64,000 nt of DNA from Zygnema cylindricum (Eukaryota > Streptophyta > Zygnematophyceae > Zygnematales > Zygnemataceae). The notes beneath the pieces were generated by a model. The model made no database searches, had not been told where the DNA came from, and worked only from the letters and a program-made list of their open reading frames with translations. Shown in pieces: positions 1 through 64,000 of the stretch; the first letter of the stretch is position 1; the number at the start of each line of letters is the position of its first letter. The stretch covers positions 78,811-142,810 of the forward strand of contig JBBHKE010001156.1 in the NCBI GenBank assembly GCA_037447655.1, read 5' to 3'. Both the position numbers and the translations under genes were made by a program.

Positions 1-123
1 TTTCACTTGTCCACTAACTATACCCCAGTATCGTTTTTCGCACAGAGCTCCATCATCATGGCTTCCCAATAGATGAACCCAGATCCATTGAAGGTGGGCA
101 CCCTAGAGGGTTGGCCTATAACC
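1..123 (-). pseudogene. copia element C1: primer site and start of gag, running out of the window
   Basis: On the minus strand the bases just left of the LTR (109-123) read ggttataggccaacc, two mismatches from the primer site seen in elements A, E and H. The reading frame then gives PSRVPTFNGSGFIYWEAMMM, the same gag N-terminus as in A, E and H. The initiator ATG inside the primer site has become ATA, and a frame break follows near base 30. Only the first ~40 codons lie in the window; the rest is off the left edge. Confidence 0.75.
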
Positions 124-1141
124 TGCAATTTTGTGTCCTCTATTGGACTACAAAATAACGGAAGCCTCTAGATAGTTATTAACTAGCCCAGTTTTAATGG
201 CAATCACTGCTACCCTAGCTGACAAGCACACAATCTGACTACACCCCTATGCATCCTCGACTCTTTTGAGTCTGTTGGAAAAAGAATCTCTGAAAACGCC
301 CAACCAGGCGGATAGCTATGAGCCGGCAAAGATGCCAATTTATACAAAGCTCCCAAGGGAGAGTTGACTGTCTAAAAAATATTCGAAGTCCTACATCCCT
401 CTCACAAACCCTATCTACTAAAGTACGCTCCAATCAGAATACTGTAAAGTACCAAAAAGTATTATGGCCGATGTACTTTATGTACAGCCTCTGTACGACA
501 AGGCCTCAGAGTAGACGCGTGTCGTCATATGACTCGTCCGTATGTCGTCCGGGATCCTCGCTACTCAGTTACATCTAGCCACATATCGCTAGGTCACGCC
601 ACGTCATGCCACGACCGAAAAACGACAAAATGACCATTCCGGGACCTTGGCAATGATTATCGCCGTTGGATGAAGACCGACGTTTAATGTACGCCGTTGA
701 AATAAATGTCCAAATCATTTATTTCGTGTGGCGGATTTGGTGTACGCACTGAATCTGCAATGTCTTTATATTCCATTTTGCAGTTACGTTAATTGAATTA
801 ATGTTCCGTTCACTGTTTAAATAAATATCTTACCCTATGGAATGCAACAAACTTCTACGACAAACTGGTTAAAGCTGACGGCTATGCCACGCTCTGCCGA
901 TCGGAGGTTCGAAACCTGCAAGACTCAACCTTTTCGTGAGAGTGACTTAGGTCACACTTAAGTCCTATTTATAAAGCAGAGGCAGCCATGGCTCAACCAG
1001 CCTTTCTATCCTTTAGTGAATACAACAAGTAAGGGGGGTAGAGTGAAGAGGTGGAGGCGAGCTGCCTACGCTTTTACTTTTCTTGTTTTTACTAATAAAT
1101 TCAGACCTAGAAAATACCTTATAAATCTAATAATTTTAACA
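124..1141 (-). repeat. 5' LTR of copia element C1 (C/G family)
   Basis: The LTR is bounded by TG...CA (plus-strand tgcaattttg ... attttaaca) and lies directly next to the primer site at 109-123. It aligns along its length with the LTR at 56775-57767 and with the partial LTR at 30000-30591. It contains the tRNA-like module at 862-926. The five bases outside 1141 are tatat; the matching duplication, if any, lies outside the window. Confidence 0.8.
862..926 (+). other. tRNA-like A-box/B-box module inside C1 LTR
   Basis: The segment contains ctggttaaagctgacgg (D-arm/A-box-like) and, about 40 nt on, gaggttcgaaacctg (T-arm/B-box-like with a short inverted repeat). It reads antisense to the element and lies about 215-280 nt from the LTR start, the position seen in the other families. 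It is not a functional tRNA gene by eye: no paired acceptor stem is evident. Confidence 0.5.
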
Positions 1142-1607
1142 TATATCACCGGTGGCTACGGTGTTCTGTACCGAATCATATCTAAGAAAACAACAGTTGC
1201 GTTGTCTGTACGGATCATATCCAAAGTAACCGCAGGTGCGTTGTCCTGTCTGTGTCGCAACTGCGCTGTCCTGTCTGCGTCGCAGCGTCGTTGCTGCGCT
1301 GCTCTGACTGCATAGCAGTTGCGGTGCTGCATTCCTCTGTATGCATAGCAGCTGCGCTGTTCCGTCTGCGTCGCAGTTGCGTTGTCTTGTACTGCACTCA
1401 AGTGATGACGCATGTCCATGTGAAAACTATAAATTACTACCTTTCTGCCGTCACACTAATTTACTAAGACTTAAAGTTTTCCAAAATCAACACCTATAAG
1501 TAGGAGGATTAAGGACTTCATCATTTTTGAGGCTCACCTCTCCTGGTGTCTTTATTTATAAATAGGCCATCTTTGGCCACACATAACACATTGCTCAAGG
1601 GAGCAAA
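1142..1607. repeat. LTR debris with CTGCG-rich minisatellite
   Basis: Bases ~1195-1395 are an imperfect tandem array of roughly 25-30 nt units such as gtcgcagttgcgctgtcctg and gcatagcagctgcgctg. Around 1470-1487 the sequence aagttttccaaaatcaaca matches the end of the D' LTR near 33141, so this looks like a minus-strand LTR of a D-like element cut by C1. From ~1545 to 1607 the sequence resembles the R region of A-type LTRs (…ttgctcaagggagcaaa), into which element B appears to have inserted. Open frames across the array are not credible genes. Confidence 0.5.
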
Positions 1608-2871
1608 TGTTGATATTTGAGTATTTTCTAGGTCTATTTTAGTATAGGAAAAATAGCAGAGGCAGTCTGCCTCTAACTCCCTTCTCTAAGCCCCCACACT
1701 TGCTGTAGTCATTGAAGGTTGAATAGGGAACTAGAGCCATGGCAGCTTATGCTCTCTATGGAGAAAGGGTGTAGATTTGGTAGACTTACCAAGAAGGTAT
1801 TTGACGGACCTAGGAATTTATCAAGGTACCTACCGTCCGTCAAGTAACCAGTAGCCGTTAGCCTTATCCGTTTAGTCTAGGACTAGTGCTAAGACGTAAT
1901 GGGAGTGGTAGATAATTAAATAGTATTTAGTAGGGTTTTCCATTTAACTGGATTACGATTTATATGGCATAAAAACTGTTGTACTTTTAAATACCGGACG
2001 AAACAAATAGTACAGACATTTGTTTCAACGGTCTGTATGAAATGGCGAAATTAATCGGACGGCCGTGATTAGCGCCGGCTTCGCGAAAGGTTAATTTGGC
2101 GATTTGCAGACGTCACCATTCCGGATGACATGTGACGACATCGTACAGGTTGCGGAATCTCCGGAACAGAACACAACAAATTTGGATGTGACAAATGTCA
2201 CATTATGGCAATATCGTACACTGTCCGTACAGAAAGTACTCCGACACCTTTATTTTCTTGTATAGTACTGTTTTTTTGACGTGACATGACCTGGCGCCAC
2301 GTGGAGAGAAAAGATTTGGAAGCAGGAATTCCGGGGAATATAAGAGCGAATCTGGATAAGACATGTGTTGACTTTTTAGCCATGTCGCACGATGGCCGTA
2401 CAAAAGGTACAGCGACACCTGTACCTTTATGTACTATACAGTACTAGAGGGTTTAGAGAGGATTTTAGGACTTCGAATATTTTAGGTAGGTAGCCACCTC
2501 TCTCCGAGAGAGCATCGGTACAAAAGGCAAACTTTGGCCAGCCATAACTATCAACTCAGTTGAACATTTTCAGTGATTCTTGTTGCTGCCAACTCAGAGG
2601 AGTCCATGATACATAAAGGTGTAGTCGGTCAGAGTTTTTGCTTGCCTCGATGGTTGCATTTATAAGGGATGTTCAAGGAGGGTGAATGTGTCCAAATCTC
2701 ATAATCTAACTTTGCACAGATAGTGTTATTTCACAAAGGTGAAGCTATATTGGGGTTCTAATCGTCAAAGGGTCGGTCATTTGGGTTTATATAAACTTGG
2801 AGTTGGCACTATCTAGATTAGCTTCTTTTGATATGCGAATTCTGTGTGGCAATCGAGCCCATAGAATTTCA
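1608..2871 (+). repeat. 5' LTR of copia derivative B
   Basis: It starts tgttgatatttgag and ends gaatttca, immediately before a degenerate primer site (ggttatatgcccacc, 2872-2886). The first ~520 bp reappear at 4717-5246. Near the start it carries gaggcagtctgcctc, a 6-bp-stem hairpin, and gagccatggcagc, both shared with the A family. The antisense tRNA-like module is at 1801-1880. Confidence 0.8.
1801..1880 (-). other. tRNA-like module inside B 5' LTR
   Basis: The minus strand reads an A-box-like segment (taaacggataaggctaacgg) and a degenerate B-box-like segment (ttgataaattcctagg). The copy in the 3' LTR (4920-4998) is better preserved (caggatcaattcttgg). It is antisense to the element. Confidence 0.4.
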
Positions 2872-4716
2872 GGTTATATGCCCACCATCGAGGGTGCCTA
2901 TTTTTGATGGAGCAGACTTCACTTATTGGGAGTTTAGGATGTAGGGATTGCTTTTCGAAAAGCCCTTGTGGGGAATTTTTTCGGGACAAGTGAGGTGTCA
3001 GCCGCCGGGTTTTGGAGGAGCTCACTATGGAGAATCATCTAGGGCTTCCTAGAAAACAAACCGCAGTTCAGATACAACGGAAGTGGAAGGGGAAAAAAGG
3101 GAGAAGGGAAAAGGAACACCGATCGTAAGGGGAGCTAGGCTCTTGGCTACGGTTCCACTTGTGGGGGTTATAACTGAACCAAAAACTGAAGAAAATGAGA
3201 GGAAAGTTTGGGAATATAAAAACACTATAGCAAAACATCTCATACTTAGATATGTGTCTAAGTCCATAGCTATCACTCTTTTAAGTCTAACTTAGTCTTC
3301 GGAAATATGGGAAACATTAATTCAAATTTATAAGAGTGAGACACTACAGAGGCAGCAGTTAGTAAAACAAGAAATAGAGGCCTATGTTTATAAAGGCGGT
3401 AGCATGATAGAGTTTTGCAATAATTTTGCTGCGTTATATGTTGAGCTTGCTTGTGCGGGATATGTAGAATCTGGGGAGAGAAATATTAATACACTAATCA
3501 TGAAGCTCCCAAATGAGTACGACGACATCATTTACCGTATGTAGGGAATTGATGTCTCCTCATGGACTAGGAACATTACCATGGGGATAATTCTTGTGAG
3601 GGAAAACACTTTGGAGATTTGTAGGGGAAGTAACACGAAGATTACATTTACAACTGGTGGTGACTGGCGGAAGCGTTATGTGAGGAACGGCGGTGATGAG
3701 CGGAAGCGTAATGAGAGGAAGAAAGACAAAGGTAAACCTTATCACAACTTTAGTGGAAAGAGAGGTAGAATGAGGAGCTTTATCTTTTGTAGAAAACCGG
3801 GTCACTATATAGAGGAGTGTCCTTCTTTGGAAGAACTTAGAAGTTGGAGTGTGAATGAGGAGGAAGAAGGGGAAGAGAAGAAAGAGGATGAAGAAATCTT
3901 AGAGCTTCTTCACAGCGGTAGAATGGAGAAGAGAGAAAAGTACACATAAATTCCACAAAGGCAACAATGTGTTTTTGGAGGTATTAGGGAAGTAAAGAGA
4001 GAGGAGGTACTTGAGGATGTTGAGGAGTGTAGAGTGTATGACTTAAAAATGAGAAAGTCAGATTTAAGATCCATAAGTGAAAACATGAAAGATAAAATAA
4101 ATGAGGATGATTTTATAGACAATTTGGAAACAGAAAATTGGTTGGAAAGGGAGACTTCAATGGATTTCGAGGAAAGGGGGGAAGTGAAACTAGAAGGGGC
4201 CTTAAAAGATAAGGGAGAAGAGGAATATTTAATGAAAGGTTTAGGGGAGGAGAAAAATTTATTGGGAATAAATTTAGAAAGTGAGAGTGGAAAGAAATCC
4301 ATTGGAGAGAGTGAGGAAAGATCAGATTTTGGGGGTAATGGGTTTGACATCACTAAAGGAAGTGATGGTATTAATGAAGGTGTGCCTGTAAATGGGTCAG
4401 CATGTGGGTGTATATTGCAGATTGGAGATGGGGCTGGCTGTTTGGATCGCAAGATAGAAATTGGTTTGTGTGTGGATGGAAAAGTGATGAGGTGGATAAA
4501 ATCTTTGCTCGAATTTATGAAAAATGGGATGTTAAATAAAATGTGTGATGCAATTATTTTTTCGATTCATCTAATGCATTTTGTTTAATATGAGAGCATT
4601 TTCTTAAGTTTCATGAAAGGAAAAGGAAAAAAGAAAAAAAAAGAAAAAAGGGGGAGGGGTGTTTGTTTATTTGTTTGTGGGAGTTGAAAGGATAATAGAC
4701 TAGAAAATAAAGGGAG
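2872..4716 (+). pseudogene. Internal region of copia derivative B: gag fused to pol remnants
   Basis: From the primer site the frame gives PSRVPIFDGADFTYWEF, the family gag N-terminus, with the start ATG changed to ATA. Gag similarity continues through 3083-3295 and 3330-3950 (IYKSETLQRQQLVKQEIEAYVYKGG-like), with several in-frame stops. A zinc knuckle is present but its first Cys is Phe (FIFCRKPGHYIEEC). At ~3950 the IPQRQQCVFGG segment that normally precedes protease is followed by an acidic open frame (4034-4588) ending in sequence resembling RNase H (GCILQIGDGAGC; KVMRWIKSLLEFMK). Protease, integrase and RT are missing, so this is an internal deletion. A polypurine tract (aaataaagggag, 4705-4716) precedes the 3' LTR. 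Confidence 0.65.
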
Positions 4717-5246
4717 TGTTGATATTTGAGTATTTTCTAAGTCTATTTTAGTAGAGGAAAAATAGCAGAGGCAATCTGCCTCTAACTCCCTTCTCTAAGC
4801 CCCCACACTTGTTATAGTCAGTGAAGGCTGTGAAGGCTGGACAGGGAGTAAGAGCCATGGCTGCCTATGCTTTCTATGGAGAAAGGGTGTAGATTTGGTA
4901 GACTTACCAAAAAGGTATTTGATGGACCCAAGAATTGATCCTGGTACCTACCGTCCGTCAAGTAACCAGTAGCCGTTAGCCTTATCCGTTTAGTCTACGA
5001 CTAGTGTCAAGACGTAATGGGTTTGGTAGATGATTAAATAGTATTTAGTAGGGTTTTCCATTTAACTAGATTACGGTTTATATGGCATAGAAATTGTTGT
5101 ACATTTAAGTATTGGACGAAACAAACAGTACAGACATTTGTTTCGACTGTCCCTATGAAATGCCGAAATAAATTGGACGACTGTGATTAGCGCCGGCTTC
5201 GCTAAAGGATAATTTGGCGGTTTGCGGACATCACCACTCCGGATGA
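4717..5246 (+). repeat. 3' LTR of B, truncated by an A-type LTR
   Basis: It starts tgttgatatttgag after the polypurine tract and matches the B 5' LTR until …ccggatga at 5246, where an A-type LTR begins abruptly. The tRNA-like module is at 4920-4998, antisense. Confidence 0.75.
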
Positions 5247-5576
5247 TGTAGAAATTAATGGTTTTAAAGTATTTTCTAGGTCTGAATAGAAATAAAAAAG
5301 CCGAGGCAGTCTACCTCTAACTTCTCTCTCCAAACTCTCAAACTTGTCGCAGTAACTGAGAAATTGGAGAGGAAGCTAGAGCCATGGCTACCTAGGCTAT
5401 CCTGAGGTTTACGGGAAAATTATATTAGATAGGGAATTATTTTACTAAAAAGTATGTGCCGGCCACAAGATTTGAACCTGGTACCTGCCGGCCAACAGAC
5501 AGTAAATAGCCGGTAGCCTTAGCCGTTAAGTTTAGAAGTAGTATTAAGCATTATATAGTACGATAATTAATTAAAC
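5247..5576 (+). repeat. A-type LTR fragment ending at an assembly gap
   Basis: It starts tgtagaaattaatgg and is related to the LTRs of A and H. It runs into the gap after ~330 bp. It carries an A/B-box module on the minus strand at 5456-5534 with a canonical-looking B-box (caggttcaaatcttg). Confidence 0.75.
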
Positions 5577-5586
5577 NNNNNNNNNN
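5577..5586. other. Assembly gap of 10 N
   Basis: Ten consecutive N. The true gap size is unknown, and the rest of the A-type element may be missing here. Confidence 0.99.
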
Positions 5587-8500
5587 TACATCAAAAAGCA
5601 TATTTTTGTTTTATCCACCATGCTAAACCATGCCTCTCAGCGCCTAAAGACATTTGAAGGGGTGAAAAACGAACTACCTTGCAATGGGAATGACACTGTA
5701 ACATCTGCATCGCGTAAGGAGGAACACGTCAAAGTGCCAACTTCTTCTACGCAAAACGGAATCGCAGAAGACGGGCCAGCTGAACTTTACCGTAGTCTTA
5801 AAGCTCTGGGGACATTTTTTTTAACCATGACTTGTCTTTGCCTGTTTTGGTTTGTTTAACACATGAAAAAAAACAATTCGTTATGTTTTGTCCGTCTGTG
5901 TTCAATACGACAAAAAAAAGTACACAATTTGTTTGGTTTTGTCCGTTTCTGTTCAGTACCAATTTTTTTTACAGGGGTCTCGAAATTCTGATGCCATTTC
6001 AAGTCGACCGGGCAGAAGACGCTAAGGCAAAACGCATCTTCTTCAACCGTGAAACTGCACAAGGAGGAATGCGCTACGTCTACAATGTCACAGTAAGGGT
6101 AACGTTCCATCAAGCAAAAAGTGGGGAAGTTTACAGAAATCCGCGACTCTCCGTACCAAATCGTACCACCTATTTTGTTTTTATACGAAAAACTACATTA
6201 CAGAGAATCTTGCCAATACTCTTCAAAGGTCTTGAGGTAATTATGGCCGTCGGATGTTCATCTGCGAGGAGTCCGCTTCATATTTCTCTGTAATTGTCAA
6301 CCCACCTCGAGCAGGTGGTTGGCACATACAGAAAAAAAAAAGTTCGTGACACGTTGGAATATTAGGCTACGTGTCATGATGTAAAACCAACGAGATAACT
6401 TAAGCTTTGCACATGACACACGCTTTCCAAAATACAACCGAAAATAAAAACGAAATTTCGTAACATTCTTTCATCACGCTATTTTTGGTAACTTTTGTTC
6501 GTCACACTATTTCTCTCAAAGGACTTTCGTTATGTTCGAAAACAAAAACCCTAAAAAATGAGCTGGCGTACAGACTGGCTTCTGCAAAAAGTATAAAGGT
6601 TTTGTCGTATGATTACTTCGTATGCAGGTACATGGTACGAAAGTGAAGATTTGAAGTTAAGTTTGTCGGTGCTAAAAATCTCAAAGATATTCAATATCAG
6701 TTCGTAGCTTGTGTGGCGCCAGTCAATTTTGAACATGTGGCTTACAGACTCTTCGTGATGGAACATCGACTCAATCGACCCGGTCTGTAGAGTTGGCCGT
6801 ACAATTACAAAAACATCTGATGGAACTTCACCCTAAGACATGCGACGTCACAAGCAATTCCAAAAAATAACGTGCGACAACACAGATTGTAGACACTGAC
6901 AACCGTCACAGGTATTGTCGACATATACAGTCGTCACAAACGTAAGTTACGATTACGTTCTTACACATAGGGACACTTGAAATCCGGGTCCGACGGATCT
7001 GCGCTAAAATAAAAAGTAACTTCGCTAAGTTCCAAGTTCATGGGGACATACCCTAAATCCCGACCAAAAATCTCAAATCCTGCCGGCGCCGACATTTAGC
7101 AATAATGTAAAATCCTCCTTAAAGGCTTAAACCCTTAACCAAGTCGTCAAGTTCATCTAGTCGTGATCCTCCACCTGTTATATCCATGTAGACATACAAA
7201 GCCAAGAATGATAAACGTCACTATTTAGATGTGACGACAACTGTAAGATTGTCTAAAAAGAACTCTAAGGATATGCTACGTGTACGGAAGAGCGTCTTTG
7301 TTACTGTGTACAAAACTTCCAAATGAGATGCAAATCTCTAAACCTTTTCTACAACTTATAGAATGACACGTGTCACTTAGCACAAACTTTTAAAGCCCTA
7401 GACATTTTGTTGTGTGCTTGTGGAATTAGATGATAGCATGAAGGGTACAAAACGTACGGATTTTCACTTTGTTACGAAAATGCGTTAATTTTTTAAGATT
7501 TTGAAATTTTCGATAATTCGTATACTTTTCATGTACGGACAAAATATTGGACAAAACGTACGGAAATCTTAAAAAAAATATTGAAATTACACCTTGAATC
7601 ACTATTAAAGTTAGAAAACGATACATATTCCCATGCTTTTAGGGTAGCCGCGAAAGTCTGTGTTCACATATTCGACACCTGAATATGTAAGAACTGGTTA
7701 GCGCTATTTTCATTCGTCTTTATGATTTGGAATCAAATCTTCGTACGATTTTCCGTGCAACGCGCTCAATTTCCATTGTCGACGCATTTCGTCTGACACC
7801 TATTTTGTATGTCTGTACAAAATAATTACAAGCTTTAGTACGGACTGCCACATTTCGTACGCTACACTATTTAATAACTTTCGAAATTAATAACTAACGA
7901 TATTTAAACAGTACCTATATTTGAGTATGCTTTTCCGTGCGACGCACTCAATTATCCTTGACGTCGCCATTACCTTACACATATTTTGTACGTATGTAGC
8001 GGTTCAAGTGTTCAACCTTTTACAAAATCTTAAAAGTCAAAGATCCAATAAGGCTAATCTGCTTCACCTCATGTTTTCCGCGCTTTTTTTGGACATATAA
8101 AAAGTTTTCACTTTTCACCAATTCGGTTATTCGGTTTGTCGATCTTGTGCTCGATTTGGGTAACACGTCACTCTATCTCAATGCGTCAAGTTCCATAGAG
8201 CGTTCGTATCTTTACAAGCGTCCACGGAAGCCGTGCGACAAGATATCTAGGGTTTAAAGTTCATGTTTTGCCTCTTTAAAGCTATAGATGGCCTCCGGGT
8301 TTGCCAAATGGAGTTGGTGCACCGACTCCGCGCCCATACAAGCCACAACTTTTTTTTAGGCAACCTTATGGTTATGCGTATATTACGTGTTTGATGACAC
8401 AAGTCAATCAATGCCCGTTACACGTGCATGGTTCGTGTCGTGTTTTAGTTGCTACTGATACAGGCATGCTACGTAGTACGTACATGCCTAGTACGGAAAA

Positions 8501-9010
8501 TCGTATGAAAAATCGTACATTATATGGGCATGTATCGTGTGTTGTTTTTACGCTTTGCTAAGCCTTACCAAGTATTATATAAAGATGTGTTTATGTGTCA
8601 AATAAGCAATTGTATGACATACATTATATGTAAGGAGTCTTTGTGCAACTTCTATTGGAACAACAACCATAGTGTGATTGTATGAGCATAAAAAAACGCA
8701 CGCACTTCCAAACAGCAAGAATATTCCATTGAAGAAATAGTAGTGTCGGAACATAAGTGTGTCGAAGTATGTTTACCTATGTAGCTTACTTTAAAAGGTT
8801 AATAATCTAAATATGATTAGACTGAAACTTTTGATATTAACTTTTTATAGCTCTAACAATGTTTACAGATAAGTTTCTTTTGAAACTTATCTATTTCAAT
8901 ATTGTAAAAGAAAAGTCAATTTTCACGCTGTATTACCCTGTCTTGTTTATGGAAATTTCTAAATTGTCGTGCATGACAGTACAACCGTGAATGGCATGCA
9001 TCACATCCCG
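5587..9010. repeat. AT-rich dispersed repeat, no convincing gene
   Basis: The stretch is rich in cgtacgg/gtacgg words. Pieces at 5966-6091 and 6832-6960 are homologous to 47440-47780. A 79-codon frame at 5620-5859 and a frame over 5972-6091 (bounded by ttttttacag and gtaagg) could be exons, but neither matches a family I recognise. Nothing else from 6960 to 9010 looks coding. Confidence 0.45.
6092..6827. mobile_element. Possible non-autonomous DNA element with TCAC target duplication
   Basis: Relative to the copy at 47440-47660, which is continuous, the copy here is interrupted by 736 bp flanked on both sides by TCAC (6088-6091 and 6828-6831). The insert starts agtaagg and its reverse end starts agttccatcag; gttccatca lies near both ends in inverted orientation. 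The alternative is an intron (gtaagg donor, cctaag acceptor), but the ungapped copy keeps bases equivalent to cctaag, which favours insertion. Confidence 0.4.
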
Positions 9011-9015
9011 CGTGG

Positions 9016-10063
9016 TGTAGAAACTAATGGTTTTATTAGTATTTTCTAGGTCTGAAAAGAAATATAGAAGTCGAGGCAGTCTATCTCTAACTTCTCTCTC
9101 CAACTCTCAAACTTGTCGCAGTCATTTAGAAATTGGAGAGGAAGCTAGAGCCATGGCTACCTTGGCTTTCCTGAGGTTTACGGGAATTTTATATTAGGGT
9201 TTATTTATTTATTTAAAAGGTATGTGCCGGCGGCAGGATTTGATCCTTGTACCTACCGGCCGGCAGACAGGAAATAGCCGGTAGCCTTAGCCGTTAAGTC
9301 TAGCGGTAGTGTTACATAGCATATAGTTTGATATTTATTTAAATATGTATACGTGCGATAAACAATTAACTGAAATGAATTACGGGATACATAGATCCAG
9401 TAATATATAATGTACGACTTACGGTACGGACAAAAATCAGTACCGCGCATTTGTTTCGTAAATGAAACAAATACCGCGCATGTATTTATTACGGCTACGA
9501 TTAAAGCCGAATTTAATCGGACGGCCGGGATTAGCGCCGAGATCGCGGAGGAAGATTTCGGCGGTTTGTGGCCATCGCCACATCGGATGACGCGTGGCGA
9601 AATTCCGTTGGATTGTGGAATCTCCGGAGATTATGGCACCGAATCCGGATTTGACATGTGTCGACATTTTGGCCATGTCGTACAATGTCCGTACATAAAG
9701 TACACCGGCAGCTGTACTTTTGCGTACGGAACTCAATTCTGATTGGTTCCGTACATCAGTAGATAGAGTCTGTGAGAGAGATAGGACTTAGAAAAATTAG
9801 AAGATAGGACCCCCTCTCCCAGAGAGCTTCTGTACAAAAGGTCAACTTTGACCCTCCATAACTTACTGCTCAGGGGAGCAAATTCAGAGATTCTTTTTGC
9901 TACCGACTCAGGGGAGTCTTCCTTTTACAAAGGTGGAAGTGGTCAGGTTTTTTGTCTGCCAAGGTGGCAGTTATTTTTGCTGGATCACAAAGGGGTCAGG
10001 ATTATCCTAGAGGCTTCTTGGAAGCTGTCTACTCTGAGGACTTATGGAGGTTTCAGAGTTTCA
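9016..10063 (+). repeat. 5' LTR of A
   Basis: It runs from tgtagaaactaatgg to gagtttca. It has an early U3 block with gtcgaggcagtctatctc and gagccatggctacc. The tRNA-like module is on the minus strand at 9224-9303, about 208-287 nt into the LTR: taacggctaaggctaccgg, then caaggatcaaatcctg, then a gccggcaca end. Confidence 0.93.
9224..9303 (-). other. tRNA-like module inside A 5' LTR
   Basis: The minus strand shows an A-box-like taacggctaaggctaccgg and a B-box-like aaggatcaaatcctg about 30 nt apart, with a GC-rich arm between them as in long-variable-arm tRNAs. The module is repeated at 14624-14703 in the 3' LTR. Confidence 0.5.
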
Positions 10064-10078
10064 GGTTATGGGCCCACC
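10064..10078 (+). promoter_or_regulatory. Primer binding site matching the initiator tRNA-Met anticodon arm, containing the gag ATG
   Basis: ggttatgggcccacc begins at the first base after the LTR. Its complement ggtgggcccataacc is the anticodon arm of plant initiator tRNA-Met, as in Drosophila copia, which primes from a cleaved 5' half of that tRNA. The ATG at 10068-10070 pairs with the CAU anticodon and opens the gag frame. Confidence 0.85.
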
Positions 10079-11010
10079 CTCTAGGGTACCAATCTTTAAT
10101 GGAACTGGCTTCATATACTGGGAAAGTATGATGATGGGAGCTCTATGCGAAAAAAGGTTTTGGGGATAGTGAGTGGACGGTTGGGGCGTCCATCAAGTCT
10201 TCGAATTCCTTTAGTGTTTCGAGGAACCAGATTCACCAGGAAAGAGGATCCACCTTCAACGTAGGAAACAAAAAAATGAGAGGTGGTGGACAAAGGAAAG
10301 GAGAAGGAGACGATCACACCAATAGCAACTGGTTCGACATTTATGTCACCTATTCCGAGGAATGAGGAGAATGATACTAAAACCTGGGACTTTAACAATA
10401 TGGCGGCAAAACACTTCATCCTACGCCATCTCACTCAAGGACTTGCATGTCCTCATTTGCAGGTAGAAAGGGCATCCGATCTTTGGATGGCTCTCATAGA
10501 GATGTACCGAAGTGGTACGATTCAGCAACAACAGTTGGCTGATCAGAAAGTTAAGGAGTATGTATACAAAGGGGGAAATATGTTGGATTTTTGCAATGAG
10601 CTTGCTACACTCTTCATGGAGCTAGAGAGTGCGGGAAAAGATTTTAGTGAAAAAGAAAAGGTTAACTGTTTACTGATGAAGTTACCTGATGAGTTCGTGA
10701 ACATAGTTTACCGTGTGCAGGACTTGCCTGACTCAAGGTGGATATGGAACTCAGTGGTAGGGATGATTCTCGTTCAAGAGAATACAATTGAGATCCGAAG
10801 GGGAGGAAAGAGTGGCCAAGCCTTGGCAATAGCAACTGATTAGAGGAACAGAGATTCCCGAAAACCGGTCAGAAACTATGGGGGTAGGGAGCAGAAAAAA
10901 CAGGCCGACGAGTTCGAACAAAGGGCTCCCAAAGGTTTATGTCATTTTTGTAAGAAACCAAGGCACTATATGGCAGAGTGCACTAAGCTAACCGAGCTTC
11001 GGTAAAAAAA
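10068..11010 (+). pseudogene. gag: gag of element A, broken
   Basis: Starting at the ATG inside the primer site, the frame reads MGPPSRVPIFNGTGFIYWES, the copia gag N-terminus. A one-base loss in a G run (~10154-10158, compared with H) shifts the frame. The body is open from ~10283 (KTWDFNNMAAKHFILRHLTQ, then IQQQQLADQKVKEYVYKGG) to a TAG at 10841-10843, where H has a Ser codon. A CX2CX4HX4C zinc knuckle follows (CHFCKKPRHYMAEC), with the usual Gly before His replaced by Arg. A one-base insertion in an A run at ~11005-11013 then breaks the link to pol. Gag would form the virus-like particle and bind RNA. Confidence 0.85.
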
Positions 11011-12482
11011 AAGGGCAGACCGGTGGTACCCCGAGAGGAAAGAAAAAGGCCCTTGTCACACAGGTACTTGAGGCGGAATCCGAGGACGAGGACGATGAGC
11101 GCCTTTTGGATGAGGAGTTGGAGGCGAAAAACGAGGTCAAAATTCCACGAAGGCAGAAATGTGTTTACGGTGGATTGAAAAGTGAAGCAGGCTGGATTGT
11201 AGATTCAGGTGCCTCCATGCACATGTGTAAGGATAGACACCTGTTCACTAAGATAAGAAAGATTCCCACCGTAGAGATACAGTACGGGGATGGGAGGATA
11301 GTCACCACTACTCTTGTAGGATCGGTAGATCTAAAAGTGTTAGTAGAAGGAAAGACATCCATATTAACATTCTCCGATGTATTGTTTATTCCGCAGCTGA
11401 ACAAAAATCTTATCTCTACATCAGTATTAGATGATAAGGGTTTTTTTACTAGCACTAGGGAAGGAGTCTTTACTGCTAGTTTTGAGGATGATGTCTATTT
11501 CATTGTTGAGAAAGGTAGCCATGGGATGTTTAGGCTGATCTTAAGTAATGAAAAGAAGAAACTTTATTATGCTGGTGTTCATGATATTATGATGTGGCAT
11601 AAGAGGCTTGGGCATGTGAATCTAGATAAGTTAAGAGAGATGAAAAAGATGGGAGTGGTGGAAGGGATTCAGTTCAGTGAGAGTGATGATATAAGTGATT
11701 GTAGTGGATGTGCTCAAGGTAAAGCACACAGATTACCCTTTCCTAAGTCAGCCACCTATAAGGGAGAAAAAATTCTAGATCTAGTACACACAGATATTTG
11801 GGGACCGGCTAAAGTGCCCTCACCGGGGGGGAAGAGATTTATGATGACTATAACTGATGATTGGTCTCGGTATTCCCGGGTATATTTTTTGAAAAATAAG
11901 TCCGAAGCTGAGGATTGTTTTAGACAATATAAAGCATGGAGCGAAAAACTCCATGAAACTCCAATCAAGAGAGTAAGGAGTGACAATGGTTGAGAGTATA
12001 CTTCTAACCAGTTTGAGGATTTTCTGAGGGAAGATGGGGTTCAACACCAAAAGACAGTTCCAGAAAATCCGGAACAGAATGGGGTAGCTGAAAGGTTAAA
12101 TAGAACACTAAGTGATAGTGCTAGAAGTATGTTGTCAGATAAAAAGATAGGGAAAAGGTTTTGGGCAGAAGCAATGAACTGTGCTAATTACCTCAAGAAT
12201 AGAGTTCTTACTTCAGCTATAAGAGATCAAACACCTTATGAGAGATGGACAGGCCGGAAACCAGACATATCTCACTTAAAGGTTTTCGGCAGTCAAGTGT
12301 TCAGTCTAGATACTGATCGGTCCAATTGGAAGCTAGATCCTAAAGGAAAACCGGGATACTTATTAGGATATGATGAAGATGTTAAAGGATATAGAGTTTA
12401 TGATCTAAAAAGGGAAGATATAATCTTAGTAAAGCATCTAGTAGTTATGGATGAAGGAAAGTCTGTGGATCCCTTCAAATAA
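11011..12482 (+). pseudogene. pol: pol of A, part 1: protease and integrase
   Basis: The open frame 11106-11993 holds the aspartic protease (WIVDSGASMHMC), the GAG-pre-integrase zinc region (HKRLGHVNLDKLREM … CSGCAQGKAH) and the integrase core (DLVHTDIWGP, TITDDWSRYSRVYFLK, RVRSDNG). A TGA at ~11991 interrupts the core just after SDNG. Integrase continues (QNGVAERLNRTLSD; FWAEAMNCANYLKNR; TPYERWTGRKP) to a TAA at ~12481 after VDPFK, where H has a Tyr codon. The catalytic Asp residues of the D,D-35-E motif are visible. Confidence 0.9.
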
Positions 12483-14402
12483 ACGAAGTCAGTAAAAATC
12501 AGATTTGAGTCAGAAAATTCCGATGACTTTGAGCTTCCTAACTATCCAGGTTTTAGAGAAGATGACATTCTTGCAGGAACAAATCAGACCGAAAAGGACT
12601 CGGCTGTGGAAACTCCAGTGACAACTCTACTCGAAGCGGAAGACGTGGTGGAAATTGATTCGGAATCAAGGGATAGGGGAGAAGCCGAGTTTGTTCGAAA
12701 GAATCCACGAGAACCATCTATTCAGGCCTCAGATTTTGAGGGGGGGAGGAGAAGTAGCAAAAGACTGCAAGAAAAACAGGTTAATAACAAGGTAACTAAA
12801 CTATCTCATCAAGATGAACCTCAAACTTATGGAGAGGCGATGACTTGTCCAGAAAGAAACCGGTGGAAGACAGCCATCAATGAGGAGATGGCTTCAATCA
12901 TGGCAGCCGATACTTGGGAGCTGGTGGACTGTCCACCTAACCGAAAACCAATCGGTTGTAAGTGGGTTTTCAAATTAAAACTGAACCCAGATAACACAAT
13001 CGAACGCTACAAGGCCAGATTAGTGGCAAAGGGATTTACACAAAAGGAAGGAATTGACTACGAGGAAACCTTTACCCTGGTGGTCAGATTTCCCTCCGTC
13101 CGCATACTTCTCAGTTTAGCAGCGGCGGAAGACATGGAAGTGCATCAGATGGACATCAAGACAGCCTTTTTGCATGGAGAATTGGAAGAGGAGATCTTCA
13201 TGCGACAACCCGAAGGTTTTGTGGAGGAAGGAGAGGAGAGTAAGGTATGCCGTCTGATTAAATCTCTTTATGGTTTGAAAAAGGCACCTCGACAATGGAA
13301 TAAGAAGCTTGATGAGTTTCTTACCGGTCTGGGATATATTCGGATCAGCTCAGATCACTCAATCTATGTTTTCGAAGATGAGGAAGGTTTGATATTTATT
13401 GCAATTTATGTTGATGATTTGCTTGTATTAAATAAATCAATGGAAAAAATTAACAAACTGAAAACCGATCTTAAGGGGAGATTTGAAATGAAGGATATGG
13501 GAGAAGCAAGATATATTTTGGGAATTCAAGTAGAGAGAGACCGAAAAAGGAAAATTATAAGATTGACTCAAAAGGAAGCAATAGGGAACATGCTTGAAAA
13601 ATTTCAAATGGATAAAGCTAATAGTTGTACAACTCCAATGGAGTTGAAGAAGGTAAGTGAGGGGAGTGAGGAAGAAGGAGTCATAGTCTTAGAAGAGGAA
13701 TTATCTCCTGATGAACAGAAGTTCATGCAGACTATTCCTTACAGGCAAGTAGTGAGAAGTCTAATCTATTTTATGAATTGTACCCGGCCGGATTTAGCTG
13801 CAGCTGTAGGAGTGCTGAGTAGAAGTCTAAATGCTCCCACTAAGAAGGATTGGGAGGCAGCTAAGAGAGTCCTTAGATATTTGGTAGGAACTAGAGATCT
13901 ATGGTTGCATTTGGGTGGGGAGAATACTGACATCACTACTTGGAGTGATGCCAGTTATGGTGATGCTCCGATGAGGAGATGTACTTCTGGTTATGTATTA
14001 TATGTGGGTGATGGGGCTTGCTGTTGGAGTAGCAAACAGCAAAAGGTTATTGCTCAGTCCACCATGGAGGCTGAGTATATGGCCTCTTGCTCTGCTGTAA
14101 AAGAATTGATGTGGGTCAAGTCTTTGCTTGGTGAGCTTGGTCACCTTAAGAGTGGTGTGCAGAAAATATTTTGTGATAATCAGGCAGCAATCGCTATTTC
14201 TGCCAATCCTAAACACCATTTTAAAGCCAAACACATGGACATCAGACTCAGCTTTGTTAGAGAGAAAGTAGAAAACAAAATAATCAGTTTAGAGTACAGA
14301 CCAGATAGTGAGATGGTAGCAGATATGATGACCAAACCTATGCCTTCCCCTAAGCTAATTTTTTGCAGGGAGAAGTGTGGTCTGAAATTAAAGATTGACT
14401 AG
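12483..14402 (+). pseudogene. pol: pol of A, part 2: reverse transcriptase and RNase H, open
   Basis: A 598-codon open frame (12606-14402) begins with an acidic linker and RRSSKRLQEKQ. RT follows: GCKWVFKLKLNPDNTIERYK, LVAKGFTQKEGIDYEETF, VHQMDIKTAFLHGELEEEI, SLYGLKKAPRQWNKKL and catalytic YVDDLLVL. RNase H follows with WSDASYGDAP, QSTMEAEYMA, CDNQAAIAIS and KHMDIRLSFVRE, ending KLIFCREKCGL. The A/V change in ETFTLVV and K in GLKKAP suggest drift. This is the longest open frame in the window, but it has no intact upstream gag-pol. Confidence 0.93.
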
Positions 14403-14403
14403 A

Positions 14404-14415
14404 AAATAAGGGGAG
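14404..14415 (+). promoter_or_regulatory. Polypurine tract of A
   Basis: aaataaggggag abuts the 3' LTR. The same tract (with ggggag or agggag) occurs at every 3' LTR of the A, B, D, E and G families here. Confidence 0.85.
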
Positions 14416-15464
14416 TGTAGAAACTAATGGTTTTATTAGTATTTTCTAGGTCTGAAAAGAAATATAGAAGTCGAGGCAGTCTATCTCTAACTTCTCTCTC
14501 CAACTCTCAAACTTGTCGCAGTCACTGAGAAATTAGAGAGGAAGCTAGAGCCATGGCTACCTTGGCTATCCTCAGGTTTACGGGAATATTATATTAGGGT
14601 TTATTTATTTATTTAAAAGGTATGTGCCGGCGGCAGGATTTGATCCTTGTACCTACCGGCCGGCAGACAGGAAATAGCCGGTAGCCTTAGCCGTTAAGTC
14701 TAGCGGTAGTGTTACATAGCATATAGTTTGATATTTATTTAAATGTGTATACGTGCGATAAACCATTTAACTGAAATGAATTACGGGATACATAGATCCA
14801 GTAATATATAATGTACGACTTACGGTACGGACAAAAATCAGTACCGCGCATTTGTTTCGTACGTGAAACAAATACCGCGCATGTATTTATTACGGCTACG
14901 ATTAAATCCGAATTTAATCGGACAACCGGGATTAGCGCCGAGATCGCGGAGGAAGATTTCGGCGGTTTGTGGCCATCGCCACATCGGGTGACGCGTGGCG
15001 AAATTTCGTTGGATTGTGGAATCTCCGGAGATTATGGCACCGAATCCGGATTTGACATGTGTCGACATTTTGGCCATGTCGTACAATGTCCGTACATAAA
15101 GTACACCGGCAGCTGTACTTTTGCGTACGGAACTCAATTCTGATTGGTTCCGTACATCAGTAGATAGAGTCTGTGAGAGAGATAGGACTTAGAAAAATTA
15201 GAAGATAGGACCCCCTCTCCCAGAGAGCTTCTGTACAAAAGGTCAACTTTGACCCTCCATAACTTACTGCTCAGGGGAGCAAATTCAGAGATTCTTTTTG
15301 CTACCGACTCAGGGGAGTCTTGCCTTTACAAGGGTGGAAGTGGTCAGGGTTTTTGTATGCCAGGGTGGCAGTTATTTTTGCTGGAACACAAAGGGGTCAG
15401 GATTATCCTAGAGGCTTCTTGGAAGCTGTCTACTCTGAGGACTTATGGAGGTCTCAGAGTTTCA
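14416..15464 (+). repeat. 3' LTR of A
   Basis: It runs from tgtagaaactaatgg to gagtttca and matches 9016-10063 apart from scattered substitutions and a one-base indel. The tRNA-like module is at 14624-14703, minus strand. Confidence 0.93.
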
Positions 15465-15469
15465 CGTGG

Positions 15470-15746
15470 GTCGCTGAAGAACACAAGCAAATGAATGACC
15501 ATTACATATGTACAGTACTTGTGACCACAATCGGAGAACAAAGCATATATACTGCAAGAAATAATAAATAAATCTGCCTGAAAAGAAACAAATAATTTCG
15601 AACACATGGACTTAGCCAGGAAAGAAAAGACAAAACAAGATCAAGTAAGTAAGGATGGAATTCCCCCCCCTCCGGTGTATGCTGGGAGAGACCAACTCAT
15701 GTGACTAGGTTCCAAAAAATCGTAAATAGTGTGATCTGTGTCGAAC
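15470..15746. other. Unassigned flank between copia A and the methyltransferase fragment
   Basis: The stretch includes a C8 run at 15663-15670 and no domain I recognise on either strand. If element K continued downstream of the methyltransferase, RT or integrase should be here; none is visible. Confidence 0.4.
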
Positions 15747-16190
15747 TTAGCGGGGAAAGGAAAAAGAGCAAGCTGAAAAGTTGTGCTCGAAGAGAAGGTG
15801 AGGACTTGGAAGCTGTGTGTTTAAATGGTGTATGCCCGCCCCAGTTGATTGAGACCGATGGTTCTGTGCGTATCGACCAGCTGCGAACCCCTTGCCTAAG
15901 ACAAATGACAGTGATTGGGGATCCATGACACGATCAAGTAAGGTGCAGCGCTGCCTCTCGGTGAGTCTCGGAGCAGCAGTGGTGCCTGAGATGAAATCTA
16001 AAAGATGTTCTCGTTCTGTAGCAGTAGGTTCTTCTAAGCTGCCTGTATGAGTGTTCTGAAGCATGCCCGGTCCATTATTGGAGTATGCGTGAGAATGTGG
16101 ATATGCAACTAGTGTAGGAAGTGCACGTAGTGGTTGGCTAGGGATGTTAACACCAAATGCAGGAGGATAGCTAGTGTAGGCAGTGCACAT
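15747..16190 (-). pseudogene. Element K: C-terminal part of DNA cytosine-5 methyltransferase
   Basis: The minus-strand frame contains EEPTATEREHLLDFISGTTA followed by a Leu/Arg-rich segment ending DPQSLSFVLGKGFAAG. This pattern matches the last conserved block of C5-methyltransferases (motifs IX-X: P-T-x-x-E-R-E-x-L-x-x-F…G, then a helix near the C-terminus that closes the SAM pocket). It is separated from the catalytic part by a 62-bp tandem duplication that shifts the frame. Downstream sequence (PSPHLLFEHN…) is not recognised. Confidence 0.6.
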
Positions 16191-16231
16191 AGTGGTTGGC
16201 CAGGGATGTTAACACTAAATGCAGGAGGTCT
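16109..16231. repeat. 62-bp tandem duplication inside the methyltransferase
   Basis: Two copies begin with ctagtgtagg at 16109 and 16171 and end in aaatgcaggagg. They differ at a few positions. Because 62 is not a multiple of three, the duplication shifts the reading frame between the catalytic and C-terminal parts. Confidence 0.85.
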
Positions 16232-16259
16232 GGACCTTATAAAATGGAAGAAGTGCATC

Positions 16260-16850
16260 CTATATGGAAAGGTTAGGTGGACGGACAGCGAGGTTAGCTT
16301 CTCGGAGCCGACCCATGTCCACCAGGTTAGTCCACTTTGAACGAACCCGGTGGGCCAGTGAACCGTGGCGTGCGGCATCAATGATCAGTGGTGGTCCAAT
16401 TAATGATTCAATGCGTTTATAATCTGCGAGGACTGTAGGTCGAGGGTCATTGTAAGCTGCTACATACTCTAAGATGTATCCAAAAGGACGATCCAATTTT
16501 TGGAAGAAATGGATCAGACGAACCACCTCGAAGAACAGCTTAGTGCGCAGATCTGCAAGACCTAAACCTTTCCCGGCCCTAGACATACCCTGACATTCCC
16601 ATCCGGCAAAGAGGAGATCAATTGGTTCCAATTCCATTAAATGATGATTCCCTATTAGCCGGATAACCTGTGGCAACGCCGAATGCATATCGTGGAACGC
16701 AGAGAGGGGTAAGAGATAGGGATACTGCTCGTGCAAGACTTGACATAGGTGCAACTGAGCGCGTCTGGCTAAAGGATCAATATCTACAGAATAGTAATGC
16801 TTTATGAGAAGACCGTTCCGAAGGCAAGAGAGAAGTGAAGTTCCTATTCA
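16260..16850 (-). pseudogene. Element K: catalytic part of DNA cytosine-5 methyltransferase
   Basis: Reading the minus strand from 16850: motif I ends DLFV-stop-IGT (TGA at 16850-16848 where a Gly codon is expected), then a motif-II-like SVDIDPLA. The open frame 16754-16260 holds motif IV (LLFAGWECQGMSRAGKG, catalytic Cys near 16595), LADLRTKLFFEVVRLI, a motif VI equivalent (GYILEYV, ~16469-16461) and a motif VIII-like AARHGSLAHRVRSKWTNL. This is the order of a C5-cytosine methyltransferase acting on DNA. The canonical PCQ is ECQ and ENV is EYV; both are conservative enough to keep the family call. The frame is fused downstream of a retroviral-type protease, so it belonged to an LTR element and not to a host gene. 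Confidence 0.82.
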
Positions 16851-17375
16851 TACAAAAAGGTCTAAGATAACGAGACCGTTTTGGTGAGGTTGTAAGTTGA
16901 CCGGTGTCCATTTAATGGGCAAGAACCCGGAAGGATCTATCGCACTGGAGGGTGGATCTGGAATACTAGATAAAGGAATTGGTATAGTAAATTTATATAG
17001 TCGGTCAAAATCTGAAGAGTCAATAGTAAATCCGGGTGTACTAAATAATTTTGGTAAACTCGAGGAATCTGGTGAGATTTCATCCGCTGTTAGAGATTCA
17101 AGGATGTCTGCACCTATGCCAACTGCGGCATAGGCTGGCAATATCAGTGCCAAATGGGCCGTAGTCGGCATGGGTTGTCGGGCCGAGATAAGGGGTAAGC
17201 AAATTTTGCGTTCCGAAAAATTGTTAGGTCTGTATGAAAATGTTTGATCATGCATATCAACCCCCCCCCCCCCCAACTCGGAAGATAACGTCTTGACCGA
17301 CCAAGAATTCATAGTCACTACACTTGGTGACCAAGGCGTGAGCATAAATTTCTGCGAAATTCGTCGCTGACTCAC
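16851..17375 (-). pseudogene. Element K: linker between protease and methyltransferase, with motif I
   Basis: This minus-strand frame overlaps the end of the protease frame and continues it after the C14/G14 run at 17261-17274. It runs through an uncharacterised Pro/Ser-rich spacer (SARQPMPTTAHLAL…, IPIPLSSIPDPPSSAIDP) and ends NGLVILDLFV, the SAM-binding motif I of the methyltransferase. Protease and methyltransferase were therefore probably one polyprotein. Confidence 0.7.
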
Positions 17376-18330
17376 TCTGAAACTGAAAACAGATTGGGTC
17401 TATCGTAATACCGAGGACTGGCTCTGTGGTACATGCGGAAGTCAATAGACGTGTGGTAGTGGGTTGCAGCTTATCTGCTGTAAGACCTATTTTGATGGCA
17501 AAATCAGAACCGAGGATAATTGGCTTTGCACCTGTATCCATGAGAGGAAGTGTCGGAGAAAACCCATTAACTGTGAACATGCCCAATTTGTTATCTAGAA
17601 AACTGATGTGAGGAGTGAGGCTAGACCGCTTTTCAAGAGTAATAGCTTGAAGGGAGAGAGCATTACGATGGTTTTGTAATGCTTGTAACGCAGTTGCTGA
17701 AGGAGTTAGATCTATAATTTTTTCATTGTTAACCAACTCTGGAAGCATGGTGGACAGGATGGACAACCGTTCTTTGACCTTATATGTGTCTTGTATGCTC
17801 CTCTCTAAAATAGTTAATGCTTCAGAGGTGATGCTTGAAGCCGTTTCTGGAATAGGGGAGCGAGGTTCTTTAGCAAATGATAGTGGGATACGCGTGTTAA
17901 TGGATTTTGACTCACGATTATGATCAGGAGTCCCTTTAAAGTGAGCCGCACGCTGTTGAACAGTGGACTCCCAAAGAGATCGCCCAGCAAAAGAGGGCAT
18001 GTGGACCACAGTTTGAGCCATTCCGGTTAATTGCGGTTTGACTTGCGCCATAAGCACGGCAAATTGCTCCTTCATCATAGCTTCTATGGTGGCCTGCATC
18101 TCGGCTTTCTCTCTGTCCCTTCTGCTGATTTTTGGAGGGTTGTCTTTCTCCACTCTTTTGGGTGGAGTGACCAATTTTGCCGAGCGAGCAGGTATACCGC
18201 TGTTTTTGATTTGATTTTGATAACTGAAATCGGGATTTTTAATGTGACATCGATGTACATAATGACACGTTTGATTACAATGACTACATGTGGCGGTCTT
18301 ATCCGGACAGCTACGTGAGTCGTGATTATT
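17257..18330 (-). pseudogene. Element K: second zinc knuckle and aspartic protease
   Basis: The K-derived part of this open frame starts after the J insertion, roughly residue 37 of a frame opening at 18447. It holds a CX2CX4HX4C knuckle (CSHCNQTCHYVHRC), a Lys/Arg-rich stretch, a long helical linker and a retropepsin-like domain with PLMDTGAKPIILGSDFAIKI (catalytic DTG, residues ~304-306) and a closing FLVGQDVIF. The frame runs off in poly-Gly at the G14 run. The DTGAKP and FLVGQD pattern suits Ty3/gypsy-type proteases better than the copia DSGAS form seen elsewhere in the window. Confidence 0.78.
17261..17274 (-). repeat. G14 homopolymer at the protease-methyltransferase junction
   Basis: Fourteen C on the plus strand (G on the coding strand) lie exactly where two overlapping frames of one polyprotein change over. 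It may be a decayed slippery tract, a replication-slippage mutation or a sequencing error. Confidence 0.9.
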
Positions 18331-18335
18331 GTTAC

Positions 18336-19571
18336 TGTTGTTCTTTGGTCTAAAATAGACCGCAGAAGCGACCCAAACTATCATGCAAGAAGCTAAGCAA
18401 AAATAGGTCGACGAACAATCATTTGAAATGCATCCTCCATTTAACATACATCAACTAAGGTTTGATGGAAAAATCAACATAAACAAACCCTAGGACAAAT
18501 GCATAAACAGTGCATATAAAATAACATAAATAAATAATAACAAACAAATACATTACACAAAAACAAAAGTATAATCAAATATTCATTATATCATTCAAAG
18601 TGCATGACCTAATCGACAACCCTAAAACACTACATCTTTGGTCCCCACTTTACTAACCAGCATTGATGATTCGCTAACAAAGCTCATAGCTATATATACA
18701 CTTGTGAGCTGTCAACAAATCACTAAGTGTCAAAATAACCAACATACATTACGTAACTGTCATCAAGTCTTATTTAACCATAATAGACCATCACTAAGAA
18801 TAAATTAATCTTAAGCGTACACCTGAAAGTCAAACAATCGTAAGCGTACACTTGTCTACAAGTACAACATCGTACACACACAAATTACACTATCGAAAAC
18901 CCTAATTGATCACTTAAATAAAAAATGTCATAATCAATACTAAATTAATAATACACATAAGACAAAACAATGTTGTATCAAATATTTACACCGACGCGTC
19001 CGCAAAATACGCGTCATAAGCGACAGCTCGCTTAGTCACTTGTAGATAGATCCACGTAGTGAACCGACATCGCATATGTACGGTCCACTAGATAATGCGT
19101 CATAAAAACAATACGATCCCTTGGAAATATCGGCGGACGTCGTCCGCCCCTCCACGTGTAGCTCGAACCACTGCCGAAATTAAACCGTACTATCCAAATC
19201 CTGTTCGTATGAAACCACGTATTTTGTCATAAATGTCACGTGTCAAATACGACGCTCCGTACCGGCGGCGTCACATTTAATAAATGCGATCTGTCGCATT
19301 ATGTTTCGTATGGCCGGCGTACTTTTCCAAACCCTTCGAATATTTCAAATCAAATCAAGAAGCGATCCGCCGTCCATTTTTATTTCGCATTCCGTATTTT
19401 TCGTACGCTTCTTCGCGTCACTTAATTTGTACTTTTACGTCACCTTAAATTCATCCGTACAATTACCCCCCAATCCACAAATCCATTCGAACCACCATAT
19501 TACATCCGGTTACTAAGTATGCGAACACGCGAGCGCACGCATGTACGAAAATGAATCTTCCAAAAACAACA
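18336..19571 (-). repeat. 3' LTR of J
   Basis: Twin of 20516-21750 at a spacing of about 2179 bp. It contains short identical open frames in both copies (e.g. 19240-19425 and 21419-21604), which are shadows of the duplication and not genes. Confidence 0.92.
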
Positions 19572-20515
19572 CTCCCCCGAAGATTTAGTTTCGTAAATCC
19601 ATGACGCCACGTCATCATCTGTCACACTCCATAGATCACTGTTACCTCCTGATGTCTCCTCCATCTGAATCCGCCAAATGCCTTCGACCAAAATTTTCCC
19701 ACTTGTTCCACCATCGCTTCCGCTGCCTCCACATACCATCCAGATTCCATAATACATAATATATATATATTTTCATTTTCCGATTACAACAAAATTTTCT
19801 ATTTTCTCAACAATATCTAAATCTGATTCTACTTCCACAATTCTATCTCAAGTCAACTAAAAATTAAAACTAAAGGATCACACTAATAATATAACCCAAC
19901 TCAAAATTTATACCTCAACCATATCAAATCTCGATTTCAATTTTTTCTTTTCCTTTTAATAATCTCATCCCAAAAATTTTCATTTAAAATACATTTAACA
20001 AATAGTATTTTCCCAAAAATCTAATAATGTCACATTTCCCAAAAATTTCCAACAACTCAAAATCTACATTACAAATCCAATTTTCAACAATCATCGATCC
20101 ACAAAATTTGGATCTCTCCACCACATGTCACAACTCCACCTTCCGGATCTCTCTCCCCTAAACGTCAAATCTCCTCCTTCCACATCTCTCCACTAAATGT
20201 CAAATCTCCACATTTCGAAATGCTTCATTAAAAAAAAATAAACATTTATTTTCCAAAACTAAAATATCGATTCTCAAAATAAATCATTTTCATTGAGGGT
20301 AGATATTTCGGCACTGTCACTAAGTTAACCCTTGGGGCGATGCATGATTAAACTCGGCACATACCAACACTATGATAAGGCCGATCTCATGGGTACACAG
20401 ACACCATTACTGCAATACAACCAGCAAGAACAAAATTAACCCGCTACAATGCGTGTGACACAATCCTATCTCGACTTAACCTAACATATGATAGATGGGG
20501 TGTGGGCCCATAACC
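19572..20515 (-). other. Interior of J, non-coding
   Basis: AT-rich with many short C-rich words (ccaaaaattt). No gag or pol motif on either strand. A weak upstream leader could be present after the primer site at the right end. Confidence 0.75.
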
Positions 20516-21750
20516 TGTTGTTCTATGGTCTAAAATAGACCGCAGAAGCGACCCAAACTATCATGCAAGAAGCTAAGAAAAAATAGGTCGACGAACAATC
20601 ATTTGAAATGCATCCTCCATTTAACATACATCAACTAAGGTTTGATGGAAAAATCAACATAAACAAACCCTAGGACAAATGCATAAACAATGCATATAAA
20701 ATAACATAAATAAATAATAACAAACAAATGCATTACACATAAACAAAAGTATAATCAAATATTCATTATATCATTCAAAGTGCATGACCTAATCGACAAC
20801 CCTAAAACACTACATCTTTGGTCCCCACTTTACTAACCAGCATTGATGATTCGCTAACAAAGCTCATAGCTATATATACACTTGTGAGCTGTCAACAAAT
20901 CACTAAGTGTCAAAATAACCAACATACATTACGTAACTGTCATCAAGTCTTATTTAACCATAATAGACCATCACTAAGAATAAATTAATCTTAAGCGTAC
21001 ACCTGAAAGTCAAACAATCGTAAGCGTACACTTGTCTACAAGTACAACATCGTACACACACAAATTACACTATCGAAAACCCTAATTGATCACTTAAATA
21101 AAAAATGTCATAATCAATACTAAATTAATAATACACATAAGACAAAACAATGTTGTATCAAATATTTACACCGACGCGTCCGCAAAATACGCGTCATAAG
21201 CGACAGCTCGCTTAGTCACTTGTAGATAGATCCACGTAGTGAACCGACATCGCATATGTACGGTCCACTAGATAATGCGTCATAAAAACAATACGATCCC
21301 TTGGAAATATCGGCGGACGTCGTCCGCCCTCCACGTGTAGCTCGAACCACTGCCGAAATTAAACCGTACTATCCAAATCCTGTTCGTATGAAACCACGTA
21401 TTTTGTCATAAATGTCACGTGTCAAATACGACGCTCCGTACCGGCGGCGTCACATTTAATAAATGCGATCTGTCGCATTATGTTTCGTATGGCCGGCGTA
21501 CTTTTCCAAACCCTTCGAATATTTCAAATCAAATCAAGAAGCGATCCGCCGTCCATTTTTATTTCGCATTCCGTATTTTTCGTACGCTTCTTCGCGTCAC
21601 TTAATTTGTACTTTTACGTCACCTTAAATTCATCCGTACAATTACCCCCCAATCCACAAATCCATTCGAACCACCATATTACATCCGGTTCCTAAGTATG
21701 CGAACACGCGAGCGCACGCATGTACGAAAATGAATCTTCCAAAAATAACA
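20516..21750 (-). repeat. 5' LTR of J
   Basis: Followed on the minus strand by the half-tRNA-type primer site at 20502-20515. Ends match those of the 3' LTR. Related, more diverged pieces lie at 34557-~34990 and 48042-~48990. Confidence 0.92.
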
Positions 21751-21755
21751 ATTAC

Positions 21756-22995
21756 CACATCGAAAACATACACGAACATTAGGGTTTGTTGGTAATGTTC
21801 CCATGGCTGGAGTCCTTGGGTGTCTCGGATTGGGCCATGGGATGCGTGGATTAGGATTCGGGTTTGCATTAGGAGAAGATTTGGGTCGCTCATGAGCGTC
21901 CCACTAGTTGGTCTGCATTTCATACCGTAAGGCATACTATGCAGCCTGCTCGAAGGTAAATTTGAGGACATATGCCTCAATCAAATGGCTTTGAATGAAA
22001 CGTCGAGATTAGGTGGGAAATTGCCCCACAAATTTCTGAACTGCCTCTGCGTCTGACATGAGATCTGGCGTTGCTTCACGTAATGTTTCCATACGTGCTC
22101 GCAATGCCGGAGCGGTTTCGCCCGGGCAACTTTCGAAATTCATTAGTTCTTTAACCTGATCGAGATTCTGCATTCGGTACTCTTCTTGTAATAAACTGAA
22201 AACAAATGATACTGGATCCTTTAGAGGAACCAACATTGCAGGGCGGGCTGGAATTGCAGCCCGAGCCGCAACGGCGAACTGATGAGGGACCTCAGGTGTT
22301 TTAGGTGAAATTTCGTTACCTGCAGAGTCATAAACTGCGGGTACCGCAGCTTGGAAAAGAATTTTTGGACTGCCTGTTATGGCTAAAGATCCAGAATATG
22401 CGGGTGCCATTTCTGTCATAGCACAAATTGCCGCATATTTCCGTGTATATAGAGATAGGGCAGATCCCCTAAGGTATCGCCCAAGTAACAAAAAAGCAAC
22501 TCGTAAATCATAACGGTCTTGATACCGGAATGCGAGATCGCGCATCTCGGTATCAAAAAGCATTCGAAAATGTGACAAGGACATAGTGTCCTTGAGACCG
22601 GAAAAACAAAACTGATTTCTACCTCCTCCTGTGTCTATAGGCGAGGCCATATCCCCAAAATAGGAATCGGAGTTTGTGTGTATATTATCGCTCAAAGGCA
22701 AAAGCGAAGGTGGTAGATTTATATCCCTGATATCAAAAGAGTCTATATCCGAATCTTCCCCCCAGCTATGGGAAGAGGATGAGGAGACAGATGATGTAGA
22801 TCTATATGTAGTGGTAATACCAGATCTAGAGTCAGGTGAACTCGTAAGCTGAGACTGAGCAGACTGACCAGTATGACCTAAAAGCTGGACAGGAGGTGAG
22901 CGAGCGGGAATCAAATCCCGATCCGGTCCACGGTAAAGACTGGAGCTCCTAGTGGTACCAGCTGGAAACAGTAAATTGTTCCAGTCTGTTGGCAT
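21756..22995 (-). pseudogene. gag: Element K: gag with the first half of a zinc knuckle
   Basis: A 328-codon open frame (22995-22009) starts with a Ser/Thr-rich N-terminus, then an acidic segment and a helical capsid-like region (DTMSLSHFRMLFDTEMRDL, FLLLGRYLRGSALSLYT, VSFVFSLLQEEYRMQN, ALRARMETLREATPD). After a frame end at 22009, similarity to a gag tail continues to 21756, ending RVCFRCGN, the first CX2C of a zinc knuckle. The other half (NNHDSRSC) lies at 18330 on the far side of J, so J split this knuckle. Which Pfam gag family it belongs to cannot be told by eye. Confidence 0.65.
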
Positions 22996-23850
22996 GTAAA
23001 TAGACAGTCGTCTTATCCGGATGCAACTAGATGCCGGACCCTACTCAGGGTCATTGTGCAAATGCCCACCGCCAGATCTAATAATCAAATCACATAGGCA
23101 GTCTTCAAATTCACGCAAAAAAGCACCCACGCAAACAATTACCCCCGTAAACGATTTGATCTATTCTGTATCACCGGGGTTAGTCTAATCGTGAACACCC
23201 CTAACAAGGTTGTTCACAGCCAGATCTAAGCAATACCACAATAAGTCATTTCAAGCCACTCCAAGAAAAAACATGTCACCTATGCAAGAGCAATACCACA
23301 ATAAGTCATTTCAAGCCACTCCAAGAAAAAACATGTCACCTATGCAAGGCCACTTGTGGCCAGATTGAATGAAACAGGAAACTATTCAAGGCCCATAAGG
23401 CCAGATGTAGTAAAACATGAAACTATCTAAGGCCCACAAGGCCAGATGTAATAAAACAGGAAATTATCCAGGCCCAACAAGGCCAGATGTAATAGACAAA
23501 AAGTCGTTATCCAAGACCAATCACGGTCAGATCTTAAGAAAATGCAACCACAATGCCTATGCGGAAAGGAAAGCACAGCCTTCGGTTGGATCCTAACCCC
23601 TCTAGGTTACCGCACTTAACAACCTATCACGCGCGTGCAACCACAAGGACCCGACTACTCACCTGGACCGATAGCACCAAATATGATACTGCAAGCTCCA
23701 CTTCCTATCCAATTCCAAGTTGTCGAGAAACACCACAGCTCAATGACCAACTTAGTTAGTAGCCTGTTACGACATGCGTGTCAACACTATGCCACGCTCT
23801 GCCCGTCTATAAACCAATGATAATTTGCGTGAAAATTTGTGCAACCTAAT
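22996..23850 (-). repeat. Probable K leader/LTR region with tandem repeats
   Basis: A 58-bp unit (caataccacaataagtcatt…) is duplicated at ~23231-23347. It is followed by about five imperfect ~53-bp units (aaggccagatgtaataaaac) at 23345-23545. The region is upstream of K gag and is a likely leader or LTR, but I could not find its ends. Confidence 0.4.
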
Positions 23851-24227
23851 ATGTATATACGGTCGATGTCAGACTGTACATAAATGTACCTTTTCAAGTG
23901 AAAAATTTTCAAATAATGAAATAAATCAGACGCGCACGTATAGGAACGTACGCTCAAAACACGCGATTATTCTGGCACGTAAATTAGTTTGAAATGTACG
24001 GATATTTAAATTTCACGACTGCGTACGATTTCTTATGTTTTGTACGGATACATATATTAATGTTTATTTTCTTACGACGAATATTCTATTTTTGCTATTC
24101 CCAAATTAGCATAATGCCGAAATTAGAATACACCCATTTAAAAAAAATCAAATTCTTAATTAACATCAATTACTGTGTATTTTCTTCTACGTTAGTCAAT
24201 CTTTGACATTAATAACTATTCGCGGTG
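23840..24227 (-). mobile_element. Left-truncated copy of a TIR element related to 25785-26304
   Basis: About 390 bp align with the right part of the element at 25785-26304 (e.g. aatcagacgcgcacg, acggatacatatattaatg). It ends in attcgcggtg followed by TA, but no matching left terminus is visible. Confidence 0.6.
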
Positions 24228-25784
24228 TAGTAGAAGCAAAATGGCTTTGTAGTCAGTTCCACTTTTAACTTTTCCTGATTTCTAGTGTCCCAAGCTTCGA
24301 GCTTTCTACACTTCCCCGCATTAAAACACTTTCGCATGCAGTCCATAAACACTTAGGGAATACGGTTTAATCTCAAGTATAGTACTGAACTTATCATGGT
24401 GCAGTACGACGATGAGGGTTGGTCTCCATGTACATGAAGCTTAAGGGAATTACTTTTTTGTTAGCGCAGATCCAACGGACCCATATTTTAGGTGTCCCTT
24501 TTGTGTAACAAAAATAATTGTTACTTAAAGGTGTGACGATTGTATATGTTGACAATACTCGTGACGTTTGTCAACGTCTACAATTTGTGAAGAGGCACCC
24601 GATTGTTTACAATTTGTGATGACGCTCCCATTTGTTCAAAAATTGTCAGTGACGTCGCCTATTTTTATGTGACATTTGTAGACATTTACCTTTTCAACCC
24701 TTTGTCCATGGATGTTGTCCATTGCTGACTCTGCCTTCCCTGTACGGCTGCCTTTTTGGCAATTTCCACCCGCTTTGAATCTCTCTACCTATTTGAGAAA
24801 CCTATCTCATATTTGATAAAGTTACAAGAAGTTGAAGTTTTTCTTTTATTCCCTAATGGATGCGTTGATTTTTCCATTCTTATGTAAAGACTTAAAAGAA
24901 AAACAAAGAAAAATAATAACAATAATCATAATAAAATTTCGCCTTCGTCCATGTTAAAAAACATAGCAATGATAATTGTGGGTTTTCATTTTTTTAAGGC
25001 AAAAAAAAAATCTCCAGCTTCCCACCGGTCTAGCTTCCCACCGGTCTGCGTAAAGCCGTCTGGTGGAAGGACGAGGAATAGTGAAGTTTGAAGGAGAGAA
25101 TGTGAGGTTGCATGAGAGAGGTGGCGCGTGCGACTTGCTGGGGCGTCCTCAAAGATTTCTCAAGATTTTGTCAAATGGCATCGATTTTTCAAATCCCTAG
25201 AATGAAAAATTACGTACTCAACGAAACGCGACAAAACAAAGTAAATTGTGTACTTTGATGGATGCAAACGGACAAAAAATAACGAATACTGCATCTTTCG
25301 CCGTTGCTTGAATTCGTTTGAAATTTGTGTAATTTTTTTTACACGTGCGAATGCGTGTTCCTATTTTATTTGGAAAATACTTTGTTTTAAAACATACCTT
25401 CCTTGTATTTTAAAGAAAAGTTTGAAGATGACTTTTTTTGGCGTGTCCGTGGGTCGAAGAACACAAGACGACAACATGTAGTACATCTTAAGTTCGATGA
25501 TGACGCAAAATGTACTTCTCACTTTTTCTATTTTTTTGTACGGTTGAAACTTTCGTGGACTCTAAGCTTTACAAGAAAAAGACAGAAAAAAACCCTTACT
25601 TAGGCACATGGAGACGCAAAAAACCCTTACTTAGGCACATGGAGACGCACCCTGAGCTTGCCGCAAACTTGTACAATGCAAGGAGTACACCGCTTTGAAG
25701 CATTCAGTTTCACACGACATACCTCACTTGTAGCCAAGAAAACAGCCTTGCAGCGCAAAATGCCAAAAATACTTTTCTACGGTA
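24228..25784. other. No gene seen
   Basis: AT-rich sequence with two small tandem duplications: agcttcccaccggtct (~25017-25046) and a ~31-bp unit acccttacttaggcacatgg (~25590-25650). Short open frames at 25248-25698 have no family resemblance. Confidence 0.4.
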
Positions 25785-26304
25785 CACCGCGAATTGTTAT
25801 TAGTGTCAATAACTCTAGTTTGGGTTCTTAAAATTTTGATTTTTTTCCTCAAATAGGATACATGATTTTAATTTTTCCTTGACGTTAATTAAGGTACCGT
25901 ACAAAATAGCGTAAAGAACGAAAGTACAATAAGATCGAAATAGTGTGGTGTATGGTCAATGTCAGACCGTACATAAATGTACCTTTTCCAATGAAAATTT
26001 TACAAAAAATGAATTAAATCAGACGCGCACGCATAGGAACGTGCGCTCAAAAAACGGGATTAATTTGACATGTACGGATTTAATATTTCACAACGGCGTA
26101 CGATTTCTAATTTTATGTACGGATACATATATTAATGTATATAATCTTACGGCGAACATTCCATTTTTGCTGTTCCCAAATTAGCATTAAGCCGAAATTA
26201 GAATACGCCTTTTAAAAAAAAAAATCAAATTCTTAATTAGCATCAATTACGGTAAATTTTATTCAACACTATTTAAACTTTGACAGTAATAACGATTCGC
26301 GGTG
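25785..26304. mobile_element. MITE-like element with CACCGCGAAT ends
   Basis: Left end caccgcgaattgttattag and right end (reverse) caccgcgaatcgttattac form ~24-bp terminal inverted repeats with two mismatches. It is flanked by TA and TT. 520 bp, no coding sequence. Confidence 0.65.
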
Positions 26305-26439
26305 TTCCGTACTTTACCGTACCGTAGTGAAAATCCCGGGTACGATCCGCCTGTCAGTTCCACATTTCGTACAATGTCGGCGTGTCTTGTCCTATGCTTC
26401 TCGCAACCCTATTTTTTCTCCTCTCAAGTTTCAACCTTA

Positions 26440-26890
26440 CATGACTCTGACCTCTAGCCCTAAATTATTCTTTGCTCACTCTTGAAATCTCTGAACCCTG
26501 GAAACCTCTCATCGCACTTGAAACTTGAAAACTTCTTCTCACTCTAAAATAAAATCATTTTGGCTCTCAAATATCTGAACCCTAACGTCATTTATGTGCT
26601 CTTAAAAGTCTCTCTCTCTCTAAAATCGTTACGTGCTCTAAAACCTCTCAACCTCAACATCTTTCTGCGCTCCAAGTTTCTAAATTCTAATATCATTCTG
26701 TCAATTTTACGACCCTAAAAAACCGTAAAAAAATTCTTGAAATCTCTCTGCGCCCTAATACTGTAACCCTAAACCAGAAAAAACCAAAAAACCACTCTAA
26801 AAGTAAACCCCAAACCTTCAACCTAAAAGTTTCTAACCTAAAACCATTCTTCTGTCCTGAACCCTAAACCACGGACTAGCAACACGGTTT
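26440..26890 (+). promoter_or_regulatory. Telo-box-like, CT-rich upstream region
   Basis: Contains many AACCCTA/ACCCTAAA words (e.g. gaaccctaacg, aaccctaaacc, tgaaccctaaacc) among ctctc runs. Such telo-boxes are common in plant promoters. They support, weakly, a gene starting near 26918. Confidence 0.3.
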
Positions 26891-26917
26891 AGATTTTGAG
26901 GCGAGGTATTGCGCCGC

Positions 26918-27932
26918 ATGGCAGCCATGGCGGAACACAGAGGAGGGAGAGGAGAGAGAGGAAACAGGGGAGAGGGAGGAGGAGAAGGCATGGTCATCCA
27001 GAAGATCATTTTACGGAGGACCGAGGCCTCTCTAAGAAAGGAGGAAGTCCTCCTGCTTCGGTACTCGCTCTCTCTCTCTCTCCCTCTCTCTCTCTCTCTC
27101 CCTTTCTCTCTCTCCCCCCCTCTCTCTCTCTCTCTTCCCTCCTTCCCTCCTTCACTACTTCCCCTCCCAGGATGATGCTACTGGCTAGAATCAGAAAATT
27201 AGAATTTTGATTCCATCCTAAACCTATTATTATTTTTTTAGGGTTTTTTAAACCCTGAAAAAAACTCCTTTCTGGCTTTTCGCACCACAACTCATCTAAT
27301 AGTGTGGTTTCATGTGAATGCAAAAATGGAGATTTTTGTTAATCACACATCTTCTGAAATTTATTATAAACCAATAGTAGGAGAATTGGAGATTGATCCA
27401 ATTATTGGAAATTTTGTAGTTTTTTATCCAATTATTGAGCCATTTTTATGAATTTTGGGGGGTGGAGGCAAGCAGGAATGTTTGAGGTTTGTGGTAATTA
27501 GTGTAGTCACGAGGGGGTGGAGGGAAGCACTGTTTTGTGAATTTTGTGGTAATCAGTGACGTCAAAGGGGGTGGAGGGAAGCAGAAAATTTTGATTTGTT
27601 TTTTCTAATTAGTGTGGTCAAGGTGGGCAGGGAAAAGCTGGAACCTGTGAATTTTGTTTCGATTTGTGTAGTCAAGAGGGGGTGGAGGGAAGCTGGGTTT
27701 TGTGAATTTTGTGGTAATTAGTGTTGTCAAAAGGGGGTGGAGCGAAGCAGAAATTTGTGGTTTTTTTCATCTAATTAGTGTGGTCAAGGAGGGTAAGGTA
27801 GCAAAAATTCGTAAATCGTGTTAATTAGTGTGGTCAAGGGGGGTGGAGGGAAGCAGGGGCCGGTGAGCGGTGAAAGGAGGCGTATAGAGGATGCCGTGGA
27901 GAAGGCAAAAAGGCTATTAGCAGCCTCCAAGG
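26918..27932 (+). CDS. Doubtful host gene model, two candidate exons
   Basis: Candidate exon 1 starts at ATG 26918 (MAAMAEHRGGRGERGNRGEG, Gly/Arg-rich) and runs to ~27059, before a gtactc donor. Candidate exon 2 (27863-27932) follows a ggtggagggaagcag acceptor and reads SGERRRIEDAVEKAKRLLAA, a charged helix, up to a gtgtgg donor. The phases of the two exons do not match with these borders; the other frame of exon 1 fits in phase but lacks an ATG. I do not recognise the protein. It may be an RNA-binding-type protein, or spurious. Confidence 0.25.
27064..27155 (+). repeat. CT dinucleotide-rich microsatellite
   Basis: Long (CT)n with ccctctct interruptions. The frames through it (poly Ser-Leu) are low-complexity artefacts. 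Confidence 0.9.
27455..27865 (+). repeat. Tandem ~60-nt array ending in GTGGAGGGAAGCAG
   Basis: About seven imperfect units combine gtgaattttgtggtaatta, gtgtggtcaag and gggggtggagggaagcag. Each resembles the G-rich 3' splice sites of the LRR gene downstream, and the last unit abuts candidate exon 2 of the doubtful gene. Confidence 0.75.
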
Positions 27933-27937
27933 TGTGG

Positions 27938-27997
27938 GGAAGAGGGAGAGGGAGAGGGAGGGAGAGGGAGAGAGGGAGGGAGAGGGAGAGAGGGAGG
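27938..27997 (+). repeat. GGGAGA hexamer-type microsatellite
   Basis: Purine-only run of gggaga/gggagg units. Confidence 0.9.
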
Positions 27998-28369
27998 GTT
28001 AGCTCATCGATTTTTAGTAAGGCAGTGTTCTATTCACCTCAACTTTTAAACCATTTTAGGGTTGAAACACGACTTCTATTAATGTAGCAGTTATAGTTTT
28101 ATTATAATGCCAACATAGAAAATAGGTCTTGTGATTATTTCAGTGTTATGAATGTAGTGTTGTTATTCCTACCTGTCTAATTTTGAGACCCACCTTTTTT
28201 GCTCCATGAAGAACATGACGTGACGTAAAGTAGTTGTGCTTGTAGCGATCTACTCTGTATGCCATTATTATTAAATTTGGTGAATTTCCCTTGATTTGAA
28301 TTAACTACACTAAATTATGTTGTTGCCACGTGGCTCGTAATGGGTTGTTTAGCTAAAAGAGTGTTAGAA

Positions 28370-28403
28370 AAAGAGTGTTAAAAGAGTGTTAAAAGAGTGT
28401 TAT
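28370..28403 (+). repeat. Short tandem repeat aaaagagtgtta
   Basis: Three consecutive near-perfect copies of agaaaaagagtgtta/aaaagagtgtta. Confidence 0.8.
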
Positions 28404-28987
28404 CAACAATATATTGTGGATCGCATCTAGCGTGAATGGCACTATATCGGTGCCCCTTAATTCTAGCCTTTGAACCTAAAATTGTATCAACCAAAAAAAA
28501 AAGCTACGTCATTTGTCATTTGGAACTGAATAAGAGTCAATAGCTACAAAAATAAATGTCACGTCGATAATTTCTTTTCTCTAATACCGATTCACGGTGT
28601 GATTTAAGATTTCGGGTGAGACCACTTGTTCGAGTTAGAATGATTACCGCTAAAAGTGAGGGCGACTGTAGTGTTTTTGGAGTGGTGTGTTTTGCACTTT
28701 TTGCTGCTTCCCATGCCGCGTCGAAAAAACAGCTTACCAGATGTTCCTCTCCCTTGCCCTCAGTCTCTCGCACTCACTTCTCACACTCCTCCCTCGCTTC
28801 TCGCTCTCTCCTTCTCCCTCTCCCTCCCCTCCTCCCCTCTCTCTCGTTCTTTCTCTATGACATGTTGAGTGAAACTTACGAATTTGTATCGCTTAAATGC
28901 ATAAATTTTTAGATTTTTACAGGGCAAGCTCAATTGGAAGTTAATAGCTTCACAAACTGCAAAATGGGGGGATTTACTAGTGCGTCG

Positions 28988-29150
28988 CTCTTTCTCTTTC
29001 TCTCCTTCTCCCTCTCCCTCTCACTCTCCCTCTCCCTCTCCCTCTCCCTCTCCTTCTCCTTCTCCCTCTCCCTTTCCCTCTCCCTCTCCCTCTCCCTCTC
29101 CCTCTCCCTCTCCCTCTCCCTCTCCCTCTCCCTCTCCCTCTCTTTCTCAG
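28988..29150 (+). repeat. CTCTCC hexamer microsatellite
   Basis: About 25 units of ctctcc with few interruptions. The Ser-Leu and Ser-Pro frames across it are artefacts. A shorter run of the same hexamer lies at 36027-36060 upstream of the LRR gene. Confidence 0.95.
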
Positions 29151-29376
29151 CGAACTACCGAACCTCGGTCCGGAACATTTCTTTCATTAACAATTTTCTG
29201 GTGTTTCCTGAAACTGCTTTAAAAGCAGATTCAAATGAATAAACCTAGTTGATTAAACCAGATTCACATTTTTTTCTTCCGAAAGGTGCGACAGTTTGAT
29301 TAGAAACTTAATTAAGATGAGCGATTTAGTAAGTGGAGAATGAAACGAATATTGAAGATTCGTTTTTTGTTGCAGG

Positions 29377-29994
29377 ATTGCTGGGAGATTTCTCTTTCTC
29401 CCAAAACCGAGGGTAAAAAAAAAACCGGTGCCTCTTCGGACGTCAGATTTTAAACGACCGTCTTCGCGACAAAAAATTGTTTATTCCAACAAATCAAACG
29501 GGACGCTGAATAATATCCATATTTCCAGAGACAACGATTTGAATTTTTCAAGCGAGAAAGTTACAAGCGATAAATTTTTAAGCGAGAAGCTTTCAAGCAA
29601 GAATTTTTCAACCGAGAATTTTTCAAGCGAGAAAGTTTTGAGTGAGAAAATTTCGAGTGGGAAAGTGTTAAGTGAAAAGTTTGACGAGTCCGGAGACTTA
29701 AGAATGGAAAAATGTACGGAATTCAAAGAGAAACCCTATGCTGTTAATAGTGAAAAAGAAACAAAAAAACCGAGTTTCTATCCTTTTAGGAGAGGGAGAA
29801 GTTGGAGAGATATGGGTAGCGATGATAATAACGCCAAATTTTCGTACTTTCCAAGTTCGAAGATGTACTTGTGTTTTTGCCCATTTTTTGTACGTCGTAA
29901 TATTTTCTCGTTGCAAGTCCCATTTTTTGTGAAAACAATGAAAAAAATCCCTTACTTACACACCCTAAGTGATCTCACCGTGGAGCTCACATAA
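29377..29994 (+). CDS. Unrecognised open frame with pentapeptide repeats
   Basis: The frame is open from a gttgcag acceptor-like site at 29376 to 29994; the first ATG is absent and the frame enters through KPVPLRTSDFKRP. Residues encoded at ~29545-29690 form about nine pentapeptides of the type [K/N][F/V/L]xS[E/K] (e.g. NFSSEKVLSEKISSGKVLSE), encoded by a 15-nt tandem repeat. The C-terminal part is unlike a globular domain. It may be a terminal exon of an unknown gene or a chance frame over a minisatellite. Confidence 0.25.
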   Translation: MAGRFLFLPKPRVKKKPVPLRTSDFKRPSSRQKIVYSNKSNGTLNNIHISRDNDLNFSSEKVTSDKFLSEKLSSKNFSTENFSSEKVLSEKISSGKVLSEKFDESGDLRMEKCTEFKEKPYAVNSEKETKKPSFYPFRRGRSWRDMGSDDNNAKFSYFPSSKMYLCFCPFFVRRNIFSLQVPFFVKTMKKIPYLHTLSDLTVELT

Positions 29995-29999
29995 CGACA

Positions 30000-30591
30000 A
30001 AAAATGACTGTCTGCAACACTTTTTGAACGGTCGACATTTAATGTCGGATTTAATCCGACGGCGCACGTCGTCACCGAGATCGCGGAATGGTCACTTTGG
30101 ATTTTATGGACGTGGCATGACGTGGCGCCGCGTGGAAGGATGACATTCGGTCGCGGGAATTCCGGAGGAAATACGGACAAGTGGAAAAATGACACGCGTC
30201 CACTCAAGAGCCTTGTCGTACACCGGCCGTACAGAAAGTACATCGGCCATAGTACCTTTCTGTACTTTATAGTAATACGATTGGTTCGTACTATAGTAAA
30301 TAGGGGTTGTGAGAGGGATTTAAGACTTAGGAAATATTTGGTAGATAAACACCTCTCTCTAAGAGAGCTTTGTATAAATTCGCATTTTTGCCGGCTCATA
30401 ACTTATCGCCTAGTTGGTCGTTTTCAGTGATTCTTTTTGCTACGGACTCAGAGGAGTCCAGGCTACTCGAGGTGCAATCAAATTGTCAGTTTGCCTTCTT
30501 GGGCAGAAGTGGTCGTGGCTTAAAGTGGGTTAGTTAAATACTATCTAGAGGCTTCCATATTCTGTAGTCCAATGGAGGACACAGAATTGCA
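30000..30591 (+). repeat. Partial C-family LTR, 3' portion
   Basis: Sequence from ~30020 (tttaatgtcggatttaatcc) to cacagaattgca at 30591 matches the 3' part of the LTRs at 124-1141 and 56775-57767 in opposite orientation. The 5' part, including the tRNA-like module, is missing. No internal region is attached. Confidence 0.7.
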
Positions 30592-30870
30592 GCGCCATGT
30601 GCCACGCGCGCGGATATCTTTATTACTATTTAGGGTGTACAAATGTATCTTTCCGTAAATGGATTTCATTACATTACCAGGGCGTCCAACTTTAAGTAGT
30701 TTCTTACATCCATGTATTTTTTCTGAATGGCAAAGTTGATGGCACCTGTCAGCGTGTATAGCTGACAAAATTTTGTACAGAATGTAATTGCTTAACGTCT
30801 TGACACGTGTCTTAGAGGTCCACCTTAAAAGTACGAAATGGTACGAAAACGTGCGGGTTCCATTACACTA

Positions 30871-31487
30871 CACCGCCAATCGTGATTAGAGAAATGAAAA
30901 AATTAGAGTAAAAAAACAAAAAAAAACAATTAGAGTAATTGACGTTAATTTATGTGATAGAGCTTTTTCAACTATGAAGTTTACTCTATTTTATTTAGTT
31001 ATTTTATATTGGGTTATGTCGGCGATAATTATATCCGCGATAATTATGATCACTAAATTACTCAGACGTACAAAATGTGTCAGTCCAATATAGTATTGAC
31101 GCCATTATGACGCTAATAATATTTGTCGCATTGAATGTCAGTTAATGTTCACACTGGCGACGATGATGTCAACGGACGAGAGTTATGTTAACGGCTTTTT
31201 TTCGATGTGATTCATTTTTTTGTTTAGTGCGATTTCACGTGGGAGCGCGATTCTATTCAATCATTATTTGTACCTTTTGACTTGTAAAAGTACAATTTTG
31301 TTTTGTCAGACGTCGTCCGTACTCCACGCTATTTAAAAATAACCTATATTAGAATTTTTTACGCTAATTAAACCTCACCTAAATTAGAATAATGAAAAAT
31401 TAGAATCGATTACTCTATTTGATGTGATAGAGTCAAAATTTCGAGCGACCGAATTAGAGTAATTTACTCTAATTACGATTGGCGGTG
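30871..31487. mobile_element. MITE-like element with TA duplications and CACCGCC ends
   Basis: Left end caccgccaatcgtgattag and right end (reverse) caccgccaatcgtaattag match with one mismatch. TA flanks both ends (30869-30870 and 31488-31489). 617 bp, AT-rich, no open frame. TA duplication fits Tc1/mariner-type mobilisation, but the superfamily is not proven. Confidence 0.7.
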
Positions 31488-31619
31488 TACAGTACAGTAA
31501 ACTTTGTATCGCTATTACAGTTATAAACACGAACAGAGGTACAAGTCGTACGGCAACTTTTCGCTGACGTAGGTTCACCCTAATCGGAATGCGGTGTTCG
31601 AATCTGAAATTTTGTCTTA

Positions 31620-32060
31620 TCTTTCCGTGATGCTAGCTACGGAGACATGCCAAGCCACCGTTCCACCACCAGATTCATTTTGAAGATTGAAAGTGGAACA
31701 TGCTGCTGGAGCAACAAGCTTCAAAAGGTAAAAGCTCAGTCTACAATAGAGGCTGAATATATGGCAAGGAGTTCACCAGTCAAGGAGTTACTGTGGATAA
31801 AGTCCCTCCTTCAAGGACTTCATTTTATTGAACACGAACCTCAAATAGTGTGGTGTGACAACGAGGAAGCTATTGTAATTGCATCCAACCTGAGTCATTT
31901 CAAAAGCAAGCACATTGATATCAAGCTGCATTTTGTAAGAGAAAAGGTGATGAACAAAATGTTGAAACTTTTTTATCTGCCAGATGAGAAGATGGTAACA
32001 GTTATGATGACTAAGCCTTTACCTACACCTAAGTTGAAGTTTTGTAGGGAGAAATGTTAA
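31620..32060 (+). pseudogene. pol: Copia D: C-terminal RNase H
   Basis: Starts inside DASYGDMP and reads RFILKIESGTCCWSNKLQKV, QSTIEAEYMARSS, KELLWIKSLLQGLHF, VWCDNEEAIVIA and KHIDIKLHFVREKV, ending KLKFCREKC-stop at 32058-32060. The 5' part of the element is missing. The lineage differs from A/E/H (SSGVKELLWVKSL-type, closest to D' at 33150-34556). Confidence 0.85.
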
Positions 32061-32095
32061 CTCGATGGCTAAGAGAGTTTAAAGGTTTAGGGGAG

Positions 32096-32931
32096 TGTTG
32101 TTTTGAAATCCTTCAGTCCTCTCTATATCTTGTTGTTATTCTACCATGCTGCGCGAAGTCTAACATCGCAAGTGCAAACCTGGAGCACTCCACACTTTGT
32201 TGCTATGCTGCCATGCTGCGCTGATCTGACATCGCAGTTGCGCTGCTCTAACATCAGAGCTGCGCTGACAGATCATAGCAATCATAGCAGCCATAACAGC
32301 CTGCGCAAGAAAGATGTTCTGAACTTAGTCAATTTTTGTGTGTAGGATGAATTGTCAGGTACATGATTTAGTGTTGTATGTAACTCCAAAGGGAGTACAC
32401 AGATTCGGTGCACTTCAGGCACACGTGTCAGTTCATGAGGAAGTCAAGATTGGTTGTTCCAGACGAAGAAATATAGTTTCATTAGGGGACCGGATTTACC
32501 TGTGGAGGTTCATCTTCGGTGATGAAGGAACACGCGGACGACGGACGGAGTCATCTGTCATTTTTGGAAGAGAACTATTGACTGCACCGTCATTTTAGTA
32601 GACAAACTTTGACTGCGCACTTTTTCATTTTAGCGGTTGTCCGCTCTTAGATCACTGTAAATATTTTGTGTACGTTTGACGGCGGGGTTTTGTTTGATGA
32701 ATATTAGTGTACCGATCACCCACAATAATTGTGGTACAGCGTGATTAGCTGTAGGTTCACTTGTATATGTATGACTTAGATTATCTTTAGGAATTAGGAT
32801 TTATTGTATGAAAAACTGTGAAGCAGTTTTTGGGTTTTTTAATTCTAAGATCATTGTGATATCTTGGCAAAACCTTGTGAAATTATGCATGTGGTTTCTT
32901 TGGTGTATATTCATTATTGTGGCAAATTTGC
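32096..32931 (+). repeat. LTR of copia D
   Basis: Begins tgttgttttgaaatcc after a polypurine tract (gtttaggggag). The end at 32931 (aaatttgca) is my best guess. Bases 32140-32300 hold another CTGCG/ATAGCAGC-rich block like those at 1195-1395 and 49325-49440. Confidence 0.55.
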
Positions 32932-33026
32932 AGACCTAGGGTGTGTCTAGTTTGCTTGGGGTTTCATTGTGAAGTTGGTCTTTTGTGGGTTTTTGTGAGA
33001 GTTTCCTCTTTGCATAATTGATTTTC

Positions 33027-33083
33027 ATGGCAACTGCTAGTGCTTCTTCATCTTCTTGAGTTGAACCTGCTGCCTCAAATCAA
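33027..33083 (+). pseudogene. gag: Copia D family gag start
   Basis: ATG at 33027 begins MATASASSSS then a TGA and VEPAASNQHM, a gag N-terminus typical of plant copia elements. It follows the LTR and a ~95-nt leader, so a second D-type element began here before being cut at ~33083 by D'. Confidence 0.45.
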
Positions 33084-33141
33084 CACATGGCATCATAGCA
33101 ATGTAGCATGGAGAGAGGACTAAAGTTTTCCAAAAACAATA
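33084..33141 (-). repeat. Start of the D' 3' LTR, truncated
   Basis: Minus strand reads tattgtttttggaaaactttagtcctctc, homologous to the start of the D LTR. It is cut after ~58 bp where plus-strand D gag begins, giving a head-to-head junction. Confidence 0.6.
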
Positions 33142-34556
33142 CTCCTCTAAACCTTTAGACTCTCTTAGCCACTGACTCCGCATTCCTCCCTAGAAAACTT
33201 CAATTTAGGTGGAGGTAAAGGCTTAGTCATCATATTTGCTACAATCTTCTCATCCGGCGGATAACTCAGTTTCAAAATTCTGTACATCACCTTCTCTCTT
33301 ACAAAATGCAACTTGATATCAATGTGCTTGCTTTTGAAGTGATGACTCTATTTAGATGCAATCGCAATAGCTGCATGGTTGTCACACCACACTATTTGAG
33401 GTCCGGATTGCATGAAGTGAAGTTCTTGAAAGAGAGACTTTACCCACAGTAACTCCTTGACACCTGAGCTCCTTGCCATATATTCAACCTCCATTGTAGA
33501 CTGAGCTGTTACTTTTTGAAGCTTATTGTTCCAGCAGTATATTCCACTTCCAATCTTCAAAATAAATACGGTGGTGGAACGGCGAGTTGGCATGTCTCCG
33601 TAGCTAGCATCGCTCCAAGTCTGAATTTCGACTTCATCTCCTCGCGAGCAAGTCAAAGATTCCGTGTCCGTGAAAGATACCGCAAAACCCTCTTTGCTGC
33701 TTCCTAATCTGATTTCCTTGGATTATGTAAACTCCGACTCAAAACACTAACTGTTGCTGCAATATCCGACCTCGTAAAGTTCATGAAGTAGATTAGGCTC
33801 TCGACAATCTGGCGGTATGGAATAGTGGTCATAAAGTCTGCCTCCCTTGACTCCAAGGTGTCATCAAAAATGACTCCTCCATTGGTCTTCATGCCTTCCA
33901 CTTTTTGTTTAAATTCCATGGGAGTGGCACTTCCCTATGCCTCTGCCATGCCAAACTTTTCAAGCACATTCCCTATTGCTTCCCGCTGCGTTAGATGGAT
34001 TGTTCTCCTATCTTTATCCCTTTCTACTTGAATTCCAAGAATATAATTTGCCTCACCTAAATCCTTCATCTCAAATCTTGAATTCAAGGTTGCCTTTTTT
34101 TTGTTAATCTCATTAAATGACTTGCTTAGCAATAGCAAATCATCTACCTACACCCCAATGTAAATAACCCGATATTCCCTTTTCGTAACAAAGACTGAGT
34201 TATTTGAACTAATCCTCACAAAACTAAGATCAATTGGATACTCATCTAGTTTTTCAGATTCCACTGACGTGGAGCAGGCTTTAGACCGTACAAGGATTTC
34301 AATAGTTTAGAGACCAGATTTTCTTTTCCGGTCTTTGCATACATTTCTGGTTGCTTCATATAAATTACTTCCTTTAAATCTCCATGCATGAAAGGGTTCT
34401 TAAAATCCATTTGATGTAATTCCATAACTTCAATGGCCGCTAAAGACAACAAAATTCTAACAATTCGAAATCGGACAACCAGAGAGAAAGTCTTTTGATA
34501 GTCAATTCCCTCCTTATGACTATAGCCTTTTGCAACAAGCATAGCCTTATACCTTT
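33142..34556 (-). pseudogene. pol: Copia D': RT and RNase H
   Basis: Minus-strand pieces in order: LVAKGYSHKEGIDYQKTFSL, MELHQMDFKNPFMHGDLKE, SLYGLKPAPRQWN (34542-34246); a degraded catalytic region then FEMKDLGEANYILGIQVERD (34138-33935); TIPYRQIVESLIYFMNFTR (33919-33704); RNase H with WSDASYGDMPTRRS, QSTMEVEYMARSSGVKELLW and WCDNHAAIAIA (33656-33348), then the family C-terminus to ~33150. Frameshifts and stops separate them. It is truncated at 34556, where a J-type LTR starts. Confidence 0.85.
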
Positions 34557-34990
34557 TGTTGTTTTTGAAATGCTAGTTTCGCGCGTACACCACATTTTGT
34601 GCGCATGCGATGTTTTGTGCGTAGATTATTACCGGAAGTAATGCGGTTATACAAATAGAGGTTCGAATGGATTTGTGGATAGGGAGAGTAAATGTATGAG
34701 TAAAATTAAAGGGACGTGATGGAGTAATTGAGTGGCCCGAAATGCGTTAATAAATGGATGGCGGATTGTGACGCGATCCGACGTAAAATATTCAAAGAGA
34801 TTGAAATGGCACGTCGCATCTACGAAACATAATGCGACAAGTGGCATTTATGGAAAAGGACGCGACGGTACAAAGAATCTTATTTTACAGGTGTGCTTTA
34901 GATTTGGTAGGCGTAATTTATGGCGAAGTACGTAATTGCGGTTCGCACAAATTTGATGCGACCCAAAAGTGAAGCGGAACCATGTAGAAT
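34557..34990 (+). repeat. J-type LTR fragment
   Basis: Starts tgttgtttttgaaatgc and follows the J LTR (minus-strand sense of 20516-21750): ggttcgaatggatttgtgga, atggcggattgtgacgcgat, aaacataatgcgacaa. Similarity fades near 34920-34990. It interrupts D' pol. Confidence 0.6.
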
Positions 34991-35452
34991 TTTGTTGACC
35001 AACGTTGACTGTCTCAATTTTAAGTACAGTACAGTACAGAAGTACACTTTGGCGGCTCTACTTGTCAGACAGGCCTCCAAACCGAAAACTGCGACTTAAG
35101 TACATTTTCGTACTTAAAAATGACGGCGATCGATTTGTCTGCCAGTTACGTCTCTGCACTGTACCTTTTCTTCCTTTTTCTTTACCAAACGTCAAATCAC
35201 CTCGCGAGGTGATTTCAGTACGAGTGTGAAGATGAGCTGTAAGTGGGTCGAAAAGATAATAACGCCAAATTGGAGTACGCTCCAAGTTTAAAAAGGACGC
35301 CAAATGTACTTTAATTCTTTCCCATTTTTCGTACGGCTTAATATTTTAGCTTTGCAAGTTCCATTTTCTGTGAAAACGACAGAAAAAAAGCCTTAACCCT
35401 TCAACACATGGGCACAGGGCTTATGGGCCGGGAAGGGGAATCTACAGTACCT

Positions 35453-35669
35453 CACCGTGAATCGCTATTACCGTTAATGTTTTTTTCGCCACTGAAAACA
35501 TCTTTTCTCCGTACACATTTGTCCAATTTTCAGTTTAAGACCGCCATTCGTAAGCTGAGAACGTAACCTTTAAATCGCAACCGTCAAATCCACAATGCGA
35601 CAAATGTGTACGGAGAAAAGATATTTTAAGAGGCGAAAAAAACATTAACGCTAATAGCGATTCACGGTG
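35453..35669. mobile_element. Fold-back MITE with ~80-bp inverted repeats
   Basis: Left caccgtgaatcgctatta… and right …taatagcgattcacggtg pair for about 80 bp each, including ttaatgtttttttcgcc. 217 bp in total, close to a full palindrome. It shares the CACCG terminus with the elements at 25785 and 30871. Confidence 0.8.
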
Positions 35670-36026
35670 GTACTTCGATTTTGAGACAGTCAACGCTAGT
35701 CGATAATAGTCAAGTCGTACGGGCGGCTGGAAGAAAACGGAAGAAAACCTGTTTGAAATTGTAAGAATAAAAGTACACTCACTTTTTAACATTACTGGTT
35801 GAAAAACTTAGACTTCAAAGTCAATATGTACGGATGGATGAGGGGATCGCAGCTAACAAAACGACATGATAAAGTACATGCGCGCTTTGATCCCCCACTC
35901 TTGATTCTTCTGAAACTGTACGGCAGGCCTTATACATGATCGCAGTTCAATTTGTCGTTATCCTCGGGGAAGTACAAAGTGGTTCGCAAATGTGAAGAAA
36001 TGGAAAACAATCTGTCTTTTAGTACC

Positions 36027-36060
36027 CTCTCCCTCTCCCTCTCCCTCTCCCTCTCCCTCC
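36027..36060 (+). repeat. CTCTCC microsatellite in the probable 5' UTR of the LRR gene
   Basis: Five to six ctctcc units ~105 bp upstream of the chosen start codon. CT-rich leaders are common in plant genes. Confidence 0.8.
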
Positions 36061-36164
36061 TCCAACCAGATCTGAAGAGCGGAGCTTTAGTTAGAAAAAA
36101 AGGGCACTTTTTGTCGTTTGTGAAAATCCCTTTCATAGCCTCGAGCGATAGCCATTGCGCAGCC

Positions 36165-36261
36165 ATGGCGGCCACTACCGTCATCGCTTCACTGCTTATC
36201 TTATTCTGCCACGTGGCACTCGTAATAGGATATTACGGTGGACCCATGGCAGAGCCAGATA
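36165..36261 (+). CDS. Exon 1: signal peptide
   Basis: MAATTVIASLLILFCHVALV then IGYYGGPMAEPD; a hydrophobic h-region ending near residue 22. Donor gtacgt at 36262. Ends in phase 1. Confidence 0.75.
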
Positions 36262-39200
36262 GTACGTTTTCCCCTCCTTTGACTTTCTTTTGCTCGCCTT
36301 TTTTTTGTTAAGCTATGCAATGCTTGTCTTCACACGTGTGAGTATCGCCCCGATTCGCACCTATATCGCCCCGATTCGCTCCTCTTACGGCTTTGTCTGT
36401 CTTTTGCAGAGTCGGCGCTGGAGGCGGTGAAGGCGGCGATCGAGAACCAGGATCGATTTCCAGAAATTCGCTGTTATGCGGAAATATGGGGTCCCTTTAA
36501 ATGCGACGATTCCGGTCGCGTGTACAATATGTGAGTGGACGGCGCTGATTGGATTTCTCTCAATGATTGCAGTTTGACTTTTTGTCGCGGATTTCCCGCT
36601 GACTTGCGAACTGCATTCGGATTGGTTCGCTGCGCGCGCTGCTCCACACTGTGTATCGCTATTAGTGTTAATGTTATTTTTAGCCGCTTAAAACATCTTT
36701 TTTGCGTACTCAATTATCGGATTATGGATCTGACGGATACGATTGAAAGCTAGGATTTTCAACTTCCGATTGCCTGTCTCCATGTGAAAACCGGACACGT
36801 TTGCATGGAGAAAATGTGTTCTAATCGGCTAAAGAAACATTATAAGAAAATTGCCACTTAGAACATATTTTCTCCGTTCACACTTGTCCGATTTTCAAGT
36901 TGAGACCGCCAATCGGACGCTGAGAATCTTACCTTTCAATCGCAGCCGTCAGTTTCACAATCGGACACGTGTGTACTGATAAAAATTGTTTTAGGAGACG
37001 AAAAACAACACATAGTGATTCGAGGTGTTCTGGATTATTGGATCGACTGTTGGGCGGTGGCGCGAGAATTGGAAATGGACCGAAGGGGTTGAAAGCGGGC
37101 TTGAAATTGAAGGGATTGCACCATTTTGAATGTTTAATCAAACATGTGTGGGTAAAAAAAAAACTAAATTCCCTTGTGAGTTTTGAATTCTAGTTTTGTT
37201 GCCATAAAAACAAATTATTTTGGTTTATGGTAGCTACGCAGGTTGATTTAAAATTGATTCCAAGATTTCGTTCAAAAGAACTGAATTTTCTTGAAGCGGT
37301 CTGAACTTTGGAGTTCAATAACATTTTTATTTTTTTTGTGTGTTTTTTAGATTACTACCCTCGTTTGTTTTGTGTGTATGAAAACGGCAGTCCAGTATTC
37401 TGTCCAAATATCAGATTGCTGCATTATTTTGCGTCAATTTTGTATGTATCTTTGAAAATCTTTAAATCCTCCAATTTTAGGAGAAATATCTCAGTTTTGG
37501 TCTGTGTCAAAATTTGGATTTTTTCCGTAAATATTGAAAGAATTTTTCAAAACGGCGCTAAAAGGAATGCTTTACATATAAACAGTAACTTTATGGTTTA
37601 AAAATTCCAGCCCGTGTTAGCGGGGCAACAAGGGGAGACAAGAGAGTTGAGAGGGAGGGTAGAGAGGGAGTTGGGGACGAACGAGAGGGGGGTGAAGATA
37701 TCTCTTTGGGTATACGCGAGAGGGGAAGAGGGGGAGGTTGGTCGGATTATAAGGAACAGACTCGTTCAACGAAAGAAGGGAGAGGGCTGCAGAATGTTGC
37801 AGAAAGGACTGAGAGGGCCCATTGCGGCAGAAATCGGCAACTTAACGCGATTGACAGACCTGTGAGTGAAAATTAGGAGAGGGGATGCAGCTCATAGGCA
37901 AAAAGGATATAAAAGAAAGCGAAGGATAAAACCAACAAAGTTAATCGAAGTTTAAACTTTTACTTTCCAGCTTTTGGTTGTTGGTCGTCAAAATGGAGGA
38001 TAAGAGGGATGGAGGTTAAGTCGGAGTTGGGAAGTTATCACATTTTAACATGTAGTTTGTTGTTCTATTTTCATTTTCTCTTTTTGGTAAAAAAAAAGTT
38101 TTTTCAAGGTTTGCCTGCTTAAAATTATTAGCAAAGACCATCCTTTTGGTTTCCATGTATGATTATTTTAGCTTTGGAGTTCTTTAGATTGTACAGTTCC
38201 ACATAGGATTGGGCTAAAATAAGTGGAGTATAGATTATCAAAGGGATAGGCCGAGAATTTTTTTTTGTCTTAGAGAGGAATCTGGATACGCATCCTAGTC
38301 AAAAAAAATAAATTGATTTCTTATGATTCGATTGGGTATATAAATACGAAACGTCTCAGGATTCATGCCATTTTTAGGGTTGAACATGCTCTTTTTGCTG
38401 ATGAATTATGAAGCTGTCCATCTAACGAGCTAGGAGGCGTTGGCGGGGAGGTTTGCTGGGGTGGGTTTAACAAATGTGCCAGATATCTAGGCCTGAACTT
38501 TTTAACTGGAGACATTCCATCGTCCATTGGTCAACTGAAATCCCTTGAAAGATTGTAAGTCAACATTTTTTTTTTTAATTCTGAAAATGCAAATTAAATG
38601 TATCAGTGTATTGTGAATTAACATTTCTTTTGGTGTTTATTCATTGAAACTGTTTTGAGATTGTTCTTTTTTTTTACATTTTTTTTTATCTTACTTCTTT
38701 GATTTGAATTTAGAAAAATGATTTTCTAATTTTTTTCTTTCATTTAAAGTTTTAATTTGGAAACAAATGAAAGCTTTTCAATAATTCTAGAATCCTTTTT
38801 TTTCCACCTTGTTTTCAGGTTTGATTTCCTCTATTTTCCTGTTTTTTGTTTGAAATAAGAAAAATCCTAAAAGTTTATAATTGTATGTCGTAGGTGGAAT
38901 GTGGTCAGGAGAAAAGTCATAATGAAATGTTTTACAATAAGAACGTCAACCGTTACAGTTGGTGACATTGACGTTTCACGTCGCACGACGTAAATTAAAT
39001 TGCAATTTGAGATTTTTATCGTATCTGGGTAGCTAAGATCACCAAGACGCCCATAGGGCAGACTAACTGGAAGGAATTTGGAGGGGGTGGGGATTTGGTG
39101 GGTGGGGATATCCGGTGTCACAGATATTTACATGACAACTATTTGAATGCGAGCATTCCATCATCCATAGTTAAATTAACGTCCCTCAAAATCCTGTAAG

Positions 39201-42200
39201 GCACACGTCGAAACGACTATGGTATGCATCAAATATGTGCTACAGATGATGATTTTTCGTTGCGCAAGGTATTTCACAAAATGTAGATCGTAAGAATCGT
39301 AGTCGCCTAATAGTTGCGAGTTCTAATTCCATGGTACTTGATTATTCTTTTTAAATTTAAAGGAAAGTAAAAATGTGCATATTTGTTTTTTTGAATTTAT
39401 ACACAAACATCATACATCAACATATTCATATGTATGTATGCCTAAATATATTCGTATATATATCTATATGTATTTTATACATGTGAAAATCTACGCACAT
39501 ATATGAACACACACAAACACACTAGCATTTAAACATGTTTAGAGCATTGGTTTTAGGTTTTTTTTTTGGTAATTACTTTTTAGTCTGACATAGACACATC
39601 AATTTAAATTATTTAATGGAAACAGATAAACATGTAAATGTGCACTCGTAAAAACGTACTTAATATATTAAGTATTATGTTGAGTATGTGGTTTACAAAC
39701 CAGGTTTGTTTGTATGACTAAATCGTGTACTTATCAAACAATCATCCTCGATCTAGTGTCTTCAGTCGATGTTAACTAAAAAACATGTGGAGGGTGGTGA
39801 GGTGAACAGGTGGATAAGCACATTGAAGCCGAGTGGAGGCAGTCCATTTCCGTCATTTATTTGTCAGATGACGTCACTCGAAATTTTGTAAGGCACATGA
39901 CACAATGATGACGTCAAGGATAAATGTACTTTGCATGTTGTTTTTGTTGCAAAAGCTGTTTCACCATATTGTAGATTGTACCAATCATTGTTCTTTAATA
40001 GTTAGTGTTGGCACTGTTATTGAGAATGTAAGTTTTTTCTTTTGATTTTTTCAAGTTTTTCATTTTAAAAATATAAGATCAATTCTTCAAATGTTTGGAC
40101 GTTCTGTTCTTAATCGGTCATTTTGGAAGACTATGGAAACGAAAGAAGTTTTATTTTAAATTTTTGTTGCCAATGTGTGATTTTTTTTTTGAAGTTATGA
40201 TTTTCCTTTGCATGTTGATCTTTATCGCTATTATTCTGCTTACAATTTAGAAATTAAATTTATGAAATTTATGTGACGCGTTTGAGGAAGTGGGGAGAAG
40301 GGTGGTGATTGTGAACAAAAACGATGTGATGTGAAAACATTGTATTCTGCAATTGTTTTTTTTCCCTCCCATTTTTAGTGGGTTTTATTTTTAATTGGAT
40401 TCACAGACAGTTATTTCTGTTTTATGATTTTTTTCCATTAAACCACTTGAAAGGGGATAATTTTTGCGAAATAAGGGAGGAAAGGTCAAAGGGAGGGAAG
40501 CAAAAGGTAGTATATAAATGTACAAACGTGTTTTATTATATATATATACGTTTGAATATATGGGCGGGAGATAGAACTAAGTAATCACTGTTTTGATCTT
40601 TGACATCCTAATGTAAGGCATCTTACAATTTTTATTAAATCTAATTTAATTTTTGCCATCCATTTATAAGACCTTTCCTTTATTAAGTAATGTAAACTAA
40701 TTTTGTATAGTTCATTTATATATATATATATATTACATTCAAATTGAAAAAATAAAATTCCAAAAATTTATACTCAATTTTCTGTTGGTTTGTAACCTTT
40801 CAGTTGGTACTTATCGAAATGCATTTGGGGGGGGGGTGGAGGGAGAGGGAGGGTTGATGGGGTGACTATGCCACGTGTCATAGAATTCTAGAACGATTCT
40901 TGGTTACTGGAAGCATTCCGTCGTGCATCGGTCAAATGACATCCCTCCTAGGATTGTGAGACTCGTGACTCAGGCAACAACTATTTACAATAAGCAATGC
41001 TGATTGTTTGTTGCAAAATATAGTCCACACGTAGATTATAAGAATCATAATTTGTTAGTGGATTAAAATTGGCAGGATGATTGAAAGTATATGTATATCC
41101 ATATATGTGTGTATGTAAATACATATTATTATGTTTATACACAAAAGTGCAATATATGTTCAAAAGTATATGTTGATATACATTGTATATATATACAAAT
41201 TATTTTTTTTCTCATGTATATTGTTTTCAAGTGGTTTTTTTTTAGATTTTTTTTTTTTCCATGACTTGTCAAACTTTAGTGAATTACCAGAACATCTTAA
41301 TAAAAGATGCATTTTTGACAACCCCAAAAATGAACTAGTGGACTGCAGCATGTGGTTTACAAATTGAGTTGGAATGTATCATCCAATTCTTATAATTCAA
41401 TTTTCGTTATAATGGCAAAAAAATTCATGTAATTTTATGGTGTGCATTTCATTTTTTAAAAGTGGGCGATCAAATTCATCAGTTAAACTTAAAAATTCAC
41501 TAACAATTATGGTGATCAAATTTTGTAAGGCCCATGTTGAAAGAGGTGCTTTCCGTACACATTAACTGGAAACCATTTGGGAGGGCTGTGGGGTTTGGTG
41601 GGGTGGGCACACTTGTGACGTGTGTCACAGAGTCCTATCTAACAACCAGTTGACTGGACCCATTCCGTCGTCCATCGGTCAAATGACATCCCTCACAGGA
41701 TTGTAAGACACGTGACACTATGGTTTTATTAAAGATAAATTTGTTACATATATTTTTATGGTTTGGTACAAAAAGCATTCCACACATCATAGAATGCATC
41801 GATTATAGTTCTCTAATGGTTGAGAGGTAGAAAAGTAATTGCAAATATCTTTTAAATTTCCTGCGTTTCGTTTTGAAAAATTGAAGTTTGACTCTCTTAC
41901 TTATCCGCTATTGTTTTTCGAAAGAAACGTCTTGATTTGAAGGAAAAGAATGAAACTAGAACAATTATTACCTTTCATTCTACGGTCGATGTTTGAGAGT
42001 TTTCTTTTGTGAAGTTGTGAATTCCTACATGCGTATGCATATGTAGGGTGAATACACATATATCTGATAGGTACAAGATAGTAAATAATCACTTAAGCGG
42101 AAGCATAATAAACATCACCACAAAAGAAGAGAGATTCGGCCGAAGTCCATAATATTCAACCAAAAGGTTTTCCTCAAACATACAAAAGATCTTTCACTCA

Positions 42201-45200
42201 TTCACTCTGTCTAAATCTCTCTGACGAACTCTACCGCTTAATTACACTCCTAACTCTTACGCTAACTGGCATAAGGACACATCAGAGTACACGGCACATA
42301 AAACGTGCCTTACCATCTCTTCATAACAATGTGTTTTTAAAACGTTGTCATTGTCATTGTCAATGTTCTTCAATGGTAGCTCCTCAAAACTTAGTGAGTC
42401 GCCAAAACAGCCTTAGTAAAGATACATTTTTAAGAACCCAGAAAATGTTCGAGTGCAATACTTTTTGTACGTGGTTTAAAACTTGTGCTCGTTTGTGTTA
42501 TTACTTCTAGAAATCAAGTGGGGTTTTTAAAGAAGAAGTGTTTCATGTAAGCTTGTGCTACCCATTTCAATTCGCAACTGATAGATTTCATCAATCTAAC
42601 GGTTACAACTCAAATTCCACGTGAAATTGTTTTTTCAAGTTTTGTAAGGCCGATGTTGGATAAAAACCCTACAAAGTGCTTACCAAGAAGTCATTCTGAT
42701 TCTTATTTTGGTGTAACTTTTCGATTCATAGCAATCGGATATCCTTTGGGGAGGGGTTGGTGGGCTGGGATGGCCGGTGTTTCAGAGGTCTAAGCAACAA
42801 CCAACTGGGTGGAAGCATTCCATCTTCAATTGGGCAACTGGCATCTCTCGAAAGATTGTAAGCAACGTGACATCATGATTATGTTACGCATCAAATAAAT
42901 ACTAAAAATATTGATCGTTTGTTACAACAAACATTACAAAAGTTCTTCTGTCACTCATTCACTCTGTCTAAATCTCTTTTACCAACTCTACCGCTTACTC
43001 GATTAAATCTTACGCTAACTCGCATAAGAAAACATCAAAGTACATGGCACATAAAACGTGCCTTTAATAACTCTTCACAACAAAGTGACACCTGAAAACA
43101 ATTCTGAGAACTAAAAATGAATGAAGCTAACTGACTGTACGGACTCTTGACCAAAAGTCACATAGACACGGAACAATAAGTTCCACAACGAACCTGATAT
43201 TGCCGCCGGTACAAAGGCATAGCGCCAAAATATCGAAGGGCCCGATTGCACGATGAAACCCAACAATATCCACAATATTTATTTGGTTTTTCACTTTGAA
43301 AAACCCAGTTTGATTTTTCACATATTTTAAGTACTAATGTTTTCGAGAAGAAATGCCTTTATCAAAGGAATTTTATCGTTTGAGGATTTGCGTATGTTGA
43401 CCTTTCTATTTTTTTTCGTTCTCCTTATGTTCGAGAAAAGTATAAATAGAATAAACGAGTTGAAGAAAACGCATGTGAACAAAAACTATGAGGTGACAAA
43501 AAACTGCGATTTGCGATTGTTTCCTTTTCCTCCCTTTATTCTTGGGTTTAATTCTTAACTTGTTTTGAAAATTAGTAAGTTTTGTTTTTTCTTAAACCAT
43601 TTGAAATATAATAATTTTTTTGACGAATGGAGGAAAATCTTATGGGAGGGGTGGAAGGGGTAGGATTTGAATGAAACATACTACTTTTTACTTGTGTAGA
43701 TAAAGTATATATACATTTGTTATGCACTTCTTTTATTTTTTTTAAGTCGACAAACGTTGTCATTGTCATTGTCAATGTTCTTCAATGGTAGCTCGAAATT
43801 TAATGAGTCGCCAAAACAACCTTAGAAAAGGTACATTTTTAAGAACCCAGAAAATGTTCCAATGCAATACTTTTTGTACGTGGTTTAAAACTTATGCTCG
43901 TTTGTGTTATCAATTCTAAAAATCAAGTTGGCTTTTAAAGACGAAATGTTTCATGTAAGCTTGTGCTTCACATTTCAATTCGCAGCTAATAGATTTTCAT
44001 CAATCTAACAGTTACAACTCAATGGCCACGTGAAACTGTTTTTCTCAAGTTTTGTAAGGCCGATGTTGGATAAAAACCCTACAAAGTGCTTATCAAGAAG
44101 TCATACTGATTCTTATTTTGGTGTTCAATTCATAGTAATCGGATATCAATTGAGGAGGAGTTGGTGGGTTGGGGATGCCCTGGTGTCTCAGATATATACA
44201 TAATAATCAACTGGGTGGAAGTATTTTTTCTTCAATTGGGCAATTGGCATCTCTCCAAAACTTGTAAGAAACATGTCATCATGATTATGTCGCGCATCAA
44301 ATAAATACTTCAAGTATTGATTGTTTGTTACAACAAATATTTCACCTCATTGTAGATTGTAATAATGATATTTCGCTGGTAGTTGAGGGTTGGCAAAATA
44401 ATTGATAAACTATTTAGCTCGTTTGCTTCAGGTTTGTATTGTAGAAAAATAAGTTAGAATATGATGCTAGTTTCTAGAGTTCAAATCAGGATTTGATATT
44501 CTTATGTAAGTGAAATTCAAGATTGTGCGAAGAATGAACAAGAAGAATGTACCCTTAAAAATCTTTGCATGTGAAGGATATGAAATTTTTTGTTTCTACT
44601 TGTCTAAAATTATATGCATTTTATCATTAGTTTTTCTTACCACCAAATGAGCAGTTCGTTTGTAGTGACTATAAAGAACAAAGAATTCCCTTTTTCAGAC
44701 CGTTGACATGAAACTCATGGCTTGCCAAGTAATTTCTTTTTTGATTGAGTGACTATATTTACAGTGATATTTCCTCCAACTATTTTACCGGGGATTGTAT
44801 AAACATCACAGAATCTTGGAAAATTTTTTATTCAAGGAATAATTGCTTCTCAAATTGTGGATGGCAACGAGGAAATAGCGATTGTGAAGCGTTTTGCAAT
44901 GCGACCCAACCAGAGGGGCCTTGTGGGGGAGGTGGTATTTGCACCAATGGTACGGACGGGATATCTCGCACGTGTGCATGCTATGAGGGATACAACAAGG
45001 ACGCCAACAAGTACATTTGCAAACGTATGCTCTCTTTTGGCAAAATGTGCATAGGAATGAATGTTTACGCCATGGAAATAACAATGGATTGTCTTGTTTT
45101 TCTTCTCCCTTTTCTCATGCTTGTTAATTCCAATCAAATGTCTTTATGCATGACATTGATTTTTGGTCAATAAAGTTCTTAGTAAAGAAAAACGTAAAAG

Positions 45201-46830
45201 AACTTTATAAGCCAGAAGTTTTTATTGAATGAGGTATCTCTATTTACTTGAATTGCAAAAAATACTTGTAGGATTTAATTTGTATGCTCTTTATTCCATA
45301 ACACAATCACCACAATTAGCAAATACGAATAGGAAACTCCAAATTTTATTTTGAACGATTGAAGTAAATTCCATTGTTTTGGAATTTGGTGGTGCGTAAA
45401 GTATTCTTAGTGTTACTTTCACTTCTTATGATTTTTTAGACGGGAAACCATCGACGTTAAATAACGTTACAGGCTCCATCTCAAAAGGATATGCTGTACA
45501 ATTTTGATGATGGAAAATTTTGATGTTTTTTTTATAACTTTAGTAGGTAAATACCCACCCTGGAAAAAATATTTTTATCGCCAGAATTTGGCCCCCATTC
45601 TATTCACCAGAAATCTTAGACATATAAACTAAATGTCAAATATTCGTCATTTTTAGAGAACTTTTTTTAACCAAAAGGATGTATGGAAATTACTCGTGAA
45701 AATTTTGACAAACACTTTGTAGGTTCATAAGAAAAGGAAAGGAAGAGAGTTCAAAGTTATAGGACAATACCAAAAATCCGCAGAAAAATAATAATTTTTA
45801 AAGCAAAGGTCCAATAGAACAGGAATTATCGGGCCTACCGATAATAAAAACAAGAATTATAAGAATAGTTCTTATATAAGTCGTTTTAATGGGTTCGAAA
45901 TGCCTTCAAGGATCATAGAATATCAACTTTTGCTAACTTTTGAATTTTAGAAGCTTTCAATGTTCTCAAAATTGTGTGAATAATTGATATGATTTTGAGT
46001 ACCATGTACATATCACATACAACAAGAAAGACGTAAGTGTTCTTATCAAAATAAAATAAAAAAACAGAAAATAGTGGGGATTCTGACTGCTTGCAAGTTG
46101 ATGAAATTGTAATGTTGCACACATAAACATGAAGTGAATTCATCTCTAACTTTGCCATTTCCCCACCATTGTCTCCTTCTTCGTCACCTTCTCCAATTTT
46201 TCCGCCTACCCAACCGCCAAATTCTCCACCTTCTCCCCCATTTGTTTGACCTACATTCATGTTCATTTCCACCTATCCGCCCACGCTCCTCCACCTTCCA
46301 TCCGACGATCTATTGACGCGACGATTTTATGATTTCGCGATTTTTCGGATTTTCGACGCCGATGCCGATGGGATTTATGACGACGCGGCGATTTCGATGC
46401 CGGATGCCTTCTGACGGGATTTCGGACGATATTTGTCCAACCGCCAACCGAGAATATTGGGACGGCAAATTTAAAAGGAAAATTTTCAACCTTCGAAAGG
46501 CACTACAACTCGAGAGAGCACACCCCATATGTGGTGATTGATCTCAAGGTTGTGCATTGTATTCAGTATGTATTGTTGTATAGCCGATCCGATAACAACA
46601 CAAAAGCTGTTTATGAGTACTTCAATAACGTTGAGGTTTGGGTTAGCACAGTTTCTCAATATTTTAACAGTTCAGCCCAATGTGGAAAATCAAATGTGTA
46701 CAATTATACAAATAACGGACTCGCATATCCATTTCGAAAAAACTGTGGCGGAATGGGTGGTCGTTGGTTGTGGGTTAGAGCGATGAAAAACACCGAGTTA
46801 ACTCTGTGCGAAGTGGAAGTATACGCATAA
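36165..46830 (+). CDS. Secreted LRR - EGF-like - F-type lectin protein, 13 exons
   Basis: The exons in the entries below join in phase to 1491 nt (496 aa plus TAA). Domain order: signal peptide (1-22), LRR N-terminal cap (33-72), eight LRRs of the plant SIPSSIGQMTSL type (73-265), a final LRR turn and Cys-rich cap (FDISSNYFTGDC … NNCFSNCGWQR), an EGF-like module (Cys 310, 319, 325, 336, 338, 351) and an F-type lectin domain (353-496). There is no transmembrane helix or kinase, so it should be secreted, perhaps to bind glycans (F-type lectins usually bind fucose) and proteins through the LRRs. ATG 36165 was chosen over in-frame ATGs at 35952 and 35999 because the signal peptide follows it directly. 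Family functions are known; the fusion and role are inferred. Exon borders need transcript support. Confidence 0.75.
36410..36530 (+). CDS. Exon 2: LRR N-terminal cap
   Basis: Follows a pyrimidine-rich acceptor (gtcttttgcag). ALEAVKAAIENQ … EIRCYAEIWGPFKCDDSGRV fits the LRRNT pattern (helix, then C…WG…C…GRV) of plant LRR proteins. Donor gtgagt. Phase 1 in, phase 2 out. Confidence 0.75.
36647..37027. mobile_element. Degenerate MITE in intron 2
   Basis: Left cactgtgtatcgctattag and right …tagtgattcgaggtg resemble the ends of the fold-back MITE at 35453-35669, with shared ttaatgtt and aaaacatctttt words. 381 bp. Confidence 0.55.
37793..37861 (+). CDS. Exon 3: LRR 1
   Basis: MLQKGLRGPIAAEIGNLTRL then TDL; 69 nt. 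Acceptor gggctgcag in a purine-rich context; donor gtgagt. Confidence 0.7.
38483..38554 (+). CDS. Exon 4: LRR 2
   Basis: YLGLNFLTGDIPSSIGQLKS then LER; 72 nt, phase 2 both sides. Acceptor gtgccag preceded by ggggaggtttgctggggtgg, with no pyrimidine tract. Confidence 0.75.
39124..39195 (+). CDS. Exon 5: LRR 3
   Basis: YLHDNYLNASIPSSIVKLTS then LKI; 72 nt. Acceptor gtgtcacag after ggtggggatttggtgggtgg. Confidence 0.75.
39810..39887 (+). CDS. Exon 6: LRR 4, degenerate
   Basis: 78 nt and two residues longer than the others: WISTLKPSGGSPFPSFICQM then TSLEI. The frame is open, but the LxxNxL ladder is lost. It may be a decaying or skipped exon. Acceptor gtgaacag after ggagggtggtgag. Confidence 0.5.
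40884..40955 (+). CDS. Exon 7: LRR 5
   Basis: ILERFLVTGSIPSCIGQMTS then LLG; 72 nt. Acceptor gtgtcatag after a G9/ggtggagggagagg tract. Confidence 0.7.
41631..41702 (+). CDS. Exon 8: LRR 6
   Basis: VLSNNQLTGPIPSSIGQMTS then LTG; 72 nt, the best match to the plant LRR consensus. Acceptor gtgtgtcacag after gtggggtttggtggggtggg. Confidence 0.8.
42343..42910 (+). repeat. Intron-exon duplication unit, copy 1
   Basis: Starts cgttgtcattgtcattgtc. It aligns with 43754-44320 through the intron, the G-rich block and the whole LRR exon. Confidence 0.8.
42786..42857 (+). CDS. Exon 9: LRR 7
   Basis: GLSNNQLGGSIPSSIGQLAS then LER; 72 nt. Acceptor ggtgtttcag after gggaggggttggtgggctggg. Part of the duplicated unit 42343-42910. 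Confidence 0.8.
43754..44320 (+). repeat. Intron-exon duplication unit, copy 2
   Basis: Same start word and order as 42343-42910, about 1.41 kb further on. Identity is high in the intron as well as the exon, so the duplication is fairly recent. Confidence 0.8.
44192..44263 (+). CDS. Exon 10: LRR 8
   Basis: YIHNNQLGGSIFSSIGQLAS then LQN; 72 nt. The consensus Pro in SIP is Phe. Acceptor ggtgtctcag after gaggaggagttggtgggttgggg. Confidence 0.75.
44765..45024 (+). CDS. Exon 11: last LRR turn, Cys-rich cap and EGF-like module
   Basis: Acceptor tatatttacag. DISSNYFTGDCINITES closes the solenoid; NNCFSNCGWQRGNSDCEAFC is a Cys-rich cap; the EGF-like module has spacing C-x8-C-x5-C-x10-C-x-C-x12-C (from FC at ~44897 to IC at ~45020). 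Donor gtatgc, phase 1. Confidence 0.8.
45440..45495 (+). CDS. Exon 12: start of the F-type lectin domain
   Basis: Acceptor gattttttag. GKPSTLNNVTGSISKGYA resembles the lectin opening GKPxxQSS…AxxAVDG. Phase 1 in, phase 0 out (donor gtacaa). Chosen because phase and homology both fit; it is short, so confidence is moderate. Confidence 0.55.
46453..46830 (+). CDS. Exon 13: body of the F-type lectin domain and stop
   Basis: NIGTANLKGKFSTFE, then PYVVIDLKVVHCIQYVLLYS followed by RSDN (the RxD of the F-type sugar-binding motif, though spacing to the downstream Lys is one residue short), NNVEVWVS, CGKS and the C-terminal hallmark WLWVRAMKNTELTLCEVEVY then A-stop. LTLCEVEVY with paired Cys is diagnostic for fucolectin-type domains. 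Acceptor aaccgag is weak. Confidence 0.8.
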   Translation, partial: NIGTANLKGKFSTFERHYNSREHTPYVVIDLKVVHCIQYVLLYSRSDNNTKAVYEYFNNVEVWVSTVSQYFNSSAQCGKSNVYNYTNNGLAYPFRKNCGGMGGRWLWVRAMKNTELTLCEVEVYA

Positions 46831-47394
46831 GAAAATCTCTTTAAAATAAAAAGGAAAGTGCGGTTTATTATAGATGACAATTTATAGATAAAGGAAGAAT
46901 TGGTGATTCCCTTAGTATAGTGACGTCTAGGTCGAGGCCGATTTGAATCGGTTCAGGTGGAAGATATTATAGGCGAAAAGGAAAAATATGTATTGGTCGA
47001 TAGGAGAGGTTTTTGAAATTTGACTATTGTTTTTAGTGCACGTGATTTTTACTTATTTAGTGGGTGGACGTTAGGTTTTCATGTCAATTGCTTTGAGCCT
47101 TCAGATTGTAGAGATTGGTCGAGAATTTTTAGGCGACTCATCTCACAAAGGTCAATTAAAGTGTTTATTTATGTGTGTCGGGTTAATTTATTTATTAAGT
47201 GTCAATTAATGTACTACACATCGTCGTCCTGTGTTTTTCTATTCACGGCCACGTTATGCCACGTTATCTTCAAATCTTTACTTTAAAACACACATCAAAG
47301 ATATGTTTTAAAGTAAAGTGTTACCCTTCCACAAAGAAGAAAGCAACTTTGCACGTTTCAGCGAATTTCAAAAATTTTCGACAAGAAGTACACG
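46831..47394. other. 3' flank of the LRR-lectin gene, no gene seen
   Basis: Probable 3' UTR (ctttaaaataaaaagg) followed by AT-rich sequence with no recognisable domain. Confidence 0.4.
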
Positions 47395-47439
47395 ATTTTT
47401 ATTTCTTCCGTTTGTATCCAAGACAAATGTTTTTTTTTT

Positions 47440-47780
47440 GCAAGGGTCTCAAAAATTAAATGTCATTTCATGGTGACCAGGCAGGAGGCGCAAAAAAAAA
47501 GGCATATTTTTCAACCATGAACGGAACAAGGTTGGAAAGTTGTACATCTACAATGTCACTCAAAGACATGCGATGTCATAAGCAGTTTCAAAAAGTGTTG
47601 TACGACAACAAAGATTGTGGCCGACGACAACAGTCACATGCATTGTCGAAGTATACAATTGCCACAAATTTAGGTAAATATTCGTCATTAAAACATTGGG
47701 ACACGTGAAAAACGTGTACAAAGAAGCCTCGTTATAATACCAAGAAAGTTCGCTAAGTTATGACTCCATGGGGATAAGCC
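47440..47780 (+). repeat. Uninterrupted copy of the dispersed repeat at 5966-6960
   Basis: Shares gggtctcaaaaatt, caaccatgaacgg, tacaatgtcac, gacatgcgatgtcat and gtacgacaac with the other copy in order, without the 736-bp interruption there. No intact frame. Confidence 0.65.
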
Positions 47781-48041
47781 CTGTGTTTATATAATCATAT
47801 TTTGTATTTGTTCTGCTCGCGTTCCAAAAAACCCTTGCCAAGGTGGCCCTAACATATGCCAAACAATTTATAGATTTTTCTGGCGTTTATATGCCCTGTT
47901 GATTCCGGTTGGATGAACAGTCTACGCGTCTCAAATTCAGCTATGTTTTTTACGATGTTTTGGCGGAGGTTTGAACCATGATGACTAAATTCGAATGGTA
48001 AATTCTATCGTGTCGAAATTGGTTGTTCGACCAAACTAAAG

Positions 48042-48990
48042 TGTTGTTCCTTCATCTAAAATAGACCGCGAAAAACACCCAAACTATTGCATCTCCAGCG
48101 ATGAGTAATATAGTCCACCATATATAATGACATTCTCTCCTTACATGTACTTATTAACCTTGTGACACATCAAGAACTACACCTTACGACTTACATAAGA
48201 AGGATCTCAACACACATAAAAGAATACACATCACACGAACCAAATACACAAAGCACTTAACAACTTCAATACACATGATATCTCCAAAAGCTCTTATGTT
48301 ACCTCAAAGCAACAAAGCTACACTATCAACCATGTTTCTTATCTACGTTTCCTACACTCAACAACTCTAAAGAACTACATCTTAGGTCCCTACTTTCCTT
48401 AACACATTAATACTTGTTCAACAAGGCTCTCATGAATATATACAATTGTCAGCCACCTATATCGGACAAAACAACAAATGCGCATGTTTACTAATAAGCT
48501 AATTGGCGCCCCCACGGTGATTATCTATAAGCCAAGAGTTAACCAGGTTGCTTACTCACATTACTCGTGGTCAACACTAAAACTATTCAAAGTCAACACT
48601 TATTTGTTTGTATGTACAGAAACATCTATTGTATTAATTAGCATCAGGCGACCTGTTTATACCGTAGAGTAACTCATTGTCGCGGATAGTCTGTTGATAC
48701 TAGCCGATTGTCCTCACGCTACATAACTAAAATTGGTACCGCCATTGTCCGTAAATAATCTTTTAAATCGGATTTGCTTCGCAAATCAATTCGCTACGTA
48801 CTTCTCAAGTTTCAAACCGTCGCATTAAATGTCGCGACCCTCTTTGTATTAGACAACGTCGTTTGTCCACATCCATATTGCTTCGCAATCCTCCAAGTAA
48901 GTTCGTACCAAATCACATGAACAATCGCCGACCGAATACTCTCCTAATTTGCGTACATCCTGTAGTGTATTTATGGCTACACTAAAATCT
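48042..48990 (-). repeat. Diverged J-type LTR
   Basis: Begins tgttgttccttcatctaaaatagaccgcg as in J, and keeps aactacatcttaggtccc and tcgcattaaatgtcgcg in order. It is much more diverged than the two J LTRs; the right end is uncertain. Confidence 0.5.
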
Positions 48991-49489
48991 GTGTACTAAA
49001 CTAAGGGTATGTGTAAAAGGACAAAATACCCACAACACACCCCAATGCACAACGGAAGGACTACAAGGATCTCCCCGTAGCAACAGCAAAAACACACAGC
49101 ATTCACAGATAAAGGTGAAGCTTTATTAATCCGAAGAAAGATTACAGGTTGAAAGCTCGCTGCGAAGGTCTACGCAAAAAGTGTACTGTTTGCTTTGTTT
49201 ACTTTTCAATTTAAACCAACTAGTTGCTAGTCAACCTAGTTCTACACAATTGTACACTTGGACCTTCACGGTCAACCGAGGTCCATCCAAACTATCTTTC
49301 TAGAACTATGTAGTCAATCTACATTTTGCGGCGTTGCTATGCTGCTACGTTGCGTTGCTATGCTACAATACTAAGTTGCTACGTTGCTCTGCTGCGCTAC
49401 TCTGGCGCCGCAGCTGCGCTGCTCTAGAACCGCAACTACATCAGCCTCGCCTCTAACAATATTGTACAATTTTTTCTAGCCCTGTTACA
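48990..49489 (-). repeat. 3' LTR of an unclassified LTR element F
   Basis: On the minus strand it begins tgtaacagggctag after a polypurine tract (cttaaagggaggaac) and includes a CTGCG/GTAGC-rich block (49325-49440) and an aataaagcttcacc polyadenylation-type signal. The far end near 48990 (…agtacaca) is tentative. Confidence 0.5.
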
Positions 49490-50025
49490 GTTCCTCCCTT
49501 TAAGGATTCAGCGTCCTGCTGAACCTACTTACTCATGGAAATTGAAGGTGACGGAGTATGTCGTATGTCTCCTCTCGATACTCCTCGAATTCCTGTCGCA
49601 GAGTGTCCATTTGGTTTTGGAGCTGCTCACATTGAGTCTCCAACAGCGCAATTTGATGGTCCGCTGTTGTCAGAGTTCTCCAAGTGATCCGCTCTTAGAC
49701 TCCACCCCCTTCCTCAGGCACAACCGTTGGCATTCCGGGTTGCGGCGGAATAGCCGCTAGTGCAGGTTCTTCGGGTGCAGGGACTTGGGGAGCTTTGGGT
49801 TCTTCGATTTGTTGTGCTCCTTCCGCCCCTTGGTCGGCTTGTTCCCACCGAGGTACCTTCCTCAATTTGAAGGCGATGTGTTTCGTGGCAGCTTGGGCCT
49901 ACTGCAGCGCGTTCTTTCGGGCTAGCTTGAGCGCATGTACCTCGGGTGTGACCTCTACCCGAGAGATGATGTCATGGAGACGGACATCCCAGGAATGATA
50001 ATGGAAGAGCAACCCGGGAAGATCT
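49490..50025 (-). pseudogene. C-terminal remnant of element F polyprotein
   Basis: Minus strand, one frame with a few stops: LFHYHSWDVRLHDIISRVEV, VHALKLARKNAL, a Pro/Ala-rich stretch (APQVPAPEEPALAAIPPQPG), then a heptad-like coiled coil (IALLETQCEQLQNQMDTLRQ then EFEEYREETYDILRHLQFP-stop). I do not recognise the domain; position before a polypurine tract and LTR makes it an LTR-element C-terminus. It is cut at 50025 by copia E. Confidence 0.45.
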
Positions 50026-50913
50026 TGAAATTCTGTGGTCTCCATTGACCCACAGAATGAGCAGCCTATGTAAAGCCTCTAGGATAATATTTGCCCCTTC
50101 TACTTTCCCGCTGAATAAGCGCCGCCCAAGCACACAAATATTCTGACCACTCTCACCCTTATGATGACAAGACTCCCTTGAGTCAAACGCAAAAAGAATC
50201 ATTGAATTTGCTCCCCTGAGCAGTAAGTTATGGCTGGTTAAAGATGACCTTTATAGTTACAAGCTCTCTTAGAGAGAGAGGTACCTAAATATTACTAAGT
50301 CTCGGTCTGCCTACTCACGACTACCTACTACTAAACCCTAGTCCAATAGAAACACTATATAGTACAAGAAGGTACAATGGGCGATGTACTTATTGTACGA
50401 CCATTGTACGACAAGGTCTACAAGGTGACACCTGTCAAATCGGAAGCCATGGTTCCTCCTCCCATCTTCTCCGGTATCAAATAATGTGGCGCCACGTGGC
50501 ACCGCGTGACGCTATCTCCGTATGCCGCCAAAAGCTCACTTCGCGTGGCCGCTATAATGCGGTCGTCCGATCAAAACATATTTTACACGGTTCAGATTCG
50601 CGTACATGTAGGAATTGCTCCTTTTGGTTAGTCTGTTGTTAATTAGATGTTGCGTTAATATTTATATATTTATGAAACCCGTCACGTGTATCGTTTCGTA
50701 ACGCTTAAATGGTGAAGGCGTAAGGCTATAGAGAATCTAGAGGTCGCATGTTCAAATCTAGACTCAGGCATCATTTTAGTAAAATACCCTTTACTTCAAA
50801 AACTGCCACTTTCTAAATATGGCGGCAGCCATGGCGCGCCTTTGATCCTCACTCTCTTTCTTTAAAGAAAAACTAAAATAGGGAAGTGAACTATTAATTA
50901 CCTCATTTCAACA
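50026..50913 (-). repeat. 3' LTR of E
   Basis: 888 bp, plus-strand tgaaattctg … tttcaaca. Contains the tRNA-like module at 50700-50767 (plus strand, antisense to E) and ggcggcagccatggc. Confidence 0.9.
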
Positions 50914-53900
50914 CTCCCTTTAGTTCCTATTCACTTTTCAATTTTAATCCACAGTTTTCTCTGCAATAAATCAACTTAGGGGAAGGCACTGCTTTTGTCA
51001 TCATGTCTGCAATCATTTCTCTTTCAGTTTTATGAACCAGTTTAATAATTTTATTTTCAACCTTCTCTCTGACAAAGCTTAGTCTAATATCCATATGTTT
51101 AGTTTTGAAATGATGTTTCGGATTAGCTGCAATAGAGATAGCAGCTTGATTATCACAAAAATCATTTTGAGTTCCAAACTTTATGAACCCAAGTTCTTCA
51201 AGAAGAGATTAAACCCACATTAATTCTTTGGTGGCAACACAGGCAGCCATGTATTCAGCCTCCATAGTGGACTGAGCAACTACTTTTTGTTGCTTGCTAC
51301 TCCAACAACATGCACCGGATTCAATTTGCAACACATATCCAGTCCTACACCTCCTTAAAGGAACATCTCCATAACTAGCATCACTCCAAGTGGTGATGTC
51401 AGTGTGCTCCCCTCCCAAATGCAACCATAATTCCCTTGTCCCCACGAGATACCTCATCACCCTTTTGGCAGCCTCCCAGTCTCTCTTTCTTGGTTCATTT
51501 AGATTTCTAATAAGGACACCTACAGCTGCAGCTATATCCGGACGGGTACAGTTCATAAAATAAATTAAACTGCCTACAATCTGCCGATAAGGGATATTTT
51601 CCATAAATTTTCTTTCTATCTCATCCATCTCATCATTAATGATCAATATTCCTCCCTCTTCACTCCCCTCATTCACTTTCTTCAAATCCATGGGAGTAGT
51701 ACATCCGTTTGCTTTCTCCATTTGAATTTTTTCTAGCATATTACCGATTGCTTCTTTTTGAGTGAGTCTTATAATTTTATTCCCTCTATCTCTCTCCATC
51801 TGAATTCCCAAAATGTACTTTGCTTCGCCAAGATATTTCATATCAAAGCTGCTTCTAAGATCCCGTTTTAGTTTCTTAACTTTATCTAAGGACTTGCTTA
51901 AGACCAACAAATCAACCACAATAAATAGCAATAAAAATCACTCCATTCTCATCCTCAAATAAATATATAGAGTGATCTAAACTAATTCTGATATACCCCA
52001 AACCTGTCAGAAATTCGTCGAGCTTTATATTCCACTGTCGCGGGGCTTGCTTAAGCCCATAGAGTGATTTTATCAGTTTGTAAACTTTGTTTTCTTCCCC
52101 ACTTTCCACGAATCCTTCCGGTTTCCTCATGTAAATTTCTTCTTCCAACTCTCTGTGCAAAAAGACCGTTTTAATATCCATCTGGTGGATTTCCATATCC
52201 TCCGCTGCGGCTATACTTAAAAGGATTCTAACAGAAGGAAATCTGACTACAGGTGCAAAGGTTTCTTCGTAGTCTATCCCCTCTTTCTGAGTATAACCTT
52301 TTGCAACTAACCTAGCTTTGTACCTCTCAATGGTATTATCCGAGTTTAATTTAAGTTTAAACACCCACTTACATCCGATCGGTTTTCGGTCCAGTGGACA
52401 ATCTACCAACTCCCATGTATTGGCTTCCATGATAGAGGCCATTTCTTCATTTATAGTTGTGATCCACCGGCTACTTTTTGGAGTGTTTATGGCCTCTAAG
52501 TATTATTGGGGTTCATCTGGGTGAGACATTTTTGTGAGTTGGTTATTTACTTGTCTTTCTTGAAGTCGTTTACTACTTCTTCTTCCCCCTTCAAAATCGG
52601 ACGTCGGTATGGAAGGCATCCTTGGGTATCGTTTTGGGAGATTATCAACTCCCCTATCTTCCAATTCCAGTGTCTCATCAAGTTCCTCATCGGTTTCCAC
52701 TTCGTATTGTGGCGTTGCCTCGGATGTTGTCCTTTCCTCCTTCTCCTTTGGTAGATCTACAGATTTTTCTTTTTCTCCCTCTTCCTTCTCTTCATTTTCA
52801 AAGTCAAAGTCAGAAAACTGATCAGTTTCAAATCTGATTTTGACTTCCTTATTATATTTGAATGGATCAATGGACTTCTCTTCATTCATCACCACTATGT
52901 GTTTTACCAGAATTATATCTCTCTTTTTCAAGTCATACACTCGGTATCCTTTTGTGCTCTCATCATATCCTACAAGATATCCTGGCTTCCCTCTCCCCTC
53001 TAACTTCCATTTAGTCTTATCGGAATCCAAACTATAAACTTGACTTCCAAACACTCTCAAACTAGACAAATCAGGCTTTCTTCCTGTCCACCTCTCATAC
53101 GGAGTTTCCTCCTTATTTGCTAAAGTTATGACTCTATTTTTGATGAAATTAGCATAGTTCATAGACTCAGCCCAAAATTGCAGCCCTATCCTCTTGTCAC
53201 TTAACATACTTCTGGACATATCTCCTAAAGTTCTATTCACTCTATCTGCTACTCCATTTTGTTCCGGATTATAGGGAACAGTTTTCTCATGATCAATTCC
53301 TTCTTCTTTAATATATTCTTCAAATTCCCTTGAGGTGTATTCTTTCCCATTATCACTTCTTATCTCTTTTATTAAGGTTTCATGTAGTTTTTCACTCCAT
53401 ATTTTATACTCTTTGAAACATCTTAAAACCTCTCACTTATGTCTGAGAAAGTATACCTTCGTGTATCTAGACCAATCATCTGTGATGGTTAACATCCATC
53501 TCTTCCCCCCATGTGAAGCATACCTAGCAGGTCCCCAAACATCAATGTGAACTAGATCTAATACTTTCTCTCTCTAAATGTGGTTGCCCTTGGAAATAGA
53601 AGTCTATGAATCTTCCCTTGGGCACATCCACTACAATCATGAAAGGTCTCATCATCCTCAAAAGTAATACCCTCCACTATTCATTTTTTCTTCTTTTTCT
53701 TTAATCTATCTAGATGCACATGCCCCAACCTTTTATGCCAAAGCATCATCTCACTTGCACAAGAGTAAAGAATACTTTTTAAATTGCAAAGAATAATTCT
53801 GAACATTCCTTGACTGCTCTTCTCAGCTATGAAATAAACCTCATTATCAAAGCTTGCTGTGAAGATTCCTTTTCTAGTTCCTGTTTCAAACTCCTTTTCA

Positions 53901-54349
53901 TCTAGGACAACTGTAAAGACTAGGTTCTTCCTAAGCTGTGGAATGTAAAGAACGTTTGAGAGTGTTAAAATTGAGGCCTTTCCATCATTTAGAACCTTCA
54001 AGTCAACAGTTCCAACAAGACTTGTGGTTTTTACTCTACCATCTCCGTACTCTATCTCAACTGTTGGGCTCTTTCTCAGTTTAGTGAACCACCGCTTATC
54101 TTTGCACAAATGCATTGAAGCCCCCGAGTCTATGATCCACCCATCCTTAGGTGGATCCCTCTTACCTCCGAAAGCACACTTTTGTCTCCGTGGAATGTCA
54201 ACATGTTTTGTAGTGTTTTTCGGATTAAAAAGAAGCTCCTCAAGCTCCTCTTCTGGTTCAGTTTTTTCTTCCACTTCCTCAACAAGAACTTGAGTCAGGA
54301 AGGCTTTTTTCTTTCCTCCGTCATTTGAGGTTCCTTGACCATCTTTCAC
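50914..54349 (-). pseudogene. pol: pol of E: protease, integrase, RT, RNase H with breaks
   Basis: Protease: frame 54349-53681, WIIDSGASMHLCKDKRWFTK, followed by HKRLGHVHLDRLKKKKKK, where the zinc region degenerates into Lys. The integrase core (53680-53240) is shattered in several frames; the C-terminal part (53240-52503) is open: ANFIKNRVI, TPYERWTGRKPD, VFGSQVYSLDSDKTKW, then an acidic linker and RRSSKRLQERQ. RT 52442-51912 and 51931-51209: GCKWVFKLKLNSDNTIERYK, HQMDIKTVFLHRELEEE, SLYGLKQAPRQWN. The catalytic YVDD region is damaged (IFIAIYCG / MLFIVVDLLVLSKS: YVDD lost by frameshift). RNase H ends in a stop after KELMWV. The polypurine tract lies at 50914-50925 (reverse of ctccctttagtt). 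Confidence 0.9.
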
Positions 54350-55337
54350 TCAAAGATCTGCAAGTTGACACAATCTGCCATATAGTGTCCCGGTTTTTTG
54401 CAGAAGTGACATAATCCTCCTCGAGAAGTTCCTCTCCCTGACTATCAAATCTGCCACCCCGTTGTCCTCTTCCACCAAAGTTTCAATAGGGATCTTTCCC
54501 TCTCTCCTCATCACGCTTCCGCCAATCAGCTCCTGCAAACAATGCTTCAACACTTGGACTCCCTCTCCTAAGCTCTATGGTGCTTTCTTTCACTAAAATC
54601 ATTCCCACTATGTCATCCCAATTCCAATTGCTATCTCCTATGTCCTGCAATCGGTTAATGATATTCTCATATTATTCAGGTAGTTTCATCATTAATGTGT
54701 TCACTCTTTGCCTCTCAGTCTATGAGTTACCTGCACTCTCTAACTCTTTAAATAATGCTCCTAAATCATTGCAATAAATATTCATACTTCCTTCTTTATA
54801 AGTATAAGCTGCTATCTTATTTTCGACCAACTGTTGTTGCTGCAATGATCCACTCCTATATTTGTTAACTAGTGATATCCAAATCTGAGATGAAGATTTG
54901 ACATGCATAAGGGGAATGGCAATGCCCTTTGCTACACTTTTAAGAATTAAGAGCTTAGCAACCTTGTCTTTGCAGTTCCACTTTTCATACTCTGATCTTT
55001 CGATCTGAACCCTTGTCGCTGTTGCTGGTGGTGCTGTTGCCGATATCGCCTTCGGAAATGGTGTCACTTGAGTTGCAACTCCTCCCTTTTCTCCTTCCAT
55101 GACAATCTCCTCTTCTTCTTCATCTTCATCCTTGGTGATGGTGGCAGGTGTTCTACCAACTGTACAGGCGGAGGTGCCAGAAAAACGTGTCCCTCCAATC
55201 CCAGGTGGAGGTGGGCATCAAACTTGTCCAGACACTATGCCCCATAGATGCTTCTCAAATAGTTCTCCCTTCATCATCATTTCCCAATACAAAAAGTCTG
55301 ATCCATCAAATATGGGCACCCTAGACGGTGGGCCCAT
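54350..55337 (-). pseudogene. gag: gag of E
   Basis: Starts at the ATG inside the primer site (55337-55335): MGPPSRVPIFDGSDFLYWEM. The frame is interrupted by one TGA (55220-55218) and continues in frame through the acidic stretch into the open frame 55100-54720 (EKWNCKDKVAKLLILKSVAK; GSLQQQQLVENKIAAYTYKE). A stop and frameshifts follow; an intact CX2CX4HX4C knuckle (CHFCKKPGHYMADC) lies at ~54370-54415 in another frame than the downstream protease. Confidence 0.85.
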
Positions 55338-55341
55338 AACC
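55327..55341 (-). promoter_or_regulatory. Primer binding site of E, exact match to initiator tRNA-Met anticodon arm
   Basis: Minus strand ggttatgggcccacc directly follows the 5' LTR. The gag ATG is the 5th-7th base of the site. Confidence 0.85.
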
Positions 55342-56228
55342 TGAAATTATGTGGTCTCCATTGACCCACAGAATGAGCAGCGTATGTAAAGCCTCTAGGA
55401 TAATATTTTCCCCTTCCACTTTCCCACTGAATAAGTGCCGCCCTGGCACAAAAGTATTCTAATCACCCTCACCCCTATGAGGAGAAGACTCCCTTGAGTC
55501 AAACCCAAAAAGAATCACTGAATTTGCTCCCCTTAGAAGTTAAGTTATGGCTGGTCAAAGATGACCTTTATAATTACAAGCTCTCTTAGAGAGAGGTACC
55601 TAAATATTACTAAGTCTTGATCTGCCTACTCACGACTATCCACTACTAAACCCTAGTCCAATAGGAACACTATATAGTACAAGAAGGTACAATGGGCGAT
55701 GTAATTATTGTACGTCCATTGTACGACAAGGTCTACAAGGTGACACCTGTCAAATCGGATGCCATGGTTCCTCCTCCCATCTTATCCGGTATCAAATAAT
55801 GTTGCGCCACGTGACACCGCATGACGTTATCTCCGTATGCCGCCAAAAGCTCACTTCGCGTGGCGGCTATAATGCCGGCCGTCCGATCAAAACATATTTT
55901 ACACGGTTCAGATTCGCGTACATGCATGTTGCTCCTTTTGGTTAGTATGCTATTAATTAGCTGTTGCGTTAATGTTTATATATCTTTGAAACCCGTCAAG
56001 TGTATCGTTTCGATAACGCCTTAGTGGTTAAGACGTAAGATTATTTAGAAGTCCACAGACCCAGGTTCAAATGTGGACTTAGTCAACATTTTAGTAAAAT
56101 ATCCTCTACTTCAAAATCTGCCACTTTCTAAATATGGCGGCAGCCATGGCGTGCCTTTGATCCTTACTCTCTTTCTTTAAAGTAAAACTAAAATAGAGAA
56201 GTGAACTATTAATTACCTCTTTTCAACA
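55342..56228 (-). repeat. 5' LTR of E
   Basis: 887 bp, twin of 50026-50913 with many substitutions. It carries the best preserved tRNA-like module in the window (56013-56085). Confidence 0.9.
56013..56085 (+). other. tRNA-like module inside E 5' LTR
   Basis: aacgccttagtggttaagacg closely resembles a tRNA A-box with D-loop, and caggttcaaatgtgg a B-box, about 30 nt apart. It is on the strand opposite to E and ~145-215 nt from the LTR start. Confidence 0.55.
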
Positions 56229-56774
56229 GTATACGTCAACAACGCTCGGGACGACTGTTAGCGTCTACAATTTATGATAACGCACGTTATGTTTTGTTAC
56301 TGATAGTGACGTTGCATGTCTTACCATTGCACGATTCACACTAGAAATAGATAGTGAATGAGATGAGGAAATGAATTTCTTTTTTTTTGTTTGGACGTGA
56401 ATGGTCTTTGACGTCATCTCACGTCAACAAAAACGTTGCGATATTGCCGTATGATAAGGCCCCGATGACTCAAATCTGTTCGTACTAAACCATTGTTTTT
56501 CACCCGTAAGAAGAAGGGAGGAGGTTTCATCAAAGTTCTAAAGAAGTTTTAAGTTTACATTTTTACGTTCTATTTTACATGATTATGATTGGCTATTTGA
56601 TAATGGGTTATCATTTAACCTTTTTTTTTATATACGGATCATTCGTTCGGGATACGACTTCCTCTTTTTTAAAAGTTGGATTTCAGCATTCTGAAAAGGT
56701 TTTTCGGAAAAGAAGATGATTTACCAAAGTCGTCAATTTTTGACGCATTTGACCGTATGTTTTTTCCGTCTCTA
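56229..56774. other. No gene seen
   Basis: AT-rich stretch between the E and G LTRs; gtacgg-type words and no open frame of note. Confidence 0.4.
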
Positions 56775-57767
56775 TGCAATTCTGTGTCCTCTATTGGACT
56801 ACAAAATTCAGGAAGCCTCTAGATAGTTATTAACTAACCCACTTTCAATGGCAACCACTCATGCCAAAACAAACAAGTTGACAATCTGACTGCACCTTTG
56901 TGCAGCCTGGACTCCATTGAGTCCGTTGGAAAAAAAATCCTTGAAAACGCCCAACCAGGTGATAGGTTATGAGGCAGTAAAAATTCCAATTTGTACAAAC
57001 TCTCAAAGGGAGAGGTGACTACCTACCAAAATTTACTAAGTCTTGATTCCCTCTAATAACTTCTATCTACTGCAATATGAACCGAATTGATTACTGTACC
57101 GTACCAAAAAGTATTACTGCCGGTGTACCTTTTGTACAGCCTATGTACGAAAAGGCTATTAAGCGGACGCGTGTCCACTTTTCACTCGTCCGTATGTTCC
57201 TCAGAATTCCCGCAATCGAATCTCATCTCTCCATGTGGCGCCAGGTCATGCCACGTCACAAAATGTCAAAGTGACCATTCCACGATCTCGGAGATGATGT
57301 GCGCCGTAGGATAGAATTTAGTGTTTGATCTCAAACGTCGAAACAAATGTCTGATTCATTTGTTTCGTGCGGAATCATAACCGTACTGTATTTAATCTGC
57401 TCTATGTATTTATGTTTGTATTTTAGTTGATCGCAATAACTACCGTAACATTGTTTAAATATTTATCAAACCCTATATACTCTAGCAAACTTCTACGAAA
57501 GACCGGTTAGAGCTACCGGCTACGCCATGCTCTACCAGTCGGAGGTTCAAATCTTGTCGCGCTAAACCTTTTGTTGAGAGTGACTTAGGTCACTCTTTAG
57601 TCCTGCACAAGTGGAGTTGAGGAAGCCATGGCCCCACTTCTCTCTCTCTCTCTCTCCTTCAATGACTACAACAAGTATGGGGGATGGAGGGAAAGAGGTG
57701 GAGATAGACTGCTTGCGCTCTTTTCACTTTTTATCTATTTGGACCTAGAAAAAACTTATTTTCAACA
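56775..57767 (-). repeat. 3' LTR of copia G (C family)
   Basis: Plus-strand tgcaattctgtg … ttttcaaca, 993 bp, homologous to 124-1141. The polypurine tract (reverse of ctccccttatttt) follows at 57768. The tRNA-like module at 57501-57566 reads ggttagagctaccggcta then gaggttcaaatcttg, plus strand. Confidence 0.88.
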
Positions 57768-60480
57768 CTCCCCTTATTTTCTAGTCTTGTTTTAATTTTT
57801 CTTTCAATTGGCATTTTTCCCTACAATGTTTAAATTTAGGAGAGGGCACAGGTTTGGTCATCATGTCAGCCACTATTTCTTCATCAGGTCTATACAGAAG
57901 ATTCAGAATTCTATTTTCAACTTTTTCTCTCACGAAGCTCAATCTATGTCCATTTCTTTTACTTTACAATGGTGTTTTGGATTAGTTGCAATTGCAATTG
58001 CAGCTTGATTATCGCAAAGAACTTCATGCACTCCCTCCGTCATATATCCCAGTTCTTGCAACAATGACTTTACCCACATTATTTATTTTACACCAAAACA
58101 AGAGGCCATATACTCAGCCATAATAGTAGACCAAGCAACCACCTTTTGTTGCTTACTACTCCAACAGCAAGCACCTTTCCCCACATACAAAACATATCTA
58201 GAAGTGCATCTTCTCATAGGTGCATCCCCATAACAGGCATCACTCCAAGTGGTGATATTAGTGTGCTCCCGTCCCAAATACAACCATAACTCTCTGGTTT
58301 CTACCAGATATCTCATGACTCTCTTAGCTGCCTCCCAATCCCTCTTTCTAGGATTGTTAGGATTCCTACTAAGAACTCCTACTGCTGCCGCAATGTCCGG
58401 CCTTCTACAGTTCATAAAGTAGATCAATCTTCCTACGACCTATCTGTAAAGAATAGACTTTATAAACTCTCTCTCTTCTGGACTCATCTGATCATCTAAG
58501 ATTATCACTCCTCCTTCTACACTCCCATCACTTACTTTCTTCAAGTCCATGGGAGTGGTGCAACTATTTGCTTTCTCCATTTGGAATTTCTCAAGCATAT
58601 TTCCTATTGCTTCTTTCTTAGTGAGTCTTATGATCCTTTTCCCCATATCTCTTTCCATTTGAATTCCCAAAATATATCTTGCCTCCCCTAAATCTTTCAT
58701 ATCAAATTTGCTTCTAAGATCTTTCTTCAACTTATTGATTCTTTTCTAAAGACTTACTTAACACCAGCAAATCAGCCACATAAATTACAATAAAGATCAC
58801 ACGATCCTCATCTTCAAACATATTGATAGAATGTTCAGAGCTGATCCGGATATATCCCAGACAAGTAAGAAACTCATCTAGTTTCTTATTCCACTGTCGG
58901 GGAGCCTGCTTAAGTCCATATAAGGACTTTATGAGCCTGCAGAATTTGCTCTCTTCCCCATTCTCCACAAACCCCTCCGGTTGTCTCATGAAGATTTCTT
59001 CCTCTAACTCACCATTGAGGAAGGCTGTCTTGATGTCCATTTGATGTATCTCCATGTTTTTCGCTGTTGCTAGACTAAGGAGAATCCTTACTGATGGAAA
59101 ACGAACAAATGGGGCAAATGTCTCCTCATAGTCCATCCCCTCCTTTTGGGTGAACCCCTTTGCTACCACGCGAGCATTATATCTTTCAATGGTATTGTCT
59201 GGGTTCAATTTTAGTTTAAATACCCATTTACAACCAATAGGTTTTCTGTCTGTAGGTCAACCGCTAGTTCCCAAGCATTTGCTTCTATGATGGAAGCCAT
59301 CTCATCATTTATGGCTTTGATCCATCTATCTTTTTTTGCGATGTTTAGTTCCTCCAAGTATGACTGAGGCTTATCAGGATGAGATAGCTTAGTTACCTTA
59401 TGAGCTGCTTCTTTCTCTTGTATCCATTTGCTGCTTTACTCCCCCTTTTAAACTCTGAAGCTAGAATAGAGGGAAGTCTTGGGTTTTCTCTTTATTGTCT
59501 CATTCCCTCCCCTATCTATGGAAGATGGTTTTGGTTCCTCCTCTTCTGTCTCCTCGAAGCCCATGGGAATATGTGGGGTATTTAGTAGCTTTACTGTATC
59601 TTGGATCTCCCTTGAATCTGCAATCACGGTCTCACTCATGTCCTTTTCGGGAAAAACATAGTTCTCCTCACTTTCAGACTCAAACCTGATTCTTATCTTC
59701 TTAGTATATTTAAAAGGGTCAATTGACTTTCCTTCATCCATGTCAACTAGGTGTTTGACCAGAATGATATCTTGCTTTGCTAAGTCATAGACTCTTTATC
59801 CCTTACATCCTCATCATATCCCACAAAATATCCAAGTTTTCCCTTAGCACCAAGTTTCCAATTTTTTCAATCCGTATCTAGATTGTACATTTGGCTACTA
59901 AATACTTTAAGGTGAGAGATATCCGGTTTCCTTCCAGCCCATCTCTCATAAGGTGTCATACCTTTGACTGTTGAGATAAGGACTTTATTCTTAATGTAGT
60001 TGGCATAGTTCATGGCTTCGGCCCAAAATCTCTTTCATATTTTCTCGTCTACCAACATACTACATACACTATCTCCTAGTGTTTGGTTTAATCTCTCTGC
60101 TACCCCATTTTTGTTCTAGATTATGTGGTATAGTCTTTTGGTGTTGAACTCCCTCATCTCTTAAGTATTCCTCAAACTAATTAGAGATATGTTCTCCCCC
60201 ATTATCACTGCTTGTTCTCTTAATGGGGGTTCCATACAACTTCTCACTCCATGCTTTATATTCTTTGAAGTAAGTTTGTGTCTCAGACTTTATTTTTAGG
60301 AAGTAAACTCTAGAGTACCTAGACCAGTCATCAGTTATTATCAACATATATCTCTTCCCTCCAATTGAGGGTACCCTTGCTGGTCCCCAGATATCTGTGT
60401 GGATCAAATTTAGTACCTTTTCTCCTCTATATGTGGCGGTTTTAGGAAAAGGGAGTCAGTGAGCCTTACTTTGGGCACAC
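57768..60480 (-). pseudogene. pol: pol of copia G, 5' part removed by insertion of H
   Basis: From the right, minus strand: CAQSKAH-type end of the GAG-pre-integrase motif at 60480, integrase DIWGPARVPSIGGKRYMLII and TDDWSRYSRVYFLK (60407-60177), degraded integrase C-terminus, linker (59741-59448), RT 59208-58732 (FTQKEGMDYEETFAPFVRF, HQMDIKTAFLNGELEEEI, GLKQAPRQWNKKL, catalytic YVADLLVL with YVDD changed to YVAD), FDMKDLGEARYILGIQMERD (58730-58440), RNase H from 58427 (WSDACYGDAPMRRC, KQQKVVAWSTIMAEYMA). Several stops separate the frames. The catalytic Asp change makes RT inactive even apart from the stops. Confidence 0.9.
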
Positions 60481-61571
60481 TGTAGAAATTGAAAGTTCAT
60501 TTTTTTAAGTAATTTCTAGGTCTAATTAAAATACAGAAAGAAGCCGAGGCAGTTTATCTCTAACTTCTCTCTCCAATTCCCACACTTGTCGCAGCCACTG
60601 GGAAGTTGGAGTGGAGGCTAAATCCATGGCTGCCTAGGCTATCCAGAGTTTTACGGGAAATAGATAAGTTTATTTACCGATAAGTTTATTTACTAAAAAG
60701 GTAGATGTCGGAACTAGGATTTGATCCTGGCACTTGCGGAATGTTAGTTAGCCGGTAGCCGGTAGTCCTAACCGTTAAGTCTAAGAATAATGATATATTA
60801 TGTAGGGTTTGATACTTATTTAAATATTATAATGTAGGATAATTCATTTAACTACAATGGTTTACGGGATACAAAGATTCTGTTATGTAAAAGTACAGAT
60901 TACGGTATGTATAAGAAACAAATACCGCGCAAGTATTTATGACGACTACGATTGAAATCTGCATTCAATCGGACAGCCGGGAAGAAAGCCTAGATCGCGG
61001 AAGAGAATCTCGACGGTTTGTGGTTATTGCCATATTGGATCACACGTGGCAAAATTACGTTGGATCGCGGCATCCCCGGGGATTACGGGACCGAACCCGA
61101 ATATTACATGTGTCGACTTTTAGGCCATGTCGTACAGTTTCCATACAGAAAGTACACCGGCAGTTGTACTTTTGTGACGGAAGTGTAATATAATTGATTC
61201 TGCACATGAGTAGATAGATTTTGTGAGAGAGATAGGACTTAGAAAAAATTGGTAGAGAAACACCTCTCTCCCAAAGAGCTTCTGTACAAAATGTCAACTT
61301 TGACCCTCCATAACTTACTTCTAAAAGGAGCAAATTCAGAGATTCTTTTTGTTATCGACACAAGGATAACTTACTTCTAAAAGGAGCAAATTCAGAGATT
61401 CTTTTTGTTATCGACACAAGGGAGTCTTGCCTTCACAGGAATGAAGGTGGTCGGAGTTTTTGTTTGCCAGGGTGGTAGTTATTATTTCTTAAACAAAAAG
61501 GTGTAAGGGTTATCCTAGAGGCTTCTTGGAAGCTGTCCACTCTGAGGACTTATGGAGGTCTTAGAGTTTCT
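60481..61571 (+). repeat. 5' LTR of H
   Basis: Starts tgtagaaattgaaag and ends gagtttct (A to T in the terminal CA). A 56-bp tandem duplication (units at 61310 and 61366, ataacttacttctaaaagg) explains its extra length against the A LTR. The tRNA-like module is on the minus strand at 60703-60783 (aacggttaggactaccgg, then ccaggatcaaatcctag). Confidence 0.9.
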
Positions 61572-61586
61572 GGTTATGGGCCCACC
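61572..61586 (+). promoter_or_regulatory. Primer binding site of H
   Basis: ggttatgggcccacc, identical to A and E; gag ATG at 61576-61578. Confidence 0.85.
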
Positions 61587-62460
61587 CTTTAGGGTACCCA
61601 TCTTTAATGGAACCAGCTTCATATACTGGGAAAGTATGATGATAGGAGCTCTATGCGAGAAAAGGTTTTGGGGGATAGTGAGTGGACGAGTGGGGAGTCC
61701 ATCAAGTCTTGGAATCCCTCCAGGATTTTGAGGAAGTAGATTCACAAGGAAAGCAGATCCATCTTCAATGGAGGAGACAAAGGAAGGAGAGGTGGTGGAC
61801 AAAGCAACGGAGAAGGAGACAACCTCACCAATAGCATCTGGTTCAGCATTCATGTCACCTATTCCAAGGAACGAGGAGAATGATACTAATATATAGGACT
61901 TTAACAATATGGCGCCAAAGCTCTTCATCCTCCGCCATCTTACTCAAGTGCTTCGATGACCTAATTTGCAGGAAGAAAAGGCATGCGATCTTTGGATGGA
62001 TCTAATAGAGATGTACCAAAGTGGTACGATTCAGCAACAACAGTTGGCTGATCAGAAAGTTAAGGAGTATGTATACAAAGGGGGGAAGATGTTGGATTTT
62101 TGCAATGAGCTAGCTACACTTTTTATGAAGATAGAGAGTGCTAGAAAAGATTTTAGTGAAAAAGAAAAGGTTAATTTTTTACTGATGAAGTTACCCGATG
62201 AGTTCGAGAACATAACCAACTGTGTGCACGACTTGCCACACTCAAGGTGGATATGGAACTCAGTGGTAGGGATGATTCTCGTTCGGGAGAATACGATTGA
62301 GATGCAAAGGGGAGGAAAGAGTGAGCAAGCCTTGGCCTCCTTTACCGATTCGAGAAACAAAGATTCCCAAAAACCGGTAAGAAACTATGGGGGGAGGGAG
62401 CAGAAAAAATAGACCGACGAGTTAAGACCAAGGGCTCCCAAAGGTTTATGTCATTTTTGT
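61576..62460 (+). pseudogene. gag: gag of H
   Basis: From the primer-site ATG: MGPPFRVPIFNGTSFIYWES, CEKRFWGIVSGRVGSPSSLG, a TGA after IPPGF, then in the same frame METKEGEVVDKA-like sequence from 61768, a TAG in NDTNI-stop-DFNNM and a TGA before the open part 61966-62412 (SGTIQQQQLADQKVKEYVYK). It ends with a TAG after REQKK. Frame phase is unbroken from 61576 to 62412, which supports the primer-site start. A zinc knuckle (CHFCKKPGHYLAEC) follows at 62451-62492 in another open frame. Confidence 0.85.
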
Positions 62461-64000
62461 AAGAAACCGGGCCACTATTTGGCAGAGTGCACTAAGCTAA
62501 CCGAGTTTCGATTGAAAGAGGGACAGACTTGTGAAACCCCGAGAGGAAAGAAAAAGGCCCTTGTGACACAAATACATGAGGCGGAATCCAAGGACGAGGA
62601 CGATGAGCTCCTATTGGATGAGGAGTTGGAGGCGAAAAACAAGGTCAAAATTCCACGAAGGCAGAAATGTGCTTACGGTGGATTAAAAGGTGAAGCAGGC
62701 TGGATTGTAGATTCAGGTGCCTCCATGCACATGTGTAAGGATAAACACCTGTTCACTAAGATAAGAAAGATTCCCACCGTAGAGATAGAGTACGGGGATG
62801 GGAGGATAGTCACCACTACTCTTGTAGGATCGGTAGATTTGAAAGTGTTAGTAGAAGGAAAGACATCCATAGTAACATTCTGCGATGTATTGTTTATTCC
62901 GGAGCTGAACAAAAACCTCATCTCTACATCTGTATTAAAAGATAAGGGTTTTTTTACTAGTATTAGGGAAGGAGTCTTTGCTGCTAGTTTTGAGGAGGAT
63001 GTCTATTTCATTGCTGAGAAAGGTAGCCATGGGATGTTTAGGCTGGTTTTAAATAATGAAATGAAGAAACTTTATTATGTTGGTGTTCATAATATTATGA
63101 TGTGGCATAACAGGCTTGGGCATGTGAATCTAGATAAGTTAAGAGAGATGAAAAAGACATGGGTGGTGGAAGGGATTAAGTTCAGTGAGAGTGATAATAT
63201 AAGTGATTGTAGTGGATGTGCTCAAGGTAAAACACATAGCTTACCCTTTCCTAAAACAACCACCTATAAGGGAGAAAAAATTCTAGATCTAGTACACACA
63301 GATATTTGGGGACCAGCTAAAGTGCCCTCACCAGGGGGGAAGAGATTTATGATGACTATCACTGATGATTGGTCTCGGCATTCTAGGGTGTATTTTCTGA
63401 AAAATAAGTCAGAAGCTCAGGATTATTTTAGACAATATAAAGCATGGAGCGAAAAACTCCATGAAACTCCAATCAAGAGAGTTAGGAGTGACAATGGTGA
63501 AGAGTATACTTCTTACCAGTTTGAGAATTTTCTGAGGGAAGATGGAGTTCAACACCAAAAGACAGTTCCAGAAAACTCGGAACAGAATGGGGTAGCTGAA
63601 AGATTAAAAAGAACACTAAGTGATAGTGTTAGAAGTATGTTGTCAGATAAGAAGAAAGGAAAAAGGTTTTGGGCTGAAGCAATGAACTGTGCTAATTACC
63701 TCAAAAATAGGGTTCTTACTTCAGCTATAAAAGATCAAACACCTTATGAGAGATAGACAGGCCGAAAACCAGACATATCTCACTTAAAGGTTTTTGGCAG
63801 TCAAGTATTTAGTTTAGATACAGATCTGTCTAATTGGAAGCTAGATCCTAAAGGAAAATCGGGATACTTATTAGGATATGATGATGATGTTAAAAGATAT
63901 AGAGATTACGATCTAAAAAGGGAAGATCTAATCTTAGTAAAGCATCTAGTAGTCATGGATGAAGGAAAGTTGGTGGATCCCTTCAAGTATATAAAGTTAA
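62461..64000 (+). pseudogene. pol: pol of H: zinc knuckle, protease and integrase, window ends inside integrase
   Basis: The frame open to 63756 contains the zinc knuckle (CHFCKKPGHYLAEC), WIVDSGASMHMCKDKHLFTK, the pre-integrase region (HNRLGHVNLDKLREMKK; His-Lys to His-Asn change, CSGCAQGKTH), integrase DLVHTDIWGPAKVPSPGGKR, TDDWSRHSRVYFLKNKSEAQ, VRSDNGEEYTS and AERLKRTLSDSVRS. A TAG at 63754-63756 (Trp codon in A) interrupts, and the integrase C-terminus continues (GRKPDISHLKVFGSQVFSL, GYLLGYDDDVKRY) to the window edge. Apart from the one stop this is the best preserved protease-integrase in the window. Confidence 0.9.

Follow-up and report, generated by a model that had tools for sequence, protein, structure and literature searches.

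The 64-kb stretch of Zygnema cylindricum DNA analysed here (the window) carries on its minus strand a broken LTR-type element in which gag, zinc knuckles, and a DTGAKP protease are followed, in the same direction and directly behind the protease, by a C5-cytosine methyltransferase (MTase). An initial annotation had proposed this arrangement, and it is confirmed: gag, knuckles, and protease are found as ORFs upstream on the minus strand; every peptide named is present there; the enzyme is borne out by matches to DNMT3A and to Pfam PF00145 above the cut-off, where a profile search empty of C5-MTases had been named as grounds for giving it up; and the span assigned to the MTase (15747-17375) does contain the domain, but is slightly too wide when the domain is bounded by alignment to L009, a relative on C1344 with an uninterrupted 2395-codon frame (Table 1). 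As part of an explanation that we consider probable when taken as a whole, the window element is what decay has left of a Ty3/Gypsy-type retrotransposon present in many copies.

Table 1. Coordinates of the window element, of the L009 reading frame, and of the C1344 terminal repeats.
Feature	Sequence	Position	Strand	Basis
5′ leader of MTase element	window	22996..23858	-	blastn to L009:1456-1999, L018:1300-1830
gag, start MPTDWNNLL, ends within first zinc knuckle (CFRCGN)	window	21752..22995	-	ORF and amino acid alignment
Nested LTR element	window	18336..21751	.	repeat search; empty-site register against L009
Remaining gag (second CCHC knuckle CSHCNQTCHYVHRC) and DTGAKP aspartic protease	window	17257..18335	-	amino acid alignment to L009
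Protease tail and linker (about 16881-17375; frame differs from upstream part from G-run on)	window	16881..17260	-	L009 alignment
ORF with MTase motif I at its end	window	16848-17399	-	
MTase domain, predicted DNMT3 type, motifs I to X, inactivated	window	15834..16880	-	L009 alignment
ORF with MTase motifs II to VIII	window	16260-16847	-	
ORF with MTase motif IX/X part	window	15747-16208	-	
Deletion joint, coding (L009:6011) to G-run before B (L009:9230)	window	15673..15675	-	alignment to L009
First part of B terminal repeat	window	15464..15673	-	88% to B of C1344
Ty1/Copia-type element inserted in B	window	9016..15463	+	class by eye from RT and integrase ORFs
Last part of B, ends ...ACGACA at 8965, element 3′ terminus	window	8965..9015	-	L009 alignment
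Order: gag, CCHC x2, protease, MTase, RT, RNase H, DDE integrase, PHD	L009 frame			Pfam and catalytic residues
MTase	L009 frame	codon 942 onward		
RT	L009 frame	codons 1496-1647		
RNase H	L009 frame	codons 1739-1841		
Integrase H2C2	L009 frame	codons 1962-2015		
Integrase rve	L009 frame	codons 2035-2128		
PHD	L009 frame	codons 2338-2382		
Terminal repeats	C1344	A 85514-86444; B 94737-94978; GC; A 94981-95911; B 95912-96154		

The MTase domain of the window is spread over three ORFs. The middle one, 195 residues long, matches DNMT3A structures (E 8e-9) and scores 32 bits against PF00145 (cut-off 22, far beyond chance); it shares 94% amino acid identity with L009 and 95% with L018, the nearest relatives fetched. 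This part of the copy is damaged at four points: i) motif I reads FV-stop-IG where relatives read FAGIG, the stop being a TGA at 16848-16850; ii) motif VI has EYV in place of ENI/ENV; iii) by eye, a tandem duplication of about 60 nt containing a stop lies at about 16110-16260 in the target-recognition part; and iv) the reading frame is lost at a run of G near 17260.

Upstream, gag (ORF 22009-23040, minus strand, plus pieces) has three in-frame stops, all in its last third, and 81% and 92% amino acid identity to L009 and L018. It is split within the first zinc knuckle by a nested element, window positions 18335 and 21752 corresponding to L009:3395 and L009:3398. The nested element has LTRs 99.35% identical over 1237 bp with about 0.94 kb between them, is flanked by GTTAC/ATTAC (4 of 5 positions alike), and contains no protein that could be recognised; it is a short non-autonomous element that sits in the run of zinc-knuckle codons. 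The protease ORF spans 17257-18450 with DTGAKP at 17521-17538 (both minus strand); taken alone it gives a weak Pfam match below the cut-off (E 0.005), yet it is 92% identical to L009. This copy lacks the 5′ A repeat, as likeness to the relatives ends at 23858.

At the other end, the coding match to L009 ends at 15675 and resumes at 15673 within the terminal B repeat, and thus the window copy lacks RT, RNase H, integrase, and PHD finger; no RT or PHD match lies anywhere else in the 64 kb. The B repeat is itself split by a Ty1/Copia-type element (1.05-kb LTRs, 97.6% identical, target duplication CGTGG), beyond which its last 50 bases (8965-9014) are 100% identical over 50 bp to L009:9430-9479; no A repeat follows the 3′ terminus at 8965. 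Since motif I contains a stop, some 3.2 kb are deleted, and other elements sit in gag and in the 3′ end, the window copy is dead and unable to make the enzyme.

Several further observations concern the surroundings. The Copia-type ORF at 12483-14402 is strongly depleted in CpG (observed/expected 0.45), unlike the MTase-bearing Gypsy family A. Direct repeats at 23858-24228 and 25951-26305 (about 86% identical, 2.08-2.09 kb apart) start where the leader of the MTase element breaks off, and are possibly the terminal repeats of another element. A distant likeness to an integrase core at 53067-53543 (minus strand, 28.6% over 161 residues to L009) is a remnant of another retroelement. CT-rich (CTCCCT)n-like arrays occur at 27030-27170, 28961-29178, and 29541-29682, with an inverted partner at 27929-27998, and there is also a 15-bp tandem array. 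Outside the window on the same contig, a further copy of the family MTase (C866:38687-39256, minus strand) has 74% identity and 3 stops.

By sequence profile ranking and, in the relative L009, by predicted-fold ranking, the family MTase is of the DNMT3 type. A profile of nine sequences (A1) matches the PDB chains of DNMT3A best (83 bits), followed by DNMT3B (78), DRM (52), HhaI (48), and DNMT2 (34), while none of the 57 PDB matches listed is a chain named for DNMT1, CMT, or DNMT5; the AlphaFold model of the L009 domain (pLDDT 81.5) finds DNMT3 entries in all of the best 50 Foldseek matches listed. The relatives also have the SAM-binding motif I, catalytic Cys (IV), ENV (VI), motif VIII, and predicted fold of a C5-MTase. 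The PWWP and ADD companions of animal DNMT3 had no match in a Pfam scan of the whole L009 frame; protist and algal DNMT3s are also said to be without companion domains, in the available text of PMC12344493.

The MTase is under purifying selection. Between subfamilies pN is 0.11-0.16 and pS 0.74-0.81, with synonymous sites near saturation; among unsaturated pairs (dropping those with dS outside 0.05-2 or too little overlap) median dN/dS is 0.22 in family A (8 of 45 pairs) and 0.27 in family B (10 of 28 pairs), a second family described below. The corresponding RT values are lower, 0.07 (A, 7 pairs) and 0.13 (B, 10 pairs), and in the closest pair, L009/L018, constraint on the MTase is likewise weaker (0.18 vs 0.07 for RT). 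CpG observed/expected lies at 0.88-0.92 for three ORFs of family A and at 0.62-0.63 for two of family B; CpG depletion in family A is thus slight, and heavy self-methylation followed by long decay leaves no visible trace there. C-to-T decay in the window copy is raised alike in CG (24/305) and CHG (25/292) relative to CHH (26/874); much the same is seen at reduced rates in L018 (5/239, 7/254, and 6/815), and the pattern is absent from L009 (5/242, 7/245, and 23/864). The CG and CHG decay of the window copy fits plant-type methylation by the host equally well. Base composition and decay do not separate self-methylation from host methylation, and the signal of self-methylation is weak. The inference of the initial annotation that the element methylated its own or host DNA gains no support from these data.

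These data bear on whether the enzyme methylates DNA at all, or has become a nucleic-acid-binding or RNA-methylating part of Pol. Such a change would suit the barely depleted CpG, and also motif IV, which reads ECQ rather than PCQ in the aligned family A sequences and in 39 of 46 outside proteins (PCQ in 5, another triplet in 2); it would suit as well the published yeast experiment, in which KnitGypsy-Dnmt3 produced no methylation, an outcome that its authors treat as non-decisive because DNMT3B failed there too (main text of PMC5890265). Against it, the catalytic Cys, the motif VI Glu-Asn, and most of motif VIII (AHR.R..WTN) are invariant in the nine aligned sequences, family B keeps PCQ, and the domain is under purifying selection. 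We regard a loss of DNA methylation as rather unlikely, but as an alternative to be taken seriously.

A search of the host genome (352,776,454 bases, 2689 contigs), which the initial annotation had called for, found many relatives, among them L009 with its open frame. The genome gives 27 GRAS and 11 NAC matches, and for IFT57 just two, both below the cut-off, a combination that fits Zygnematophyceae. With the window MTase as query at least 150 loci were scored among 1393 candidates, the 150 being 68-100% identical, and with PF00145 at least 123 among 782. Relatives do not occur solely as host genes without gag or protease, which the initial annotation had named as grounds for giving up its reading. 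Pfam matches in L009 place RT and integrase downstream of the MTase, answering the question of their side; the RT has the catalytic motif YIDD and the integrase an intact D,D(34)E. The gag-protease-RT-RNase H-integrase (rve) order of Ty3/Gypsy is found with the MTase between protease and RT, and by that domain order the family is assigned to Ty3/Gypsy. A second family (B), 41% identical to family A in the MTase, has the same domain order in two copies (L012 and L013, by Pfam; L013 also shows a protease match a short way upstream); among eight family B loci an RT match is found in 6 and a PHD match in 3. Of L009, L012, and L013, the PHD finger rises above the curated Pfam cut-off in L009 only, family B falling below it. 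The MTase stays with RT in the host genome: at least 45 of 99 RT places have an MTase within 4.5 kb upstream among the MTase matches listed, and of the other 54, eight were read, showing an MTase in six, part of one in another, and only its last residues within 2.4 kb in the last. One family A copy (L023) lies between inverted repeats of A-repeat-like sequence (29-989 and 8345-9308, 97% identical), and is either rearranged or marks an insertion in the opposite direction.

The initial annotation had suggested that the order gag-protease-MTase may be a distinct lineage. Because RT and integrase lie downstream in the relatives and are deleted here, that order need not mark a lineage and is the left half of a longer one, but MTase before RT does define one side of a strongly supported split (see below). 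A real lineage without RT, mobilised by full-length relatives, would explain why the window copy combines gag, protease, MTase, and a true B 3′ terminus with nothing from RT to PHD. However, all ten family A loci for which 9.9 kb were read (chosen for strong matches or long frames) have pieces of RT, RNase H, and integrase after the MTase, and 8 of the 10 a PHD finger; the window frame is broken several times; and the joint lies at a G-run, within coding sequence before RT. As the joint is a deletion inside a longer domain order, we give an RT-less lineage little weight and think it very unlikely.

The termini of the family do not follow the two plain LTRs of the Ty3/Gypsy type. The two fully read copies have the repeat order A-coding-B-A-B, the A repeats being 100% identical over 931 bp in C1344 (B, 99.6%) and 99.64% identical over 1388 bp in C829 (B, 190 bp, 99.5%); these near-identical A repeats record recent movement. 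C1407 ends B-GC-A-B with a shortened second A, and a search for its 5′ end found none. C783 and C2577 have one B each and no target duplication, and reading on past B for 2.8 and 3.5 kb revealed no second A. The repeat plan was read in family A, the flanks of C544 and C1374 (family B) having left the repeats unread. A G-run precedes the B repeat, and the element ends are TGTCATGCC... and ...CACGACA, that is 5′-TGTC...GACA-3′, of the TG...CA type. Target duplications of 4 bp (TTGG in C1344 and AAGG in C829) flank two of the four family A copies with both ends readable, a chance 4-bp match having a probability of 1/256 per copy. The TG...CA ends and the short duplications in these two copies suggest that the DDE integrase inserted them. 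The internal B-GC-A joint contains both termini end to end plus two extra bases, as we would expect of joined cDNA ends before trimming by integrase.

A DIRS-like element moved by a tyrosine recombinase, with the DDE integrase as a passenger, would share the repeat order A-coding-B-A-B, as the main text of PMC5890265 describes it for DIRS, and would account for the two of four readable copies without a target duplication. Yet Pfam finds no tyrosine recombinase in the L009 frame, D,D(34)E is intact, and the other two copies combine TG...CA ends with 4-bp duplications. We reject a DIRS element, which is highly improbable on the recombinase scan and the duplications.

Protein searches gave an outside set of 46 proteins, few of them with a source name and none identified as a K. 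nitens sequence. By BLAST their domain orders are RT-MT-IN-PHD (29), RT-MT-IN (5), and RT-MT (1), with MT-RT-IN-PHD (3), MT-RT-IN (3), MT-IN-PHD (1), and MT alone (4) making up the rest. Haematococcus lacustris has RT-MT-IN-PHD, its MTase being found by sequence search (E 8.5e-53) with no Pfam match at E 0.01. Closterium sp. NIES-54 has MT-RT-IN, and a search of that protein for a PHD found none. In an unrooted RT tree (50 rows, RT matches below 180 residues excluded) the two domain orders fall on opposite sides of one branch (support 100/100), and in an unrooted MTase tree (57 rows, matches below 120 residues excluded) a group made up of the 35 RT-MT rows and two whose order is incomplete is set apart (100/99). 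On these alignments the simplest reading would be one old association after which the domain moved within Pol; alternatively, there may have been two early captures of closely related MTases. Chance landing of a host DNMT3 gene, or of a retrocopy, in a retroelement has in its favour the DNMT3 type of the enzyme and the native DNMT3 genes of streptophytes (available text of PMC5890265 and PMC12344493), but is rejected as extremely unlikely on the same Pol position in two families here and six outside proteins, on RT and MTase trees that both split at domain order, and on the purifying selection.

The PHD finger has sequence matches in solved structures that include PHF12, KDM5/Lid, BAZ2B, PHF21A, KAT6, AIRE, and UHRF1. 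Several of these read the unmodified H3 tail, and DNMT3 enzymes read the unmodified-H3K4 state through their own ADD finger. The finger thus resembles readers of the unmodified H3 tail in sequence, and from that likeness and the behaviour of the DNMT3 ADD we would make the reasoned guess that it may target integration.

Taken as a whole, then, our preferred explanation is that the window holds a decayed copy of a family whose members carry a DNMT3-type MTase and a PHD finger and may move as follows; we think it probably correct, with a good deal of room for error. The MTase would travel with Pol and methylate either the new cDNA or the DNA into which it inserts; integration would be steered to H3K4-unmethylated chromatin by the PHD finger that follows the integrase; and the B-GC-A joint, an end-to-end copy of the termini, would allow full ends to be restored in reverse transcription. 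The window copy lost its RT-to-PHD part by deletion, received two later insertions, and is inert. More speculatively, a deep green-algal Gypsy clade may be a self-contained epigenetic parasite that both writes and reads, having a DNMT3-type writer and a PHD reader of unmodified H3 in one Pol frame, methylating its own cDNA, integrating in H3K4-unmethylated chromatin, and replicating through a B-GC-A joint cut by the DDE integrase. We put this forward tentatively, as possible but doubtful; if true, the cycle would be unlike those of both standard LTR elements and DIRS elements.

We would emphasise that silencing by cytosine methylation is a weapon of the host against transposons, so that a transposon keeping a methyltransferase is a paradox. 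It is a paradox that looks old and successful: the enzyme has been kept with RT across the split that separates the two domain orders, and it belongs, paired with a candidate histone reader, to an abundant family in which the repeats of some insertions remain identical. In an alga it can be tested which purpose the written mark serves for such elements: shielding cDNA, selecting sites, or keeping themselves in check.

Among known systems, animal DNMT3A/B are the best match of the family MTase by profile and predicted fold. DNMT3 likewise joins a methylating domain and a finger that reads H3; the family differs in having no PWWP or ADD match, ECQ for PCN, and its putative reader in a PHD of its own that follows the integrase. 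In chromoviruses and further Gypsy elements that have a reader fused to integrase (a chromodomain, or Tudor in Ectocarpus), it sits at the integrase C-terminus, as here, but here the putative reader is a PHD finger and a DNA methyltransferase is carried as well (available text of PMC12477816). SymbioDIRS-Dnmt3 and SymbioLINE-Dnmt of Symbiodinium are also retrotransposon-borne cytosine MTases, the former having its own A-coding-B-A-B repeats and two domain orders, but they use a tyrosine recombinase or LINE machinery where the family has a DDE integrase (main text of PMC5890265).

Closest is KnitGypsy-Dnmt3 of Klebsormidium nitens, a Gypsy element whose Pol frame includes DNMT3 and whose repeats are DIRS-like (de Mendoza et al. 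2018, PMC5890265); it is of the same kind and agrees with the statement in the initial annotation that such elements are known from a charophyte. Going by the description in the main text of that paper, the two share a DNMT3-type MTase in Gypsy Pol, a streptophyte algal host, DIRS-like repeats, and purifying selection on the MTase, and by its DNMT3 in Pol, Gypsy domains, and DIRS-like repeats family A is, as judged from its sequences, of the KnitGypsy-Dnmt3 type. Methylation of cDNA was likewise suggested there for such elements. The main text contains none of the terms PHD, PHD finger, plant homeodomain, chromodomain, or "split", and what it says of KnitGypsy-Dnmt3 includes neither target duplications nor a second domain order, its sole mention of the former concerning SymbioLINE-Dnmt and of two orders SymbioDIRS-Dnmt3. 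Beyond this paper and those citing it, the open-licence literature matches listed include no Gypsy element bearing both DNMT and PHD. As far as the published description goes, the family differs from KnitGypsy-Dnmt3 in its PHD finger, target duplications, and recent insertions, and what is new relative to that text is the C-terminal PHD finger and the RT-MTase-integrase order of Haematococcus and other proteins.
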